A DNA stretch of 64,000 nt from an uncultured SAR116 cluster alpha proteobacterium (GCA_902625215.1 CACOAO010000002.1:1-64000); one strand, 5' to 3'; numbered from the stretch's first letter, positions 1 to 64,000 are shown. Notes: a model not told the origin generated them from the letters alone. Program-made: numbers and translations.

Positions 1-2
1 AT

Positions 3-1400
3 CTAAAAAATTTGAATAATGTATGGGTAACGTTAGAAGATGATGCGACTCAAAAAATATTTAACAATTATGATTTTGATTATTCAATTATTTCTAATGA
101 AGCTTTGTCATTTAAAAAAAATTTATCTTTCAGCACAGAAAGAAATATAACAGACCAAAATGAGTATATATTGTTTTGTAACAATATTCCGTTATCAAAT
201 AAGAAAAATCATTTTCTAAAAAGCTTCAATAGACCAATTTTATTTTATGACGATATTAAGAAATTATCATTAGAAAAAAAATCAAATAATAGTAACTTTG
301 ATGATAATAATATTGATTATATTAATGAATATATTGAAGAAACCATTTCATTAATTACAAAACCAGTTTCAAACAATTATTTAAGTAATTATAATATAGA
401 AGACATAGAATCTCATGTAAAAATTGTAATAATGCTTTTTTCAATCGAAGATATTGATGAAAATGATAGCAAGATATTATTCAATTTAAACAAACTATCT
501 AATCTTACAGTTATTGCTGGAGATAACCATACAGCTAAAGCATTAGACAAATTTGATATCAAATATGAAATAGTTGCACAAGAAGAAATTCAACAAAATG
601 AGGATGAGAATGAAGACGAGGAAGATGAAGCAAATAGTCATAGATCTGAAAAAGTACAATATATGATATTATTTAATGATAAATTCAACAAAAATATTCC
701 TCTAAAAATACAGTCCATAGGTTTACCTATAGTCTCATATTTAAGAGTTAAAGGTATCTTATCAGGAAACATTCTTACTGAAACTAATATAGATGATAAA
801 ATTAATCTTTCCAAAGATGAGATATATAAAGCTTTTAGTCAATCAATTGTAAGTGTAGATAATAATAATTCAACAAGCCCTAAAGTTTTATTAACTAAAG
901 ATTTTGATCCTTTAAATCCTACTATGTTATCAATACTTAAAACTATTGTGAACTTAGGATCTGGAGCATATAGATTTAGATTATCATTTTATTTAAGATT
1001 TTTTTGTTTACCTTTTATAGTGATAATTTTTGCAGTTATAAATTTACCACAAACTGGTTATTACTTTTGGGCAATTATAAGCTATATTTGCTATAGCGTG
1101 AATATTTATTATGTGTTGCATAAAAAGTTAGTTAAATTTTGTTATCCACATATAAAGTTAGCAGAAAAATTTCTTTTCCGGTTCACATTGATATATTTTT
1201 TATTAACAACATTGCCAGTCTTTTATAAGTTTGATAACCATATCCATAATTTAGTCTTATTTTTTATAGGATTATCTGGAACCAAATTAGTTGAATATTT
1301 ATGTCTTTTAATGAGTTATAAATATAGGTATAGAGAAGTTAGGTTTATAGGATTTTTACCGATGCTTATTTTATTTTTTGTAAACTTACTACCAAAATAA
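3..1400 (+). CDS. Unrecognised membrane protein of the polysaccharide cluster, 5' end cut by window
   Basis: I do not recognise this protein. The frame is open right to the left edge of the window, so the TTG listed as its start at base 12 is probably internal and the true N-terminus lies outside. The N-terminal two thirds are hydrophilic with a strongly acidic stretch near residues 197-210. From about residue 325 to the end there are several hydrophobic segments, probably four to five membrane spans. It sits 9 bp before the UDP-glucuronate decarboxylase gene and appears to head or continue the same operon, so a role in assembly or export of a surface glycan is inferred from context only. Confidence 0.6.
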   Translation, partial: LKNLNNVWVTLEDDATQKIFNNYDFDYSIISNEALSFKKNLSFSTERNITDQNEYILFCNNIPLSNKKNHFLKSFNRPILFYDDIKKLSLEKKSNNSNFDDNNIDYINEYIEETISLITKPVSNNYLSNYNIEDIESHVKIVIMLFSIEDIDENDSKILFNLNKLSNLTVIAGDNHTAKALDKFDIKYEIVAQEEIQQNEDENEDEEDEANSHRSEKVQYMILFNDKFNKNIPLKIQSIGLPIVSYLRVKGILSGNILTETNIDDKINLSKDEIYKAFSQSIVSVDNNNSTSPKVLLTKDFDPLNPTMLSILKTIVNLGSGAYRFRLSFYLRFFCLPFIVIIFAVINLPQTGYYFWAIISYICYSVNIYYVLHKKLVKFCYPHIKLAEKFLFRFTLIYFLLTTLPVFYKFDNHIHNLVLFFIGLSGTKLVEYLCLLMSYKYRYREVRFIGFLPMLILFFVNLLPK

Positions 1401-1409
1401 AGATATAAA

Positions 1410-2375
1410 ATGTTTTACTCTCAACCCAAAAAAATTTTAGTAACTGGCGGAAGTGGCTTCTTAGGATCTCACTTATGTAAAAAATTATTAGAATATCATA
1501 ACTACGTTATTTGTTTGGATAATTTATATACTGGATCAAAGGATAATATATCTTCTTTATTAAAAGAACCAAATTTTGAATTTATCAGGCATGACATAAC
1601 CTTTCCTATCTATTTAGAAGTAGATGAAATTTATAATCTTGCTTGTCCAGCATCACCTGAAAAATATCAAAAAGATCCTGTGCAGACAATCAAAACATGT
1701 GTCCATGGTAGTATCAATATGCTTGGTTTAGCAAAAAGAACCAACGCTAAAATATTGCAAGCATCAACAAGTGAAATTTATGGAGATCCAGAAGCACACC
1801 CTCAAAAAGAAGATTATTGGGGTAAAGTCAATCCCATTGGAATCCGTTCCTGTTATGACGAAAGTAAAAGATGTGCGGAAACCTTATTTTTAGATTATAA
1901 TAGACAATATAATGTTGATATTAAAGTTAGTAGAATTTTTAATACATATGGTCCTAATATGCAGAATGATGACGGAAGAGTAATATCTAATTTCATATAT
2001 CAGGCATTATTAGAACAGCCGATAACAATATATGGAAGTGGAGAGCAAACTAGGTCATTTTGTTATGTTTCAGATATGATAGATGCTTTTATAAAATTAA
2101 TGCATACAGGAAAGAATTTTACTGGTCCAGTAAATTTGGGAAATCCAGAGGAATTCACAATTTTAGAGTTAGCAAAAAAAATTCTGAGTTTAACTGAATC
2201 AAATTCAAAGATAATATTTAAAAAAATACCTGAAGATGACCCACGGAGGCGCTGTCCAAATATTGACCTTGCAAAAAAAATGTTAAAATGGAAACCTAAG
2301 GTTAATTTAAATAATGGCTTAGTAAAAACAATAGAATTTTTTCAAAATAAATATTTAGGTCACTTAGAAAAATGA
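1410..2375 (+). CDS. UDP-glucuronate decarboxylase (UDP-xylose synthase) family SDR
   Basis: An extended short-chain dehydrogenase of 321 aa, the usual length for the bacterial UXS family, which converts UDP-glucuronate to UDP-xylose in the cytoplasm. The NAD-binding motif GGSGFLG is at residues 13-19. The family signature [13 protein letters not shown] follows at about 79-90, the catalytic serine region is STSEIYG near 119-125, and the Tyr/Lys pair is in YDESK (Y149, K153). It supplies an activated pentose for the glycosyltransferases downstream. Its stop overlaps the next start (ATGA), indicating translational coupling. A 4-epimerase or dTDP-glucose dehydratase is less likely because of the ACPASPxxYQ signature. 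Confidence 0.88.
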
Positions 2376-3664
2376 TTACTTTAGTTCTGAAATCACCAGA
2401 TTATTTAAAACATATCCAACCTTTGATAAGTTCTGGTAAATTAAAAGATAAATTAGAAATTTTTTTTGAAAGAATTAATAAAAATGATCCAATTCATATT
2501 GGTAGCCTAGAGACAATAATTAAAATTATTGAAGAAAAACCAAATAACATACATGTAAATTTTCAACCAATTAATGGAACCTTTTTAACAAGAATAGTTA
2601 CTGTCATAGAGTTATTAATTTACAGAAAAAAAATTAGTGATGTAAACGATTATAAATTTCAAATATCTGAGTCATATAAAAAAAACTTTGCCTATAGATG
2701 GTCTAAAAATATATTGATTAGATTTTTTGACAAATTCTTAATAAATATATCTGTAAAGTTTATAAATAATATAATTTATTTTTTTCTTGAATCAAATTTA
2801 AAACATAAAATTAAATCTTCAAGAAAAGTTATTTTTTTACCTTTTATTTTCCCCGGTAGTATCCAACAAATTATAGCATCTTCTATCTACAAAAAAAAAA
2901 GAACTTTAGGTTTAATAGCATCATGGGATAATTTATCCACTAAGGGATTTATATTTACTAAAGTTGATGTTTTAACTGTATGGAACAAATATCAAATTGA
3001 GGAGTTAAAAACTCTTCAAAACTATACAGGCAATGCTAAAATACTAGGATCACTTTTTTTTAAAAATTATTTTGAAAATAAAAATTTGATAGAAGTTAAT
3101 TCAAAAATATTCAAACCAAAAAAATCATTAAATATTTTGTATCTTGGATCGAGTAAATCAACATCCCCGTTTGATATAGATATATCAAAAGCTGTATTTT
3201 CTATTTTAAAGAAAATTTTAAAAGACTATGATCTAAAATTTACATATAGGCCACACCCAAGAAATGACGAAGCACACATGAAAAAAATTCCAAATTTTGT
3301 AAATTTAGATAAAACGTGGAAACAAGGTGAAAGTAATAAACTCTATAAAACAAACTTTAATAAAATTATAAGTCAAAATGATTTAATTGTTGGTGTTAAT
3401 TCTACATCTCTGTTTCAGGCAGCTCTTCTTGGAGGTCTTGTCCTTATTCCTGATTTAAAAAAATTTTTAGATCATAAAAATATTTTTCACTTTAGGTATA
3501 TTGAAATGATGATTTCAAATAATGTGTTTTATAAAATCGATGAAATGACTAATTTAGATAACTTAAAAACTTTTCGTCCAACATTAACATTTTTAGAAAA
3601 ATTTTTGTTAGGAACTAACCATAATATAAATTTAAAATATATTCAGGAAATTAATAATGATTGA
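2372..3664 (+). CDS. Putative GT-B-like surface polysaccharide glycosyltransferase
   Basis: This 430-aa protein has no signature I can assign firmly. It has the look of GT-B type polysaccharide proteins. A Rossmann-like strand [11 protein letters not shown] lies near residue 153, a SWDNLSTKG segment near 184 resembles those seen in CDP-glycerol and capsule glycosyltransferase relatives, a basic YRPHPR motif is near 290, and a [13 protein letters not shown] nucleotide-sugar-type loop is near 340. It overlaps the UXS gene by 4 bp and the next gene by 8 bp, so it is co-translated with them. It contains a run of ten A residues at 2891-2900. Donor and acceptor are unknown. Confidence 0.55.
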
Positions 3665-5033
3665 AAAGAATATTCATCAAATTTGGGTGGGTGAAAATAA
3701 GCTGGAAGAAAAATTTGTCAAGTGTACAAATGAAATCAAATCAATGCACAAAGACTGGAACTATTATCTTTGGAATGAAGAAAATATATTAAGTTTAGGT
3801 ATGAGAAAAGAATACTTAGACAAATTACGTTGTCCGGCGGAAAGAGCCGATATTATTAGATTAATAGTTTTATACAAGTTTGGTGGATTTTATCTTGATA
3901 TTGATTTTAAACTAATAAGACCGTTAGATGACCTTCTTAAACATAAAGAAAATTTCATAATTGCTGAACTTAAAAAAAATAGGGTAAACAATGCATTTTT
4001 AGCGTCTAAAAAATCTAATCCATATGTTTTGAAAATGATAAAAGATCTAAAACCTAGAATATTTTATGGGTATGACAAAAATGCTGCTGGACCATTATTC
4101 GTAAATGACTTTATTAGAAAAAATAAAGACTTTAGGAATAAGATAAAAATATTACCTGTTTCAAGTTTTTATGCGTTAGAAAATGAAATTGTTGAAGAGA
4201 CTTTTGGAATTCATTTGGTTGAGAGATCTTGGTTGAGTGAAGATGGTTGGAAACCTAGAGCGCTAGTTGCAGAAAGAAAGTTATATTTAGCTGAAAGAGA
4301 AATAAATGAGTTAAAAAATACTAAAAGAATTAGTTCTGTAATTACAAATAAAAATACCAAAATCAATTTAATTTCTAAAGTTTTTATTAATTTTTTTAAA
4401 CATTATTTAATTAATTTAAAATCAAACTTTTTTCTTTATCTTTCGAGAAAAACTAATAAGGTCTTTCATCGTAATTATTTACCAATATTGTTGAATAAAT
4501 ATAATTTAAATGGTGTTGGTTTAGAAATAGGTGTTAAAAAAGGAATTTTTAGTGAAATTATCTTAAATAATTGGCAATGCAAATCATTTAATGTAGTTGA
4601 TCCTTGGAAAAATTTAAATGATGAGACTTACATAGATAGTGCAAACGTTGACGATGATCAACATTATTTGTTTTACCTAGAGGCACGGGTCAGATTAGCT
4701 AAGCATAAATCCAAAACTACCTTTCATAAAATGACTTCTGCAGAAGCTGTAAAAAAATTTCCTGATAATCACTTCGATTTTATTTATATAGATGCAAGAC
4801 ATGGCTACCATGAAGTTTTAGAAGATCTTAACCTGTGGGGAAAAAAACTTAAAAAAAACGGCATATTGGCAGGACATGATTACCTTAATGGAGAAATCAA
4901 TGGAACAGTTTTTGGTGTTAAAAAAGCTGTAAATAATTACATTATTAATAACAAAATCAATAAAAAGAGACTTAAAATTACATACGAGCCTTGGCCTTCT
5001 TTTTATATAATTCCTGAAGAAATAAAGAAATGA
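3657..5033 (+). CDS. Fusion of GT32-type glycosyltransferase and class I SAM methyltransferase
   Basis: Two enzymes are joined in 458 aa. Residues 1 to about 200 match the OCH1/GT32 sugar-binding DXD family: the opening IHQIWVG, then RAD (63-65) and GGFYLDIDFK with the metal-binding DID at 81-83. A charged helical linker follows (about 205-225). From about residue 278 to the end is a SAM-dependent methyltransferase resembling the Methyltransf_24 group, with the glycine motif GLEIGVKKG and an acidic FIYIDARHGY motif. The inferred role is to add a sugar and methylate it or a neighbouring residue in the same glycan. Overlaps with both neighbours (8 and 4 bp) place it firmly in the operon. The fusion is open, without a frameshift. 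Confidence 0.72.
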   Translation: MIEKNIHQIWVGENKLEEKFVKCTNEIKSMHKDWNYYLWNEENILSLGMRKEYLDKLRCPAERADIIRLIVLYKFGGFYLDIDFKLIRPLDDLLKHKENFIIAELKKNRVNNAFLASKKSNPYVLKMIKDLKPRIFYGYDKNAAGPLFVNDFIRKNKDFRNKIKILPVSSFYALENEIVEETFGIHLVERSWLSEDGWKPRALVAERKLYLAEREINELKNTKRISSVITNKNTKINLISKVFINFFKHYLINLKSNFFLYLSRKTNKVFHRNYLPILLNKYNLNGVGLEIGVKKGIFSEIILNNWQCKSFNVVDPWKNLNDETYIDSANVDDDQHYLFYLEARVRLAKHKSKTTFHKMTSAEAVKKFPDNHFDFIYIDARHGYHEVLEDLNLWGKKLKKNGILAGHDYLNGEINGTVFGVKKAVNNYIINNKINKKRLKITYEPWPSFYIIPEEIKK

Positions 5034-6676
5034 CTCTAGAATTAAAACTTTTACTTAAAAATAAATTGAGAGATTACAGAACAAAAAAAGCATTAACATT
5101 TCTGAAGTCGGATAATATTAGAAGTAGTAAAAACTTAAATTCTAAAAAAAAAATTTTAATTGCTACTAGTTTAAGTGGTCATTTACCTTGTGTTACCTTT
5201 GAAAGTTTTCTTGGCATTGCACTAAGAGAAAAAAATGTAGAATGTGACTATTTCCTGGCTGATAATGCCCTCTCTGCTTGTATGATGTGTGAATTAAGAC
5301 AGAATAAAAATTTAGAAGAATTTGTTAGAGAAGGACACAGTAAAAATAGATGTGGAAGTACCAACGATACAATGAGTAGGTATTTATCAAACTTAGATAT
5401 GCAAGTACATCAATTTAAAAAATTTTTAACGAAAGAAGATATATCTTTTTCAAGAGAGTTATCCTTAAAAACTCCTAATAATAAAATTAAAAATTTTAAA
5501 TTTAACGGTATTAAATTAGGTGAACACGCATGGTCAGGTACACTTAGATTTTTTGCAAAAGGTACAATAATTTTAAACTCATTAACTGAAAAAGTTCTAA
5601 GGAAGTTTTTTGAATCAGCAATCATTACAATGATAGCAACACAAAAACTTTTAGAGAAACATAAATACGATTGTATTGTATTACATCATGGTATTTATGT
5701 ACCACAAGGTATTATAGTTGATGTTGCAAAAAATAATAATATTCACGTTGTGACTTGGCATACAGCTTACAGAAAAAGTTGTTTTATATTTAGTCACGAT
5801 AAAACTTATCATTATACAATGTTGGAAGAAAGCACATCAGTGTGGGAAGATATTATCCTTAACAAAAAAAAAGAAAACACAATAAAAAATTACCTGAAAA
5901 GTCGTTGGGAAGGTAAAAAAGATTGGATTAACTTTCAATCAGCAGAGATCTTCGACAGAAATTCAATAGAAAAAATAACTGGTATTGATTTTAATAAACC
6001 CACAGTTGGTATGCTTACTAACGTAGCATGGGATGCTCAATTACATTTTAAAAACAAAGCATATGATACAATGTTTGATTGGGTTATTCAAACTATTGAT
6101 TTTTTTAAAAAAAATAAACATATACAATTATTAATAAGGATACATCCAGCTGAAATAACTGGAACTGTTCCATCAAATGATAGTGTGATTGACCAAATAA
6201 ATAATCATTTTTTAAAAATCCCAGATAATGTATTTATTATCGGACCGGAAAGTAAAATTAGCACTCATTCTGCAATGTCTTATTGTAATTCTGTTATTAT
6301 CTATGGTACCAAAACTGGTATAGAGTTAAGCTCCTTGAGCATTCCAATAATCATAGCGGGTGAAGCCTGGATTAAAGGTAAAGGAATTGGTTTTGATGCA
6401 AATTCAAAAGAAGAATATACGAAAATCTTAAACATGCTACCATTTAGAAGAAAATTAAGTATTAAGAAAACAGAAAGATCCCTTAAATATGCATATCATT
6501 TCTTTTTCAGAAGAATGATACCTTTAAATTTTATCAAGGAACAAAGAGGATGGCCACCTTTTAAAATTGATATTCAAAATTTACAGAATGATATAATGCT
6601 TGATAATGGTTTAAAGACTATTATTAATGGTATAATTAAATCAAAACCATTTATATATAATCTTAAAAATGAATAA
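5030..6676 (+). CDS. Putative capsule or surface polysaccharide biosynthesis protein (GT-B-like)
   Basis: A 548-aa cytoplasmic protein with the general build of bacterial capsule-polysaccharide biosynthesis proteins. An N-terminal Rossmann-like part starts ILIATSLSGHLPC near residue 42. A cysteine-rich patch ACMMCELRQ follows near 83, with another cysteine in NRCGST. The C-terminal half carries LIRIHPAE near 368 and a YGTKTGIELSSLSIPII loop near 425 that resembles nucleotide-sugar sites in CMP-Kdo or CDP-glycerol type transferases. It overlaps the fusion gene by 4 bp. Exact reaction unknown. The 71-aa minus-strand ORF inside it is a shadow. Confidence 0.55.
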   Translation: MTLELKLLLKNKLRDYRTKKALTFLKSDNIRSSKNLNSKKKILIATSLSGHLPCVTFESFLGIALREKNVECDYFLADNALSACMMCELRQNKNLEEFVREGHSKNRCGSTNDTMSRYLSNLDMQVHQFKKFLTKEDISFSRELSLKTPNNKIKNFKFNGIKLGEHAWSGTLRFFAKGTIILNSLTEKVLRKFFESAIITMIATQKLLEKHKYDCIVLHHGIYVPQGIIVDVAKNNNIHVVTWHTAYRKSCFIFSHDKTYHYTMLEESTSVWEDIILNKKKENTIKNYLKSRWEGKKDWINFQSAEIFDRNSIEKITGIDFNKPTVGMLTNVAWDAQLHFKNKAYDTMFDWVIQTIDFFKKNKHIQLLIRIHPAEITGTVPSNDSVIDQINNHFLKIPDNVFIIGPESKISTHSAMSYCNSVIIYGTKTGIELSSLSIPIIIAGEAWIKGKGIGFDANSKEEYTKILNMLPFRRKLSIKKTERSLKYAYHFFFRRMIPLNFIKEQRGWPPFKIDIQNLQNDIMLDNGLKTIINGIIKSKPFIYNLKNE

Positions 6677-6696
6677 TAATAACGTGAATTATTGAA

Positions 6697-7842
6697 ATGC
6701 CTCATAATTTATTAAAAATAAACTTTGGATTTAAAAAATATCTAATTTGCAGCACTAAACATGAGTCATTTGGTAACATACTTGTTGACCTTAACAGATT
6801 CTTTCATTTGAGTATTAAACATAATCTGACTTGTATTCTTTTAGTTGAAGACGATATTCATTTTGATTTATTAAAAGATATCTCTTTTATTAAACCAAAC
6901 CTTGTTATAATTAATGAAAGACAAAAAAAAATTTTATTTTTGTTATTTAGAAATATCTTAAAATTTAAATTTTTAAAAAATAAAATTATATCTATATTTT
7001 TCAAAAAACATTTACGTTTTTATTTTTCAGAAGATTTAAGGCACTTACTTTCTTTACAAAAACCAGAACTTTTTTTTAAAAATCATATAAATAACGATTT
7101 TCAAAGATTGTTAAAAAATAAGATTGGTTCATATACAAAAATAGTAACTTTGCATCTTCGATCTCCTTATTTAAATAAGCAACAAAGAGGAAAAGATACT
7201 GCAAGAAATTGCTCTATTGTTAATTATAACCTTGCCTTAGAGTTTCTTAAGAAAAAAGGTTATACTATAATCAGGCTAGCTGAGCCAAATACAGAAAAAA
7301 ACAAATATTGTTTTAATATACTTGATTTAGAAGCTAATTCAAAACTATTTGAATGGTGGTGCTTAAAACAAAGTGAATTTTTTATATGCTCTGACTCTGG
7401 ACCTGCTTATTATCCTTTTTTAACTAATATACCTGCTTTAAAATTAAACTATCCTGATTATTTTCTTGGTTATCCGATTAAAAAAAATGATATTTCCGTA
7501 TGTAAACTAATTTATGATAAGATGCATCAAAAATTAATTTCATTTGATGATCAATTCTCCAAAACTTTTAGAAAGATTAGATGGGACTTATCCAGAGTAA
7601 AATATATTGAAAATAGTGAAATAGAAATTCTTCAAAGTGTTAAATATATGTTGAAAAATCTTAAAAATCCCCAACCAAGAAATAGTCTTCAAAATATAAT
7701 TGATCAAAAATTATCAGATCAAATTAAAGCAACTTTTGGATCTCATAAAGTTGAAAAGGTTTATGGTGTTCAAGACCCTATATTAGGATTAGGTAAGTTT
7801 AGTGATTATTTTTTAAAAAATTCTCTTAAAAAAATTCTGTAG
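6697..7842 (+). CDS. Putative glycosyltransferase, TIGR04372-like
   Basis: A 381-aa protein resembling the TIGR04372 group of putative glycosyltransferases. The visible hallmarks are VTLHLRSPY near residue 150, RGKDTARNCSIVNY, an LEFLKKKGYTIIRLAEP segment, and ICSDSGPAYYP near 231, a loop in the position of the family's nucleotide-sugar site. It starts 20 bp after the previous gene with no clear Shine-Dalgarno sequence. The next gene follows after 16 bp, so it remains within the polysaccharide operon. The substrate cannot be read from sequence. The assignment rests on motif resemblance rather than on a search. Confidence 0.55.
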   Translation: MPHNLLKINFGFKKYLICSTKHESFGNILVDLNRFFHLSIKHNLTCILLVEDDIHFDLLKDISFIKPNLVIINERQKKILFLLFRNILKFKFLKNKIISIFFKKHLRFYFSEDLRHLLSLQKPELFFKNHINNDFQRLLKNKIGSYTKIVTLHLRSPYLNKQQRGKDTARNCSIVNYNLALEFLKKKGYTIIRLAEPNTEKNKYCFNILDLEANSKLFEWWCLKQSEFFICSDSGPAYYPFLTNIPALKLNYPDYFLGYPIKKNDISVCKLIYDKMHQKLISFDDQFSKTFRKIRWDLSRVKYIENSEIEILQSVKYMLKNLKNPQPRNSLQNIIDQKLSDQIKATFGSHKVEKVYGVQDPILGLGKFSDYFLKNSLKKIL

Positions 7843-7858
7843 AGTTATAAACGTATAA

Positions 7859-8968
7859 ATGTCGAAGTTCAGAACTATAACTATTGATGCAATTGGATTG
7901 GGAAGTCCTTATAGCGGAACAGCTATATATGTTTCAGAGATTATAAAATTCTGGAATTTAAAAAAAGACTTAGAAATAATTTTTATAATTTTTGCTAATA
8001 ATTTTGCAATAAGTTATTTAAATAAATTAAACTTGGACGATAGATTTGTCTTTATAAGAGTTCCAAGTAATAGATATTTAAAGTCAATTTGGCAACAGAC
8101 TTTCATGGTTTGGCATTTACACAGAATTAAACCTAAAGTGCATTGGGGAGCTTCTTTTATTCTTCCATTAGTCAAAGTATGCCCAATGATAGTTACCATT
8201 CATGATATGACATTTCAATTAATGCCTAAAGTTCATGAATATATCAAAACAAAATATTTTCCATTTTTAATAAAATATTCAACTGTAAGAGCCAATAAAA
8301 TTTTAACAGTCTCAAAAACTACTAAATCAGATTTAATAAAATTCTTTCCAAACGTAAAAGATAAGACATTTGTTACTCATTTGGCTCCTAGAGATATATA
8401 TCCCAATAGAAACATTGAACAAAGAAAGATCAATTTCAAAACAAAAAAATACCTATTATATGTTGGAGCAATTGAACCTAGAAAAAACTTAGTAAAATTA
8501 ATTAAAGTTTGGAAAAGTATTAATAAAATTGAAAAAAATAATGTAAAACTTCTTTTAGTTGGTACTAAAGGTTGGAAATATGATGAATTATTAGAAAATA
8601 TAAACGATGTAAATGACATTCATTATTTTGGTTCAGCAAATGACCAAGAGCTCCTTAGCTTTTATAAAAATGCATTAGGTCTTATTTATATTTCATTATA
8701 TGAAGGTTTTGGATTGCCAGTTATAGAAGCTATGAAATTTGGTTTACCTGTTATATGCAGTAATTTAGGAGCATCAAAAGAGATTGCTGAAAGCGCTGCT
8801 ATTATGGTAAACCCATTAAATGAAAAAGATATTAAAGATGCTATAATTGAGTTGATAAGTAACGAAAATCTTAGAAAAAAATTTAGCAGATTAGGAATAA
8901 AAAAAGCTTCAAATTTTTCTTGGTCAAAAACAGCAGATGAAACATTTAAGTTTTTAACTAAAATTTAA
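7859..8968 (+). CDS. GT4-family glycosyltransferase
   Basis: A retaining GT-B glycosyltransferase of family GT4, 369 aa. The N-terminal acceptor domain begins with GLGSPYSGTAIYV. The C-terminal donor domain begins near residue 198 (YLLYVGAIEPRKNL) and carries the classic ExFGLPxxE-type motif as YEGFGLPVIEAM near 280, followed by the AESAAIMVNPLN strand typical of the family. It is the last gene of the seven-gene polysaccharide operon. No hairpin terminator is evident after it. It probably transfers a hexose or deoxyhexose to a growing surface glycan at the inner face of the membrane. Confidence 0.85.
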   Translation: MSKFRTITIDAIGLGSPYSGTAIYVSEIIKFWNLKKDLEIIFIIFANNFAISYLNKLNLDDRFVFIRVPSNRYLKSIWQQTFMVWHLHRIKPKVHWGASFILPLVKVCPMIVTIHDMTFQLMPKVHEYIKTKYFPFLIKYSTVRANKILTVSKTTKSDLIKFFPNVKDKTFVTHLAPRDIYPNRNIEQRKINFKTKKYLLYVGAIEPRKNLVKLIKVWKSINKIEKNNVKLLLVGTKGWKYDELLENINDVNDIHYFGSANDQELLSFYKNALGLIYISLYEGFGLPVIEAMKFGLPVICSNLGASKEIAESAAIMVNPLNEKDIKDAIIELISNENLRKKFSRLGIKKASNFSWSKTADETFKFLTKI

Positions 8969-9418
8969 AAAGCAGGATAAACTCTATTTTCAGGCAATAA
9001 TAACAAAATTACTTCCCTTAAATTATTATTAATTTTTGTAATCAGAATTCAAAATCTTACTTTTACTAAATTGATTAATAATAGTATATATTTTAAATTT
9101 AAATTATACAAATAAGTATCTGAAATGGGTCATGTTTTTTATTTATTCTAGTGATCTCAACAGGACTCGAACCTGTTGCCTCACGATTAGGAAGAAAGTG
9201 TTTCATCCTCACCTTTTATAATAAATCAGTGCATAACAATTACTTAGGATTTTTAAAAAAACTAATTAAGCCTAAAATATCATTTACAAATCATTCACAT
9301 ATTTATTTTATTTATTAATAATGTTTCTAGAGTGATTAATATGTAAATTTGACTCTTGTTATTATTTATTTATCCTAAAGTAGTATTTGATAAAAACTAT
9401 ATTAGGTATTTTAACTTG
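8969..9418. other. AT-rich non-coding stretch at the polysaccharide island edge
   Basis: About 450 bp without a convincing gene between the last glycosyltransferase and the small secreted-protein gene. Its only recognisable content is the decayed tRNA-Arg copy described separately. The remainder is AT-rich with no clear ORF, promoter or terminator. Such a gap is unusual in this otherwise compact window. Confidence 0.6.
9149..9213 (-). pseudogene. Decayed tRNA-Arg copy (possible attachment-site remnant)
   Basis: Reading the minus strand, this segment aligns without gaps to the intact tRNA-Arg(CCT) 742 bp away. It covers the 3' CCA side, acceptor 3' strand, T-arm, variable region and anticodon loop. 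By my count 39 of 45 bases match over 9149-9193, including an unbroken ACAGGACTCGAACCTGTT core. Beyond the anticodon loop the match fades and no partner for the acceptor or anticodon stem exists, so it cannot fold as a tRNA. A duplicated tRNA 3' end next to an intact tRNA is the usual footprint of integrase-mediated insertion, but tandem duplication and decay is equally possible. Confidence 0.75.
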
Positions 9419-9829
9419 ATGTTAATAAATTTAAAATTACTCAAATTTATAATAATTATCACTTTTTTTATAAATCCCAGTGTTGTTTTTGGAAATGATA
9501 TTGATAAATTTGCTAACAAACTTTTTAATCATTATGAGTATGATGATAAAGTTAATAAATATCTAAAATCATTTTTCTCATTTGGAAATTCTAAATCTAA
9601 AACATCATTAGAAACTAAAAATAACTTTTCTAGCAGTAATATACAAAGTACAAAACATACTTTTAAAATTAAATCTAAAAATAAAATGATTTACAGTTTT
9701 GGTGATGGAAAATCATTGCAAATGAACCCTTCAAATATAGCAGATAAAATTATTTATAATCAAACTCCATTTTCATACTTTGAATTTAAAAAAGACACTA
9801 TTTTATATGGAATCAATATAGATTTTTAA
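9419..9829 (+). CDS. Small orphan secreted or lipid-anchored-like protein of unknown function
   Basis: The ORF track begins at 9356, but the first 21 residues look like upstream read-through. From the ATG at 9419 the protein (136 aa) begins with a clean signal peptide: MLINLKLLKF, a hydrophobic core IIIITFFINP, and a plausible cleavage after VVFG before NDIDKF. The mature part is hydrophilic and rich in Ser, Lys and Asn, with no motif I recognise. It lies between the decayed and the intact tRNA-Arg copies with no neighbours in an operon, so it may be island cargo or an orphan gene. No good Shine-Dalgarno is visible. Confidence 0.5.
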   Translation: MLINLKLLKFIIIITFFINPSVVFGNDIDKFANKLFNHYEYDDKVNKYLKSFFSFGNSKSKTSLETKNNFSSSNIQSTKHTFKIKSKNKMIYSFGDGKSLQMNPSNIADKIIYNQTPFSYFEFKKDTILYGINIDF

Positions 9830-9890
9830 CAAAATAATTTATAAAACATATTAAAGGATTGAGAATTAAACCATTGATTTTATTAAATAA

Positions 9891-9967
9891 TGGTGACCCC
9901 GACAGGACTCGAACCTGTTACCTCAAGATTAGGAATCTTGCGCTCTATCCAGATGAGCTACGAGGCC
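9891..9967 (-). tRNA. tRNA-Arg (anticodon CCT)
   Basis: The minus strand folds as a standard 77-nt tRNA with encoded CCA. The acceptor stem is GGCCTCG with CGGGGTC (two G-U pairs), and the D-arm is GCTC/GAGC. The anticodon stem is CAAGA/TCTTG around loop TTCCTAA, giving anticodon CCT that reads AGG. The T-arm is ACAGG/CCTGT with loop TTCGAGT. It sits between the secreted-protein gene and the SDR gene. A decayed copy of its 3' part is found at 9149-9213. Confidence 0.95.
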
Positions 9968-10101
9968 GTTCATTTATTGTAATATCAATATAAAGATTGA
10001 TTTTCAATTATAAGATGATTTTAATTAATTTAAAATATATCCTAGAAAATTATTAAAAAGTTCTTAATATCAGTTAATAATTTAATATAGGAGTATCTTT
10101 A

Positions 10102-11022
10102 ATGAATGTTGATTTAGGGTTAAGAGATAAGGTAGCCGTCGTAACTGGTGCTGGTGGCGGTATTGGACGAGAAATAGCCCTTGCACTTGCGAGGGAGGGA
10201 GTTTCAATTGTTGTAAATGATATAGGTGTTTCATTAACTGGTGAGGGTGGATCTGAATCTCCAGCACAAGAAACTGTTGGATTAATTACTCAAAAAGGTG
10301 GAAAAGCTATAATCAGTAATGATAGTGTTTCTGCATGGGATAGCGCACAGCTAATAATCAAAAAGGCATTAGATACGTATGGTAGATTAGATATTGTTAT
10401 AAACAACGCTGGTATTTTAAGAGATACAATTTTCCATAAAATGGGACCCTCAGATTGGAATGATGTAATAAGTGTTCATTTAAATGGCAGCTTTTACGTA
10501 AGTAGGGCTGCTGCTCCATATTTTAGAGAACAAAATTCAGGAGCTTATGTACATATGACAAGTACATCAGGATTAATAGGGAACTTTGGTCAGGCAAATT
10601 ACTCAGCTGCAAAATTAGGAATTGCTGGATTATCAAAATCAATTTCCCTAGATATGAGTAGATTTAATGTTAGGTCAAATTGTATTGCACCTTTTGCTTG
10701 GAGTAGAATGACCAATTCTATACCTTCAAACACTGAAGCTGAAAAAGAGAGAGTTGAAAGATTAAAGAAAATGACTCCTGAAACCAATGCCCCTTTAGCT
10801 GTTTTTTTAGCCTCAGAGGCTGCTAAAAATGTAAGTGGACAAATTTTCAGTGCTAGATTGAATGAATTATTTATTTATAATCAAAATAGACCTATAAAAA
10901 GCGTTCATTCAGAATCAGGGTGGACACCACAACAAATTGCCGAAAGAGCCCTCCCCTCATTTAAAAATTCATTGACACCAAATGAAAGAAGTGGCGATGT
11001 TTTCAGCTGGGATCCAATTTAA
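10102..11022 (+). CDS. Short-chain dehydrogenase, 3-hydroxyacyl-CoA dehydrogenase (HSD17B4-like) type
   Basis: A 306-aa SDR, longer than the classical 250 aa and closest in build to the dehydrogenase part of multifunctional protein 2 / HSD17B4. Visible are the cofactor motif GAGGGIGRE near residue 16, NNAG near 105, the catalytic Ser in TSTSG, and YSAAK with Tyr and Lys near 168-172. The C-terminal extension fits an acyl-CoA substrate. It likely oxidises 3-hydroxyacyl-CoA with NAD in beta-oxidation. A GGAG ribosome site lies about 9 bp before the ATG. Its stop codon shares the palindrome TTAA with the stop of the convergent gph-like gene. A general ketoreductase role cannot be excluded. Confidence 0.75.
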   Translation: MNVDLGLRDKVAVVTGAGGGIGREIALALAREGVSIVVNDIGVSLTGEGGSESPAQETVGLITQKGGKAIISNDSVSAWDSAQLIIKKALDTYGRLDIVINNAGILRDTIFHKMGPSDWNDVISVHLNGSFYVSRAAAPYFREQNSGAYVHMTSTSGLIGNFGQANYSAAKLGIAGLSKSISLDMSRFNVRSNCIAPFAWSRMTNSIPSNTEAEKERVERLKKMTPETNAPLAVFLASEAAKNVSGQIFSARLNELFIYNQNRPIKSVHSESGWTPQQIAERALPSFKNSLTPNERSGDVFSWDPI

Positions 11023-11681
11023 GATAAGTTAAAAAGTTTAATTATATCTTTCATATTTTTAACAGTGTGAGTTGCTCCAAGGCTGTTTACATCTTTATCA
11101 GTGTAACCACCTGCAACCGCAATTGATTTTATATTTGCTGCTTTAGCTGCGTCAATATCATTTGATGTATCACCAACCATGTAAAACATTTTGTTGGTAG
11201 TGTTAAAGCCCTCCATTGTTAGTATTAGCATATTTGGCATTGGTTTTAACGGAATATTTTCTCTTGCCCCAACAATTGTGGTAAAAAATTTACTCAGATT
11301 CATTTCTTGAATTAATTTTTCAGTTACAAATTGTCTTTTATTAGTACAAATGCCCATTAATATTTTTCGATCATAAAAAAAATTAAGTGTCTCCATTACT
11401 CCAGGCATTAAAGTACTATATTTATATGGTTGTTCTGAATAATTTTGTCTGTAACTATTGAAAATTACTTCATATAAACCTTTATCTCCACCGCAAAAAT
11501 CAACTACTTTTTTTGACAAATATAACATACCTTCACCAACAAAAGTCTGCAGTTTTTCTTCAGATATATTTTTTAAACTATATTTAGTTAAAGTTTTATT
11601 TATTGCATAGTGCATATCAGGAACTGAATGAACTAAAGTACCATCTAAATCAAAAATGATATTAAAATTAATTTTTCTCAT
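11019..11681 (-). CDS. gph: HAD phosphatase, phosphoglycolate phosphatase-like
   Basis: A 220-aa haloacid-dehalogenase phosphatase. The nucleophile motif is FDLDGTLVHS near residue 10, motif II is CTNKRQ near 112, and the Mg-binding motif is VGDTSNDIDAA near 167. An alpha-helical cap lies between motifs I and II. Length and motifs fit phosphoglycolate phosphatase, which recycles 2-phosphoglycolate; other small phosphoesters are possible. It is the last gene of the fbp-tkt-pgk-gap-rpe operon and overlaps rpe by 4 bp, the rpe-gph arrangement common in proteobacteria. That context is the main reason for the name. Confidence 0.8.
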   Translation of the reverse strand: MRKINFNIIFDLDGTLVHSVPDMHYAINKTLTKYSLKNISEEKLQTFVGEGMLYLSKKVVDFCGGDKGLYEVIFNSYRQNYSEQPYKYSTLMPGVMETLNFFYDRKILMGICTNKRQFVTEKLIQEMNLSKFFTTIVGARENIPLKPMPNMLILTMEGFNTTNKMFYMVGDTSNDIDAAKAANIKSIAVAGGYTDKDVNSLGATHTVKNMKDIIKLFNLS

Positions 11682-12343
11682 TTTTTAATTTTATAACGAA
11701 GCGCTTCTATGTTTTTTGAATAACTCTCGACACCATCTCCATTAAAGACAGCTGAACCTGCAACGACTACATTTGCACCTGCCTCAATAACCCTTTGGGC
11801 AACCACTTTATTAATGCCACCATCAACTTGAATTTTTATGGGCTTATCGTTAATTAATTTTTTAATTAATTTAATTTTATTCAAAGATGATTCAATGAAA
11901 ACTTGACCACCAAAACCCGGGTTAACCGTCATAACAAGAATCAGATCTAATTTATCTAATAAAAACTCTAGACCTGAAATAGAGGTGGCAGGATTAATAG
12001 AAACGCCTGCTTTACATCCTAATTCACGAATACGATTCAAAGTTCTATCTAAATGTGGAGTGACTTCTTTATGAACAGTTATCATATCAACTCCTGCATT
12101 CACATATTCTTCTAAAAGATCATCTGGGTTAGTAACCATTAGATGGGCATCAAAAGGTTTTTTTGAATAATCTCTTATGGATTTAATAATTGGAGGTCCA
12201 AATGTAAGATTTGGTACGAAGTGGCCATCCATAACATCCAAATGTATCCAATCTGCACCTGCTTTATCAACAGCTTTAATTTCTTCAGCTAAACATGAGA
12301 AATTTGATGATAATATTGATGGTGCTATCAACACATCGGTCAT
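11678..12343 (-). CDS. rpe: Ribulose-phosphate 3-epimerase
   Basis: A 221-aa TIM-barrel enzyme interconverting ribulose 5-phosphate and xylulose 5-phosphate. Family signatures are IAPSILSSNF at the N-terminus, HLDVMDGHFVPNLTFGP with metal-binding His and Asp, DAHLMV, MTVNPGFGGQ, and the phosphate-binding end VDGGIN plus VVAGSAVF. Full length. A ribosome site AAGGAA is placed 7 bp before the ATG. It follows gap after 41 bp on the minus strand and overlaps gph by 4 bp. It works with transketolase in the non-oxidative pentose phosphate pathway. Confidence 0.95.
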   Translation of the reverse strand: MTDVLIAPSILSSNFSCLAEEIKAVDKAGADWIHLDVMDGHFVPNLTFGPPIIKSIRDYSKKPFDAHLMVTNPDDLLEEYVNAGVDMITVHKEVTPHLDRTLNRIRELGCKAGVSINPATSISGLEFLLDKLDLILVMTVNPGFGGQVFIESSLNKIKLIKKLINDKPIKIQVDGGINKVVAQRVIEAGANVVVAGSAVFNGDGVESYSKNIEALRYKIKK

Positions 12344-12384
12344 GCAAATATTCCTTTTTATTTCATAAAGTTTAAATTTGTTTT

Positions 12385-13392
12385 TTAAATTGTCTTACCG
12401 ATAGCTACAGCTGTATCTGACATTCTATTAGAAAAACCCCACTCATTATCGTACCAGCTTAATACTCTAACGAATGTATTGTCCATCACTTTTGTTTGAT
12501 CCATGTGAAAAACAGAAGAACGTGAGTCATGATTAAAATCACTTGATACAAGAGGTTCATCTGTAAAGCCTAGAATATTGTTTAGCTCTCCATTGGCAGA
12601 TTCTTTAATAATGTTATTAATTTCGTCAACTGAAGTCGATCTTGAAGCATTAAATTTAAAATCAACAACTGATACATTTTGAGTAGGGACTCTTATTGAA
12701 ACACCATCCAATTTTCCATTTAATTCTGGTAAAACCAATCCAACGGCTTTAGCTGCTCCAGTAGATGTTGGTATCATGTTGCCAGCAGCAGCTCTTGACC
12801 TATAAAGATCAGAATGCATTGTATCCAATGTTGGTTGATCACCCGTGTAAGAATGAATTGTAGTCATAAAACCTTGATTTATACCTACTCCATTATTTAA
12901 CGCCATCGCAACAGGTGCTAGACAGTTCGTAGTGCAAGAGGCGTTTGAGATAACAAGATGATCTTTAGATATTTTTTGATGATTTACTCCATAAACAACA
13001 GTAAGATCCACATCGCTAGCAGGAGCAGAAACAAGTACCCTCTTAGCACCTGCGTCTAAATGCATTGCAGCTTTTACGCGGTTAGTAAATATTCCAGTAC
13101 ACTCCATTGCTATATCAACATCAAGTTCTTTCCAAGGCAAATCTTTTGGATCTCTAATAGAAGTAACTTTGATAGGGCCTTGTCCAATATACAGATCATT
13201 GCCACTAACTTTTACTTCAACTGGAAACTTTCCATGAACACTATCATATCTTAATAAATGAGCATTTGTTTCTACGGGACCTAAGTCATTTATACCAACA
13301 ACAATTATGTCATCACGGCCTGATTCAACAATAGCCCTTAAGATATTTCTTCCGATTCTTCCAAATCCATTAATAGCAACTCTTACTGACAT
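12385..13392 (-). CDS. gap: Glyceraldehyde-3-phosphate dehydrogenase, type I
   Basis: A 335-aa enzyme with the Rossmann motif INGFGRIGR at residues 7-15, INDLG near 34-38, and the catalytic cysteine in SCTTNCLAP (Cys153). It converts glyceraldehyde 3-phosphate and phosphate to 1,3-bisphosphoglycerate, reversibly. Its ATG overlaps the pgk stop by one base (TAATG), and an AAAGGA site inside the pgk end precedes it, implying translational coupling of these two consecutive enzymes. It is in the middle of the minus-strand central carbon operon. Coenzyme preference cannot be fixed by eye. Confidence 0.95.
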   Translation of the reverse strand: MSVRVAINGFGRIGRNILRAIVESGRDDIIVVGINDLGPVETNAHLLRYDSVHGKFPVEVKVSGNDLYIGQGPIKVTSIRDPKDLPWKELDVDIAMECTGIFTNRVKAAMHLDAGAKRVLVSAPASDVDLTVVYGVNHQKISKDHLVISNASCTTNCLAPVAMALNNGVGINQGFMTTIHSYTGDQPTLDTMHSDLYRSRAAAGNMIPTSTGAAKAVGLVLPELNGKLDGVSIRVPTQNVSVVDFKFNASRSTSVDEINNIIKESANGELNNILGFTDEPLVSSDFNHDSRSSVFHMDQTKVMDNTFVRVLSWYDNEWGFSNRMSDTAVAIGKTI

Positions 13393-14618
13393 TATTTTTC
13401 CTTTCTAAGTTTATAATCCAAATTATTACTTAATGCTGAAATTGCTGGTAATTCCATACCCTCAAGTGACTCTAAAAAAGCTCCCCCTGCTGAGGACACA
13501 TATGTAAAATCGTTAACAACACAAGCCTTGTTTAGAGCAGACATAGTGTCACCTCCACCAGCCACAGTAATTAAATTTTCGTTTGCTGTTAATTTGGCTG
13601 CTTCCTTAGCCAAACTAAAAGTTCCTTTGCCAAATGGTGGTGTTTCAAAGGCTCCAACTGGACCATTCCAAAGTAAAGTATTAATATTTTGAAACACAGA
13701 ATTTATTTTACTAATAGTTTTAGGACCAATATCTAAAGCCATCATTTCTGAAGGAACCGCATTAGAAGAGACAATTTCAAAATTTGCATTAGTTTCAAAT
13801 TTATCGGAAACAACCAGGTCTGTAGGTAAAATTATTTGACAGTTATTTAATTCACTTGTTTTTAAAATTGATTTTGCAATATCAATACAGTCTTTTTCGT
13901 AAAGGCTTTTTCCCAAATTTAAACCCTGCGCAACAAGAAAAGTATTTGCCATTGCTCCTCCAATAACTAAATAATCCATCTTAGTTAACAAGTATTCTAT
14001 TATATTTATTTTTGATGAAATTTTAGCACCCCCAACTAGCGCTGCAACTGGTTTGATTGGTGAGTTCAATATTGAAGTTAGGGCTTTTACTTCTTCATTA
14101 AGTAATAATCCAGAAAAAGATGGAAGAAATTTTGTTATTGCATGTAAGCTCGCATGCGCTCTATGTGAGCAAGAAAAGGCGTCATTTACAAAAAAATCAC
14201 AACCCTTAGATAATTCATTCGCAAAGTTGATATCATTTTTAATTTCACTTTCATGAAATCTTAAGTTTTCTAATAATAATATTTCTCCTTGTTTTAGTGC
14301 GTTCTTTTGCTTCAAAACTTCTTTGCCTATACATGATGAATTAAAATGTACCTTTGCTTTAGTTATTTTAGACAAAACATTTACTAATGGCTTAAGAGAT
14401 AAGTTTTCATCAAATTTTCCTTTTGGTCTACCTAAATGACTACAAATAACTAATTTCGATTGATTTTCTAATAAATAATTAATTGTAGGCATTAACCTTT
14501 CAAGCCTGGTTTGATCTTGCACAACACCATTAACAAGTGGAATGTTTAAGTCAGCTCTTAAAAGAACAACTTTACTACTTACATCTTCATTAACTATACT
14601 TTTAATGTTACTTAACAT
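13392..14618 (-). CDS. pgk: Phosphoglycerate kinase
   Basis: A 408-aa monomeric kinase interconverting 1,3-bisphosphoglycerate/ADP and 3-phosphoglycerate/ATP. Signature segments are RADLNIPL near residue 21, SHLGRPKG near 59, LLENLRFH near 114, NDAFSCSHRAHAS, GGAKISSKI, and the C-terminal nucleotide loop GGGDTMSAL followed by SSAGGAFLE. Length is slightly above the usual roughly 390-400 aa. It is translated before gap in this operon and overlaps it by 1 bp, the reverse of the more common gap-pgk order. The ribosome site is weak. Confidence 0.95.
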   Translation of the reverse strand: MLSNIKSIVNEDVSSKVVLLRADLNIPLVNGVVQDQTRLERLMPTINYLLENQSKLVICSHLGRPKGKFDENLSLKPLVNVLSKITKAKVHFNSSCIGKEVLKQKNALKQGEILLLENLRFHESEIKNDINFANELSKGCDFFVNDAFSCSHRAHASLHAITKFLPSFSGLLLNEEVKALTSILNSPIKPVAALVGGAKISSKINIIEYLLTKMDYLVIGGAMANTFLVAQGLNLGKSLYEKDCIDIAKSILKTSELNNCQIILPTDLVVSDKFETNANFEIVSSNAVPSEMMALDIGPKTISKINSVFQNINTLLWNGPVGAFETPPFGKGTFSLAKEAAKLTANENLITVAGGGDTMSALNKACVVNDFTYVSSAGGAFLESLEGMELPAISALSNNLDYKLRKEK

Positions 14619-14646
14619 CTAAAATATTTACTCTTTTTAATTGTAC

Positions 14647-16635
14647 TTATTTTAACAATAATTTCGCAGAATCAATTATAGACTTGCTAGTAATATTAAA
14701 ATGATTGTATAGGTCCAAAGCCGGCCCAGATGCTCCAAAACTTTTCATACCAATAAATATTCCCTTTTCACCTATATACTTACTCCACCCCATTTCAGAA
14801 GCGGCCTCTATAGCAATGCGTGGGCAATTTCCCAAAACTTGATTTTTATATTCTTCATCTTGTTTATCAAATAATTCCCAGGAAGGAAGCGAGACGACAG
14901 CAGCCTTAATACCTTCTTCAAGCATTATTTCTGAAGCTTCCATAGCTATTTCTATTTCAGAACCAGTAGCAATAAGAGTAATATCTCTATCTTTTGAAAT
15001 ATTATTTAAAATATATCCTCCGTAAGAAACCATGTTTTTATTAGTTTTTTCAGATCTATAAGCTCTCAAACCTTGTCTTGACAAAGCCAAGACTGTTGGA
15101 CCGTTGGTTTTGAGTGCAACATCCCAAGCCTCAGCGGTTTCAACAACATCTGCTGGCCTTATCAAATTTAAATTAGGTGTTGCTCTTAAAATTGCTAGAT
15201 GTTCAATTGGTTGATGAGTTGGTCCATCTTCACCAAGACCAATCGAGTCATGAGTTAATACATAAATCACTCTCAAAGACATTAACGCAGATAATCTTAT
15301 AGATGCTCTCATGTAATCACTAAAAACTAAGAATGTTCCACCATAAGGTATAAAACCTTTATGTAATGCAACACCATTCATAATAGAACCCATAGCGTGC
15401 TCTCTTATTCCATAATGAACATAATTACCTGAGAACTTGCTTGAGGTGACTGTTTTCATTTCACTAGTTTTAGTTAAATTTGACCCAGTTAAATCTGCTG
15501 ATCCACCTAGTGTATTTAAGATAGTTTTATTTATTACTTCTAAAGCTTTTTGACTTGCTTGTCTTGTAGCAAGCTTAGGCAAATCTTTTTTCATTTGTTT
15601 AATAAATGAATTCATTTTTCTTTGATAGGAAGTAGGAATGTTTCCTTCAATGAACATCTGGAATCTTTTATTCTTAGGGCTTTCTTCTAATTTTTTTTCC
15701 CACGCTATAAAAAGTTCTTTAGATCTTTGCGTAGTTTTTTTCCACTCTGCCAAAATTTCTGAGGGTATCTCAAATGGATTATTTGACCATCCCAAAGCTT
15801 TTCTCGTTGCAGCAATTTCATCAACACCAAGAGGGGCACCATGAGTTTTGGCTGTCCCAACTAAATTAGGTGCTCCGTATCCAATCTTAGTTCTACATCC
15901 AATAAGTGATGGTTTTCTTGATTTTTTTGCACTCATAATAGCTTTTTGAATATCATCATGATTATGACCGTCTATAGTTTGTGTATGCCAACCTGCTGCC
16001 TTAAATCTGGTTATTTGATTTGATGAATTAGATAAGTCAGTAGATCCATCAATTGATATTTTATTATCGTCCCAAAAAACAATTAGCTTTGATAACTTAA
16101 GATGCCCAGAAAACTCAATGGCTTCATGACTAATACCTTCTTGTAAACAACCATCACCAGCAATTACATAAGTGAAATGATTAACTAAATTATTACCAAA
16201 TCTAGATGCCATTAACTTTTCACTTAAAGCCATCCCAACAGCAGTTGCAAGACCCTGTCCTAATGGTCCAGTTGTGGTTTCTATACCTTCTGCATGACCA
16301 AATTCAGGGTGGCCGGCAGTATTATAATTTAACTGTCTAAAATTTTTAATATTTTCAATTGGCATATCTTTATAGCCTAAAAGATAATGAAGTGAATATA
16401 ATAGCATTGATCCATGACCAGCAGATAAAACGAATCTATCTCTATCTGGCCAATCTGGTTTATCTGGGAAAATATTAATAAAATCTTTGAAAAGAACAGT
16501 AGCAACATCCGCCATACCCATGGGCATTCCTGGATGACCTGAGTTAGCAGCCTGAACTGCATCCATAGATAAAAATCTTATTGCATCAGCCATTTTAGAG
16601 GACATATCATCTTTTGATCTCATGTGTCCTTGCAT
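14647..16635 (-). CDS. tkt: Transketolase
   Basis: A 662-aa ThDP enzyme that transfers two-carbon ketol units among sugar phosphates. Motifs include [10 protein letters not shown] at the N-terminus, [32 protein letters not shown], and the ThDP/Mg motif GDGCLQEG...E. Also present are [15 protein letters not shown] and the C-terminal ATGSEIEIA, where the C-terminal domain opens. I keep the ATG at 16635 because TAGGAG lies 8 bp upstream; two further in-frame ATGs follow within 11 codons. Second gene of the fbp-tkt-pgk-gap-rpe-gph operon, 88 bp after fbp. Its ribosome site has a complementary segment upstream (see separate feature). Confidence 0.95.
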
Positions 16636-16641
16636 TAAAAC

Positions 16642-16712
16642 ACTCCTAGAAAATTAGTATAAAAAAATTTGAACTATCAATAGCATTTATGTGGAAAAAA
16701 TTACATAGGAGT
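16642..16712 (-). promoter_or_regulatory. Possible ribosome-site-sequestering pairing upstream of tkt
   Basis: On the minus strand the tkt Shine-Dalgarno segment TAGGAGT (16648-16642) is a perfect complement of ACTCCTA at 16712-16706, just after the fbp stop. Flanking A and T runs would extend the pairing with one bulge. If formed, this roughly 70-nt stem-loop would hide the tkt ribosome site in the fbp-tkt message. A seven-base match in AT-rich sequence could be chance, although the bases involved are GC-containing. Confidence 0.3.
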
Positions 16713-16723
16713 TTTAAAAAAAA

Positions 16724-17686
16724 TTACAACTTTGAATATAATTTTTTATATTCTAATACCTCTTCCTTGGAACCAAAAATTAATGGTGACCTTTGGTGTA
16801 ATTCGTTGACTTCTAAATTTAATATATTTTTATGACCATCAGTTGCTACTCCATTAGCTTGTTCTACTAAAAAAGCAATCGGATTAGCTTCATAAGTTAA
16901 ACGTAATCTTCCATTTTTATATTTTTCTCTCATATCCGCAGGGTATAAAAAAATACCTCCTCGGTTAAAAATTCTACTAGCGTCTGCTACTAATGAACCA
17001 ACCCACCTCATTCCAAAATTTTTCTTTCTAGGCCCACTTTCACCATCCTGGCATTCAGATATATATTTTAATGTGGCGCAGTCCCAGTATCTTTTGTATG
17101 CAGCATTTATTGCAAATTCATTAGTTGTTTCTGGTATAACTATATTATCCCTAATCAAGATGAATTTACCTTGCAATTCATCTAATGCGAATAAAGATGT
17201 TCCAGCACCAACTGTAATAAGCAAAGTTGTTTGTGGTCCATAAACAAAAAAACCTGATGATTTTTGATTACTGCCATTTTGAATAAATGCTTTTTCTAAT
17301 GGTAAATTATTTTTAGACATTATTGAAAAGATAGTCCCTATTGAAACATTTACATCAATGTTACTTGAGCCATCAAGTGGATCAGCAAAAACAATGAAAT
17401 CATTGTTATTTTTAAAATCAATATGTCCTTCTTGCTCTTCGGAGGCATATCCTGCAGCAGGTGATTTTTTTAGAAAGGAAATTATAATTTCATCTGAACT
17501 TATATCTAAAGGTTTTTGAATATCACCATCAAAATTTATTTTTGTATCAGTCTTTGAGACATCTTCCTGAGTTTTAACACTTCTTATAATAGTAGATATT
17601 TTAATAGCTGCATCAGCCAATGATTTTACGATTGATGAAATTTCTTCTTCGGTAGATTTTTTTAATAGGTAGTTATCAAGATCCAT
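16724..17686 (-). CDS. fbp: Fructose-1,6-bisphosphatase class I
   Basis: A 320-aa class I FBPase hydrolysing fructose 1,6-bisphosphate to fructose 6-phosphate in gluconeogenesis. The metal-binding signature FADPLDGSSNIDVNVSIGT lies near residues 94-112, preceded by the acidic YASEEQEG motif. The C-terminal RRGGIFLYP-like motif appears as NRGGIFLYPADMR near 237. Length is typical. First gene of the minus-strand operon, divergent from the GlnE-like gene across 84 bp that must hold both promoters. AGAAG about 8 bp upstream is a plausible ribosome site. Confidence 0.95.
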   Translation of the reverse strand: MDLDNYLLKKSTEEEISSIVKSLADAAIKISTIIRSVKTQEDVSKTDTKINFDGDIQKPLDISSDEIIISFLKKSPAAGYASEEQEGHIDFKNNNDFIVFADPLDGSSNIDVNVSIGTIFSIMSKNNLPLEKAFIQNGSNQKSSGFFVYGPQTTLLITVGAGTSLFALDELQGKFILIRDNIVIPETTNEFAINAAYKRYWDCATLKYISECQDGESGPRKKNFGMRWVGSLVADASRIFNRGGIFLYPADMREKYKNGRLRLTYEANPIAFLVEQANGVATDGHKNILNLEVNELHQRSPLIFGSKEEVLEYKKLYSKL

Positions 17687-17770
17687 TTTTGATTCTTCTA
17701 ATACAACATTGAAACTAAATTGAAACGTATGTAAGTTTGTATAAGATAATAGATTTTTTTTGGTTTGTGA

Positions 17771-19264
17771 ATGCTTTACAAGAAACTAAATTTACCAATT
17801 AACTTACCACTAACAACTTATGAAGAATTTGGAAAGAATAAATTTGTCATAGATGTTGTAAATGAAATAACTAAGTCCAGCAGGATTGGAGTAAATTCAA
17901 GTATAACACTATTTAAAAATTTTTTTGAAGATAATCTCTCAGAAATTACTAACAAAAAATTAGTTTATATATATCAAGAATTAATCCCAATAATTTTTCA
18001 GAATAAAAATAAGAATGAAGGCTTATATCAACTTTTAAGATTTATTAATCAAATAAACTCAAATATAGATTACCTGGATACGCTGAGAAATTTATCTTTT
18101 GCTTATAAAAATTTAACTAAAGTTTTATTATTTTCTGGATATGTCACAAGCATACTTTCTAGAGACCAGAAATTACTTGAGGTTATCCAACCTGAATATG
18201 CAACAAGATTAAATGGTAATATATCTTATTATAAAAATTCATTTGAAAAAATAAATTTTAATAATTTAGATACTGAAACAATTTTAGACTTATTGAGAAA
18301 ACAAAACAGATTACTTAAGTTTCAGATATTATATTCTTTAATTAACAATGAAATTAATATTAATAGAGCATCTACTGAATTTTCCTATTTAGCTCAAGCT
18401 ACAGTTGATAGTATTTTACAAATAATAAAACACCAAACTGATAATGCACACAAAACGAACTATGAGGATTTTTGTATTATTGCTTATGGAAGGTTTGGAA
18501 CTTTCAATATGACAGCTAATTCTGATCTTGACTTAGTTTTTGTGTATGGGGATAAATTAAACAAGAAAATTTACATAAATTTTTTTAGACAATTAATTAA
18601 TTTTATCTCTACTAAAACGTCTGAGGGTATATTATACGAAGTTGATACAAAACTAAGACCTTCTAGGCATCGTGGTCCAGTTGCGTGTACATATGAAAAT
18701 TTTAAAACTTATCATTGTACTAAATCATATTCTTGGGAAAAAATAGCTCTTAAGAAAGCGCGTGTTATAACAAATAATAAATTTAGTAAAAAAGTTTCTC
18801 ATCTTTTGGATAAATTAAACTCTTGTCCTATATCTGAAAAAGAAGTAGTTCAAGAAATTTTGAAAATGAGAGTAAATATTAATAAAAATAAAAAAGAATC
18901 TGAGAAGTTAGACAAAAAAAATTTACCAAAATGGTTTGAAACAAAATATGTAGCCGGTGGTCAAAGAGATATTGAATTTTTAAAATTTTTTTATGAAAAT
19001 AAATCTAGTATTATTGATCAATACGAAAAAGATAAAAAACAACTCTTATTTAAAAGACTTGAAAATGTTTTTTTTAAATTAGACCAGGTGGTCAATATTT
19101 GTTTTATGGAAGAAAAACAAGATAATTTACCAAGCGCTGCTGTAAATTTATTAATAAATGAATTAGATGAAAAAGATCTTGGCACATTGAAAGCATTAGT
19201 TAGTCAGGGAAAAATAGATATTTATAATACTTTAGATAAAATTTTAGAATCAGAATCAACTTAA
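17771..19264 (+). CDS. Half-length, single-domain GlnE-like glutamine synthetase adenylyltransferase
   Basis: At 497 aa this is about half of a normal GlnE (near 950 aa, two nucleotidyltransferase domains). One nucleotidyltransferase domain is present: AYGRFGTFNMTANSDLDLVF with metal-binding SDLD at 251-254, YEVDTKLRPS near 290, then YSWEKIALKKARVI and ILKMR. LRPS and the YSWE..AL..AR pattern resemble the C-terminal adenylylating half of GlnE rather than the de-adenylylating half. A GlnE-type helical segment precedes it (about 115-150). The divergent fbp lies directly upstream, so no missing half is hidden there. It is followed by amtB, consistent with a nitrogen role. The retained single activity is inferred, and another NTase target is possible. 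Confidence 0.75.
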   Translation: MLYKKLNLPINLPLTTYEEFGKNKFVIDVVNEITKSSRIGVNSSITLFKNFFEDNLSEITNKKLVYIYQELIPIIFQNKNKNEGLYQLLRFINQINSNIDYLDTLRNLSFAYKNLTKVLLFSGYVTSILSRDQKLLEVIQPEYATRLNGNISYYKNSFEKINFNNLDTETILDLLRKQNRLLKFQILYSLINNEININRASTEFSYLAQATVDSILQIIKHQTDNAHKTNYEDFCIIAYGRFGTFNMTANSDLDLVFVYGDKLNKKIYINFFRQLINFISTKTSEGILYEVDTKLRPSRHRGPVACTYENFKTYHCTKSYSWEKIALKKARVITNNKFSKKVSHLLDKLNSCPISEKEVVQEILKMRVNINKNKKESEKLDKKNLPKWFETKYVAGGQRDIEFLKFFYENKSSIIDQYEKDKKQLLFKRLENVFFKLDQVVNICFMEEKQDNLPSAAVNLLINELDEKDLGTLKALVSQGKIDIYNTLDKILESEST

Positions 19265-19290
19265 TAATACATAATCTTTGAAAATAAAAA

Positions 19291-19346
19291 TGATTAATTT
19301 TTAATCATTAATTCTTTTTAGTCTTTATTTGATTAATTATTAATCA
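19291..19346. promoter_or_regulatory. Two near-identical 17-bp palindromes upstream of amtB
   Basis: TGATTAATTATTAATCA at 19330-19346 is a perfect 8-1-8 palindrome. TGATTAATTTTTAATCA at 19291-19307 is the same sequence with one changed base. Their centres are 39 bp apart, close to a whole number of helical turns (3.7), and they lie 95-150 bp before the amtB start. A pair like this suggests binding of a dimeric regulator. It does not resemble the GC-rich NtrC consensus. The first copy could instead act as a weak terminator hairpin for the GlnE-like gene. Confidence 0.45.
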
Positions 19347-19441
19347 TTTCTCTAAATCATAAATAACTTACCTCATACAAACTTTGAAAGCATTCAAATT
19401 CAAGAGATCTTGCCTTTGATTAATTTTAACGGAGAATTACT

Positions 19442-20737
19442 ATGACTAATTTTATCAAATTATTTATACTAATACCTACACTAGTTTTAAGTGTTGTCGG
19501 AATGGCTAATGCAGCTCCAGATGCTGAAACAGCCTACATTTTGAATTCCTTCTCTTTTCTAGTTCATGGCTTTTTGGTCATGTTGATGGCAGCAGGATTT
19601 TGTATGTTAGAAACAGGTTTAGTTAGAGCAAAGAATGCTGTTGTTCAATGCGCCAAAAATATTGGATTATATTCAATAGCAGGTTTAATGTTTGCATTTG
19701 TAGGTTATAACCTAATGTATATGGATGTATCTGGATGGATAGGTTCACTCGCGATTTGGAGTCCATCTGATGGCGAAACATTTGGTGGTGAAAATGATGC
19801 TACATATTCATCTGGTTCAGATTGGTGGTTCCAAATGGTTTTCTGTGCAACTGCTGCTTCTATAGTTAGTGGCGCAGTAGCAGAAAGAGTTAAATTAAAA
19901 GCTTTTTTTATATTTGTAGTTTTATTATGTGGTTTTATTTATCCAATTCAAGGATCCTGGTCGTGGGGTGGAGGATACTTAAGTGAAGCTGGATTTTTAG
20001 ACTTTGCTGGTTCTTCTATTGTTCATGGCGTTGGTGGTTGGGCAGCCTTAACAGGCGCAATAATTCTTGGTGCTAGAAAAGGTAAATATTCAGAAGATGG
20101 AAGCGTTAATCCAATGCCCGGTTCTAACTTACCTTTAGCTACATTAGGAACATTTATACTATGGTTTGGATGGTTTGGTTTTAATGGTGGTTCTCAATTA
20201 GCAATGGGATCTGGTGCTGATGTAACAGCTATATCAAACATATACATTAATACAAACCTAGCAGCAGCTGGTGGTGTAGTGGTTGCACTTATTTTAACAA
20301 TGTTATTTTATAAGAAAACTGATTTAACAATGGCATTAAATGGTGCTCTTGGAGGATTAGTTGCAATTACAGCTGAGCCACTCGCCCCATCTCCAATGCT
20401 TGCAATATTTATTGGTGCAGTTGGTGGTTTAATTGTTGTCCTTACAATACCAATGTTAGATAAGTTTAAAATAGACGACGTTGTTGGAGCAATACCTGTT
20501 CATTTGTTTGCTGGAATTTGGGGAACAATAGCAGTTATCTTCTCAAACACTGACGCAACAATTGGTGCCCAACTCTATGGAATATTTGCGATAGGTGCTT
20601 TTACAATCATAGCTTCGGCTCTTGTTTGGTACATTATCAAATTTACCATAGGCATTAGAGTTACAGAAGAAGAAGAACTCGAAGGCGTTGATTTAGCTGA
20701 GATTGGTATGGAAGCTTATCCAGACTTTAAGAAATAA
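19442..20737 (+). CDS. amtB: Ammonium transporter (Amt family)
   Basis: A 431-aa polytopic inner-membrane channel for ammonium. A signal peptide ends at VGMANAAPDAE, as in other bacterial Amt proteins, followed by eleven expected membrane helices. Visible features are GFCMLETGLVRAKN in the first helix pair, the conserved Asp and first pore His in DFAGSSIVHGVGG, the second pore His in IPVHLFAGIWGT, and an acidic cytoplasmic tail ending EEEELEGVDLAEIG. A GGAGA ribosome site is spaced 7 bp from ATG. No glnK gene follows, which is unusual because amtB and glnK are normally paired. A strong terminator follows the gene. Confidence 0.95.
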   Translation: MTNFIKLFILIPTLVLSVVGMANAAPDAETAYILNSFSFLVHGFLVMLMAAGFCMLETGLVRAKNAVVQCAKNIGLYSIAGLMFAFVGYNLMYMDVSGWIGSLAIWSPSDGETFGGENDATYSSGSDWWFQMVFCATAASIVSGAVAERVKLKAFFIFVVLLCGFIYPIQGSWSWGGGYLSEAGFLDFAGSSIVHGVGGWAALTGAIILGARKGKYSEDGSVNPMPGSNLPLATLGTFILWFGWFGFNGGSQLAMGSGADVTAISNIYINTNLAAAGGVVVALILTMLFYKKTDLTMALNGALGGLVAITAEPLAPSPMLAIFIGAVGGLIVVLTIPMLDKFKIDDVVGAIPVHLFAGIWGTIAVIFSNTDATIGAQLYGIFAIGAFTIIASALVWYIIKFTIGIRVTEEEELEGVDLAEIGMEAYPDFKK

Positions 20738-20756
20738 ACTAAGCTAAAAACATAAG

Positions 20757-20782
20757 AAGGGGAGCACTGCTCCCCTTTTTTT
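20757..20782 (+). terminator. Intrinsic terminator after amtB
   Basis: A perfect 9-bp stem AAGGGGAGC / GCTCCCCTT with loop ACT is followed by a run of seven T residues. This is the clearest intrinsic terminator in the window. It lies between the convergent amtB and glutamate dehydrogenase genes and overlaps the stop of the latter. It has a poor T tract in the reverse direction, so it probably serves amtB mainly. Confidence 0.9.
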
Positions 20783-22202
20783 ATATCCCAAGTGACCCAT
20801 AGCTTTGAGCTATTCTTTTAACTGCCACAATCATTGCTGCTGTTCTTAAATCAGGAATCTCATTATGTTTGTTCCAAACGTCACTGATGACTTTATATGT
20901 TTCCAACATGGTATCTTCTAAACCTGAACGCACTAAATCTATTTCTGATGATCCTTCAATTGACTTTGACTTAAAATCAGCAGGAAAAGTTTTTCCTGTC
21001 ATGTTTTCAATTCCTTCTATCAAATTTGAAACCTGATTTTCTTGGGCTCTTCGTTGTAATCTTCCAAGTCTAATTCTGCTTAAATTTTTAATCCATTCAA
21101 AATAACTTACTGTAACACCACCAGCGTTAGCATATAGATCTGGTATAATTACTATACCTTTTCTATTAAGTATTTCATCAGCACCTGCTGAAACAGGGCC
21201 ATTTGCTGCTTCAACAATAAGTTTAGCTTTTATTCTATCAGCATTTGTTTCATCTATAACTAGCTCCATTGCTGCAGGAATTAAAATATCTGTTTCTTCT
21301 TCCAAAATTTCTGAACCAGACTCAACAAAACCCTTGAAACCCCTTATGGTACCTTTTTTAATTATGTGATTTTTTAATGATGATATATCAATACCATTCT
21401 TGTCTATAACTGAACCATCTCGTTCTATAACATGAGTAATTATTGCTCCATCTTCGATCGATAAAAAATAAGCAGCAAAGTAGCCTACATTTCCAAGACC
21501 TTGGACTATTATTCTTTTTCCTTTAAGACCTGGGGTTAGGCCAGTTTTTTTTACATCTTTTTCATTTTGAAAAAATGCTTTAAGAGCTAGTTTAACACCT
21601 CTTCCAGTTGCCTCAGTTCTGCCGGAAATCCCCCCTTTATTTACAGGTTTCCCGGTAACACAAGCCCAAGCATTTAAGTCTGTTGGATTTAGCCGACGAT
21701 ATTCATCAGCCATCCATGCCATTTCACGTTCTCCCGTTCCAACATCTGGGGCTGGTACATTTTGAGATGGATGTATTAAATCTCTTTTGGCTAATTCTTG
21801 AGTAAAACGTCTTGTAATTCTTTCTAATTCTTCTGGTTTCCACTCTTTTATATCAATTAAAAGTCCACCTTTTGATCCACCAAAGGGAACCTCTACCAAA
21901 GCACATTTATATGTCATTAACGCAGCTAAAGCTTCAACCTCTTCTTGATTTACAGCTAAATCATATCTTATGCCACCTTTTACTGGTTCAAAATGATCAG
22001 AGTGAACTGAGCGATAACCAACAAATGTAAATACTGTGTCCCTAAGCCTAACTCCAAATCGCACTACATATGTGGCATTTGCCATCATAATTTGATTTGA
22101 CAAATCTTCTGAGAGTGCTTCACCTCCATAAATTTTTTGAATATATTGAGTTGCTTTTTTAAAATTGATTTCAATAGAATTTAGAAATGCGTCACTAGCC
22201 AT
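20781..22202 (-). CDS. gdhA: Glutamate dehydrogenase (Glu/Leu/Phe/Val dehydrogenase family)
   Basis: A 473-aa hexameric-type dehydrogenase interconverting glutamate and 2-oxoglutarate plus ammonium. Signatures are PVKGGIRYD near residue 74, TYKCALVEVPFGGSKGG with the catalytic-region lysines near 98-111, PAPDVGTGEREM, and the dinucleotide-binding loop VQGLGNVG near 234. The C-terminal NAGGVTVSYFEW motif is also present. It has the shape of the catabolic NAD-type group (GudB/eukaryotic-like) rather than E. coli GdhA, so the symbol is used loosely. A GGGAG ribosome site sits 4 bp from ATG and abuts an inverted repeat. Ammonium handling links it with amtB opposite. Confidence 0.92.
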   Translation of the reverse strand: MASDAFLNSIEINFKKATQYIQKIYGGEALSEDLSNQIMMANATYVVRFGVRLRDTVFTFVGYRSVHSDHFEPVKGGIRYDLAVNQEEVEALAALMTYKCALVEVPFGGSKGGLLIDIKEWKPEELERITRRFTQELAKRDLIHPSQNVPAPDVGTGEREMAWMADEYRRLNPTDLNAWACVTGKPVNKGGISGRTEATGRGVKLALKAFFQNEKDVKKTGLTPGLKGKRIIVQGLGNVGYFAAYFLSIEDGAIITHVIERDGSVIDKNGIDISSLKNHIIKKGTIRGFKGFVESGSEILEEETDILIPAAMELVIDETNADRIKAKLIVEAANGPVSAGADEILNRKGIVIIPDLYANAGGVTVSYFEWIKNLSRIRLGRLQRRAQENQVSNLIEGIENMTGKTFPADFKSKSIEGSSEIDLVRSGLEDTMLETYKVISDVWNKHNEIPDLRTAAMIVAVKRIAQSYGSLGI

Positions 22203-22210
22203 TATTCTCC

Positions 22211-22226
22211 CAATCTTTTAAGATTG
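22211..22226 (-). promoter_or_regulatory. Inverted repeat adjoining the glutamate dehydrogenase ribosome site
   Basis: CAATCTT and AAGATTG form a perfect 7-bp inverted repeat separated by two bases, directly upstream of the GGGAG ribosome site. It is either a DNA operator or a small mRNA hairpin whose stem ends at the ribosome site. No homologous repeat was seen at other genes in the window. Confidence 0.4.
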
Positions 22227-22259
22227 CCCCCGTACAGAATTTGAAACTGATAACAATTT

Positions 22260-22288
22260 ATAATAAATAACACTTGCACAAAAAACAA
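22260..22288 (-). promoter_or_regulatory. Candidate sigma-70 promoter for glutamate dehydrogenase
   Basis: On the minus strand TTGTTT (22288-22283) and TATTAT (22265-22260) are separated by exactly 17 bp, a good match to a housekeeping promoter. It would give a leader of about 50 nt containing the inverted repeat. In such AT-rich DNA this is only suggestive. Confidence 0.35.
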
Positions 22289-22399
22289 AAAGTGAAAAGT
22301 AGTATCTATTGTCTATTTAAAACTTGAAAAAATTTATATTTTATTCATCTTAGAAATTAAGAAACAAATATATTATTATTTCAAATTAATAGGTCAAAA

Positions 22400-22855
22400 A
22401 TGTTCTCAAATCTTAAATCTGCTTTTCAAAATATTACTTCAAAAGACAAAAAAGAAAATGAGTATGAAGGAGAAGACATACAGGCAGTCATTATATTGCT
22501 ATTAGAAGCATGTCAAATTGATGGAGATACTGGCAAAGCTGAGCTTGAATATATAAAGAAATTATTAGTTAATAAATTTAGTTTTACTCCAGATCAAGCT
22601 GAAAGGAATTTACTTGAGGCTCTTGAAAATAGTGATGAGAGAATCGAAATTTTTTCTCAAATAAAAATCATATTAGATGAAATGGATCATGAAGAAAGAA
22701 TTGATGTTATTGAAATGATGTGGGGAGTGATTCTTACTGATGGGATAGTTGACGACTTTGAAGCTAATTTAATGAGACGCATGAATGGATTACTTTATGT
22801 GTCAGGGGCAGAAAGTGTCTCAGCAAAACAAAGGGCTCTCAGTCAAACTAAATAG
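22400..22855 (+). CDS. TerB-like small acidic protein
   Basis: A 151-aa cytoplasmic, acidic helical protein of the TerB (tellurite-resistance B-like) fold. The family's paired acidic motifs are visible: CQIDGDTGKAELEYI near residue 37 and MWGVILTDGIVDDFEANLMRRM near 113. TerB domains bind metal ions, and proteins of this size are common in alphaproteobacteria with no fixed role. It stands 35 bp before the leucine-degradation operon and 197 bp from the divergent glutamate dehydrogenase. No other ter genes are nearby, so a tellurite function should not be assumed. Confidence 0.7.
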   Translation: MFSNLKSAFQNITSKDKKENEYEGEDIQAVIILLLEACQIDGDTGKAELEYIKKLLVNKFSFTPDQAERNLLEALENSDERIEIFSQIKIILDEMDHEERIDVIEMMWGVILTDGIVDDFEANLMRRMNGLLYVSGAESVSAKQRALSQTK

Positions 22856-22890
22856 ATTTAATTCAATAAATTTTAAGGGGCTACGACTAT

Positions 22891-24060
22891 ATGTTTTTTC
22901 ATTCAATGAATTTTTCAATCGGGGAAGATAATGAAGCCTTGAGGGATACAGTATTTAAATTTGCACAAAAAGAGATAGCTCCTCTAGCTGACAAAATTGA
23001 TAAAGAAAATTCCTTTCCAAGTCAAATATGGAAGAAACTTGGTGAATTAGGACTTCTTGGTATTACCGCTGATACAAAGTATGGTGGTAGTGAAATGAGT
23101 TACTTAGCTCATTGTATAGCTATGGAAGAAATAAGCCGGGCCAGTGCTTCAGTTGGTCTGTCTTATGGAGCTTTTTCTAATTTGTGTGTCAATCAAATAA
23201 ACAGAAATGGTAGTGAGGAACAAAAAGAAAAATATTTGCCAAGCTTATGTAGAGGTGAAAAAATTGGTGCTCTTGCAATGAGTGAAACAGGATCTGGGTC
23301 AGATGTTGTATCAATGACACTCCAAGCCGAAAAACAAGGAAATAATACTTATTTATTAAACGGATCAAAAATGTGGATTACAAATGGGCCTGATGCAGAT
23401 ACCTTAGTAGTTTATGCTAAAACAGACCCTAAAGGTGGCTCAAAGGGGATCACAGCATTTATAATTGAAAAAACAATGACTGGTTTTTCTACTGGCAAAA
23501 AACTTGATAAACTGGGAATGAGGGGATCAAATACAGCGGAACTTTTTTTTGAAAATTGTCCTGTGCCTGAAGAAAATATTTTAGGTGAAGAGGGAAAAGG
23601 GGCTGCCATTTTAATGAGTGGATTAGACTATGAAAGAGTTGTTCTTGCTGCTGGTCCTTTGGGTATAATGGCAGCAGCAATGGATACGGTAGTTCCTTAC
23701 ATTCATGAAAGAAAACAATTTGGAAAATCAATTGGTGAATTTCAAATCATGCAAGGTAAAATAGCAGACATGTATACAACCATGAATGCATGTAGATCTT
23801 ACGTATACGAGGTAGCGAAAGCTTGTGACAGAGGAGAGACTACCAGAAAAGATGCCGCTGGTTGTATTTTATATGCCGCAGAAAAAGCTACTCAGTTATC
23901 TTTAGAAGCAATACAAGCGTTAGGTGGTAATGGATACACCAATGATTTCCCTGTAGGCAGACTTCTTAGAGACGCAAAATTATATGAAATTGGAGCCGGA
24001 ACTTCTGAAATAAGAAGAATGTTAATTGGTAGAGAGCTGTTCTTGGAAACATCACAATGA
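22891..24060 (+). CDS. ivd: Isovaleryl-CoA dehydrogenase
   Basis: A 389-aa FAD acyl-CoA dehydrogenase oxidising isovaleryl-CoA to 3-methylcrotonyl-CoA in leucine breakdown. Motifs are [34 protein letters not shown], the C-terminal [20 protein letters not shown], and [13 protein letters not shown]. The catalytic glutamate is in the isovaleryl-specific place: [14 protein letters not shown] near residue 247, with Glu before Arg. I keep the ATG at 22891 because AAGGGG lies 10 bp upstream; family alignments would also allow the ATG five codons later (MNFSIGED). First gene of the leucine operon; mccB overlaps its stop by 4 bp. Confidence 0.93.
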
Positions 24061-25658
24061 CAGTATTAAAATCAAAGATTAATGCTAAAGATAAAAAATT
24101 TATTAAAAATCAGAAGCAACTTTTTATTGATTATAAACTTACCCAAAAAGCAGTTGAAATGGCTATTAATGGGGGTGGAAAAGAATTAAATGACCGTCAT
24201 CAAAAACGTGGCAAAATGCTGCCAAGACATAGAGTTTCTAAACTTTTAGATCCAGGAAGTGCTTTTCTAGAGATAGGATTAACCGCAGGTCATAACATGT
24301 ATAATAATGCGTGTCCTTCAGGTGGAATAATAACTGGAGTGGGAAAAGTAAATAACTGTGATGTTATGGTTATATGCAATGATTCAACTGTTAAAGGAGG
24401 TACATACTACCCAATAACAGTAAAAAAACATTTACGAGCTCAAGAAATAGCTCTTGAAAACAACTTACCTTGCGTTTACTTGGTAGATTCTGGTGGAGCA
24501 AATTTACCAAATCAAGATGAAGTTTTTGCTGACAGAGAACATTTTGGAAGAATTTTTTTTAATCAAGCAAACATGTCATCTAAGAAGATACCTCAAATAG
24601 CTGTTGTACTTGGAAGTTGTACTGCGGGAGGTGCATATGTTCCTGCGATGTCTGATGAAACTATAATTGTGAAAAATCAAGGTACAATATTTTTAGCCGG
24701 ACCACCTTTAGTAAAGGCTGCAACAGGAGAAATTACTGACTCTGAAACTCTTGGTGGAGGAGAAGTTCACACTAAGATATCTGGTGTTGCTGATTATCTC
24801 GCTGAAAATGACGAACATGCCTTAGATTTAGCTAGAGAGTGTATTAAAAATTTAAATATTAAAAATTTTAAAAATATTTCATCTTATGAAGAACCATTAT
24901 ATGACCAAAACGAATTAACTGGAATTTTTCCAGCAGACCCAAAAGAAACATTCGATGTTAGAGAAATAATCATGAGAATAGTGGATGGATCTAAGTTTAA
25001 TGAATTTAAGAAAAATTATGGAACAACTTTGGTTACTGGATTTGCAAAATTAAAGGGTGATTTATGCGGAATCGTTGCAAATAACGGAGTTTTATTTTCA
25101 GATAGTTCTCTAAAAGGTACTCACTTTATAGAAATATGTAGTCAAAGAAAAATACCTTTAATTTTTTTACAAAATATCACTGGTTTTATGGTAGGAGAAA
25201 AAGCTGAACATGGTGGAATAGCTAAAAATGGCGCCAAACTTGTAAATGCCGTCGCAACAACAAAAGTACCAAAAATAACATTGCTAATTGGAGGTAGTTT
25301 TGGTGCTGGCAATTATGGAATGTGCGGAAGAGCCTTTGCTCCAAGATTTTTATGGACATGGCCTTGTTCAAGAATTTCTGTCATGGGAGGTGAGCAAGCA
25401 GCAAGCGTTTTAGCCTCTCTTAAAAAACGAAATATTCTTAAAGAAAAAGGTAAATGGAATAATAATATTGAAAACAATTTTAAAAAACCAATTTTAGAAC
25501 AATTTAAAAATCAATCTCACCCTTTATATGCCTCTGCTAGGTTATGGGATGATGGTATAATAGATCCCAAAAAATCTAGAGATATATTATCTGCTAGTCT
25601 TAAAGTTTCCTTTAATAAAGAAATTGAAGATACTAATTTTGGTATTTTCAGAATGTAA
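24057..25658 (+). CDS. mccB: Methylcrotonyl-CoA carboxylase beta (carboxyltransferase) subunit
   Basis: A 533-aa carboxyltransferase that moves CO2 from carboxybiotin to 3-methylcrotonyl-CoA. Characteristic stretches are [20 protein letters not shown] near the N-terminus, [17 protein letters not shown], and [15 protein letters not shown]. Also present are [14 protein letters not shown] and, in the C-terminal half, [11 protein letters not shown] plus [14 protein letters not shown], which favour MCC over propionyl-CoA carboxylase. Start overlaps ivd (ATGA). Placement next to mccA, hmgL and liuC confirms the leucine pathway. Confidence 0.94.
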
Positions 25659-25666
25659 CCAGTACG

Positions 25667-27673
25667 ATGATCAATAAAAAAAAGATTGAAAAATTATTAA
25701 TTGCAAATCGTGGTGAAATTGCATGTAAAATAATAAAATGTGCAAAAAATCTTGGCATACCAACAGTAGCTATATATTCGAATGAAGATGCTAACAGCCT
25801 ACATGTCCAACTTGCTGATGAAGCTGTAAATATTCCTGGATCACTTATTTCAGAAACATATATGAATTCGTCAGCAATAATTAACATATGTAAAAAATAT
25901 AAAGCGAATGCCATTCACCCTGGATATGGGTTGTTATCTGAAAATGCCGAGTTTGTAAAAATTGTAGAAAAAAATAAATTAATTTTTATAGGTCCTAAAA
26001 GTACAATTATTAAAAACATGGGAGAAAAAGATAGAGCAAAGCTTATTATGGAAAAAGCAGGTATCCCAGTAATCCCGGGGTACCATGGTGAAAACCAAGA
26101 TAAGAATTTCCTTCGAAAAAAAGCCAATGAAATTGGATACCCAGTTCTTATAAAAGCAAGATCTGGTGGAGGCGGAAGAGGTATGAGAGTTGCACATAAT
26201 AAAGAGAATTTTTTTTCTGCTTTAGAAGAGGCTTCAAGCGAGGCTAAAACAAATTTTAATGATAAAAATATTTTGATTGAAAAATATATAACTAAGGCTC
26301 GTCATATTGAAGTGCAAATTTTTTCAGATCAGCACGGAAATGTTGTACATTTTTTTGACAGAGATTGTACATTACAAAGAAGGCAACAAAAAATTATTGA
26401 AGAAGCACCTTCACCAAAACTTAGTGAAGATATTAGGAAATTTTTAGGTGACTTAGCTTTAAACGCACTGAGGTCTATAGACTATCAAGGCGCCGGAACA
26501 ATAGAATTTATTGCAGACATTACTGGCGACCTTAATAAAAATAAAATTTACTTCATGGAAATGAATACGAGAATTCAAGTTGAACATCCAGTTACTGAAA
26601 AAATTACATCAACTAATCTTATTGAATGGCAGATAAAGATAGCTAATGGCCTAACACTTCCTAAGTCACAAAATGAAATATATTTAAATGGTTGGTCTAT
26701 AGAAGCTAGACTTTACGCTGAAGACATAAATAAAAACTTTCTTCCACAAAGTGGTTTTCTGCATCATTTAAAATTTCCAAAAATTTCTGATCATCCCAAT
26801 TGCATTATAGATACAGGTAGTAAAAAAGGAGATTTTATAAGTCCTTATTATGATCCAATGATTGCAAAAATAATTTCACATGGCAAAAACAGAAAGGAGG
26901 CAATAAATCATCTCAGAAATTGTTTATTTGATATAGAAGTTGGGGGTATAACTACTAATTTAAACTTATTAAAAAAATTATTAAGAAATAATCACTTTAG
27001 GGAAGGAGATATTTACACAAAGTTTGTTGAAAACAACATCGAACAATTTATGGATAAAGATATTGAACCTCAATTTAAAGCTTTAGCATCTTTAATAATT
27101 TTTAATAATCTGACACCTTCACAACAAAATTATTGGTTTAATTGGAAACCAACTACTTATCCAATAAATATAACCATAGGTCACAAAGTAACATCTTTTT
27201 TTATTACTAGAACTGGTAATAAAAATTTTGAAGTTACATTTAATAATCAAGATTTTTATTTCTCTTCTGTTTCTCTTCATGATTCAACTTTAAAAGCAAA
27301 GTCAAAAAACAAAAACTTTGAAATAAAGTTTTGTGTTATTAAAGACAAATCAACAGGTAATAAAATTTTTACCATTTTTAGTGATGAAAATACATTTGCT
27401 GCTGTCTTAAAAAATTCTTTAACTCAAGTTTCAGTTGAACAGTATAAATTCGAAGATAGTATTTTTGCTCCTATGCATGGAATCATAAAAATTAATAATT
27501 TAAAAATAAAAAACAGGGTTAAAAAGGGCGATGTATTATTGAAATTAGAAGCTATGAAAATGGAATATTCCTTAATTGCCCCACGAGACGGGATCATTAA
27601 AGAGATTTTTTGTAAAAATGGTGAACAGGTCACTGAAAATTCCAAACTCTTAAATTTAGAAAAAATAAAATAA
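25667..27673 (+). CDS. mccA: Methylcrotonyl-CoA carboxylase alpha (biotin carboxylase/BCCP) subunit
   Basis: A 668-aa biotin-dependent subunit. The biotin carboxylase domain occupies about residues 5-450, with LLIANRGEIACKI, HPGYGLLSENAEF, the ATP-grasp loop KARSGGGGRGMR, DRDCTLQRRQQKIIEEAPSP and MNTRIQVEHPVTE. A linker domain follows. The C-terminal biotinyl domain has the attachment motif EAMKMEYS, with the biotinylated lysine near residue 631. It forms a hetero-oligomer with MccB. The start is 9 bp after mccB with little ribosome-site character, which fits translational coupling. Biotin must come from a ligase outside this window. Confidence 0.94.
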   Translation: MINKKKIEKLLIANRGEIACKIIKCAKNLGIPTVAIYSNEDANSLHVQLADEAVNIPGSLISETYMNSSAIINICKKYKANAIHPGYGLLSENAEFVKIVEKNKLIFIGPKSTIIKNMGEKDRAKLIMEKAGIPVIPGYHGENQDKNFLRKKANEIGYPVLIKARSGGGGRGMRVAHNKENFFSALEEASSEAKTNFNDKNILIEKYITKARHIEVQIFSDQHGNVVHFFDRDCTLQRRQQKIIEEAPSPKLSEDIRKFLGDLALNALRSIDYQGAGTIEFIADITGDLNKNKIYFMEMNTRIQVEHPVTEKITSTNLIEWQIKIANGLTLPKSQNEIYLNGWSIEARLYAEDINKNFLPQSGFLHHLKFPKISDHPNCIIDTGSKKGDFISPYYDPMIAKIISHGKNRKEAINHLRNCLFDIEVGGITTNLNLLKKLLRNNHFREGDIYTKFVENNIEQFMDKDIEPQFKALASLIIFNNLTPSQQNYWFNWKPTTYPINITIGHKVTSFFITRTGNKNFEVTFNNQDFYFSSVSLHDSTLKAKSKNKNFEIKFCVIKDKSTGNKIFTIFSDENTFAAVLKNSLTQVSVEQYKFEDSIFAPMHGIIKINNLKIKNRVKKGDVLLKLEAMKMEYSLIAPRDGIIKEIFCKNGEQVTENSKLLNLEKIK

Positions 27674-27684
27674 TAGGTGCTTAT

Positions 27685-28539
27685 TTGAGAAACTTAGTGA
27701 ATATTTTTGAAATGAGCCCAAGAGACGGGCTTCAAAATGAGAAAAAATTTATTTCAACTGATGAAAAAGTTTTTTTAATTGACCAACTATCTAAATGTGG
27801 TTTTAACAAGATAGAGACATCTAGTTTTGTGAGTCACAAATGGGTTCCTCAACTGGCTGATGCAACAGAAGTTTTTAGTAGAATTAGTAGAAACAAAAAT
27901 ACTAAATACACTGCATTAACACCCAATGAAAGAGGTTTTAATGACGCCTTAAATGCTGATGTCGATGAAGTAGCAATCTTTACGGCAGCATCTGAGACAT
28001 TTTGCAAAAAAAATACTAACTGCGACATTGAAACTAGTCTTAAACGATTTATTCCAATAACTGAAAAAGCTTCGAAATTAAATATGCCTGTAAGAGGTTA
28101 CATTAGTTGCGCAACTCATTGCCCTTATGAGAATTTTGTCAATCCTAAAATAGTAGGTCAAATTGCAAAAGATTTGCTTAAAATGGGGTGCTACGAAATT
28201 TCACTTGGTGATACGACCGGCAAAGGAACACCAGAGCAAACACTTGAAGTAGTCAAAGAATGCTTAAGATATTTATCAGCAGATAAATTAGCGGGCCATT
28301 TTCACGATACTTATCAAAACGCACTTGATAACATCAATGTCTGCTTAGAAAATGGTATAAAGACATTTGACTCATCCGTAGGGGGATTAGGTGGCTGTCC
28401 TTATTCACCAGGAGCAAAAGGAAATGTAGCAACCGAAAAAGTTAACAAATTACTATTATCTAAAGGTTACGAAACGAACCTTGATAGAGATAAATTAAAA
28501 GAATGTAGTGTAATTGCTCAGAAATTAATCTTAAACTGA
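27685..28539 (+). CDS. hmgL: Hydroxymethylglutaryl-CoA lyase
   Basis: A 284-aa TIM-barrel lyase splitting HMG-CoA to acetoacetate and acetyl-CoA, the last step of leucine degradation. Key residues are visible: the N-terminal EMSPRDGLQNE with catalytic Arg and Asp, GDTTGKGTPEQT, HFHDTYQNAL with metal-binding His, and GGLGGCPYSPGAKGN with the active-site cysteine. It uses a TTG start with AGGTG 6 bp upstream. It is 11 bp after mccA and 4 bp before the hydratase gene. Length is normal. Confidence 0.93.
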   Translation: MRNLVNIFEMSPRDGLQNEKKFISTDEKVFLIDQLSKCGFNKIETSSFVSHKWVPQLADATEVFSRISRNKNTKYTALTPNERGFNDALNADVDEVAIFTAASETFCKKNTNCDIETSLKRFIPITEKASKLNMPVRGYISCATHCPYENFVNPKIVGQIAKDLLKMGCYEISLGDTTGKGTPEQTLEVVKECLRYLSADKLAGHFHDTYQNALDNINVCLENGIKTFDSSVGGLGGCPYSPGAKGNVATEKVNKLLLSKGYETNLDRDKLKECSVIAQKLILN

Positions 28540-28543
28540 AACC

Positions 28544-29341
28544 ATGACTGAAATTAAAAAAAATTCGATAATATTACAGAATAAGGGCGGAGTATCTCAC
28601 ATTATTTTAAATCAGCCTGATAAACATAATGCTTTATCACCAACAATGATTGAAGAATTAAGTCATGCTTTTGAAAATCTATCAAAAGATGAGAATACTC
28701 GAGTGTTAATTTTGTCAGCCAATGGAAAATCTTTTTGTGCTGGGGGAGATTTAGATTGGATGAAAAAACAAATTTTTTCTGATAGATCAACTAGAATTAA
28801 AGAAGCTAAAAAATTAGCAATGCTTCTTTTTAAAATGTATAATTTTCCAAAACCTTTAATTGCAAAAGTTGAAGGAAATGCTTTTGGGGGTGGCATTGGA
28901 ATTATATCTGTATGTGATATAGCAGTATCTTTAGATAATATAAAATTAGCACTTACAGAAGCAAAGCTTGGCCTAATTCCAGCTACAATCAGTCCATATG
29001 TGGTTTTGAAAGTTGGATCGAGCAATGCCATAGACATGTTTACCAGTGCCCGCACATTTTCTCCTCAAGAAGGACAAAAAATTGGTTTGATAAAGTCATT
29101 TACTACAAGTGACAAAATAGATGAAACTATAACAAATGAAATTTTACCCTTTTTAAAAAATGCGCCTGCTGCTTTATCTGCTTCAAAAAAACTAGTAAGA
29201 AATTTATCTGTAAAAATAGATGAAAATACAATTCGATTTACAGTTGAAGCTCTAGCAGATGTATGGGAAAATCCTGAGGCAATAGAAGGAATTAATGCTT
29301 TTTTTGAGAAGAGAAAACCAGATTGGTTAATGGAGAAGTAA
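28544..29341 (+). CDS. liuC: Enoyl-CoA hydratase family, probable methylglutaconyl-CoA hydratase
   Basis: A 265-aa crotonase. The oxyanion-hole and CoA motifs are GKSFCAGGDLDWMKKQ near residue 68 and KVEGNAFGGGIGIISVCDIA near 110, followed by the LTEAKLGLIPATISPYV segment containing the catalytic Glu. DLDWM is close to the DLxWM form seen in LiuC-type hydratases, and the location between hmgL and the operon tail supports hydration of 3-methylglutaconyl-CoA to HMG-CoA. Another short-chain enoyl-CoA substrate is possible. The stop codon is immediately followed by the next ATG. Confidence 0.85.
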   Translation: MTEIKKNSIILQNKGGVSHIILNQPDKHNALSPTMIEELSHAFENLSKDENTRVLILSANGKSFCAGGDLDWMKKQIFSDRSTRIKEAKKLAMLLFKMYNFPKPLIAKVEGNAFGGGIGIISVCDIAVSLDNIKLALTEAKLGLIPATISPYVVLKVGSSNAIDMFTSARTFSPQEGQKIGLIKSFTTSDKIDETITNEILPFLKNAPAALSASKKLVRNLSVKIDENTIRFTVEALADVWENPEAIEGINAFFEKRKPDWLMEK

Positions 29342-29938
29342 ATGGCAACGATTACAAAACAAGGCCAAAAGGGTAATTTAACTAAATTAGATCTAGATTA
29401 TGAAGGTACTAAAGATGGAGAAGATCAAGTAAAGAACTACTTAGAAATTGTTCAACAAAAATTGGGCTTTATTCCAAATGTTCTTGCTGCTTTCGCAAAA
29501 TTTCCAAAACAATTTGAAGGTTTTACAAAATTGTACAACGCATTGATGTTAGGTGAGTCTGGGTTAACAAAATTGGAAAGAGAAATGATTGCCGTTACGG
29601 TTTCTTCAGAAAACCATTGCTTTTATTGTTTAGTGGCCCATGGATCTGCAGTTAGAGAATTATCAAATGATCCTCAATTAGGAGAACGTATAGCAGCAAA
29701 CTTCAGGTCTGCAGAATTGCCAAAAAAACAAGAGGAATTACTTAATTTTACAAAAAAATTAACAAAAGACCCATCTGAAATTATTGAAAATGACAGAAAA
29801 AAATTAAGGGATGTTGGATATACAGATAGAGATATTTGGGACATTAGTGCAATTGTTGGTTTGTTTAACATGACTAACAGACTAGCTTCGGCAACCGAAA
29901 TGGAACCAAATAATAATTATCATAATTTAGCAAGATAA
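29342..29938 (+). CDS. AhpD/carboxymuconolactone decarboxylase-like, peroxidase-related protein
   Basis: A 198-aa all-helical protein with the AhpD redox motif as HCFYCLVAH (Cys-x-x-Cys and a His) near residue 98, preceded by LTKLEREMIAVTVSSEN. It resembles the uncharacterised peroxidase-related group (TIGR01926-like), whose members may reduce peroxides or disulfides. It starts directly after the liuC stop (TAAATG) and is followed after 4 bp by an acyl-CoA dehydrogenase, so it is transcribed with the acyl-CoA catabolic genes. One idea is protection against peroxide from flavin enzymes; that is only inference. Confidence 0.78.
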   Translation: MATITKQGQKGNLTKLDLDYEGTKDGEDQVKNYLEIVQQKLGFIPNVLAAFAKFPKQFEGFTKLYNALMLGESGLTKLEREMIAVTVSSENHCFYCLVAHGSAVRELSNDPQLGERIAANFRSAELPKKQEELLNFTKKLTKDPSEIIENDRKKLRDVGYTDRDIWDISAIVGLFNMTNRLASATEMEPNNNYHNLAR

Positions 29939-29942
29939 GTTT

Positions 29943-31109
29943 ATGGAATTCAATCTAAATCAAACTCAGTTATCTATTATTGATGCCGTGAAAAACATTA
30001 TGAAAAATTACGATGATGAATATTGGCTTCAATGCGATAAAGAAAGTCAATTCCCTCAAAAATTTTACGAAGAGGTAGCAAATGGAGGTTGGTTAGGCAT
30101 TTGTATGCCTAAAGAGTTTGGAGGTAGTGATTTAGGTGTGAGTGAGGCATCAATTTTTATGCAAAAAATTTCAGAAACAGGTGGCGGCATGGCCGCAGCA
30201 TCTTCCATACATATTAATATTTTTGGACCACACCCAATAGTAGTGTATGGAAATGAAAAACAAAAAAATGAATGGTTGCCACCATTGATTTTAGGAAAAG
30301 AAAAAACTTGTTTTGGGGTCACTGAACCAGATGCAGGTTTAGATACTGGCAGATTAAAAACATTTGCCAAAAAAATTAACGATGGGTATTTAGTTAATGG
30401 ACAGAAAATTTGGACATCTACTGCTAAAATAGCTGACAAAATACTTTTATTAGCCAGAACTATTCCTATTGAAGAATGTAATAAAAACACAGATGGTTTG
30501 ACTTTGTTTTATACAAATTTAGATAGGGAAAAAATAGAAGTAAGAGAAATCTCCAAAATGGGCAGAGCAGCAGTTGATAGCAACCAAATATTCATAGATA
30601 ATCTTGAAGTACCTGAATTTGACAGAATTGGTGAAGAAGGTAAGGGATTTAAATATATTCTAGACAGCCTTAACCCTGAAAGAATTCTTATTGCCGCAGA
30701 AGCTTTAGGAATCGGTAAAAATGCGTTGTTAAGGGCAGTTAAGTACGCAAATGACAGAGTGGTTTTTAATAGACCTATTGGGAAAAATCAAAGTATTCAA
30801 CACCCATTAGCAGAAAATTGGATTGAATTAGAGGCTGCGGAACTACTAATTGCAAAAGCAGCTTACCAATATGATAAAGGTGAAAACGCAGGAGGATTGG
30901 CTAACGCAGCTAAATATTTTGCAGCTGAAGCTGGCTTTAAAGCAGCCACGCAAGCAGTCGTAACTTTGGGTGGTATGGGATATGCCAAAGAATACCATGT
31001 TGAGAGATTATTGAGAGAATCTTTAATCCCAAAATTGGCACCTGTAAGTGCTCAAATGATCTTAAATTATATCTCTGAACGTGTTCTTGGACTACCAAAA
31101 TCCTATTAA
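29943..31109 (+). CDS. Acyl-CoA dehydrogenase, substrate unknown
   Basis: A 388-aa FAD acyl-CoA dehydrogenase, distinct from the ivd product of the same operon. Family features are CFGVTEPDAGLDT, KIWTSTAKIADKIL, FKYILDSLNPERILIA and VVTLGGMGYAKEYHVERLLRE. At the place where short- and medium-chain enzymes carry the catalytic Glu (YEGT) it has APVSAQMI. A Glu does occur in NPERI, the position used by isovaleryl-CoA dehydrogenase. A branched or alternative substrate is therefore likely. The CaiB-type CoA transferase follows directly, suggesting the pair activates and oxidises one acid. Confidence 0.87.
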   Translation: MEFNLNQTQLSIIDAVKNIMKNYDDEYWLQCDKESQFPQKFYEEVANGGWLGICMPKEFGGSDLGVSEASIFMQKISETGGGMAAASSIHINIFGPHPIVVYGNEKQKNEWLPPLILGKEKTCFGVTEPDAGLDTGRLKTFAKKINDGYLVNGQKIWTSTAKIADKILLLARTIPIEECNKNTDGLTLFYTNLDREKIEVREISKMGRAAVDSNQIFIDNLEVPEFDRIGEEGKGFKYILDSLNPERILIAAEALGIGKNALLRAVKYANDRVVFNRPIGKNQSIQHPLAENWIELEAAELLIAKAAYQYDKGENAGGLANAAKYFAAEAGFKAATQAVVTLGGMGYAKEYHVERLLRESLIPKLAPVSAQMILNYISERVLGLPKSY

Positions 31110-31127
31110 TTGTTAGAAAGTAATATA

Positions 31128-32336
31128 ATGATAGAAAAAAATAAAAATAACCATGTATTAGATGGGATTAAAATTTTAGACCTTACAAGAGTTCTTGGAG
31201 GACCATATGCAACGCAAATACTTGCAGATCACGGAGCTGAAGTGATTAAGATAGAGTCAAAGATTGGTGATGAAGTTAGAGCTTGGGGACCACCTTTTAT
31301 AAATGATATGGCTTCATATTTTATAAACGTTAATAGGAATAAGAAATCTATAGCAATTGATCTTACCAAACAACAAGGAAAAGAAATAATTTTAGAACTT
31401 CTGAAAAATTCAGATATAATAATAGAAAACTTCAAAACTGGCACAATGGAAAAATGGGGCCTTGGTTATGAAGAAGTTTTAAAGAAAAAATTCCCTAGAT
31501 TAATTCATTGTAGAATTTCAGGATTTGGGGCTAAAGGCCCACTTGGTGGAGCTCCAGGCTATGATGCAATAGTTCAAGCTATGACTGGCATGATGTCAGT
31601 AAATGGCCATGCTGACGGAGACGATGTGAGAATTGGAGCTCCAGTAGTAGATATGGGAACTGGGCTTTATTCAACAATAGGAATTTTAATGGCACTTCAA
31701 GAAAGAGAAAAATCTGGCATGGGTCAGTTTTTAGATATGTCTCTCTATGATTCAGCACTTGCGCTTATGCATCCTCATACTGGCAATTATTTTTTGTCAA
31801 ATAAACCAGGCAAAGCTACTGGAAATGCACATCCAAATATTTCACCATATGATAAATTCAAAACAGCAACTAATGAGATTTTTATGGGAATTGGAAACGA
31901 TGCTGGTTTTGTAAGACTCTGTAAAGCCTTAGATTTAGATCATCTTGCAAAAGATGAAAGATTTTTAACTAATGGTGATAGAGTAGAAAACAGAATAGAA
32001 CTAACCAAATATTTAGAAGATGCTCTACGTGAAGTAGATGGGGTTGAATTTTCAGAAAAACTATTGTCAGCAGGCGTTCCTGCAGGACCCGTAAGGAATA
32101 TAGAAGAGGCTCTAAATCATCCTCAAACAAAAGAAAGGGAGATGACTATCTCAAAAGAGGATTACAAAGGTGTTTCTTCACCAATTAAGTTTAGTAGATC
32201 TAAAGCCGTTGGAGTTAAACATAAACCTCCTGTTATTGGTGAACATACAAGAGAAGTTTTAAGAGATAATGGTTACAAAGAGGATGATATTAATATGCTT
32301 TTTGAAAATGATGTTATTTTTGAAAATAATTCTTAA
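31128..32336 (+). CDS. Family III CoA transferase (CaiB/BaiF)
   Basis: A CoA transferase of the formyl-CoA/carnitine type moving CoA between carboxylic acids. Typical stretches are GIKILDLTRVLGGPYATQILADHGAEVIKIE, RNKKSIAIDLTKQQG, and PGYDAIVQAMTG with the catalytic aspartate. GVPAGPVRNIEEALNHPQ stands near the C-terminus. The ORF track begins at a TTG at 31110 that touches the previous stop. I prefer the ATG at 31128 (MIEKNKNN), giving 402 aa, the usual family length. Last gene of the nine-gene plus-strand run; the convergent aroE-like gene begins at the next base. Confidence 0.88.
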   Translation: MIEKNKNNHVLDGIKILDLTRVLGGPYATQILADHGAEVIKIESKIGDEVRAWGPPFINDMASYFINVNRNKKSIAIDLTKQQGKEIILELLKNSDIIIENFKTGTMEKWGLGYEEVLKKKFPRLIHCRISGFGAKGPLGGAPGYDAIVQAMTGMMSVNGHADGDDVRIGAPVVDMGTGLYSTIGILMALQEREKSGMGQFLDMSLYDSALALMHPHTGNYFLSNKPGKATGNAHPNISPYDKFKTATNEIFMGIGNDAGFVRLCKALDLDHLAKDERFLTNGDRVENRIELTKYLEDALREVDGVEFSEKLLSAGVPAGPVRNIEEALNHPQTKEREMTISKEDYKGVSSPIKFSRSKAVGVKHKPPVIGEHTREVLRDNGYKEDDINMLFENDVIFENNS

Positions 32337-33188
32337 TTAAATATATAGCTTATTGAAATAATGATCTCGTAATTCATGTATGTGATTTTTAAGCTCATAT
32401 TTATTTTCTTTAGTCTCAGTAAAAATTAAAAAAGCATCTATTGCTTGAAAAATAAAAAGATCTATGCCTGAAATAATTTTTGCTCCAACTTGCTCTCCTT
32501 TCTTAATGAAATCAGTTTTCGCAGGAGTGTACACTACATCAAAAATCCATTGTGTTTTATTAGGCGCAAGATCGACCAAAGGGCATCCTGGAAAGTCATA
32601 ATGACCAACGGGTGTACAATTAATTATACCATCAAAGCTAGATAAATTTTTTTCTATTTGATCAGATTTGATAAAAACACAATTTGTATTTAACAGATTT
32701 AAATCCTTAGATAAGCTGTCTGCTTTTATTTCATCTTTATCAACTAGAAAAATCTTTTTTACTCCAAGAGAAGCTAAACCAAAAGCAATAGCCCTCCCCA
32801 CTCCACCAGCACCAAATACCAGAATTGTTCCAGGAGCATTATTACCAAAATGAAAATTATAAGTTTTTAAAAAACCTGTATAGTCTGTATTTTCAGCCGT
32901 GGTTTGTTTTGTAAATAAAAGAGTATTTGCTGATCCAACATTTTTTGAGTTCTTAGATACATCTTCTACGTATTTAATTACTTTTTCTTTAAATGGAAAT
33001 GTAATATTCACTCCTTTGAAGCCCAAAACTCTGAGTTCCTCTAATAAAACTTTAAAATAAGTTTCTTCTTTATCTTTCAAATCAAACAATAAATAATCTA
33101 GAGAAATTCCAAATATTTTTGCAATACGGTTATGAATGTCGGGAGCATTTGAAGATGAAATATTATTGCCTATTAATCCAATTTTCAT
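32337..33188 (-). CDS. Shikimate/quinate dehydrogenase family protein
   Basis: A 283-aa two-domain NAD(P) dehydrogenase of the AroE family. The substrate domain has ISSSNAPDIHN near residue 10 (family S-x-S...HN), NITFPFKEKV with the catalytic lysine near 67, and ENTDYTGF near 99. The cofactor domain has FGAGGVGRAI near 126, followed by a DKDE strand end, which suggests NAD rather than NADP. GHYDFPGCPL and GIDLFIFQA are C-terminal family segments. The serine-rich opening differs from the usual HSxSP, so it may be a paralogue (quinate-type or catabolic) rather than the biosynthetic aroE. No other aromatic-pathway gene is nearby. Confidence 0.82.
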   Translation of the reverse strand: MKIGLIGNNISSSNAPDIHNRIAKIFGISLDYLLFDLKDKEETYFKVLLEELRVLGFKGVNITFPFKEKVIKYVEDVSKNSKNVGSANTLLFTKQTTAENTDYTGFLKTYNFHFGNNAPGTILVFGAGGVGRAIAFGLASLGVKKIFLVDKDEIKADSLSKDLNLLNTNCVFIKSDQIEKNLSSFDGIINCTPVGHYDFPGCPLVDLAPNKTQWIFDVVYTPAKTDFIKKGEQVGAKIISGIDLFIFQAIDAFLIFTETKENKYELKNHIHELRDHYFNKLYI

Positions 33189-33191
33189 AAT

Positions 33192-33974
33192 CTAAATCGA
33201 CCTTTGGATAAGACGTATTACAATTGTACCAAACCATCTTTCCACCTGAACTCTAACGGGAATATAATCATTATTTGAATTTTTACCAAAAAATACTTTG
33301 AAATCAGAAATCTTATCTTCACTTGGTTTCCATTTAGTTTTAAGTCTATGACCACCTATTGGGAAAACTCTTAACCCACAAATCAGCACATTGCCTCTAT
33401 ATGATTTAGGTCTGTCATTATCAATTGTGCTATTTCCAATTGTTTTAATTTTTAAATCATATCGTCTTCTTCCATCGAAAACTTTGAATTTTTTGTCACA
33501 AACATTTTCTTTATTAATTTTTTCAATAACTCTAATGAACGCTGTTATTGGGTCAATTACATTAATCAAACTTGAATTTTGAATTTCATGGTATTTTTCA
33601 AGATCTATAATCGGAACATTTACATAACTTACATTATTATAATCGTTGACCCATGTAATATCCGTAGTCCTTTTTTTCTTATTAAATAATCCACTAGCCG
33701 AAAATTTATTTGGCAACCAAGAACCTGTATCTTTAATTGATGACGATTTTAGTTCACCTTTATATTCGTATAACGTGTCTAAAATGCCAGCAGTTTGTGA
33801 CTTAATATTTATATTTAAATTTTGAGATCCTAAACTAAAAAAAACTTCTGCTTTACCAACAATAAAATTTCCAAATTGAACTTCATAATAATAATTTTCT
33901 TGCTTAGCATTGACTGAAAAATTTAGTGAAGAAAAAACTATAAAAAAAATTAACACATTAAAAAAAATATTCAT
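33192..33974 (-). CDS. DUF3108-family exported protein
   Basis: A 260-aa protein with a signal peptide (NVLIFFIVFSSLNFSVNAKQ) and the beta-rich pattern of the DUF3108 family: YYYEVQFGNFIVGKAEVFF at the start of the mature chain, ILDTLYEYKGELKSS, then LPNKFSASG and TDITW. Near the end come ICGLRVFPIGGHR and PVRVQVERWFGTIVIRL. Members are periplasmic proteins of unknown role, common in alphaproteobacteria. It is separated by only 3 bp from the aroE-like gene downstream and 10 bp from the NrtS-like gene upstream, so all three may be one transcript. Confidence 0.8.
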   Translation of the reverse strand: MNIFFNVLIFFIVFSSLNFSVNAKQENYYYEVQFGNFIVGKAEVFFSLGSQNLNINIKSQTAGILDTLYEYKGELKSSSIKDTGSWLPNKFSASGLFNKKKRTTDITWVNDYNNVSYVNVPIIDLEKYHEIQNSSLINVIDPITAFIRVIEKINKENVCDKKFKVFDGRRRYDLKIKTIGNSTIDNDRPKSYRGNVLICGLRVFPIGGHRLKTKWKPSEDKISDFKVFFGKNSNNDYIPVRVQVERWFGTIVIRLIQRSI

Positions 33975-33984
33975 AATTGGCTTT

Positions 33985-34212
33985 TTATCTAATTGTTGAT
34001 TGCTCTTCTTTAATTGCTAGAACCGATGAAATAGTTGAAACACAAAATGGTACACAAAAAGTAATTAAGATTTTAATCCAATTTGTTACTATCATCGTTC
34101 CTAAAAAAATATGATCCCCATGATTAATAATTGCCAAAACAATACCCAATATCAAAGCCATTTTAAAAGCTCTAAAAAAAACATCTTTTCTAAATGCTAT
34201 ATGAAACACCAA
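33985..34212 (-). CDS. NrtS-like small membrane protein
   Basis: A 75-aa protein with two membrane spans, ALILGIVLAIINHGD and IKILITFCVPFCVSTISSV. The INxGD turn between the helices and the WxKxLxTxxVPxxVST pattern in the second helix match what I recall of the NrtS nitrate/nitrite transporter family of cyanobacteria and proteobacteria. The start is uncertain: TTG at 34212 or GTG at 34209, both just behind GGTGGGAAG. No nitrate-assimilation gene is nearby, so transport specificity is inferred from the family only. Confidence 0.62.
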   Translation of the reverse strand: MVFHIAFRKDVFFRAFKMALILGIVLAIINHGDHIFLGTMIVTNWIKILITFCVPFCVSTISSVLAIKEEQSTIR

Positions 34213-34306
34213 CTTCCCACCGAAAAATTTATATTATTTGCAAAAATTAACATAATATACAAAACTTAAAATTGTAATAAATTTAAAAGTTATTTTGGGT
34301 GAAATT

Positions 34307-34612
34307 ATGTTAATAAAAATTTTTGTTAGAACCTTTGCGTCTACTGAAGATTGTGAATTATTCGAATCCATACTTGAGACTAGATGGCCTAATTTACTTC
34401 AACAAGTAAAAGGAGTGAGATTTAGAGCTATGAAAAATCCGCAGACACCTAATGTAAGTGTTGTCTTATGGGAATTTCCTGATGCAGATTCAATGAGAAA
34501 AATTGATAAATTAATTGACGAAAATATAGCTAAATATGTCAAAACCTTATCACCTAAAACAATTCACTTCGTTGGTGGAGTTACTCAAGATTTTGGTGAA
34601 ACAACTTTTTAG
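34307..34612 (+). CDS. Small (101 aa) protein, possible dimeric alpha/beta-barrel fold
   Basis: I do not recognise this protein. The ORF track starts at TTG 34295, but the ATG at 34307 is better because GGGTGA lies just before it. It begins with a beta strand (LIKIFVRTF), then an amphipathic helix, then VSVVLWEFPDADSM, a layout reminiscent of small dimeric alpha/beta-barrel (antibiotic-monooxygenase-like) proteins. It stands 8 bp before an aminotransferase gene. A second roughly 100-aa protein of similar layout follows that gene, suggesting the three act together. Confidence 0.55.
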   Translation: MLIKIFVRTFASTEDCELFESILETRWPNLLQQVKGVRFRAMKNPQTPNVSVVLWEFPDADSMRKIDKLIDENIAKYVKTLSPKTIHFVGGVTQDFGETTF

Positions 34613-34620
34613 GAAACAAT

Positions 34621-35952
34621 ATGAAACGTAGTAATATTTTTCCAAGACATTCAAATTATGATCTACCCACAGCTATTAAAGGTGAAGGATGTTATATTAT
34701 AGATGATAATGGGAAAAAATATATTGATGGGTCAGGTGGTGCTGCTGTGTCTTGCTTAGGTCATTCTGACAATACTGTAAAAGAAGCAATTATTAATCAA
34801 ACGGAAAAATTAGCTTATGCCCATACATCTTTTTTTACTAACGAACCTGCTGAAAAATTAGCAAATTTATTAGCTAAAATTTCTCCATCTGGACTGGATA
34901 AAGTATACCTTGTTTCAAGTGGTTCTGAAGCGGTAGAGGCATCAATAAAACTTGCAAAACAATATTTTATTGAAGTAGGAAAACCAAAAAAAAACAAGGT
35001 TATATCTAGACAACAAAGTTATCATGGAAACACTCTTGGAGCTTTAGCATCTGGGGGTAATATTTGGAGAAGAAATTTTTTTGAAGAATTACTAATTGAA
35101 ACCAGCTTAATTTCACCTTGTTACATATATAGAAATAAAAGATCAGACGAAACAGAATGGGATTATGGACAAAGAGTTGCAAAAGAATTAGAAGATGAAA
35201 TTTTAAATCTGGGCCCAGATAATGTTATGGCTTTTATTGCAGAGACAGTTGTTGGAGCAACTGCTGGTGCTCTTACAGCCGTACCAGGATATTTCAAGCT
35301 TATAAGAGAAATTTGTAATAAATACGATGTTTTATTAATTTTAGATGAAGTTATGTGTGGTATGGGAAGAACAGGATCTTTATTTGCTTGCGATGATGAA
35401 CTAGTTATTCCTGACATTATTACTATCGCTAAAGGTTTGGGAGCAGGATATCAACCAATTGGAGCTATGATATGTCAAAATCATATATATGATGCAATAG
35501 AAAGTGGATCTGGATTTTTTCAACATGGACACACATATCTTGGTCATCCTGTAGCATGTGCAGCTTCATATGCGGTTTTAGGTAAATTAATAAATGATAA
35601 TTATCCATCTAAAGTAAGAGAAAAAGGTAACTTACTTCTAGAAAGCTTAACAAGATCATTAGGCCAAAATCAATATATTGGAGATATTAGAGGCAGAGGT
35701 TTATTCAGAGCTATAGAACTTGTAACTGACAGGTCAACTAAAGAGCCTTTTCCTAAAAAATTAAATGTAGCAGGAAAAATTAAGAAAAAGGCTTTAGACG
35801 AAGGGTTAATTTGCTATCCAATGCAGGGAACAATAGATGGAGAAAATGGCGATCATATCCTTGTTGCACCTCCATTTATAATAAATGAAACTGAAATTAA
35901 TGAAATTTCTGAAAAACTAAAAAATGCTATTGATTCCGTTTGCAAATTTTGA
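34621..35952 (+). CDS. Class III PLP-dependent aminotransferase
   Basis: A 443-aa fold-type I aminotransferase of class III. Visible are GSGGAAVSCLGHSD near residue 38, VSSGSEAVEASIKLAKQYF near 97, SYHGNTLGALASGG, ILDEVMCGMGRTGSLFAC with the cofactor-binding Asp near 240, and the PLP lysine in TIAKGLGAGYQPIGA near 270. GHTYLGHPVACAA follows. These enzymes usually use omega-amino acids, diamines, beta-alanine or taurine-like amines with pyruvate or 2-oxoglutarate. The substrate here is unknown. It is sandwiched between two small unrecognised genes and convergent to a liv-type ABC transporter. Confidence 0.87.
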   Translation: MKRSNIFPRHSNYDLPTAIKGEGCYIIDDNGKKYIDGSGGAAVSCLGHSDNTVKEAIINQTEKLAYAHTSFFTNEPAEKLANLLAKISPSGLDKVYLVSSGSEAVEASIKLAKQYFIEVGKPKKNKVISRQQSYHGNTLGALASGGNIWRRNFFEELLIETSLISPCYIYRNKRSDETEWDYGQRVAKELEDEILNLGPDNVMAFIAETVVGATAGALTAVPGYFKLIREICNKYDVLLILDEVMCGMGRTGSLFACDDELVIPDIITIAKGLGAGYQPIGAMICQNHIYDAIESGSGFFQHGHTYLGHPVACAASYAVLGKLINDNYPSKVREKGNLLLESLTRSLGQNQYIGDIRGRGLFRAIELVTDRSTKEPFPKKLNVAGKIKKKALDEGLICYPMQGTIDGENGDHILVAPPFIINETEINEISEKLKNAIDSVCKF

Positions 35953-35964
35953 TTTGATAATTTT

Positions 35965-36267
35965 ATGTATTTAAGAATAATTACAATTAAATGTCCCAAT
36001 CAAACAGCAAAAAAAGCTCTAAAACTACTTAACAAACAAGTGGCAAATGAACAAATGAAAGTTGGTCTTGTAAAACAAACAACTGTTGATATTTCTGATA
36101 CAAATTTTCTTGCTGTGAAATATTGGATCTCAAAGTCTCACTTTGAAAAAGGCAGAAAAAATTGGATAAAAGTAAGTCAAGAATTTAATGAAATGGGGGC
36201 AATTGTCTCTGGTGTTGGGGGTGAAGCTGATATTAATATGTTAGATGATTTCAAGAATCATGTCTAA
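35965..36267 (+). CDS. Small (100 aa) protein, possible alpha/beta-barrel fold
   Basis: Not recognised. The chain alternates strand and helix: MYLRIITIKC, a long basic helix, LVKQTTVDISDTNFLAVKYWI, a second helix, then GAIVSGVGGEADI. This layout is like that of the 101-aa protein on the other side of the aminotransferase, though direct sequence similarity is weak. It begins 12 bp after the aminotransferase stop, and its stop touches the livF stop on the opposite strand. A subunit or accessory role with the aminotransferase is a guess from position. Confidence 0.55.
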   Translation: MYLRIITIKCPNQTAKKALKLLNKQVANEQMKVGLVKQTTVDISDTNFLAVKYWISKSHFEKGRKNWIKVSQEFNEMGAIVSGVGGEADINMLDDFKNHV

Positions 36268-36957
36268 CTAAACACCTAAATGTCTCTGAGCAATTTCACT
36301 TGTTAATTCGTTTGAAAAACCATCCCATACTGTTTTTCCTTTTTCTAAAATATAAAATTTATCAGCTAAATCTTGGAGTTGTTTAAGTGATTTATCAATT
36401 ATTAAAATTGAAACGCCTTTACTTTTTAAAATTGTTATAACTTTCCATATTTCTGATCTTATAGTTGGAGACAAGCCTTCAGTAGCTTCATCTAAAATAA
36501 GTAAATCTGGGTTTGTCATCAAAGCCCTTCCAATTACTAGCATTTGTTGTTCACCACCAGATAACGTAGACGCGCTTTGATATTTTCTTTCAGCCAATTT
36601 TGGAAATAAATGAAAAACCATTTCTAACGTCCATTCTCCTTCTACCGAAGTTGCTGTAAGGTTCTCTAAAACTGTTAAATTTGTAAATGCTCTTCTACCT
36701 TCTGGTACAAGACCAATTCCTAGTTGAGCAATTTTATAACTTGGTTGGTTTGCAATAGAAATATTTTTAAACTTAATCTCACCCTTATAACTACTTATTA
36801 AACCGCAAATAGACCTAATAGTTGTAGATTTTCCCATACCATTTCTACCAAGAAGCGCAACCACTTCCCCCTTATTTATTTCTAGATTAACGTCAAAAAG
36901 AGCTTGACTTAGACCGTACCATGACTGCAGGTCATTTATTTCAAGAAGTTTTTCCAT
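36268..36957 (-). CDS. livF: Branched-chain amino acid-type ABC transporter ATPase
   Basis: An ABC ATPase of the LivF type, about 229 aa. Walker A is LLGRNGMGKST near residue 36, the signature motif is STLSGGEQQM near 133, and Walker B is DLLILDEATEGL near 153, with GLVPEGRRAFTNLTVLENL typical of LivF. The ORF track begins with TTG, but the ATG one codon later overlaps the livG stop (TGATG) and is the likely start. It pairs with LivG to energise uptake through LivHM. Last gene of the liv operon, abutting the convergent 100-aa gene. Confidence 0.93.
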   Translation of the reverse strand: MEKLLEINDLQSWYGLSQALFDVNLEINKGEVVALLGRNGMGKSTTIRSICGLISSYKGEIKFKNISIANQPSYKIAQLGIGLVPEGRRAFTNLTVLENLTATSVEGEWTLEMVFHLFPKLAERKYQSASTLSGGEQQMLVIGRALMTNPDLLILDEATEGLSPTIRSEIWKVITILKSKGVSILIIDKSLKQLQDLADKFYILEKGKTVWDGFSNELTSEIAQRHLGV

Positions 36958-37706
36958 CAAATTTCATAACCTAAATAAACATCTCTGACTAATTCGTTCT
37001 GTCTTATCTCATCAACAGTACCTGTAGCTACTATTTTCCCATAATTAATTACTGAAACTCTGTCAGCTAATGCGAAAACCGCGTCCATATCATGTTCGAT
37101 TAATAAAATTGGCGAGTTAGACTTTATTTTTTTGAATAAATTTATCATCATGTTTGTACCACTTTCATCCAAACCAGCCATTGGCTCATCAAACAAAAAA
37201 ACTTTAGGATCCATAGCTAAAGCTAAACCAACTTCAAGTTTTCTTCTGTCACCATGACTTAAGTCAGAGGCTGAAACATCACTTTTTTCTAGTAATTCAA
37301 TTTCCTTTAAAATTTTTTTTGCATTTAAGTATAATTCTTTATTGTTCTTTACACTTTTAAAGAGTTGAAAAGTTTTATTTGATTTATCTAGTAGAGATAA
37401 AATTATGTTATCTATTGCACTAAATTGAGGGATGATAGAAGAAACCTGAAATGTTCTTGATATTCCAATTTTAGCTCTTTCAATATCAGTTAAATCAGTT
37501 ATATCCTCTTGATCTAATATGATTGAGCCTATGTCATGTTTTACACTTCCAACTATTTGCTTAATTAACGTTGATTTTCCTGCTCCATTAGGTCCAATTA
37601 ATGCATGTATTTCATCAAAGTGAAGGTCTATTGTAATCTCGTCAGTAACTTTAAATGCACCATATGATTTAGATAAGCTTTTAATATTTAAAATTTTATT
37701 TTTCAT
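36957..37706 (-). CDS. livG: Branched-chain amino acid-type ABC transporter ATPase
   Basis: A 249-aa LivG-type ABC ATPase. Walker A is LIGPNGAGKSTLIKQI near residue 36, the Q-loop region is GISRTFQVSSIIPQFSAIDN, the signature is DLSHGDRRKLEVGLALA (LSHGD, typical of LivG), and Walker B is VFLFDEPMAGLD. The H-loop is LLIEHDMDAVF. It overlaps livM by 11 bp and livF by one base, so the four membrane and ATPase genes are translationally coupled. Confidence 0.93.
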   Translation of the reverse strand: MKNKILNIKSLSKSYGAFKVTDEITIDLHFDEIHALIGPNGAGKSTLIKQIVGSVKHDIGSIILDQEDITDLTDIERAKIGISRTFQVSSIIPQFSAIDNIILSLLDKSNKTFQLFKSVKNNKELYLNAKKILKEIELLEKSDVSASDLSHGDRRKLEVGLALAMDPKVFLFDEPMAGLDESGTNMMINLFKKIKSNSPILLIEHDMDAVFALADRVSVINYGKIVATGTVDEIRQNELVRDVYLGYEI

Positions 37707-38679
37707 ATTTTAATTTCTTTTCAAATAAACTTAAAATTCCTGAGCGAACATATAATATCTCTAAAATAAGGATTAATCCCAACCAAAATTGCCAATTTTC
37801 TGTATAGCCTCCAAGGGTTTGTTCTAAAACGATAAAAAAAGCAGCGCCAACAAGAGGTCCATAAAGTCTTGCAATTCCTCCAAGAATTACAAATACCATT
37901 ATTTCTCCAGACATTTGCCAATTAAGAACAGACGGACTGATAAACCTGTTTAAGTCAGTATATAAGGATCCTGCTAAACCAGTAATTGTACCTGAAATAA
38001 TAAAAACCAGTAGCTTGACTTTGAAAGTTTCAATACCAACTGATTTAACTCTTTCTTCATTTTGTTTGATGGCTTGGAATGCCATTCCAAAAGAAGAATT
38101 TATCAATTTAGCAGAAATAAAAACAGCCAATAGCAACCAAAAAAGACATATCATGTAAAATGTTATTGGATCCATTGTATTAACCATCGGAAATGAATTT
38201 CTCATATAGATAGATAATCCGTCTTCACCTCCATAATTAGGCCAACTAATTGCAAAAAAATACAACATCTGTGCAAATGCGAGAGTAATCATAATAAAAT
38301 AAACACCAGTAGTTCTTAGAGATAAAACTCCTATAATAAATGATAAAAGTGCACTTGTTATTATTACAATGGGCCAAATAACTAACATATTAGAACTACC
38401 AGATGCTGTAAAAGGCCAACTAAACATTAGTTCTGAGTTTAATGCATGAAAAGACAATATTCCTGTAACATAACCACCTAGTCCAAAAAAAGCTGCATGA
38501 CCAAAAGAAATTAAACCACAATATCCTAGGGCTAAATTAAGACCAATACCTGCAATACCAAGAATAATAACTTTAGTTGTCAGGGTTATATAATAAGGTT
38601 CTTCAAGAACAAATCCTAAAATTGGAATTAATAAAAGAAAAAATAAGATCCATTTATTAAGAAATTTTTCAATAATCAT
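37696..38679 (-). CDS. livM: Branched-chain amino acid-type ABC transporter permease
   Basis: A LivM-type inner-membrane permease of about 327 aa with eight or more hydrophobic segments. The family loop GYCGLISFGHAAFFGLGGYVTG is in the N-terminal half, and the EAA-like cytoplasmic loop reads AIKQNEERVKSVGIETFKVKL. The ORF track starts at TTG 38694 inside livH. The ATG at 38679, right after the livH stop (TTAAGATG) with GGAAAA upstream, is the more natural start. It forms the channel with LivH. Confidence 0.92.
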   Translation of the reverse strand: MIIEKFLNKWILFFLLLIPILGFVLEEPYYITLTTKVIILGIAGIGLNLALGYCGLISFGHAAFFGLGGYVTGILSFHALNSELMFSWPFTASGSSNMLVIWPIVIITSALLSFIIGVLSLRTTGVYFIMITLAFAQMLYFFAISWPNYGGEDGLSIYMRNSFPMVNTMDPITFYMICLFWLLLAVFISAKLINSSFGMAFQAIKQNEERVKSVGIETFKVKLLVFIISGTITGLAGSLYTDLNRFISPSVLNWQMSGEIMVFVILGGIARLYGPLVGAAFFIVLEQTLGGYTENWQFWLGLILILEILYVRSGILSLFEKKLKYEK

Positions 38680-38680
38680 C

Positions 38681-39598
38681 TTAATTTTTTCCAAATAAAC
38701 CAGAAGGTTTTATAATAAGTATTAGAGCCATAAGAATATAAATTAGCATTGAACCAATTGAGGACCCAACTGACGTAGCACTTGATGGTTCCATAAAAAT
38801 TTTTAGAACTTCGGGCAAAAATATTCTTCCAATCGTGTCAGTTACTCCTACCAAAATAGAACCAATTAATGCACCTTTAATAGAGCCAATTCCTCCAATA
38901 ACTATTACTACAAATGCCAAAATCAGAATTGGCTCTCCCATACCAACCTCGACTGATTGAATGGCACCAATCATTGCTCCTGCTAACCCTGCTAAAGAAG
39001 CACCTAACGCGAATACAATGGTATATAATTTTGAAATATCTACGCCTAGCGCTGATATCATCTGACGATCATTTTGACCAGCTCTGATACGAACACCTAA
39101 TCGTGTTTTAGTTATAAGTATGTATAATCCAAAGGCTATCAAAAAACCCATCAATATTATAAACAGCCTATACTTAGAATAAATTAAATTATCTAAAATT
39201 GGTAAAGTGCCATTTAAGTTGCTTGGGATATCTAGAAATAACGGGAAAGCACCAAAACACCATCGTACACCTTCAGATAGTAGCAGTATTAATGCAAATG
39301 TTGCCAAAACTTGATCTAAGTGGTCTCTTCTATACAAACGTCTTATTATTATAATTTCTATTAACACACCTGCAATCGCCGCACCGGATAAACTGGCCAG
39401 TAAAGCGAGCCAAAAAGAACCCGTAAGGCCTGCAATTAACGCTGCACTAAAAGCCCCAATCATGTAAAAAGATCCGTGGGCTAAGTTTATTAGGCCCATT
39501 ACTCCAAAAATTAGAGTTAAACCTGCAGACATAAGGAACAACATTGTTCCAAATTGTACACCGTTTAATAATTGTTCAAAAAAAAGTATGGATGTCAT
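38681..39598 (-). CDS. livH: Branched-chain amino acid-type ABC transporter permease
   Basis: A 305-aa LivH-type permease. It opens with EQLLNGVQFGTMLFLMSAGLTLIFGVMGLINLAHG, the diagnostic LivH start, and contains TRLGVRIRAGQNDRQMISALGVDISK as the ATPase-contact loop. VVIVIGGIGSIKGALIGS is near the C-terminus. Its ATG follows a T tract and a terminator-like hairpin with no Shine-Dalgarno sequence, an odd initiation context that may keep its level well below that of the binding protein. Confidence 0.93.
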   Translation of the reverse strand: MTSILFFEQLLNGVQFGTMLFLMSAGLTLIFGVMGLINLAHGSFYMIGAFSAALIAGLTGSFWLALLASLSGAAIAGVLIEIIIIRRLYRRDHLDQVLATFALILLLSEGVRWCFGAFPLFLDIPSNLNGTLPILDNLIYSKYRLFIILMGFLIAFGLYILITKTRLGVRIRAGQNDRQMISALGVDISKLYTIVFALGASLAGLAGAMIGAIQSVEVGMGEPILILAFVVIVIGGIGSIKGALIGSILVGVTDTIGRIFLPEVLKIFMEPSSATSVGSSIGSMLIYILMALILIIKPSGLFGKN

Positions 39599-39640
39599 TT
39601 AAAAAAAAGAATTAGGTGACTTCATTTAGAAATCACCTAA
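39599..39640 (-). terminator. Terminator-like hairpin between the binding protein gene and livH
   Basis: On the minus strand an 8-bp stem TTAGGTGA / TCACCTAA (39640-39612), extended by three more pairs after one mismatch, is followed by TTCTTTTTTTT running into the livH start. This has intrinsic-terminator form. A partial terminator here would explain higher expression of the binding protein than of the permeases, a common arrangement in binding-protein transporters. Confidence 0.7.
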
Positions 39641-39647
39641 GAATATT

Positions 39648-40784
39648 TTACATTTTACATTCAGATACATATGCGTTTGAATGATTTTTTAATCCTACTG
39701 AAACAATCTTATTGGTAAGAATTTTACCTTCCTTGATTACTTCTCGGACATAAATATCTTGAATAGGATGATGGTTCGTATCAAAACTGAACTTACCTCT
39801 AGTAGATTCAAAATCAGCCTTTCTTAAAGCATCTCTAAATTTGTCCTTATTTTTAATTTCAGCTTTTGACATCGCAGAAATTAAAAGTTTTCCAGTGTCG
39901 TAACCTTGTGAAGCGTATAATGAAGGTAACCTTCCATATTCAGATTTGAAGTCTTTAACAAATTTTTTGTTAGCGGCGTTGTCAATATCTTTAGACCATT
40001 GTGACGTGTTTTTTACTCCTAGTGCAGCTTCACCAACTGCTTTAAGGATACCTTGATCAAAAGAAAAAGCAGGACCAACCACCGGTAGTTTTATACCTGA
40101 CTGTGAAAATTGTTTCATAAACCCGATACCCATACCACCTGGTAGAAAAAAGAACACACTGTCAGCACCTGATGCTCTTATTTGAGCAATTTCTGCTGCA
40201 TAATCTTTTTGGCCTAACTTTGTATAGATTTCACCAGCTAAGCTTCCTTTGAAATATCTTTTGTAGCCTGTGAGGGCATCTTTACCTGCTGGATAGTTAG
40301 GCGCAAGAATAAAAGAATTTTTAAAACCAGCTGAATTAGCATAACCACCAGCTGCTTCATGCAAATTATCGTTTTGCCAAGCAACGTTGAAATAATTTTT
40401 ATGACAACCTTTTCCTGCTAATTTTGATGGTCCAGCATTTGGTGATAAATAAAATTTCCCTTGATTAACCGTAGCTGGTACAACAGCCATTGCTAAATTG
40501 GACCAAATAATACCTGTTAAAACATCTACTTTGTCAGATTGAATCATCTTGTCTGCTAATTGAACAGCAATATCAGGTTTACGTTGATCATCTTTTGTTA
40601 TAACGGAAATATTTTTGTTTCCTTTTACTGCAAGCATAAATCCATCTCGAACATCTATACCCAAACCAGAACCACCTCCTGATAAAGTTGTTATCATGCC
40701 AACTTTTACCTTATCACCATGCGCAAACAAAGGTGTAGAGCTCATTAAAATTAAAGCTGCTAATGTAGTTGTTAACTTTTTCAT
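39648..40784 (-). CDS. livK: Liv-type ABC transporter substrate-binding protein
   Basis: A 378-aa periplasmic binding protein with a signal peptide (TTLAALILMSSTPLFA before HGDKVKVG) and the type I fold of the LivJ/LivK family: VGMITTLSGGGSGLGIDVRDGF, DVLTGIIWSNLAMAV, and YPAGKDALTGYKRYF. Ligand-pocket residues do not tell me the substrate, and members of this family bind amino acids, amides, aromatic acids or urea. The symbol therefore marks the family, not proven specificity. A good AGGGGAT ribosome site is 6 bp before ATG. First gene of the operon, followed by a terminator-like hairpin. Confidence 0.88.
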   Translation of the reverse strand: MKKLTTTLAALILMSSTPLFAHGDKVKVGMITTLSGGGSGLGIDVRDGFMLAVKGNKNISVITKDDQRKPDIAVQLADKMIQSDKVDVLTGIIWSNLAMAVVPATVNQGKFYLSPNAGPSKLAGKGCHKNYFNVAWQNDNLHEAAGGYANSAGFKNSFILAPNYPAGKDALTGYKRYFKGSLAGEIYTKLGQKDYAAEIAQIRASGADSVFFFLPGGMGIGFMKQFSQSGIKLPVVGPAFSFDQGILKAVGEAALGVKNTSQWSKDIDNAANKKFVKDFKSEYGRLPSLYASQGYDTGKLLISAMSKAEIKNKDKFRDALRKADFESTRGKFSFDTNHHPIQDIYVREVIKEGKILTNKIVSVGLKNHSNAYVSECKM

Positions 40785-40873
40785 AATTAATCCCCTAATA
40801 ATCCTATAAATAAGAATCAGGAGTATATAACAATTTACGCAAAGGCAAAGTAATAAAAATTTTTATGTGCAGT

Positions 40874-41065
40874 TTAAAAGTCTATTTCTATACCGTTAAT
40901 AGTAAACGTTTTTCCGTTAAACCCTTTATCCATTTTTTCAATGTCTGTCATATTTTCACTGTCTACTCTTTTGTAAGGGTTTTTTTTCATCTGTTCTAGT
41001 CGCGTTTCTTTTTTTACAGAAACACTATTTTGTTTAGATTTTAAATTTTTTATCCATTTAATCAT
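40874..41065 (-). CDS. Small basic protein of unknown function
   Basis: The ORF track starts at 41101 within the DCC-family gene. The ATG at 41065, six bases after that gene's stop, is the likelier start and gives 63 aa. The protein is strongly basic at its N-terminus (MIKWIKNLKSKQ, possibly amphipathic) and ends in FTINGIEIDF. No known family is recognised. It is probably co-transcribed with the DCC-family gene. Confidence 0.45.
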   Translation of the reverse strand: MIKWIKNLKSKQNSVSVKKETRLEQMKKNPYKRVDSENMTDIEKMDKGFNGKTFTINGIEIDF

Positions 41066-41070
41066 CTTTT

Positions 41071-41448
41071 TTAGATAACCTTCTGACTTGCCATTTGGCA
41101 ATGAGCAAGCTTTTTAAATCTGTAGTTAGCAAATAATTTATACGTGATTTTAGCAATTGAGTATATGATGGGAAATCTTACTAAAATAGATAAAATTCTC
41201 CAATATTTAAGTTTATCCCATATCAATATAAAAGCGTCTACTCCAATTTTTAAGTTAGATTTTTGGTCTGTTGCATGTAAATACATCAAAGCATCGTATT
41301 GTGAAACACGAATATCTTTCAAAATGTTCGGATTTGAAGCTATATCGTGCCATTCAAAAATATTTTTAGGAGCTATTCTTTTATAATAATTTATTTCTTT
41401 ACTACATAGCCCACACTTACCATCATAGAAAACCTTAGTTAATTTCAT
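41071..41448 (-). CDS. DCC-family (DUF393) thiol-disulfide oxidoreductase-like protein
   Basis: A protein of about 125 aa with the DUF393 signature FYDGKCGLCSKEINYY, where the CxxC pair (here CGLC) lies at the N-terminal end of the first helix as in thioredoxin-like folds. The DxxCxxC opening gave the family its name. The remaining chain fits the family (DIASNP, VDAFILIWDKLKYW). The ATG at 41448 is preferred over the TTG at 41463. Biochemical function in this family is unproven, but a redox role with thiols is presumed. Confidence 0.75.
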   Translation of the reverse strand: MKLTKVFYDGKCGLCSKEINYYKRIAPKNIFEWHDIASNPNILKDIRVSQYDALMYLHATDQKSNLKIGVDAFILIWDKLKYWRILSILVRFPIIYSIAKITYKLFANYRFKKLAHCQMASQKVI

Positions 41449-41542
41449 AAATATTTGACCCAATGTTGTGTTGAAATTGTTAGATATAATTAATTATGTG
41501 GCACATCAATTGCAAGTTATAATTGCTTCTAAGGAGTTAAAT

Positions 41543-41704
41543 TTGGAACCACTATCAATAATTTCAGTAATTTTTCAACTAGCTACATTTTCACCAGAAG
41601 TGAATAAATTTTTTAAAATAGAGGAAAATTCTGATTTTACAAGAACACAAGTTATTGAATTTTATAGATCTAATATGAAATCAGATGTAAGTGAAAAAAA
41701 TTAA
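41543..41704 (+). CDS. Possible 53-aa protein with TTG start
   Basis: The ORF track opens a 78-aa frame at 41468, but the only good ribosome site is AAGGAG at 41531-41536, 6 bp before a TTG at 41543. That start gives a 53-aa acidic protein beginning MEPLSIISVIFQLATFSPEVNKF. It is not recognised. It is a single small gene between divergent DCC-family and tctC genes. The ribosome site and undisturbed frame are the only support. Confidence 0.35.
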   Translation: MEPLSIISVIFQLATFSPEVNKFFKIEENSDFTRTQVIEFYRSNMKSDVSEKN

Positions 41705-41760
41705 AATTAAGTTAATATTTTAAACTATTAACACATTAATCATTTAACTTCTCGTATTTC

Positions 41761-41789
41761 TTGACTCATACTTTTTATTCGTAATAATC
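41761..41789 (+). promoter_or_regulatory. Candidate promoter for the tctCBA operon
   Basis: TTGACT at 41761-41766 is a near-perfect -35 element, with TAATAATC beginning 15-17 bp downstream as a weaker -10. It would start transcription near 41795 and give a leader of about 138 nt that contains three hairpins before tctC. The -10 is poor, so this is tentative. Confidence 0.3.
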
Positions 41790-41847
41790 AGGTTATTCAT
41801 TTGGTAAGTAATTTGAAATTTTCTAAGTTGCTATATTGTTAAATGGG

Positions 41848-41909
41848 TTGAGTATTGAACTACTCGAGATATACCATTTTAAATGGTATTTTTAACCAGC
41901 TTCTGCTGG
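41848..41909 (+). promoter_or_regulatory. Structured leader with three consecutive hairpins before tctC
   Basis: Three stems follow each other. First, TTGAGTA / TACTCGA (41848-41867, one G-U pair, loop TTGAAC). Second, ATACCATTT / AAATGGTAT (41871-41889), followed by TTTTT like a terminator. Third, CCAGC / GCTGG (41896-41909, loop TTCT). A GGAGG ribosome site follows at 41921. An upstream AAATGG (41841-41846) can pair with the CCATTT arm of the second stem in competition with it, the logic of an attenuator. No known riboswitch class is recognised. Confidence 0.5.
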
Positions 41910-41932
41910 AAAATCATTACGGAGGAAAATAA

Positions 41933-42907
41933 ATGATTAAATCTAAAACACTTTTTAAAGTTGGAACTGGTTTGGCTGCTATCGTTTCTGCTATAGCTTT
42001 CACAACAAGCCCAACTTTAGCAAAAAAACCTGCAATTGAGGTTGTAACTCATGCCGGAGCTGGCGGAGGAACCGACGTTAATTCAAGAATGATGATGCTT
42101 CGTTCAAGAAGAACTCTTAAGCAAGATATGGTTGTTGTTAATAAAAGAGGTGGCGGTGGCGCAGCTGCAATGAATTATTTTATGACAAGACCTGCCGACG
42201 GTAATACAATATTAACTTTTACAGTTGGTCACGCAATTACAATGGCTATGGGTAAAACTAAGTTAAAAGTTAGTGATATGGCTCCAATTTCAAGAGGGAC
42301 TAATGATCCACAAATTTTAATGGTTAATTGTAAAAAAAGTCCGTATAAAACTCCTGAAGACTTTGTTGCTGGCATGAAGAAAGGCGATAAAATAACTTTT
42401 GGAGGCACTCATACTGGAACTATTGACCATATAACTGTTTTCTTATGGGCAAAAAGACTTGGCCAAAAAATGCCAAAATATATCCCTTATAAGGGTGGTG
42501 GAGAGTTAGCTACAAGACTAGTAGCTGGTGAAGTAGATGTTGGAACACTAAACTTGTCAGAAGCTGCTGCACCTGTTGAAGCTGGCGATATTTGTCCTCT
42601 TGTTATTTTAGCTGAAAATGGTATGGCTCCAATTCCAAAAGCTAAAACTGCAAAGGAATTGGGTATTGACCTTGTTTTATCAACTACAAGAGGCTTTGTA
42701 ACACATGCGGGTGTAGACAAAGCTAGAGTTGCTGAAATGGAAAAAGGTATCCAAAAGGCTATGAAACATTCAATGTATCAAGCCTACTTAGCTAACTCAG
42801 GACTAGATAGTACATCCCCACAACCTTCAGGTCCATGGGGCAAGCAAATTGCATTTATGGTAGGTGAGTTTGGTCCTGCTTTAAAAGAAATGGGCTTAAT
42901 GAAGTAA
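41933..42907 (+). CDS. tctC: Tripartite tricarboxylate transporter substrate-binding protein (TctC family)
   Basis: A 324-aa periplasmic binding protein of the TctC/Bug family. It has a signal peptide (VGTGLAAIVSAIAFTTSPTLA) and a mature start KPAIEVVTHAGAGGGTDVNSR, the typical carboxylate-binding opening. NKRGGGGAAAMNYF and the C-terminal GLMK complete the pattern. It captures a small carboxylate-type solute for TctAB. The ribosome site GGAGG is 7 bp before ATG and is the best in the region. It is followed by a strong hairpin that separates it from tctB. Ligand not deducible; genes downstream suggest a sulfur-containing acid. Confidence 0.9.
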   Translation: MIKSKTLFKVGTGLAAIVSAIAFTTSPTLAKKPAIEVVTHAGAGGGTDVNSRMMMLRSRRTLKQDMVVVNKRGGGGAAAMNYFMTRPADGNTILTFTVGHAITMAMGKTKLKVSDMAPISRGTNDPQILMVNCKKSPYKTPEDFVAGMKKGDKITFGGTHTGTIDHITVFLWAKRLGQKMPKYIPYKGGGELATRLVAGEVDVGTLNLSEAAAPVEAGDICPLVILAENGMAPIPKAKTAKELGIDLVLSTTRGFVTHAGVDKARVAEMEKGIQKAMKHSMYQAYLANSGLDSTSPQPSGPWGKQIAFMVGEFGPALKEMGLMK

Positions 42908-42925
42908 AATAACATTAAAATGTAA

Positions 42926-42952
42926 AAGACCTCTCAATTTTTGGGAGGTCTT
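42926..42952 (+). terminator. Strong hairpin between tctC and tctB
   Basis: AAGACCTCTCAA and TTGGGAGGTCTT form a 12-bp stem (one G-U pair) with a TTT loop. No T run follows, so it is more likely an RNA-stabilising or processing element protecting the tctC message than a full terminator. The tctB start lies 10 bp later without a clear ribosome site. Confidence 0.7.
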
Positions 42953-42962
42953 ACTTAAAATA

Positions 42963-43421
42963 ATGAAAAATATCTATATTGTTCCATTAATATTAACTAT
43001 TTTTTCTTTGGCGGTAATTGCTATTGCTTTTCAGCTTGATACATCACCAGAAATGATAGTAGGTGACAGTATGCAAGCTAGATCCTTCCCAATTTTTTTA
43101 ATGATTTTAAAATTGATTTTAATCGGAATTTTGACTTTTCAGTTTTACAAAAATAATCCAAAGCCTGTGGCATTAGAAAAATACCATACTTGGGGGAGTA
43201 TGTTCTTATTTCTTTTATTTTATCTATTAACGGTTTATACAGATATGTTCATTGGAATTTTTGTTGTAATTTTTCTGATGAGTATTTTGTGGGGTGAAAA
43301 AAGAATTTGGGTTGCTTTTTTAACCGCCACAATAACTCCTGGATTAGTTTTTATGTTGTTTGACTTTGTCTTAAAAATAAGATTCCCTCGGGGTATTCTT
43401 ATGAATTTGTACTATGGTTAG
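42963..43421 (+). CDS. tctB: Tripartite tricarboxylate transporter small membrane subunit (TctB family)
   Basis: A 152-aa inner-membrane protein with four hydrophobic segments, the normal size and topology for TctB. Typical family features are the first helix IYIVPLILTIFSLAVIAIAF, the SMQARSFPIF motif and the C-terminal KIRFPRGIL. It partners TctA in the membrane. It has weak ribosome-site context and lies directly behind the hairpin after tctC. The TctA gene follows after 11 bp. Confidence 0.85.
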   Translation: MKNIYIVPLILTIFSLAVIAIAFQLDTSPEMIVGDSMQARSFPIFLMILKLILIGILTFQFYKNNPKPVALEKYHTWGSMFLFLLFYLLTVYTDMFIGIFVVIFLMSILWGEKRIWVAFLTATITPGLVFMLFDFVLKIRFPRGILMNLYYG

Positions 43422-43432
43422 GAAATATCTTT

Positions 43433-44917
43433 ATGTTTGAACAAGCAATATCTGCAATGGCATCAGTTATCGTTGATCCTTATTTATTAGGCTTAATTTT
43501 TGCGACTACAATTCTAGGTGTTATAATTGGAGTTCTTCCTGGCTTAGGTGCGACAACGGGGGCTGCTCTATTACTACCATTTACATTAACCATGGATCCT
43601 GTTCATGCTATCGCTGTTCTTGCTACTATTTATGTATCCGCAACTTTTGCAGGATCAATTACAGCAATTTTAATAAATACCCCTGGCACATCTGCAGCAG
43701 CGGCTACTACTTTTGATGGATATCCCTTAGCACAAAAAGGTGAAGCAGGTAGAGCTCTTGGTATTGCAGTGATTTCGAGTACTGTTGGTGGTATTTTTTC
43801 AGTTCTAATTTTGTGTTTTGCTGCTCCACTATTGGCAAGGGTTGCTTACGAGTTTAGATCACCAGAATATTTTGCTTTAACAGTTTTCGGATTATCAATG
43901 TTAGCAAGTATCAGCGCTGGTGGGGCTGTAAAAAATCTTATTGGTGGAATATTTGGAGTTTGGCTTTCAACTATAGGTGCTGAACGTGTTACCGGAATTG
44001 AAAGATTTATGTTTGGTAATTATGAATTATATGAAGGTTTGCACTTTGTTCCAATATTTATTGGCCTATTTGCTATATCAGAACTTTTAGTTCAATCTAA
44101 AACTGTTGATAAGATTATAAAAACGGTCAGCATGAAAGCTGTAAAACTTCCAACATTAGAGGATTACAAAAAAATTTGGAAAACAATACTTAGATCTTGT
44201 GGTATTGGTACATTTATAGGAGTCTTACCCGCTGAAGGTGCAACCGTTGCATCAATGATCGGTTATTCAGAAGCTAGAAGATGGTCAAAAAATAAGAAAG
44301 AGTTTGGGAAAGGTTCTATTGAAGGTATCGCTGGCGCAGAAGCCGCAAACAATGCGGCAACTGGCGGAGCTATGGTTCCTACAATGGTTCTAGGAATTCC
44401 TGGTAGTGGAACAACTGCAATAATACTTGTTGGACTTATGGTACATGGACTGAGGCCTGGTGTTTATTTGTTTACAGAACAGGTAGAAAAAGTTTATCAA
44501 ATTTTTGGCTCAATGTTTGTTGCAAATGTGATGTTTATGTTGATGGGCCTTTATGCTGCTAAGTTGTTTGCTAGAGTATCATTAGTTCCAACACAGATTT
44601 TATGGCCTATTGTATTTGCTTTATCAGTGATTGGTGCTTATGCTTTTCAAGGTCAACTTTTAGATGTTTGGTTAGCATTAATTTTCGGTGTTATTGGTTT
44701 TTTTGCAAGAAGACATGGGTTTTCTGTTGCTCCAATTGCAGTCGGTCTTATTTTAGGAGAAATGGTAGAAACAAATTTACAACACTCACTTAAAATGTTT
44801 GATGGCGCTTGGTGGATGATACTTACGCAACCTCTTGCGCTTATGTTTTTAGTATTTGCTTTTTTAGGTTTGTGTGGTCCTATGATTTTTTCTTGGATAA
44901 CTAAGCAAAAAGATTAA
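43433..44917 (+). CDS. tctA: Tripartite tricarboxylate transporter large membrane subunit (TctA family)
   Basis: A 494-aa protein with about twelve membrane segments. The two conserved TctA motifs are clear: IIGVLPGLGATTGAALLLPFT in the N-terminal half and FIGVLPAEGATVASMIGYSEARRWSK plus AAATGG-type EAANNAATGGAMVPTMVLGIPGSG in the middle. It forms the ion-coupled channel that takes solute from TctC. Its C-terminus overlaps the convergent TauE-like gene by 17 bp, with no terminator between. Confidence 0.93.
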   Translation: MFEQAISAMASVIVDPYLLGLIFATTILGVIIGVLPGLGATTGAALLLPFTLTMDPVHAIAVLATIYVSATFAGSITAILINTPGTSAAAATTFDGYPLAQKGEAGRALGIAVISSTVGGIFSVLILCFAAPLLARVAYEFRSPEYFALTVFGLSMLASISAGGAVKNLIGGIFGVWLSTIGAERVTGIERFMFGNYELYEGLHFVPIFIGLFAISELLVQSKTVDKIIKTVSMKAVKLPTLEDYKKIWKTILRSCGIGTFIGVLPAEGATVASMIGYSEARRWSKNKKEFGKGSIEGIAGAEAANNAATGGAMVPTMVLGIPGSGTTAIILVGLMVHGLRPGVYLFTEQVEKVYQIFGSMFVANVMFMLMGLYAAKLFARVSLVPTQILWPIVFALSVIGAYAFQGQLLDVWLALIFGVIGFFARRHGFSVAPIAVGLILGEMVETNLQHSLKMFDGAWWMILTQPLALMFLVFAFLGLCGPMIFSWITKQKD

Positions 44918-45671
44918 TTTTATCAAAAGCGTTACTCATAATAATTCCATTCCAAAGTAGATATAACGCAATTACTGTAAGAGTTGCGTTCAAGATTAAT
45001 TTAAAATATTTACTTCCATATTTAACTAAAATTTTTTTTCCTAAAATGGTCCCTACAAATCCACTTATTATCATTAAAGAAATAAGTAAAAAATATTCAT
45101 GGTAAGCAAAGCCAACAAAACCAAATACCACTACTTTAATTAAATGTTGTATAGACATTAGCGCTGAATGTGTTGCTAAATGTCTTACTGGTTCCAAATT
45201 AAGTGTTTTCACCATTCCTGCTACTAAAGTTCCTGATGCTCCAAAAAAAATTGTCATGAAACCTGAAAATGCACCACCAATTGTAATTTGCTTTGATCCA
45301 ATAATTGGAATTTTTCCATATACTGACCATAATATAAATAGAGCTATTGACGACTGCAGTAACCAAGCATCTATTTGAATAAAAATGGAACCTCCAATTA
45401 TAGAACCAATAATTGTCCCAACAGTAAATGGAATTAATGTATCCTTTTTAATGTCTTTTAAAAAAATTATTGTTCTTCCAAGGTTGGAACCTATTTGAAC
45501 AATCCCATGTATTGGTAATAATGCTACAGGTGGTAGTTTGACAGCTAATAATCCCAATAAGATTGCTCCTCCTCCTATACCAAAAGCTGAAGTTATAAAT
45601 GAAGTAGCCATACTAGAAAAAATTAAAAAATATGCTGTTAGGTTCGAAATCGACTCAGGAAACTCTAACAT
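44901..45671 (-). CDS. TauE/SafE-family sulfite/anion exporter-like permease
   Basis: A 256-aa polytopic protein of the TauE/SafE/TSUP family: two repeats of about four membrane helices, with FGIGGGAILLGLLAVKLPPVALLPIHG in the first and GGAFSGFMTIFFGASGTLVAGM in the second. Members export sulfite, sulfoacetate or other anions released when organosulfur compounds are broken down. It is 1 bp downstream of the ThDP-enzyme gene on the same strand, so the two are co-expressed. That pairing suggests the enzyme's pathway yields a sulfur anion. Confidence 0.82.
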   Translation of the reverse strand: MLEFPESISNLTAYFLIFSSMATSFITSAFGIGGGAILLGLLAVKLPPVALLPIHGIVQIGSNLGRTIIFLKDIKKDTLIPFTVGTIIGSIIGGSIFIQIDAWLLQSSIALFILWSVYGKIPIIGSKQITIGGAFSGFMTIFFGASGTLVAGMVKTLNLEPVRHLATHSALMSIQHLIKVVVFGFVGFAYHEYFLLISLMIISGFVGTILGKKILVKYGSKYFKLILNATLTVIALYLLWNGIIMSNAFDKINLFA

Positions 45672-45672
45672 A

Positions 45673-47325
45673 CTATTTTTTTAAAGCGTGAGGAGGCGGA
45701 GCAAAGTAACGCGGCATTTCTCCAACTGATGCTACATTAACCTCTACCAATACTGGACCGTCATAATTTACAGCATCCTTTAGAACCTTTTCTAATTCTT
45801 TTGCATAATCTATTTTCTTATATTTCATTTTGGCTACTTTTGCTAAGTCTTCAAAATTTGGTCCCATTAAATCAGCAAAATATTTTCTTCCACCATACAT
45901 GCTGTCTTGAATGTGTTTTATAACACCATAACCGTTGTCATTCATCACTAAAAAAACAACATCACAATTTGTTTCAGAAGCAGTCCACAAATCTGGAAGA
46001 TTAAGCATAAACCCACCATCCCCACACATTGCTATCGTTTTTTTCCCCTCGCTTGCAATTGCAGCTCCAATAGCCAGAGCCATTCCAGGACCAATTGCTG
46101 CACCAACAGGATAAATATTTTCTGTAGGGTCATTTATATACATCATACGATTTCCCCACATACTATTTGATATAGTAACATCTCTAACCCACTTACCATC
46201 TTTTGGAAGAATGTTTCTAATTATTTCTGGAAAATCTTTATACGCTCCTAACATATTTTTATAATCTAAATAAATTTGTCTTTTTAAATTACTAACCTCA
46301 TCTTTCCACTCATTCTCTATAGAGATTTTACCGGCTAATCTTTTAGCTAATTCAGCTAGAACCTTTTTAGCATCTCCACAATGAAATTCATTTGTTTTGT
46401 ATGTTCTATTTTTGGCACTGGGGTCTACATCAATTTGCACTATTTTTTTTGGTAACTGGAGTGACATGTCTCTAGTCTCATGACCTCTTAATCTACTCCC
46501 TACTACAAGCATTAAATCTAATGTTTTGTAAAAGTCCTCTATTAAAGGAACAGCATTAAAAGCTCCCAAACACATTTGATTTGTTTCTGAAACTACACCT
46601 CTACCTTGAGTGCTTGTTACAACTGCAAACCCCATTTTAATGAAAAGATTAATTTCTTTAGTTGCGAACTTAGCTCCATTTCCTACCCAAATAATTTTTC
46701 TTTTAGAAGATTTTATATAATTTTCTATTTTATCTAGTGATTTTGTATCACCTAATTCACCACTCATATCAGGTAAATTAAACGTATCCAGCAAAGAAGG
46801 CCTTTTAATTTTTTTTCTTTGAATGTCTATGGGTATTTCAATTGAAACTGGTCCTTTAGGAGGTGTAAGAGCTACCTTGCATGCATAGATTAATTTTTCT
46901 AATGCCTCATTTTCGTCATCTATTCTAATAGCCTCTTTGGAAATTGTATTAAGCATACCTAGTTGATTAGGAACATCATGGACTGTGCCCTGATTTTTAT
47001 CTAAATTTTCTGTTGCAGTTTGACCTGTAAAGTGCAACACAGATGAACCTGCAAAGCGAGATTCTACGATTGCACCTGCAACATTTGCTGCACCAGGTCC
47101 CGTGCTTGTAAACACGACGCCAAGTCCATTACTAGCCCTAGCATAACCGTCAGCCATATGACCAGCTCCCATTTCACCTCGTGCAGGGATCATTCTAATA
47201 TGATTTCTTCTACCAATTGCATCTAGCATTGGAATATTATGAACTGAGACAACACCGAAAACATCCTTAATATCTATTTGGTGTAGAAACTCAGAAACCA
47301 GATCTCCTACATTGTAGTCTTTCAT
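45673..47325 (-). CDS. ThDP-dependent enzyme of the acetolactate synthase/benzoylformate decarboxylase superfamily
   Basis: Three domains as in AHAS/decarboxylases, about 550 aa. The N-terminal pyrimidine domain has RGEMGAGHMADGYARAS with the activating Glu near residue 47. A middle domain holds IIWVGNGAKFA. The C-terminal pyrophosphate domain has the ThDP motif GDGGFMLNLPDLWTASETNCDVVFLVMNDNGYG. The ATG at 47325 is chosen because GGGGGA stands just before it; the track's TTG at 47355 has none. It lacks the segments I expect in sulfoacetaldehyde acetyltransferase. A 2-oxoacid, perhaps a sulfur-containing one, is the likely substrate given the TauE-like neighbour and the divergent rhodanese. 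Confidence 0.8.
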   Translation of the reverse strand: MKDYNVGDLVSEFLHQIDIKDVFGVVSVHNIPMLDAIGRRNHIRMIPARGEMGAGHMADGYARASNGLGVVFTSTGPGAANVAGAIVESRFAGSSVLHFTGQTATENLDKNQGTVHDVPNQLGMLNTISKEAIRIDDENEALEKLIYACKVALTPPKGPVSIEIPIDIQRKKIKRPSLLDTFNLPDMSGELGDTKSLDKIENYIKSSKRKIIWVGNGAKFATKEINLFIKMGFAVVTSTQGRGVVSETNQMCLGAFNAVPLIEDFYKTLDLMLVVGSRLRGHETRDMSLQLPKKIVQIDVDPSAKNRTYKTNEFHCGDAKKVLAELAKRLAGKISIENEWKDEVSNLKRQIYLDYKNMLGAYKDFPEIIRNILPKDGKWVRDVTISNSMWGNRMMYINDPTENIYPVGAAIGPGMALAIGAAIASEGKKTIAMCGDGGFMLNLPDLWTASETNCDVVFLVMNDNGYGVIKHIQDSMYGGRKYFADLMGPNFEDLAKVAKMKYKKIDYAKELEKVLKDAVNYDGPVLVEVNVASVGEMPRYFAPPPHALKK

Positions 47326-47411
47326 TAAATCCCCCATTTTGACTAACCTTATCAAAAAACATATATTAATTTTTTTAATTATTAAATTTAAATAAATGAT
47401 TCTATTTTAAG

Positions 47412-48968
47412 ATGAAAAGTTTAGTAGAAGCAAAAACAGTAAAAAGTTGGATTTCTGATGATAAAGAGCTTGCATTCATTGATGTAAGAGAGACGTCTCA
47501 ACATAGCGCTGGTCACCCTTTTTTTTCTATTTCAATTCCATATAGTGAGTTTGAAATAAATGTTGAAAAGCTAATACCTAACAAAAAAGTACGCATAGTT
47601 TTATTTGATAATAACAACGGTGTATCAGAAATAATTTACAAACAGGCAAAAAATTTAAAATATATAAATATTTATATTTTAAAGGACGGAGTTGAAGGAT
47701 GGATAAAGTCTAATTTTCGTTTATTTGAAGGAATTAATGTACCTAGTAAAAGTTTTGGTGAATTAATTGAAGAAAAATTTAATACGCCATCTATAACAGC
47801 ATATCAGTTATCAAAAAAACAAAAAGAAAAGAAAGATATTATTATATTAGATGGCAGACCATTCGACGAATATAATAAGATGAGTATACCAGGAAGTGTT
47901 TGTTGCCCAAACGCTGAAATACCTTACAGAATTTCTGAATTAATAAAAAGTTCAGATACTGAAATTATAATTAATTGCGCTGGTAGAACAAGATCAATTA
48001 TAGGCACTCAAGCACTGATAAATTTTGGTATAAAAAATAAAGTTTATGCGCTAGAAAATGGAACACAAGGATGGTTTTTAAATAATTTTAAGTTAGATTA
48101 TGGAAAAACAAAATTTTTGGATAAAACACCTAATAATGAAAAAATTAATGAACTTCGAAATAAGGTTATAAATTTATTAGAAAATAATGTTAAGATCATT
48201 GACTTTAACCAAGCTCAGAAACTCATTGATAATAAGAATTTTTCTACATATATTTTTGATGTCAGAACAAACTCAGTTAAACAAAATGAATTAGCTAAAT
48301 TAAGAAACGTACCTGGTGGTCAATTAATTCAAGCTACTGACAAATATATAGGTGTATTAAAATCACATATAATTTTATTTGATGATGGTGATCTAGTAAG
48401 AGCAGGTATGACAGCATTATGGTTAAAAAAAATGAACTATCATTGTTATGTTGTTAATGAAAGCCCTGAAAGAAGCAAAAATTTAAATCTCAGACATGAA
48501 GTAAATTTTAAAACTAAACCTATAAACTTAATTAAATTAGATGATTTAAAAAATTTAGAAAATCTACATATCTTTGACGTTAGAAACAGCGTTGATTATT
48601 GCAATAAAAGAATAAAAGGTTCAATTTGGACTAATAGATTAATAATTAAAAAAAATTTGAAGCAATATATAAAATCTATCATTCTAATTGCTGATGATTT
48701 ACCTAAAGCAAGTCTAATTGTGAGTGATATAAAAGAAAAAAATCATAAGTCTGTTGTTCAAGTTTGTCATTGGAATGAAACAGACGTTGAACATTATTTT
48801 GATTATATCGATTCAAGGAAAGTTGAGTTGGATGAAAAATTCATTGATTTTAATTTTCATACACACCTTCGCCATCATGGAAACAAAGAACACGCCAAAA
48901 ATTACTTAAAATGGGAGACGAATTTAATAAAAGAGATGGATGAAGAAGAAAGAGATTTTTTTAGGTAA
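47412..48968 (+). CDS. Four-domain rhodanese-type sulfurtransferase
   Basis: A 518-aa protein made of four rhodanese domains, at about residues 3-105, 125-228, 262-362 and 372-470. The repeat is visible in the strand before the acidic tail: FIDVRE, ILDGRPFDEY, IFDVRT, IFDVRN. Only the second domain has an active-site cysteine loop, NCAGRTRS (Cys189). The equivalent loops in domains 1, 3 and 4 read LFDNN, LFDDG and IADDL, with Asp in place of Cys. A His-rich tail follows (FHTHLRHHG). It probably moves sulfane sulfur to or from a thiol. Divergent from the ThDP-enzyme gene and overlapping the convergent cupin gene by 8 bp. Confidence 0.88.
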   Translation: MKSLVEAKTVKSWISDDKELAFIDVRETSQHSAGHPFFSISIPYSEFEINVEKLIPNKKVRIVLFDNNNGVSEIIYKQAKNLKYINIYILKDGVEGWIKSNFRLFEGINVPSKSFGELIEEKFNTPSITAYQLSKKQKEKKDIIILDGRPFDEYNKMSIPGSVCCPNAEIPYRISELIKSSDTEIIINCAGRTRSIIGTQALINFGIKNKVYALENGTQGWFLNNFKLDYGKTKFLDKTPNNEKINELRNKVINLLENNVKIIDFNQAQKLIDNKNFSTYIFDVRTNSVKQNELAKLRNVPGGQLIQATDKYIGVLKSHIILFDDGDLVRAGMTALWLKKMNYHCYVVNESPERSKNLNLRHEVNFKTKPINLIKLDDLKNLENLHIFDVRNSVDYCNKRIKGSIWTNRLIIKKNLKQYIKSIILIADDLPKASLIVSDIKEKNHKSVVQVCHWNETDVEHYFDYIDSRKVELDEKFIDFNFHTHLRHHGNKEHAKNYLKWETNLIKEMDEEERDFFR

Positions 48969-49473
48969 TGACTTTAATTTTAGATCTTTTTATATTATCC
49001 AAGTTAGCGCCCTCAATCCTTAATAATCTTACGGGATGCTTTCTAACTGGTGAATGAACATGTCCAACATCGTAAAATTTTACATCACCAGCTTTCATAG
49101 TATATGTTTTTTTTGGCCTAACATTTACAAAATCATCTAAAAAATTTTTTTCAACAATTTCCCAATCAGTCATTTCTGTTTCACCAGAAGCTTGTCCATA
49201 AATTGCCCAGCTTGATCCATGGTCATGAGGGTCACCTATTGCTTCATTGTCATGAACATGACCACAAACACAAAAACCTGTATCTTTATCTTCATAAAGT
49301 ACTTGCCTAGGTAATTCACCATTAGCTCTATCAGGAAGATTATCAGTTATAAAATTTTGATCCATAAGAGCTTTTTCGACAAAATAACAAATTTTATCTG
49401 AACCATATGGCATTTTTTCATTATTAATAATTTCTTTAATATCTTGAACTAAATCTTCTAAAGTGTAAGGCAA
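48961..49473 (-). CDS. Cysteine-dioxygenase-like cupin
   Basis: A cupin of about 170 aa resembling thiol dioxygenases of the cysteine/3-mercaptopropionate type. The iron-ligand His-x-His is in GDPHDHGSSW, followed by GETEMTDW with an acidic residue and a third His in DVGHVHSPV. The ORF track begins at TTG 49485, but GGAGG overlaps that codon and is spaced 5 bp from a second TTG at 49473, which is the better start. Such enzymes oxidise a thiol to a sulfinate. It closes the metY-hydrolase-ligase-DapA-cupin minus-strand run. Exact thiol unknown. Confidence 0.7.
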   Translation of the reverse strand: MPYTLEDLVQDIKEIINNEKMPYGSDKICYFVEKALMDQNFITDNLPDRANGELPRQVLYEDKDTGFCVCGHVHDNEAIGDPHDHGSSWAIYGQASGETEMTDWEIVEKNFLDDFVNVRPKKTYTMKAGDVKFYDVGHVHSPVRKHPVRLLRIEGANLDNIKRSKIKVIT

Positions 49474-49511
49474 TAGTTCCTCCAATATTAGTTTACAAGT
49501 ATTTTATATTT

Positions 49512-50429
49512 TCATTTTCCCCATCTTAAAGCGATTGGATCATATTTCTTAACTAATTTGATTAATCCTGCTTTAGTTTGTTCTTCTAAAGTGGAAATTG
49601 GATGTCTACAAAAATCTGAATTAATGACACACCCTTCTTTCATAATTACCTTCGTTGCTCTAAATCCACATTGCCTATTTTCATAATTAATTATAGGTAA
49701 TATATTATTATATTTATCTTCAGATTTATCAATTTCACCGGCTAAATAATCTAAAACAACTGGTCTGATTAAGTCTGGTATCATTGCTGAACTCATATTG
49801 CCAGTTGCACCAGCTTCTAAATCAGCAAACAATGTTATTCCTTCTTCACCGTCAAATGGTCCTTCAATAAAATCACCACCTTCAACTACAAGTTTTCGTA
49901 ATTTAGAGGCTGCTTGCGCACACTCAATTTTAAAACATTTAACTGTTTCTATTTCCTTAGCCATCTTAATTAAAAGAGGCACAGGCAAATCAACCCCTGA
50001 TAATGGTGCGTCCTGCACCATAATGGTTACTCCTACCTCCCCTACTTTTGCAAATTGCTCAAATGTTTGTTGGGACGTTCCTCTCATTAGTGCGCCATGA
50101 TATGGTGGCATCATCATAAGCATTTCACCACCAAGTTCTTTTACTAATTTAGCTCGCGAAAGTGCAATATCTGTTGAGAAATGGCTTACAGTTGTGATTA
50201 CAGGAACCCTACCAGAAACGTGTTCAATACATAATCTAGTTAAAATCTCCCTTTCTTCGTCAGATAACAAAAACTGCTCAGAATAATTTGCTAAAATACA
50301 AATACCATCAACATTTTGGTCCACCATACAATCTAAAACTCTTTTCATGCCATCTAAGTCGAGCTCGCCATTATCTTTAAATGGTGTTGGAGCCACTGGC
50401 CAGCAACCTTGAAATTTATTATTTGCCAT
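49512..50429 (-). CDS. DapA-family lyase/aldolase with substituted catalytic tyrosine
   Basis: A 305-aa TIM-barrel of the dihydrodipicolinate synthase / N-acetylneuraminate lyase family: WPVAPTPFKDNGELDLDGM at the start, YHGALM, and the Schiff-base lysine in VKCFKIE (Lys167). The tyrosine that normally lies 28 residues before this lysine is Gln139 (MVQDAPLSG). True DapA is therefore unlikely, and a dehydratase or aldolase acting on a 2-keto acid is more plausible. AAGGGG is 5 bp before the ATG. It is followed after 26-38 bp by the cupin gene in the same operon. Confidence 0.78.
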   Translation of the reverse strand: MANNKFQGCWPVAPTPFKDNGELDLDGMKRVLDCMVDQNVDGICILANYSEQFLLSDEEREILTRLCIEHVSGRVPVITTVSHFSTDIALSRAKLVKELGGEMLMMMPPYHGALMRGTSQQTFEQFAKVGEVGVTIMVQDAPLSGVDLPVPLLIKMAKEIETVKCFKIECAQAASKLRKLVVEGGDFIEGPFDGEEGITLFADLEAGATGNMSSAMIPDLIRPVVLDYLAGEIDKSEDKYNNILPIINYENRQCGFRATKVIMKEGCVINSDFCRHPISTLEEQTKAGLIKLVKKYDPIALRWGK

Positions 50430-50465
50430 TTTGACCCCTTCTATTTTTGTTTTATATCATGATAA

Positions 50466-52046
50466 TTAAATATTTTTATTTTGCCAAGTATCTATAGTAA
50501 CCCCTTCTTCTCTCAGTATATTTTTTTGTATTTTACCTGTTTGTGTTTTTGGAAATTCTTTCATTACTCTTATGTATTTCGGTATGGCAAACTTAGCTAA
50601 ATTTATTTTTATTTTTTCAAGTAATTCATCAAAATCAATATTGATTTTGTTGTCAATCATCAAGGCTACCATTACTTCATCTTCCATTCCTTGACCTCCA
50701 TCAGCTGAAATTGCATATGCAGCTGCTTCTGTAATAAATGGAATTTCTAAAAATGCTTGCTCAACCTCGTATGATGAAATGTTCTCACCTCTTCTCCTTA
50801 TGCAATCCTTAATTCTATCTACAAAAACAAAGTGTCCTGACTTTTCTCTAATCCCTGCATCGCCAGTATGAAACCAGAAATTTCTCCAACTTTCGACAGT
50901 TTTCTCTGGCATTCCTAAATAACCAGACATAAAACCAAAAGGTTGTTTTGGTCTTACAACTATTTCACCAACCAAGCCGTCATTAACAGGTATGTCTTTT
51001 TCAGGATCTCTTATTTCAACCTCAAAATATTTATCATATAATTTTCCACACCTGCCATTACCTATTTCACTTTTTGAACCATATATTGGAATATTCACTT
51101 CTGTCATACCATAAAGGGGTAATACATATTTTACACCAAATCTATTTCTAAATATTTTTTCAGGTTCACTCGGCAACGGAGCTGAACCAATTACTATCAA
51201 ATTATGATCTTTATCGTATTTAGTAGGTGGTTGAGCAACAATAAACGCAGCTATTGCACCTAACATATTAGTATGTGTTACATTATACTTTCTAATATCT
51301 TTGAGCCAATTTGAAGCTGAGAATCTAGTTCTTATAACTGCTTTTGCACTGGTCATGATACAAGCTAAAAGTTGCATAAATAATCCATTGGCATGGAATA
51401 AAGGTAATGAAATATAAAATGTGTGATCATCTCGTAAGTTATAATTTTCAATTGTCCCTATAGCGAATAAAACACAATGTGCATTTGGCATCATAACCCC
51501 TTTAGAAGGCCCTGATGTTCCACTTGTAAACATAGTACAAACGTTATCACTCAACTTTCCTAAAACAACATTATCTTCATTCAAAAGATCTTTGTTTTTT
51601 AAATTTTTACAATTTAAAATTTCAACTTGTATTTTATGAAGATTAATTAAGCTTTTGACTTGATGAAAAAATTGATCCTCAACAAGAACAACTTTTGAAT
51701 TAGATGTCTTAATTTGATGTAATAAAACATTTCCTTTTATAGCAGTGTTTATAGCTACAAACATAACTCCTATAAAACTGCATGCTATCCAATATATAAT
51801 GAATTCTTTTGGGTCTTCTATTAAAACTGTTAAATTGTCACCTTCATTTAAACCCAATTCTTCTAAAATTTTAGCTTTTTCTAAAGATTTAATTTTTAGG
51901 TCATGGAAAGTCCATTTTGGTCCATCTATAAAATTAATGATTTCTCTTTTTGGATGTTTTTTACACTGATCTAAGATAATTTCAGAAATTCTCCAATGAT
52001 CAGGATTTTGAACATTATTAAATAAGAAGTGATTTTTTGTGTTCAT
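50466..52046 (-). CDS. Acyl-CoA ligase, crotonobetaine/carnitine-CoA ligase-like
   Basis: A 526-aa adenylate-forming ligase. The P-loop is MFTSGTSGPSKGVMMP near residue 172, the A8 region is YGMTEVNIPIYGS, and the hinge is FHTGDAGIREKSGHFVFVDRIKDCIRRRGENISSYEVE, with the catalytic lysine in TQTGKIQK near the C-terminus. RGENIS and the overall look are closest to CaiC-type ligases, which activate small polar acids. It lies between the alpha/beta hydrolase and DapA-like genes in one operon, so it may supply CoA thioesters for the same unknown pathway. Confidence 0.82.
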   Translation of the reverse strand: MNTKNHFLFNNVQNPDHWRISEIILDQCKKHPKREIINFIDGPKWTFHDLKIKSLEKAKILEELGLNEGDNLTVLIEDPKEFIIYWIACSFIGVMFVAINTAIKGNVLLHQIKTSNSKVVLVEDQFFHQVKSLINLHKIQVEILNCKNLKNKDLLNEDNVVLGKLSDNVCTMFTSGTSGPSKGVMMPNAHCVLFAIGTIENYNLRDDHTFYISLPLFHANGLFMQLLACIMTSAKAVIRTRFSASNWLKDIRKYNVTHTNMLGAIAAFIVAQPPTKYDKDHNLIVIGSAPLPSEPEKIFRNRFGVKYVLPLYGMTEVNIPIYGSKSEIGNGRCGKLYDKYFEVEIRDPEKDIPVNDGLVGEIVVRPKQPFGFMSGYLGMPEKTVESWRNFWFHTGDAGIREKSGHFVFVDRIKDCIRRRGENISSYEVEQAFLEIPFITEAAAYAISADGGQGMEDEVMVALMIDNKINIDFDELLEKIKINLAKFAIPKYIRVMKEFPKTQTGKIQKNILREEGVTIDTWQNKNI

Positions 52047-52073
52047 TAAATTTATAAAATCCTGCTTTGAAAA

Positions 52074-52871
52074 TTATTCTAGCTTTAAAAGAAAAGAATT
52101 TATTATTGAGTTTAATTCCATCGGCCTTTCAGACGGAAGAAAGTGACCACAATCAAGAACGTGAGTTTCACAATTTTTAATAAGTTCCACGAATTTTAGA
52201 CCTGATTTTAATGGTGTCATTTGATCATTTTTTGCCAAAACAGCTAATGTTGGAACTTTTATTTTTTTTGCTGCATTTATCCCATCTAAATAATCATTAC
52301 AAGAGTTTAAATCATATTTTAAAGCTGTTGGCTTGTTCATGCACATTATGTTATTACCTTCTCCATAATGTGAATGTCCTGGCCATTTATTAATTGACAT
52401 ATCACCATCAATGCCATGTCCCCAAGTTACCATCATTTCTGAGGCTTTTTGTGGATTTTCCTCTGAAAGATCTAATAGGAATTGGTTAACTGGAATTATA
52501 TTTGATCCCGCAACAAATATTATTGATTTCAGAAAACTTTTGAAAATCCTATTCAATTCTAAGGCTACTAAACATCCTTGAGAATGTCCGATAATAACCA
52601 CATCTTTCAAATTTAGTTTAACTAATAAGTCATTTATCCATTCAGCATTTTCTTTTATTGACTTGCAGGGATTACCATCAGAAAATCCATGGGCTGGCAT
52701 ATCAGGGACAATTACAGAATAGCCTTTATAAGCAAAAAAACGAGCCTGTTGAATGAAGCTCAAATGATTTTGACCAGACCCGTGTAAAAAACATAAAGTC
52801 CTTTTAGTATTATCTAAACTTTTACCACCTGTACCTATATAGGTATCAGCATCTTTAAAACTAATGATCAT
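52074..52871 (-). CDS. Alpha/beta hydrolase
   Basis: A 265-aa alpha/beta-hydrolase. The oxyanion motif is CFLHGSGQNHLSF near residue 28, the nucleophile elbow is IGHSQGCLVAL with Ser near 98, the acid is LAKNDQMTPLKSG, and the catalytic His is in LDCGHFLPSERP near the C-terminus. No signal peptide, so cytoplasmic. Esterase, thioesterase or C-C hydrolase activity cannot be told apart by eye. It is 8 bp after metY and 27 bp before the ligase gene, suggesting one transcript. Confidence 0.83.
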   Translation of the reverse strand: MIISFKDADTYIGTGGKSLDNTKRTLCFLHGSGQNHLSFIQQARFFAYKGYSVIVPDMPAHGFSDGNPCKSIKENAEWINDLLVKLNLKDVVIIGHSQGCLVALELNRIFKSFLKSIIFVAGSNIIPVNQFLLDLSEENPQKASEMMVTWGHGIDGDMSINKWPGHSHYGEGNNIMCMNKPTALKYDLNSCNDYLDGINAAKKIKVPTLAVLAKNDQMTPLKSGLKFVELIKNCETHVLDCGHFLPSERPMELNSIINSFLLKLE

Positions 52872-52878
52872 TATATAC

Positions 52879-54174
52879 CTACTTATTAAGTTTTTTTACA
52901 GCTTTGAAACCTCTTTCAAAGTCTTTTGTGATGTCATTAATATCTTCTAATCCAACCGACAGTCTTATCATATCATCAGTTAATCCACCCTCTTTCATAG
53001 CCTCTGAACTTAAATGAGAGTGAGTTGTACTCCCTGGATGAATAAGTAGTGTTTTAGCGTCACCAACATTTGCTAAATGTGAAGCTAATTGAACAGATTC
53101 AATGAATGCTTTACCTGCTTCACGTCCACCTTTAATACCAAAAGCAACGATTGACCCTGACCCTTTAGGTAAGATTCTTTTTGCTACTTGATGGTCAGGA
53201 TGTGTTTCTAAATCTGGATGTTTTACCCATTCTACCATTTCATGATTTACTAAAAAATCTAATATAGAGTGAGTGTTTTCAATATGTTTTTTCATCCTCA
53301 AAGGTAATGTTTCAATTCCTTGCATCAAATGAAATGCATTAGTTGGGGATAAGGAAGGTCCAAAATTATACATACCTTCTGCTCTTATTTTTGCTATTAA
53401 AGCAGATGGACCAAATTCTTCCCAAAAACTTATGCCACCTAAAGCAAAATGTCGTCCTGAAATAGTGGGAAATTTATCTTTATCTCCCCAATCAAAGTTA
53501 CCACCATTTACAATAGCGCCCCCTATCGCAATACCATGACCACCTAACCACTTAGTAAGTGAATGAACAATAATATTAGCCCCATGTTTAAAAGGCTGCA
53601 TTAAATATGGAGTATTAAAAGTCGCATCTAGTACTAATGGGATATTTTTTGAATTACATATTTTAGCAATTTCAGGAACATCCATTATATCTAAGCCTGG
53701 ATTCCCGATAACTTCTCCAAATACTAATTTAGTGTTTGGTTTTATAGCTCTCTCAATTGCATCTGGATCATTGGGATTAACAAAATCGGTCTTAACACCA
53801 AAACGAGGCATAGTATGCTGAAGTAAATTAATATTTGCTCCATACATTTTACTTGAAGCTACAATATGGTCCCCATTACTACAAATTGCAGAAACCACTA
53901 GATGCATTGCAGCCATTCCACTTGAACACGCAAGAGCACTTGCTCCACCCTCAAGAGCTGCTAACCTCTGCTCGAGTGCGGCAACTGTAGGATTTGATAT
54001 TCTAGTATATAAATGTCCACCAACTTCCATATTATACAAAGAAGCTGCTTCTTCTGTACTATTGAATACGTAGGATGTTGTCTGATAAATAGGAACGGCA
54101 CGAGAGCCAGTTTCTTTGTCAGGAATATGCCCAGCATGTAAAGAGAGGGTGTCGAATTTGTAATTTTCACTCAT
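52879..54174 (-). CDS. metY: O-acetylhomoserine sulfhydrylase (aminocarboxypropyltransferase)
   Basis: A 431-aa PLP enzyme of the Cys/Met metabolism family, the MetY length class. Visible are LHAGHIPDKETGSRAVPIYQTTSYVF at the start, TRISNPTVAALEQRLAALEGG, SSGMAAM, and the PLP lysine in HSLTKWLGGHG. The C-terminal TLLIHPGSTTHS and GLEDINDI are also family marks. It makes homocysteine from O-acetylhomoserine and sulfide (or methionine from methanethiol). AAGGA is 6 bp before the ATG. It heads the minus-strand run that ends in the cupin gene and may recycle sulfide or methanethiol. Confidence 0.93.
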   Translation of the reverse strand: MSENYKFDTLSLHAGHIPDKETGSRAVPIYQTTSYVFNSTEEAASLYNMEVGGHLYTRISNPTVAALEQRLAALEGGASALACSSGMAAMHLVVSAICSNGDHIVASSKMYGANINLLQHTMPRFGVKTDFVNPNDPDAIERAIKPNTKLVFGEVIGNPGLDIMDVPEIAKICNSKNIPLVLDATFNTPYLMQPFKHGANIIVHSLTKWLGGHGIAIGGAIVNGGNFDWGDKDKFPTISGRHFALGGISFWEEFGPSALIAKIRAEGMYNFGPSLSPTNAFHLMQGIETLPLRMKKHIENTHSILDFLVNHEMVEWVKHPDLETHPDHQVAKRILPKGSGSIVAFGIKGGREAGKAFIESVQLASHLANVGDAKTLLIHPGSTTHSHLSSEAMKEGGLTDDMIRLSVGLEDINDITKDFERGFKAVKKLNK

Positions 54175-54299
54175 TGAAATTCCTTAAAATAATTTTAATT
54201 ATAATAACTTATTTATTAAATCTTAAAAATATAAATTTACCTTGTTAAAAAGTACATTAGAAAACACATTTGCAGTGTCAATTAAAATAAATCTTGAAT

Positions 54300-55940
54300 T
54301 TATTGATTATTTTCTCTTAAATCCCTACGGATAATTTTACCTGTAGTAGTCAAAGGCAATTCACTAACGAACACTATAAGTCTTGGGTATTCATGAACTG
54401 CCAACTTTACTTTAACATGGTTTTGAATAGATTGTTTTAATTTATCATTTTGAGTTAAAACGTTATTTTGATCACTAGGCACTATAAAGGCTTTAATGAT
54501 TTGACCTCTTAATTTATCTGGAACACCTATTACGGCAACCATACTAACCTCTGGGTGAGATAGAATAACGTCTTCTACTTCACTTGGTCCAACCCTATAG
54601 CCCGAAGTATTGATAATATCATCTTCTCTACCTTTAAAATAAAAATAACCTTCTTCATCTATATAAGCAAAATCACCAGTATAAAGCCAACCATTTTTAA
54701 TTTTTTCATTTGTTGCTTCATCGTTTTCCCAATATTTTAAAAAAGAGACAGGAGTATCAGATTTAACTATTATTTCTCCATCTAAACCTGGCTCTTTTAT
54801 AAATTCCCCTTTTTCATTGACTATCCTAACATCGTGTCCAGGTACGGGTTTGCCAATAGAGCCCTGTTTAGTTGGCATAATCGCTCCACAATTAGAAACT
54901 GTTAAATTACATTCTGTTTGACCATAAAATTCATTAATTCCAACACCTAAAATTTGTTTACCCCACTCTAGCAAATCTTCTCCTAGAGCTTCACCACCTG
55001 AACCAACAGTTCTTAATTTCAAATTTTTTATTGTTTTAGAATAATTAAATGATTTCATCATTTTTAATGCAGTTGGTGGCAAAAAAGTATTTTTTATTTC
55101 AAGCTTAGATATTAAATCAAAAGTAAATTCAGGATCGAATTTTTGAGACCTGTAACTAATTACAGGAATTCCAAAGTGCCATGCTGGAAGAAGTACATCG
55201 AACAAACCTCCAATCCATGCCCAGTCAGCTGGTGTCCAAAATAAATCATTTACAGGTTCAGATGATGATAAAAACTCGTGAGGCATCTCTACCCCTGGTA
55301 TATGTCCCAATAATGATCTATGAGGCAGTAATGCACCTTTAGGACCTCCAGTTGTTCCAGAGGTATAAATTATCAAGGCAGGATCAGACGCTTTTGTTTT
55401 TTTGGTAACAAAACTATCCGATGATTGTTCTAATAACTTTTTAAAATTAAAAATATTATTTTTTTCATCATTAATATCTATACAAATTATTTTTTTTAAA
55501 TCAGGTAATCTATCTCTAATATCCATAATTTTATTTAAGCCAATGTTATCACATATCACTAAGGACGAACTAGAATTCAGCAAACGATAATGTAATGCAT
55601 CTGTTCCAAATAAATTAAATAAAGGTATAGAAATTTTTCCAGACTTGAAGCAAGCCATATGTGCAATTGCAGTTTCAGGACATTGACCTAAAATAATACC
55701 TACTCTTGCATTAGTCTCAATATTAAAATGATCAAAAACATTAGCAAGTTTATTTGAATATCTTTTGATATCTAAAAAAGACCACTTCTCTACCTTTCCA
55801 TCTTGTAAAAAATTAATTAATGCTGTTCTATTTTGATAAACATCCTGATCAACAGTATCAGATGCTATGTTATAAAATTCTGGAATATTCCATTTAAAAT
55901 TTAGATATAGCTCTTCAAAATTATTCAATTTTTGAAGCAT
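54300..55940 (-). CDS. Acyl-CoA synthetase, AcsA/medium-chain type
   Basis: A 546-aa adenylate-forming ligase. The P-loop is IIYTSGTTGGPKGALLPHRS near residue 190, then FWTPADWAWIGG and EFYGQTECNLTVSNC, as in AcsA-like short/medium-chain enzymes. The hinge is LYTGDFAYIDEEGYFYFKGREDDII, and TTTGKIIRRDLR holds the C-terminal lysine. ATG is preceded by an excellent AAGGTGAT ribosome site at 7 bp. It lies 125 bp upstream of metY and is divergent from the indolepyruvate oxidoreductase. Substrate probably an aryl, branched or short acid, perhaps the acyl product of amino-acid oxidation. Confidence 0.85.
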   Translation of the reverse strand: MLQKLNNFEELYLNFKWNIPEFYNIASDTVDQDVYQNRTALINFLQDGKVEKWSFLDIKRYSNKLANVFDHFNIETNARVGIILGQCPETAIAHMACFKSGKISIPLFNLFGTDALHYRLLNSSSSLVICDNIGLNKIMDIRDRLPDLKKIICIDINDEKNNIFNFKKLLEQSSDSFVTKKTKASDPALIIYTSGTTGGPKGALLPHRSLLGHIPGVEMPHEFLSSSEPVNDLFWTPADWAWIGGLFDVLLPAWHFGIPVISYRSQKFDPEFTFDLISKLEIKNTFLPPTALKMMKSFNYSKTIKNLKLRTVGSGGEALGEDLLEWGKQILGVGINEFYGQTECNLTVSNCGAIMPTKQGSIGKPVPGHDVRIVNEKGEFIKEPGLDGEIIVKSDTPVSFLKYWENDEATNEKIKNGWLYTGDFAYIDEEGYFYFKGREDDIINTSGYRVGPSEVEDVILSHPEVSMVAVIGVPDKLRGQIIKAFIVPSDQNNVLTQNDKLKQSIQNHVKVKLAVHEYPRLIVFVSELPLTTTGKIIRRDLRENNQ

Positions 55941-56033
55941 AAAAAATAATCACCTTTCTATAAATTATTCTTACTACTTGTTAAAATCTTTTTAATTATT
56001 TAAATTATAAAAATTAATAACATTGAGTTAGCT

Positions 56034-59000
56034 TTGAATTACGTTAATAATATTAGATTAGACGATTGTTTTACTAAGGACAATGATTTAGCACTAATGA
56101 ATGGTGTTCAAGCATTAGTGCGTCTTTTAATTGAACAAGCTAAACTCGATAAAGATAATGGATTGGTCACTCATGGTTATGTCAGTGGTTATCCAGGTTC
56201 GCCGCTTGGAACACTTGATTTAGAATTAGGGAGATCGAAGAAACATTTAGAAAAACATAATATAATTTTTCAACCAGCAGTGAATGAGGAATTAGCTGCT
56301 ACTGCTGCTTGGGGAACCCAAATGCTTGGTCTATATGACAGACCTCAAATAGATGGTGTTTTTTCAATGTGGTATGGTAAAGGACCAGGTTTAGACAGAT
56401 CTATGGATGCACTCAGACATGCAAATATGGGTGGCGTTTCTGTGAAAGGTGGAATGGTATTAGCAGTTGCAGATGATCCAATTGGAAAAAGTTCAACTAT
56501 TGCATACCAATCAGAGCAGTCTCTAATTTCAGCAGGTATCCCAGTTTTTTATCCAGCAAATGTAGATGAAGTCATACCTATGGGACTTCAAGCTTTTGCC
56601 TTGTCACGTCATGCAGGCATATGTGTTGCTCTCAAAATTACAAGTGACACAGCCGATTCAAATTCTGTTATAGACCTTGAAAATTTAAGACCTAATTTAA
56701 GAAAGCTAGAGGACCCAATAAATGTTCATGTCAATAGACATGACCCAGCTTTAGATAGAGAAGCGGCACTAATAAAAAGAAGAATACCTGCATCAAAACA
56801 TTTTATTAAAGAAAACAAAATCAATAAAATCATATTTAATCCAGCAAAAAAGATCTTGGGTATTATTGCTGTAGGAAAAGCAAAAACAGAAACTATAGAT
56901 GCTTTAGATAAAATTGGCATCAAAGATCCTGGAAAAAGTGGTATTGGTCTTTTTGCATGCAAAATACCCTGGCCATTAATAGACCAAGAAATAATTAATT
57001 TTTGTGAAAATTTTGAAGAAATTTTAGTAATAGAAGAAAAAGCTGGTATTGTTGAAGAACAAGTAGCTCACATTCTTTTTAATTGTAAATCTAGGCCTCA
57101 ATTATCAGGAAAATTAGATGCATCCTCTAAAGAAGAATTAATTCCTAAAATATCTGAATTATCCAGTGATATTATCGCAGATTGTTTACTAAAAAAGATT
57201 GGTCATTCATCAATTAATTTTGATATTCCTAAAGCAAAATCTGAATTAATTGGAAGTAATTTACCACCAGTTGCTTCAAGAACACCTTGGTATTGCGCTG
57301 GATGCCCTCACAACTCAGGAACAAAAACGCCAGAAGAAGAAGTTGTCGGTATTGGTATTGGATGCCACTCTATTGGATATTTTCTTCATCCTGAAAAATT
57401 AACAAATTTCAGCCAAATGGGTGGTGAAGGTGGACATTGGATAGGAAGAGCACCATTCTCTAATCATAAACATACATTTCAAAATATCGGTGACGGTACA
57501 TATGCTCACTCTGGTTCTTTAGCAATAAGAGCAGCCGTTTCAGCAGATGTTAATATAACATTTAAAATCCTTTATAATGATGCAGTAGCTATGACCGGTG
57601 GACAAAAAGCTATGGGTGGTGCAACTCCATGGGCAATTTCTAAACAACTTGCAGCAGAAGGTGTTAAAAAAATTTATGTTGTATCGGATGAACCAGAGCA
57701 GTTCAAAGAAACTAAATTATTTGCAGATAAGGTAGAAATATTTGATAGAGACGAGCTCATAAATGTTCAAAAAGAAGCAAGAACTATTTTAGGAGTAACA
57801 GCCATTATATATGTTCAGACTTGTGCGACTGAACTAAGAAGAAGACGTAAAAGAGGATACATTCAAGATCGAGATATTAAAATGTTTATTAATCCTGACG
57901 TTTGTGAAGGATGTGGTGATTGTGCTGAAAAATCAAATTGTGTAGCTGTAAAACCTCTGGATCATTTTGAAGGAATAAAAAAACAAATTGATCAGAGTGT
58001 TTGCAATAAGGATTATTCATGTAAAAAGGGGTTTTGTCCAAGCTTTATTGGCGTTCAATCTGGAAGCGTTGCAAAACCTCAGAAGAAGACTTTTCCACAA
58101 ATTCCTGAAATAGTATTTGGTTTAAAAAAACCAAAAAAAAACTTAAATAAAATTCAAAATATTATTATGGCTGGAATTGGTGGTACTGGAGTTTCAACTG
58201 TCGCAGCAATAATAGTTATGGCTGCTCGAATAGATAAATTATACGCACAATCAATGAACTTTACTGGCCTAGCTCAAAAAAATGGAGCTGTAACTAGCCA
58301 AATTCGGATAGGAAAAGAAAAAAAACTTTACGAGCGTTCTGCTAGACTTCCTAATGAAGCAGCTGATGTTCTTTTAGGATGTGATGCAGTTGTATCAGTC
58401 TCACCATCTATTACTAGAACACTCAATCCAAAAAAGACAATTGCTATCATAAATGGAAGAGTGGAACCTGTTGGTGTTGCTGGAGTTCATATTGGTACCG
58501 TAGTTGATGATAGTTTATTAAAAAAACATTTAGAAAATCACCTTGAAATTGAAAATATAAATTTCATGGATATATCTAATCTAGCTGAAGCTTTGGTTGG
58601 TGACACAGTTTCTGCTAACATAATGATGTTAGGAATGGCTGCTCAAAAAGGCCTTTTACCTATAAAAATTGAGTCTTTAATAAAAGCCATAGAACTTAAC
58701 GGAGTAGCTATTCAACAAAACCTTAATGCTTTTAACTGGGGCAGATTGTTAAGCGAAGAACCTGAAAAAGCTTTTAACGCAGCTAAACTTAAACAAGGAA
58801 AAACTGAATATATTTCAATAACAGATTATGTAGAAAAATTTTCAAAAATTCTTGGAGAATATCAAAATAAAGAGTATTCCCAAATTTTCTTGTCTTCAGT
58901 AAATAAAATAATTAAACGGGAAAAACAAACACCTAATGCGAACAAAGATTTACCTCTTGCGAGAAAAGTTGCTTTAACTTTATTTAGAGCCATGAGATAT

Positions 59001-59474
59001 AAAGATGAATATGAGGTTGCTAGACTTCATACTAGTGGAGAATTTGCACAAAACTTCTTAAATAAAAATAAAAATGCAAAATTAGAGTACTATTTAGCAC
59101 CCCCATTATTTTCAAAAAAAGATAAAGATACCGGACATCTTCTTAAAAGAAGATTTGGACCTTGGATTTTTAATGCTTTCAAGACGTTATCCTATTTCAA
59201 ATTTCTTAGGGGCACTAAATTTGATATTTTTGGATATACATTAGAAAGAAAGAAAGAGAGAGCTTTAGCCAGAAAAACTATTAAAACAGTAAACAAAATA
59301 TCAGATATTCTCAATGAAAATAATTATAATAAAATTTTTGATTTCCTAGATATTCCACTATCCATAAAAGGCTATGGACATGTGAAAGAAAAAAATATGA
59401 ACATAGCTGAAAAAAAATGGGATATAGCTTTTGAGAAAATTATTAATAATAAAAGCCTGAAAAAAGTTAGTTAA
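56034..59474 (+). CDS. Fused indolepyruvate ferredoxin oxidoreductase (IorA-IorB type)
   Basis: A 1146-aa 2-oxoacid:ferredoxin oxidoreductase of the large fused bacterial type. The N-terminal pyrimidine-binding part has HGYVSGYPGSPLGTLDLEL. The central ThDP domain has WYCAGCPHNSGTK and MGGEGGHWIGRAPF. A ferredoxin-like insert near residue 623 has CEGCGDCAEKSNC and a further cysteine group CNKDYSCKKGFC. The C-terminal gamma domain starts MAGIGGTGVSTVAA. It converts aryl or branched 2-oxoacids to acyl-CoA, fitting the adjoining acyl-CoA enzymes. TTG start with little ribosome-site support. It ends 1 bp from the convergent ligase gene. Confidence 0.92.
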   Translation: MNYVNNIRLDDCFTKDNDLALMNGVQALVRLLIEQAKLDKDNGLVTHGYVSGYPGSPLGTLDLELGRSKKHLEKHNIIFQPAVNEELAATAAWGTQMLGLYDRPQIDGVFSMWYGKGPGLDRSMDALRHANMGGVSVKGGMVLAVADDPIGKSSTIAYQSEQSLISAGIPVFYPANVDEVIPMGLQAFALSRHAGICVALKITSDTADSNSVIDLENLRPNLRKLEDPINVHVNRHDPALDREAALIKRRIPASKHFIKENKINKIIFNPAKKILGIIAVGKAKTETIDALDKIGIKDPGKSGIGLFACKIPWPLIDQEIINFCENFEEILVIEEKAGIVEEQVAHILFNCKSRPQLSGKLDASSKEELIPKISELSSDIIADCLLKKIGHSSINFDIPKAKSELIGSNLPPVASRTPWYCAGCPHNSGTKTPEEEVVGIGIGCHSIGYFLHPEKLTNFSQMGGEGGHWIGRAPFSNHKHTFQNIGDGTYAHSGSLAIRAAVSADVNITFKILYNDAVAMTGGQKAMGGATPWAISKQLAAEGVKKIYVVSDEPEQFKETKLFADKVEIFDRDELINVQKEARTILGVTAIIYVQTCATELRRRRKRGYIQDRDIKMFINPDVCEGCGDCAEKSNCVAVKPLDHFEGIKKQIDQSVCNKDYSCKKGFCPSFIGVQSGSVAKPQKKTFPQIPEIVFGLKKPKKNLNKIQNIIMAGIGGTGVSTVAAIIVMAARIDKLYAQSMNFTGLAQKNGAVTSQIRIGKEKKLYERSARLPNEAADVLLGCDAVVSVSPSITRTLNPKKTIAIINGRVEPVGVAGVHIGTVVDDSLLKKHLENHLEIENINFMDISNLAEALVGDTVSANIMMLGMAAQKGLLPIKIESLIKAIELNGVAIQQNLNAFNWGRLLSEEPEKAFNAAKLKQGKTEYISITDYVEKFSKILGEYQNKEYSQIFLSSVNKIIKREKQTPNANKDLPLARKVALTLFRAMRYKDEYEVARLHTSGEFAQNFLNKNKNAKLEYYLAPPLFSKKDKDTGHLLKRRFGPWIFNAFKTLSYFKFLRGTKFDIFGYTLERKKERALARKTIKTVNKISDILNENNYNKIFDFLDIPLSIKGYGHVKEKNMNIAEKKWDIAFEKIINNKSLKKVS

Positions 59475-59475
59475 A

Positions 59476-61113
59476 TTAAATCTGTTTTGCTTGTTCTCTT
59501 AATTTAAACTTTTGTATTTTTCCTGTGCTTGTTTTTGGTAATTCTACAAAGTTGAAATATTTTGGGACTTTAAAACCAGCGAGTATGGATTTACAGTGAT
59601 CTTTTAATTCAGTCTCTCCAGTTGAAGAACCTTCAGTGACTTCGACAAACGCACAAGGAGTTTCACCCCACTTTTCATCTTCTTTAGCTACAACGGCAAC
59701 CGCAACAACATCTGGGTGTTTGTATATAGCGTCTTCAACTTCAATCGAGGAAATGTTTTCTCCTCCTGATATTATTATATCTTTTGATCTGTCTTTGAGT
59801 TGTATATATCCATCATCATACCAAACTCCTAAGTCGCCTGTATGAAACCAACCATCTTCAAAAGCTTCATCAGTTGCTTTTTTATTTTTAAGGTAACCTT
59901 TCATAGTTATATTACCTCTTATAAATACTTCGCCTAGTGACACACCATCCTTTGGAACTTCTTTTTTTGTTTTGGGATTCATAATTTTCATATTTTCTTG
60001 GACAGAGTAAACAACACCTTGCCTTGCTTTTAATTTAGCTTGTTCGGAGGTATCGAATTGGTTCCACTCTGTATGCCATGCGCAGACAACGGCAGGCCCA
60101 TAAATTTCTGTAAGCCCATATACATGGATAACCTCAATGCCACAGGTCTCCATTTTACTTAGAACAGCTTCAGGAGGAGGAGCGCCCGCAGTCATCATTT
60201 TAATTTTTGATTTTAGAGATATTTTATTTTGTAATAAGTAATCCGCCACCATCTGCATTACAATTGGAGCTCCACATAAATGGGTTATATTGTGTTTTTT
60301 AAAAGCTTCTACAATTAATTCCCCACCTGGTTGTCTTAAGCAAACATGTGTGCCTGCTCTTTCAGTTATTGTCCAAGGAAAACACCATCCATTGCAGTGA
60401 AACATAGGAAGTGTCCATAAATATTTAGGATGCATTGGTAAATCCCACGTAAGCGTATTACCAATTGCATTTAAATAAGCTCCACGATGGTGATAAACAA
60501 CTCCTTTTGGGTTGCCTGTTGTTCCAGAAGTATAATTTAAAGCTATTGAATTCCACTCATCAGTTGGTAAAACATGGTCAAACTTTAAACCAATAAATTT
60601 TTCTAACTCTGTCTCATAGTCTGGGCAATTAAATTTCTCAGCAAAACTTGACCTTTCATTACCAGCAATTTTATCAACATATTCAATTAATAGTGGAGGA
60701 TTATTAAAATTCTCTAGTGCTTTTTCAACAATTTGACTGTATTCAGAATCATATATAAACAATTTAGATTCTCCATGTTCAAGAATGAAACGGACAGTAA
60801 AACTATCAAGTCTTGTATTAATTGCATTGAGGACTCCAGTTGCCATTGGCACCCCAAAGTGACACTCCCACATGACAGGAATATTTGGTAGCATTACTGC
60901 TATTGTACTCCCGTCAGCGTAATTTTTACTTTTAACTAGCTCTGCTAATGCGTCACATCTTTCACCAACTTGCTGATAAGTTAATTTGTAGTCTTTATAT
61001 TCAATAGCAGTTTGATTTGGGAATGTTTTTCTTGTTCTTTCTAGAAATGATAAAGGGCTTAATGCAGCATAATTTGCTTTGTTTTTACTTAAACCATTTT
61101 CTATATCAGACAT
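59476..61113 (-). CDS. Acyl-CoA ligase, DmdB-like (3-methylmercaptopropionyl-CoA ligase type)
   Basis: A 545-aa adenylate-forming ligase. The ATG at 61113 is chosen over the track's 61164 because AGGAGG stands 9 bp before it. Motifs: AALSPLSFLERT near the N-terminus, LNYTSGTTGNPKGVVYHHRGA (P-loop), FHCNGWCFPW, and FHTGDLGVWYDDGYIQLKDRSKD. SGGENISSIEVE and a terminal TGKIQKFKLR follow. N-terminal layout and the adjacent divergent DmdC-like gene make a DMSP-demethylation ligase (MMPA-CoA ligase) a good candidate, but many ligases of this group act on other fatty or aryl acids. Confidence 0.8.
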   Translation of the reverse strand: MSDIENGLSKNKANYAALSPLSFLERTRKTFPNQTAIEYKDYKLTYQQVGERCDALAELVKSKNYADGSTIAVMLPNIPVMWECHFGVPMATGVLNAINTRLDSFTVRFILEHGESKLFIYDSEYSQIVEKALENFNNPPLLIEYVDKIAGNERSSFAEKFNCPDYETELEKFIGLKFDHVLPTDEWNSIALNYTSGTTGNPKGVVYHHRGAYLNAIGNTLTWDLPMHPKYLWTLPMFHCNGWCFPWTITERAGTHVCLRQPGGELIVEAFKKHNITHLCGAPIVMQMVADYLLQNKISLKSKIKMMTAGAPPPEAVLSKMETCGIEVIHVYGLTEIYGPAVVCAWHTEWNQFDTSEQAKLKARQGVVYSVQENMKIMNPKTKKEVPKDGVSLGEVFIRGNITMKGYLKNKKATDEAFEDGWFHTGDLGVWYDDGYIQLKDRSKDIIISGGENISSIEVEDAIYKHPDVVAVAVVAKEDEKWGETPCAFVEVTEGSSTGETELKDHCKSILAGFKVPKYFNFVELPKTSTGKIQKFKLREQAKQI

Positions 61114-61191
61114 AGTTGATTTCCTCCTAATAATATTCATAATAGTAAGGTTAAATTTTATCAACTATGAAAAATATATTGGAGTTTTTAA

Positions 61192-62901
61192 ATGGGGTAT
61201 ACGTCTCCTTTAGAGGATACAAAGTTTGTTTTAGAAAATCTTTTGCCTGCTCACGAGGATCTTGATGATAGTACTATTGATGCAGTCCTCTCAGAAGCTG
61301 GAAAGCTAGCAGATAATTACTTAGCACCGTTAAATCAATTTGGTGATAAAAATAATCCTATTCTTAGACAAGATCATGAAGTTGAGACACCTGAAGGATT
61401 TAGTCACGCTTTTTCAGAAATTGCAAAAGGTGGCTGGATTGGAGTAGCAAGTGATTCTAATTACGATGGTATGGGACTGCCTGCAAGAATGAGTGCTGCT
61501 ATTAACGAATATTGGCATGGAGCTAATATGTCTTTCGCATTATGCAGCTTACTTACCCAGGGATTAATTGACGCATTTACTCTAGTCGGAACAGAAGAAG
61601 AGAAGAGAACTTATTTGCCCAAGTTTAATTCTGGGGCCTGGACAGGCACCATGAATCTAACTGAACCTCAGTCTGGAACAGATCTAGCTACAATAAAAAC
61701 TAAAGCTGAATATGATGGTGAAAATTGGAAGATAAAAGGACAAAAAATATACATAACTTATGGTGAACATGATATGTCAGAAAATATTATTCATTTAGTT
61801 CTGGCAAGAACTGAAGGAGCACCTGAAGGTATAAAAGGGATTTCTACTTTTATAATTCCAAAATTTTTAAAAGATCAAAGTGGCAATTACACAATTAGAA
61901 ATGATCTTAAATGCATATCTATCGAACATAAAATGGGAATAAAAGCAAGCCCAACAGCAGTAATGTCATATGGAGAGAATGAAGGCGCTGTGGGTTATAT
62001 GCTAGGCGAAGAAGGTAGAGGCATTGAATATATGTTTATTATGATGAACAGAGCAAGATTTGATGTTGGACTTCAAGGAATGGCAATTTCAGAGGCTGCA
62101 AGACAAAAAGCACTAGAGTACGCAACCACAAGAATTCAAGGAACTCCAATTAATAGAGAAAATGGCACACCAATAATAGGCCATGGTGATGTAAAAAGAC
62201 TACTTTTATCAATGCGCAGTCTTACGGAGGCAATGCGTGCTCTAATTTTAGTTTCATCCGAAATTATGGAAAGAGCACATAACGGGGATGAAAAGTGCAA
62301 ATTGAAAGAAGGTTTTTTAATTCCTATAATCAAAGGTTGGTCAACTGAATTAGCACAAGAAGTTACAAGTAATGGACTACAAATTCACGGAGGTATGGGA
62401 TTTATTGAAGAAACTGGAGCTGCCCAGTTTATGAGAGATGCTAGAATTTTACCAATATATGAGGGAACCAACGCTATTCAAGCCAATGATTTTATGTTCC
62501 GGAAAACTCTAAGAGATAGTGGAAAAACAGCTAAAGAATTTTTAAAAGAAATTAAAGTCGACTGCACGCAAAATCAAGAAATGTCAAATATGATAAACTT
62601 AGCATCAAATACTTTAGATTTTATTTTAGAAAACAGAGATGATCCTGAAATGCTATCTTGCATTAGTTTTGATTACATGATGGGGTTCGGATATTTAGTT
62701 GGTGGATGGCTCATGCATAAAGCAAAAGAAAAGGCTAATTTAAAATTGTCGAATGAAAATCAGAAAGAAAATTTTCTAAAAAGTAAAATCATTTCAGCTG
62801 AATTTTATGATTTTCATATATTACCGAGAGTAGAATCTCATTTTAAAATTGTTGTTAAAGGGGCAACCGTAGTTAAATCAACAAACGATTCTTTTATTTA
62901 A
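61192..62901 (+). CDS. Acyl-CoA dehydrogenase, DmdC-like long form
   Basis: A 569-aa acyl-CoA dehydrogenase with N- and C-terminal extensions, the size class of DmdC (3-methylmercaptopropionyl-CoA dehydrogenase) and not of the 390-aa enzymes elsewhere in the window. The catalytic Glu is in the canonical ILPIYEGTNAIQ site near residue 425. FAD-domain motifs include NLTEPQSGTDLATI and GQKIYITYGEHDM. Divergent from the DmdB-like gene. GGAG lies 7 bp before the ATG. If the pair acts on DMSP, a DmdA and a DmdD must be elsewhere, as neither is in the window. Confidence 0.8.
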   Translation: MGYTSPLEDTKFVLENLLPAHEDLDDSTIDAVLSEAGKLADNYLAPLNQFGDKNNPILRQDHEVETPEGFSHAFSEIAKGGWIGVASDSNYDGMGLPARMSAAINEYWHGANMSFALCSLLTQGLIDAFTLVGTEEEKRTYLPKFNSGAWTGTMNLTEPQSGTDLATIKTKAEYDGENWKIKGQKIYITYGEHDMSENIIHLVLARTEGAPEGIKGISTFIIPKFLKDQSGNYTIRNDLKCISIEHKMGIKASPTAVMSYGENEGAVGYMLGEEGRGIEYMFIMMNRARFDVGLQGMAISEAARQKALEYATTRIQGTPINRENGTPIIGHGDVKRLLLSMRSLTEAMRALILVSSEIMERAHNGDEKCKLKEGFLIPIIKGWSTELAQEVTSNGLQIHGGMGFIEETGAAQFMRDARILPIYEGTNAIQANDFMFRKTLRDSGKTAKEFLKEIKVDCTQNQEMSNMINLASNTLDFILENRDDPEMLSCISFDYMMGFGYLVGGWLMHKAKEKANLKLSNENQKENFLKSKIISAEFYDFHILPRVESHFKIVVKGATVVKSTNDSFI

Positions 62902-63098
62902 CAAGTAAATTAATTTAATTTTTTTAAAAAAATGTTGTTTTTTGTTAAATAAGTCATTGAAAATAAATATTATATTTTTTTTGATTTTTTATTTAAGTTT
63001 ATGTTGATTTTAATGTTTTTTTGGATAGCCTATAAATTATATGTGGGGGGTTACTTATTTCTAAGTTTGATCTCATCAATTTTTTTTACTGTGAGTAA

Positions 63099-63115
63099 TT
63101 TACTAGTTTAGTAAA
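63099..63115 (+). other. Small hairpin in the 252-bp gap before the last gene
   Basis: TTTACTA and TAGTAAA form a 7-bp stem with loop GTT about 40 bp upstream of the last gene. The surrounding gap (62902-63153) is AT-rich with T runs and probably holds the end of the DmdC-like transcript and the promoter of the ligase gene. No other element was identified. Confidence 0.35.
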
Positions 63116-63153
63116 GCACTCAAACATTAATGAGGTTAAACTTAAAGGTAAAT

Positions 63154-64000
63154 ATGTCCAATTATCCAGATACAAATATTTTCGACACACTGCCAAAAAT
63201 CCTTATACACAGAGCAGAGACTATACCAGATACAGTTGCTTTGAGGGATAAAGACTTAGGTATATGGAATGAAATTACATGGAAAGAATACAATGACAAC
63301 GTCTCATATTTGGCACTTAGCCTTTCTAAGAGAGGTTTTAAGTCAGGTAATGTAATTGGTTTAATTGGTGATAATAAACCTTCTTGGTTGTTTTTTGAAC
63401 TCGCCGCTCAAGCAATAGGAGGAATGAGCTTAGGTATTTATAGAGATACTTTAGATGAAGAAGTTGGTTATTTAATAAATGCCGCAAAAGTAAATTTTGT
63501 ATATGCAGAAGATCAAGAACAAGTTGATAAAATTCTTACAATTAAAAGACCTAAAAATAATCAGATCAATATATTCTATGAGGATAGTCGTGGCCTTAAA
63601 GAATTAAATGATCCAAAAATCACTGATATGCTTTTATTAATAGAAGAGGGTAAAGAAATAGCTTCCAAAGACCCTAATAAATATAAGAAGATGATAGGGA
63701 AAGTCTCGGGAAATGAAAATGCTATTTTATGCACCACTTCTGGAACAACATCAAATCCTAAATTAGCGATGCTTCCAGGGGCAAAGTTTATTGAGCATGT
63801 AAAAAGATATTTAAAAGTTGATCCAAAATCAATTGAAGATGAATATGTTTCAGTACTTCCTTTTCCATGGATAATGGAACAAACTTATGGTGTAGGTTTT
63901 AATATTGTTGGAGGAATGAAGGTAAATTTTCCTGAAAGACCTGAAACTGCTATGGAAGACATGCGAGAAGTTGGCCCAACCTTTATGCTCGGAGCTCCAA
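63154..64000 (+). CDS. Long-chain-type acyl-CoA synthetase / AMP-binding protein, 3' end cut by window
   Basis: This gene is missing from the ORF track because it has no stop before the right edge. The ATG at 63154 with AAAGG just upstream opens a frame of 282 codons without interruption. The protein is an adenylate-forming ligase of the FAA1-like (COG1022) type: DTLPKILIHRAETIPDTVALRDKD at the start, LGIYRDTLDEEVGYLINAAKV near 100, and the P-loop LCTTSGTTSNPKLAML near 190. The P-loop differs slightly from the usual TGxPKG. The C-terminal catalytic domain lies outside the window. Confidence 0.88.
   Translation, partial: MSNYPDTNIFDTLPKILIHRAETIPDTVALRDKDLGIWNEITWKEYNDNVSYLALSLSKRGFKSGNVIGLIGDNKPSWLFFELAAQAIGGMSLGIYRDTLDEEVGYLINAAKVNFVYAEDQEQVDKILTIKRPKNNQINIFYEDSRGLKELNDPKITDMLLLIEEGKEIASKDPNKYKKMIGKVSGNENAILCTTSGTTSNPKLAMLPGAKFIEHVKRYLKVDPKSIEDEYVSVLPFPWIMEQTYGVGFNIVGGMKVNFPERPETAMEDMREVGPTFMLGAP

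Follow-up and report, generated by a model that had tools for sequence, protein, structure and literature searches.

A thiol-dioxygenase-like cupin and a four-domain rhodanese are paired across taxa and form a candidate thiol-oxidation module in a SAR116 genome

A cupin and a four-domain rhodanese encoded next to each other in a SAR116 genome are paired across taxa, and they probably form the functional core of their locus, a two-gene thiol-oxidation module set among genes that mostly serve other purposes. The window, the whole 64,000-nucleotide stretch of DNA that we analysed, lies on contig 2 of an uncultured SAR116 (Puniceispirillales) genome (2.0 Mb, 88.8% complete) whose close GTDB relatives are named SAR116 single-cell genomes. 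A sequence-only reading of the window had joined eight genes into a pathway for a small sulfur acid; the part of that proposal that concerns the cupin and the rhodanese stood, and the single pathway of all eight genes did not.

All eight open reading frames were found at exactly the limits that reading had given, with the families it had named. A protein scan recovered the Pfam families TctC, TctB, TctA, TauE, TPP_enzyme N/M/C, Rhodanese and DHDPS, and the cupin was recognised by its predicted fold instead. The eight genes, with three downstream neighbours, are:

41933-42907, plus strand: TctC solute-binding protein (PF03401)
42963-43421, plus strand: TctB small membrane subunit (PF07331)
43433-44917, plus strand: TctA large membrane subunit (PF01970, E 6e-151)
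44901-45671, minus strand: TauE/SafE-family permease (PF01925, E 6.5e-20)
45673-47355, minus strand: ThDP-dependent enzyme (NCBIfam PRK07064 equivalog, 708 bits against a cut-off of 495)
47412-48968, plus strand: four-domain rhodanese of the PA2603 type, 518 aa (phmmer to 1YT8, E 1.5e-72)
48961-49485, minus strand: thiol-dioxygenase-like cupin, 174 aa (predicted fold and conserved residues)
49512-50429, minus strand: L-2-keto-3-deoxyarabonate dehydratase homologue, DapA superfamily (7C0C/3FKK, E about 1e-96)
50466-52046, minus strand: acyl-CoA ligase, in a same-strand run with the cupin (PF00501)
52074-52871, minus strand: alpha/beta hydrolase, in the same run (PF00561)
52879-54174, minus strand: O-acetylhomoserine sulfhydrylase (PRK08134 equivalog, above cut-off)

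The gene cluster continues past 50429, with the same order up to 59474 in family members whose sequence reaches that far. A fused indolepyruvate-ferredoxin-oxidoreductase-family gene (56034-59474, 1146 aa) is conserved at the edge of this syntenic block.

The cupin has no Pfam or NCBIfam match, and neither the whole genome nor the protein scan gave a match to Pfam CDO_I (PF05995) at E 0.001. A Foldseek search with its AlphaFold model (pLDDT 94) returned thiol dioxygenases (MSDO, 3MDO, CDO and PCO) at all of ranks 1-41 (E 3e-10 to 4e-7), led by the mercaptosuccinate, 3-mercaptopropionate and cysteine dioxygenases. At the level of sequence profiles, the best PDB matches of the cupin family were weak (mercaptosuccinate dioxygenase 8VNI, E 0.015; 3MDO 6XB9, E 0.18), and a profile-profile comparison with 3MDO/MSDO/CDO homologues gave a probability of 97.7% over 164 columns. 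Together these three comparisons bear out the proposed thiol-dioxygenase likeness and support a structural relationship between the predicted cupin fold and the thiol dioxygenases. A DMSP-lyase cupin was ruled out, as no DMSP lyase occurred among the 50 best fold matches. The cupin family comprises at least 561 confirmed loci; a plasmid search with the cupin gave two weak partial matches only. In-frame TAG stops in eight cupin homologues were taken to be matches overrunning the natural stop, with open reading frames of about 169 aa.

The cupin is predicted to bind iron through His87, His89 and His144, which align with the 3MDO ligands (HxH...H), and its Arg167 aligns with 3MDO Arg168, the residue that binds the substrate carboxylate (PMC8050391). 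All four residues are conserved in 120 of 120 cupin sequences. The positions of the Ser-His-Tyr motif are occupied in the cupin by Leu154, Arg156 and Glu158, so that the motif is absent; Arg156 is found in 120/120 and Glu158 in 119/120 sequences, and His76, Arg60, Arg148, Tyr96 and Tyr128 are also nearly invariant among the 120. Characterised small-molecule thiol dioxygenases retain Ser-His-Tyr, or at the least the His and Tyr (PMC10966181), and the replacement of this motif is our main reason for doubt about the cupin, whose dioxygenase chemistry is not assured. In 3MDO and CDO the motif accelerates the reaction and is not strictly required (PMC8050391). ADO and PCO share with the cupin a thiol dioxygenase fold lacking Ser-His-Tyr, yet they are thiol dioxygenases, with X-Asp-Leu in its place (PMC10966181); this signature was not found in the cupin, which differs from them in its Leu-Arg-Glu and in its smaller size. 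Because a defining motif was tested and is absent, we do not file the cupin as a CDO, 3MDO or MSDO member: it belongs to a separate thiol-dioxygenase-like family, one that has its partner in common with these enzymes. Both kinds of gene coexist in some SAR116 relatives, one of which carries a second, canonical paralogue with a SIHTY motif (L050:9995-10567) beside the Leu-Arg-Glu cupin, as do many genomes of the same genus. No canonical Ser-His-Tyr paralogue was found in the window's own genome.

The partner of the cupin aligns with 1YT8 over residues 16-467 and carries CAGRTR at residue 189 as its only active-site Cys loop; this loop is present in 120 of 121 rhodanese homologues. This rhodanese family is uncommon, occurring in 21 of 299 Pseudomonadota genomes at E 1e-60. 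In the window the two genes are convergent and their 3′ ends overlap by 8 bases, which makes strict co-transcription impossible here. Outside the window's SAR116 family, the four-domain rhodanese lies within 3 kb of the cupin, usually less than 250 bp away, at 22 of 61 cupin loci (20 of the 44 with both flanks readable). The paired loci are scattered over several branches of the cupin tree, among them Hyphomicrobiales, gammaproteobacterial MAGs and SAR116 families other than the window's, and the pair is found in Alphaproteobacteria and a few other Pseudomonadota. A point against the module is that many cupin homologues, in Reyranella and Rhodospirillales, stand without a rhodanese close by. 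In the cupin-locus neighbourhoods outside the SAR116 family, the rhodanese is the one member of the proposed set that recurs near the cupin.

Canonical dioxygenases share this partner. At 10 of 20 rhodanese loci from Pseudomonadota a canonical CDO-family gene adjoins the rhodanese, with both 3MDO and MSDO types represented. We also observed two gene fusions. In one, a single natural 733-aa open reading frame encodes both the four-domain rhodanese and a dioxygenase of the canonical CDO family (L231:5040-7241, minus strand); in the other, a PLP cystathionine-lyase-like domain is joined to the four-domain rhodanese (919 aa in all; L219:6100-8859, plus strand), with a canonical CDO-family gene alongside. 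Within one SAR116 subclade (L057:10547-12471, minus strand; also L059, L061 and L062), CoA-transferase-like and enoyl-CoA-hydratase-like genes lie between the cupin and the rhodanese, directly downstream of the latter.

The window places its cupin beside a four-domain rhodanese just as Msdo- and Mdo-type clusters do, a likeness of position to which the cupin adds a predicted activity. The Msdo clusters of Advenella and Variovorax hold a rhodanese and a cystathionine beta-lyase (PMC5373536), thus likewise setting a cupin of thiol-dioxygenase fold beside a rhodanese, and the Msdo-homologous clusters L219-L221 carry the same four-domain rhodanese as the window. Msdo itself, the best PDB match to the window cupin, is only about 16% identical to it overall and keeps the His and Tyr of Ser-His-Tyr. 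Its clusters also differ in having a PLP beta-lyase; no such gene adjoins the window pair, the nearest PLP enzyme being the single-copy O-acetylhomoserine sulfhydrylase. An adjacent acyl-CoA desulfinase of the Mdo type was likewise not found, the acyl-CoA dehydrogenase at 61192 scoring 84.6 against a 600-bit cut-off. The pseudomonad 3MDO/PA2603-type pair resembles the window pair in its rhodanese family, its immediate adjacency and the equivalent of Arg168 in the cupin, and differs in that the window cupin lacks Ser-His-Tyr and the window genes converge, whereas the pseudomonad genes share a strand. In P. protegens, 3mdo and the PA2603 homologue appear to be one transcription unit; against our reading, deleting the rhodanese gene there did not significantly change the level of 3-mercaptopropionate (PMC12947264). 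The proposed link between cupin and rhodanese holds up, as the pairing recurs across taxa and matches the published Msdo- and Mdo-rhodanese pairs.

We propose that the cupin would bind ferrous iron through His87, His89 and His144 and hold the carboxylate of a small mercapto-acid with Arg167, a mercapto-carboxylate being the most likely substrate to judge from the conserved residues. It would use O2 to convert the thiol into a sulfinate, from which sulfite would then be lost, either spontaneously or through another enzyme. Cys189 of the rhodanese would transfer sulfane sulfur, perhaps onto sulfite to give thiosulfate. The neighbouring TauE/SafE permease, a possible sulfite exporter, may remove excess sulfite in the window's SAR116 family, the only one in which TauE was found near the pair.

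The transporter and the DapA-like gene point elsewhere. The DapA-like protein, described earlier as an atypical DapA-family lyase, can be classified as closely homologous to L-2-keto-3-deoxyarabonate dehydratase and aligns with 7C0C and 3FKK over 300 residues. The alignment with 7C0C spans the full length and includes the PPYHGA and VQDAP.SG motifs and the FKIE motif (residues 166-169), with its Schiff-base Lys167. At one of 20 DapA-like loci (L264) the gene follows TctCBA homologues (50, 29 and 63% identity) and an enolase-superfamily sugar-acid (aldonate) dehydratase. This set matches the needs of a keto-deoxy-pentonate route and therefore points to sugar-acid uptake, so that TctCBA and the DapA-like gene are more likely to take up and break down sugar acids than, as first read, to serve a sulfur pathway. 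The window departs from the 7C0C route in having neither an aldonate dehydratase nor a semialdehyde dehydrogenase next to the DapA-like gene. TctA and TctC show 90-99% protein identity between some genera even though fourfold sites are saturated, a sign of very strong purifying selection. Recent horizontal transfer of TctCBA, considered for its 94-98% protein identity between genera, was rejected since its fourfold sites are as saturated as those of neighbouring genes. Some members of the same genus carry a different TctCBA type (about 87%; L031, L060 and L062 compared with L032, L034 and L057), which suggests that this one site (41933-44917) can hold either of two exchangeable versions of TctCBA.

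That TctCBA, TauE, the ThDP enzyme, the rhodanese, the cupin and the DapA-like lyase make up one catabolic pathway for a small sulfur acid is quite unlikely, and we set this aside as the main reading. The conserved gene order is its natural support, since the order from TctC to the gene ending at 59474 is kept in the SAR116 family members examined, down to about 45-65% identity. However, the window has an unrelated anchor at 19442, about 29.5 kb from the cupin, and in nine relatives this anchor shares a contig with the cupin at a distance of 22-34 kb; as the region is collinear over at least 22-34 kb in the same genomes, local gene order is background and carries little functional information. 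In a known Mdo cluster, mdo has TctC-type receptors as neighbours, and sulfite export by a TauE protein has been proposed for that strain (PMC5373536); the CoA-transferase-like and enoyl-CoA-hydratase-like genes of the SAR116 subclade described above resemble CoA activation of a sulfinate. Against this, ThDP orthologues lie near the cupin, rhodanese or DapA-like gene at 0/20 loci in other Alphaproteobacteria, and DapA-like orthologues near the cupin, rhodanese or ThDP gene at 0/20. The SAR116 relatives L093 and L094, whose cupins nest inside the family in the tree, keep only the cupin and rhodanese, at a different place, and neither a ThDP nor a DapA-like orthologue turned up when their draft genomes were searched (best 26% and 29%). 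Rare adjacency across genomes had been named as what would speak against the eight-gene pathway; most of its genes are indeed rarely adjacent, and the cupin and rhodanese are the exception. The ThDP enzyme is probably a bystander. PRK07064 leads the best 25 of its 54 NCBIfam matches, among which the names sulfoacetaldehyde acetyltransferase (Xsc) and sulfopyruvate decarboxylase are absent. A ThDP paralogue (40-45% identical) occurs at four other loci (L214, L215, L217 and L218), where a conserved operon groups it with genes for a Rieske oxygenase, short-chain dehydrogenases and an ABC transporter of the sulfonate/nitrate type. The acyl-CoA ligase is kept only within the SAR116 family in the neighbourhood comparison. 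The O-acetylhomoserine sulfhydrylase, the sole close copy in the genome and for that reason left out of the module, probably serves housekeeping methionine synthesis.

Two other explanations leave the pair intact and assign it a different reaction. The cupin may have kept the thiol dioxygenase fold while its chemistry changed, so that it acts as an isomerase, a lyase or a sensor, or as a dioxygenase that takes another class of substrate; the rhodanese would then be its sulfur-related partner. Leu-Arg-Glu in place of Ser-His-Tyr, together with the near-invariance of His76, Arg60, Arg148, Tyr96 and Tyr128, suggests just such a dedicated, different active site; but the rhodanese partner is common to 3MDO and MSDO, the carboxylate Arg of the 3MDO type is retained, and ADO and PCO are thiol dioxygenases although they too lack Ser-His-Tyr (PMC10966181), and we regard changed chemistry as unlikely. 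It is highly improbable that the pair instead acts on sulfane sulfur, with the rhodanese making a low-molecular-weight persulfide that the cupin oxidises to sulfite for export by TauE. The conserved Arg167, placed where 3MDO binds the carboxylate, favours a thiol that carries a carboxylate, and to our knowledge the persulfide dioxygenases so far described have a metallo-beta-lactamase fold. What speaks for a persulfide is that the rhodanese and TauE are neighbours of the cupin, and that the known P. protegens system offers no explanation for its paired rhodanese (PMC12947264).

Thiol oxidation by the cupin and rhodanese, the reading we prefer, bears on how thiol dioxygenases are built. These enzymes are thought to need either a Ser-His-Tyr network or the X-Asp-Leu of ADO and PCO around the iron. 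We tentatively suggest that the cupin may represent a third active-site class, defined by three His, a carboxylate Arg and an Arg-Glu pair, which hundreds of bacterial genomes, mostly of Alphaproteobacteria, would use with the four-domain rhodanese on a thiol-acid not yet identified in the ocean. Two SAR116 genome surveys name neither a rhodanese nor a cupin. Paired as it is with both 3MDO and MSDO, the rhodanese is a general partner. If the suggestion is right, the Arg-Glu family would give enzymologists a third arrangement, and it would add a step from organic thiol to sulfite in an abundant ocean clade.
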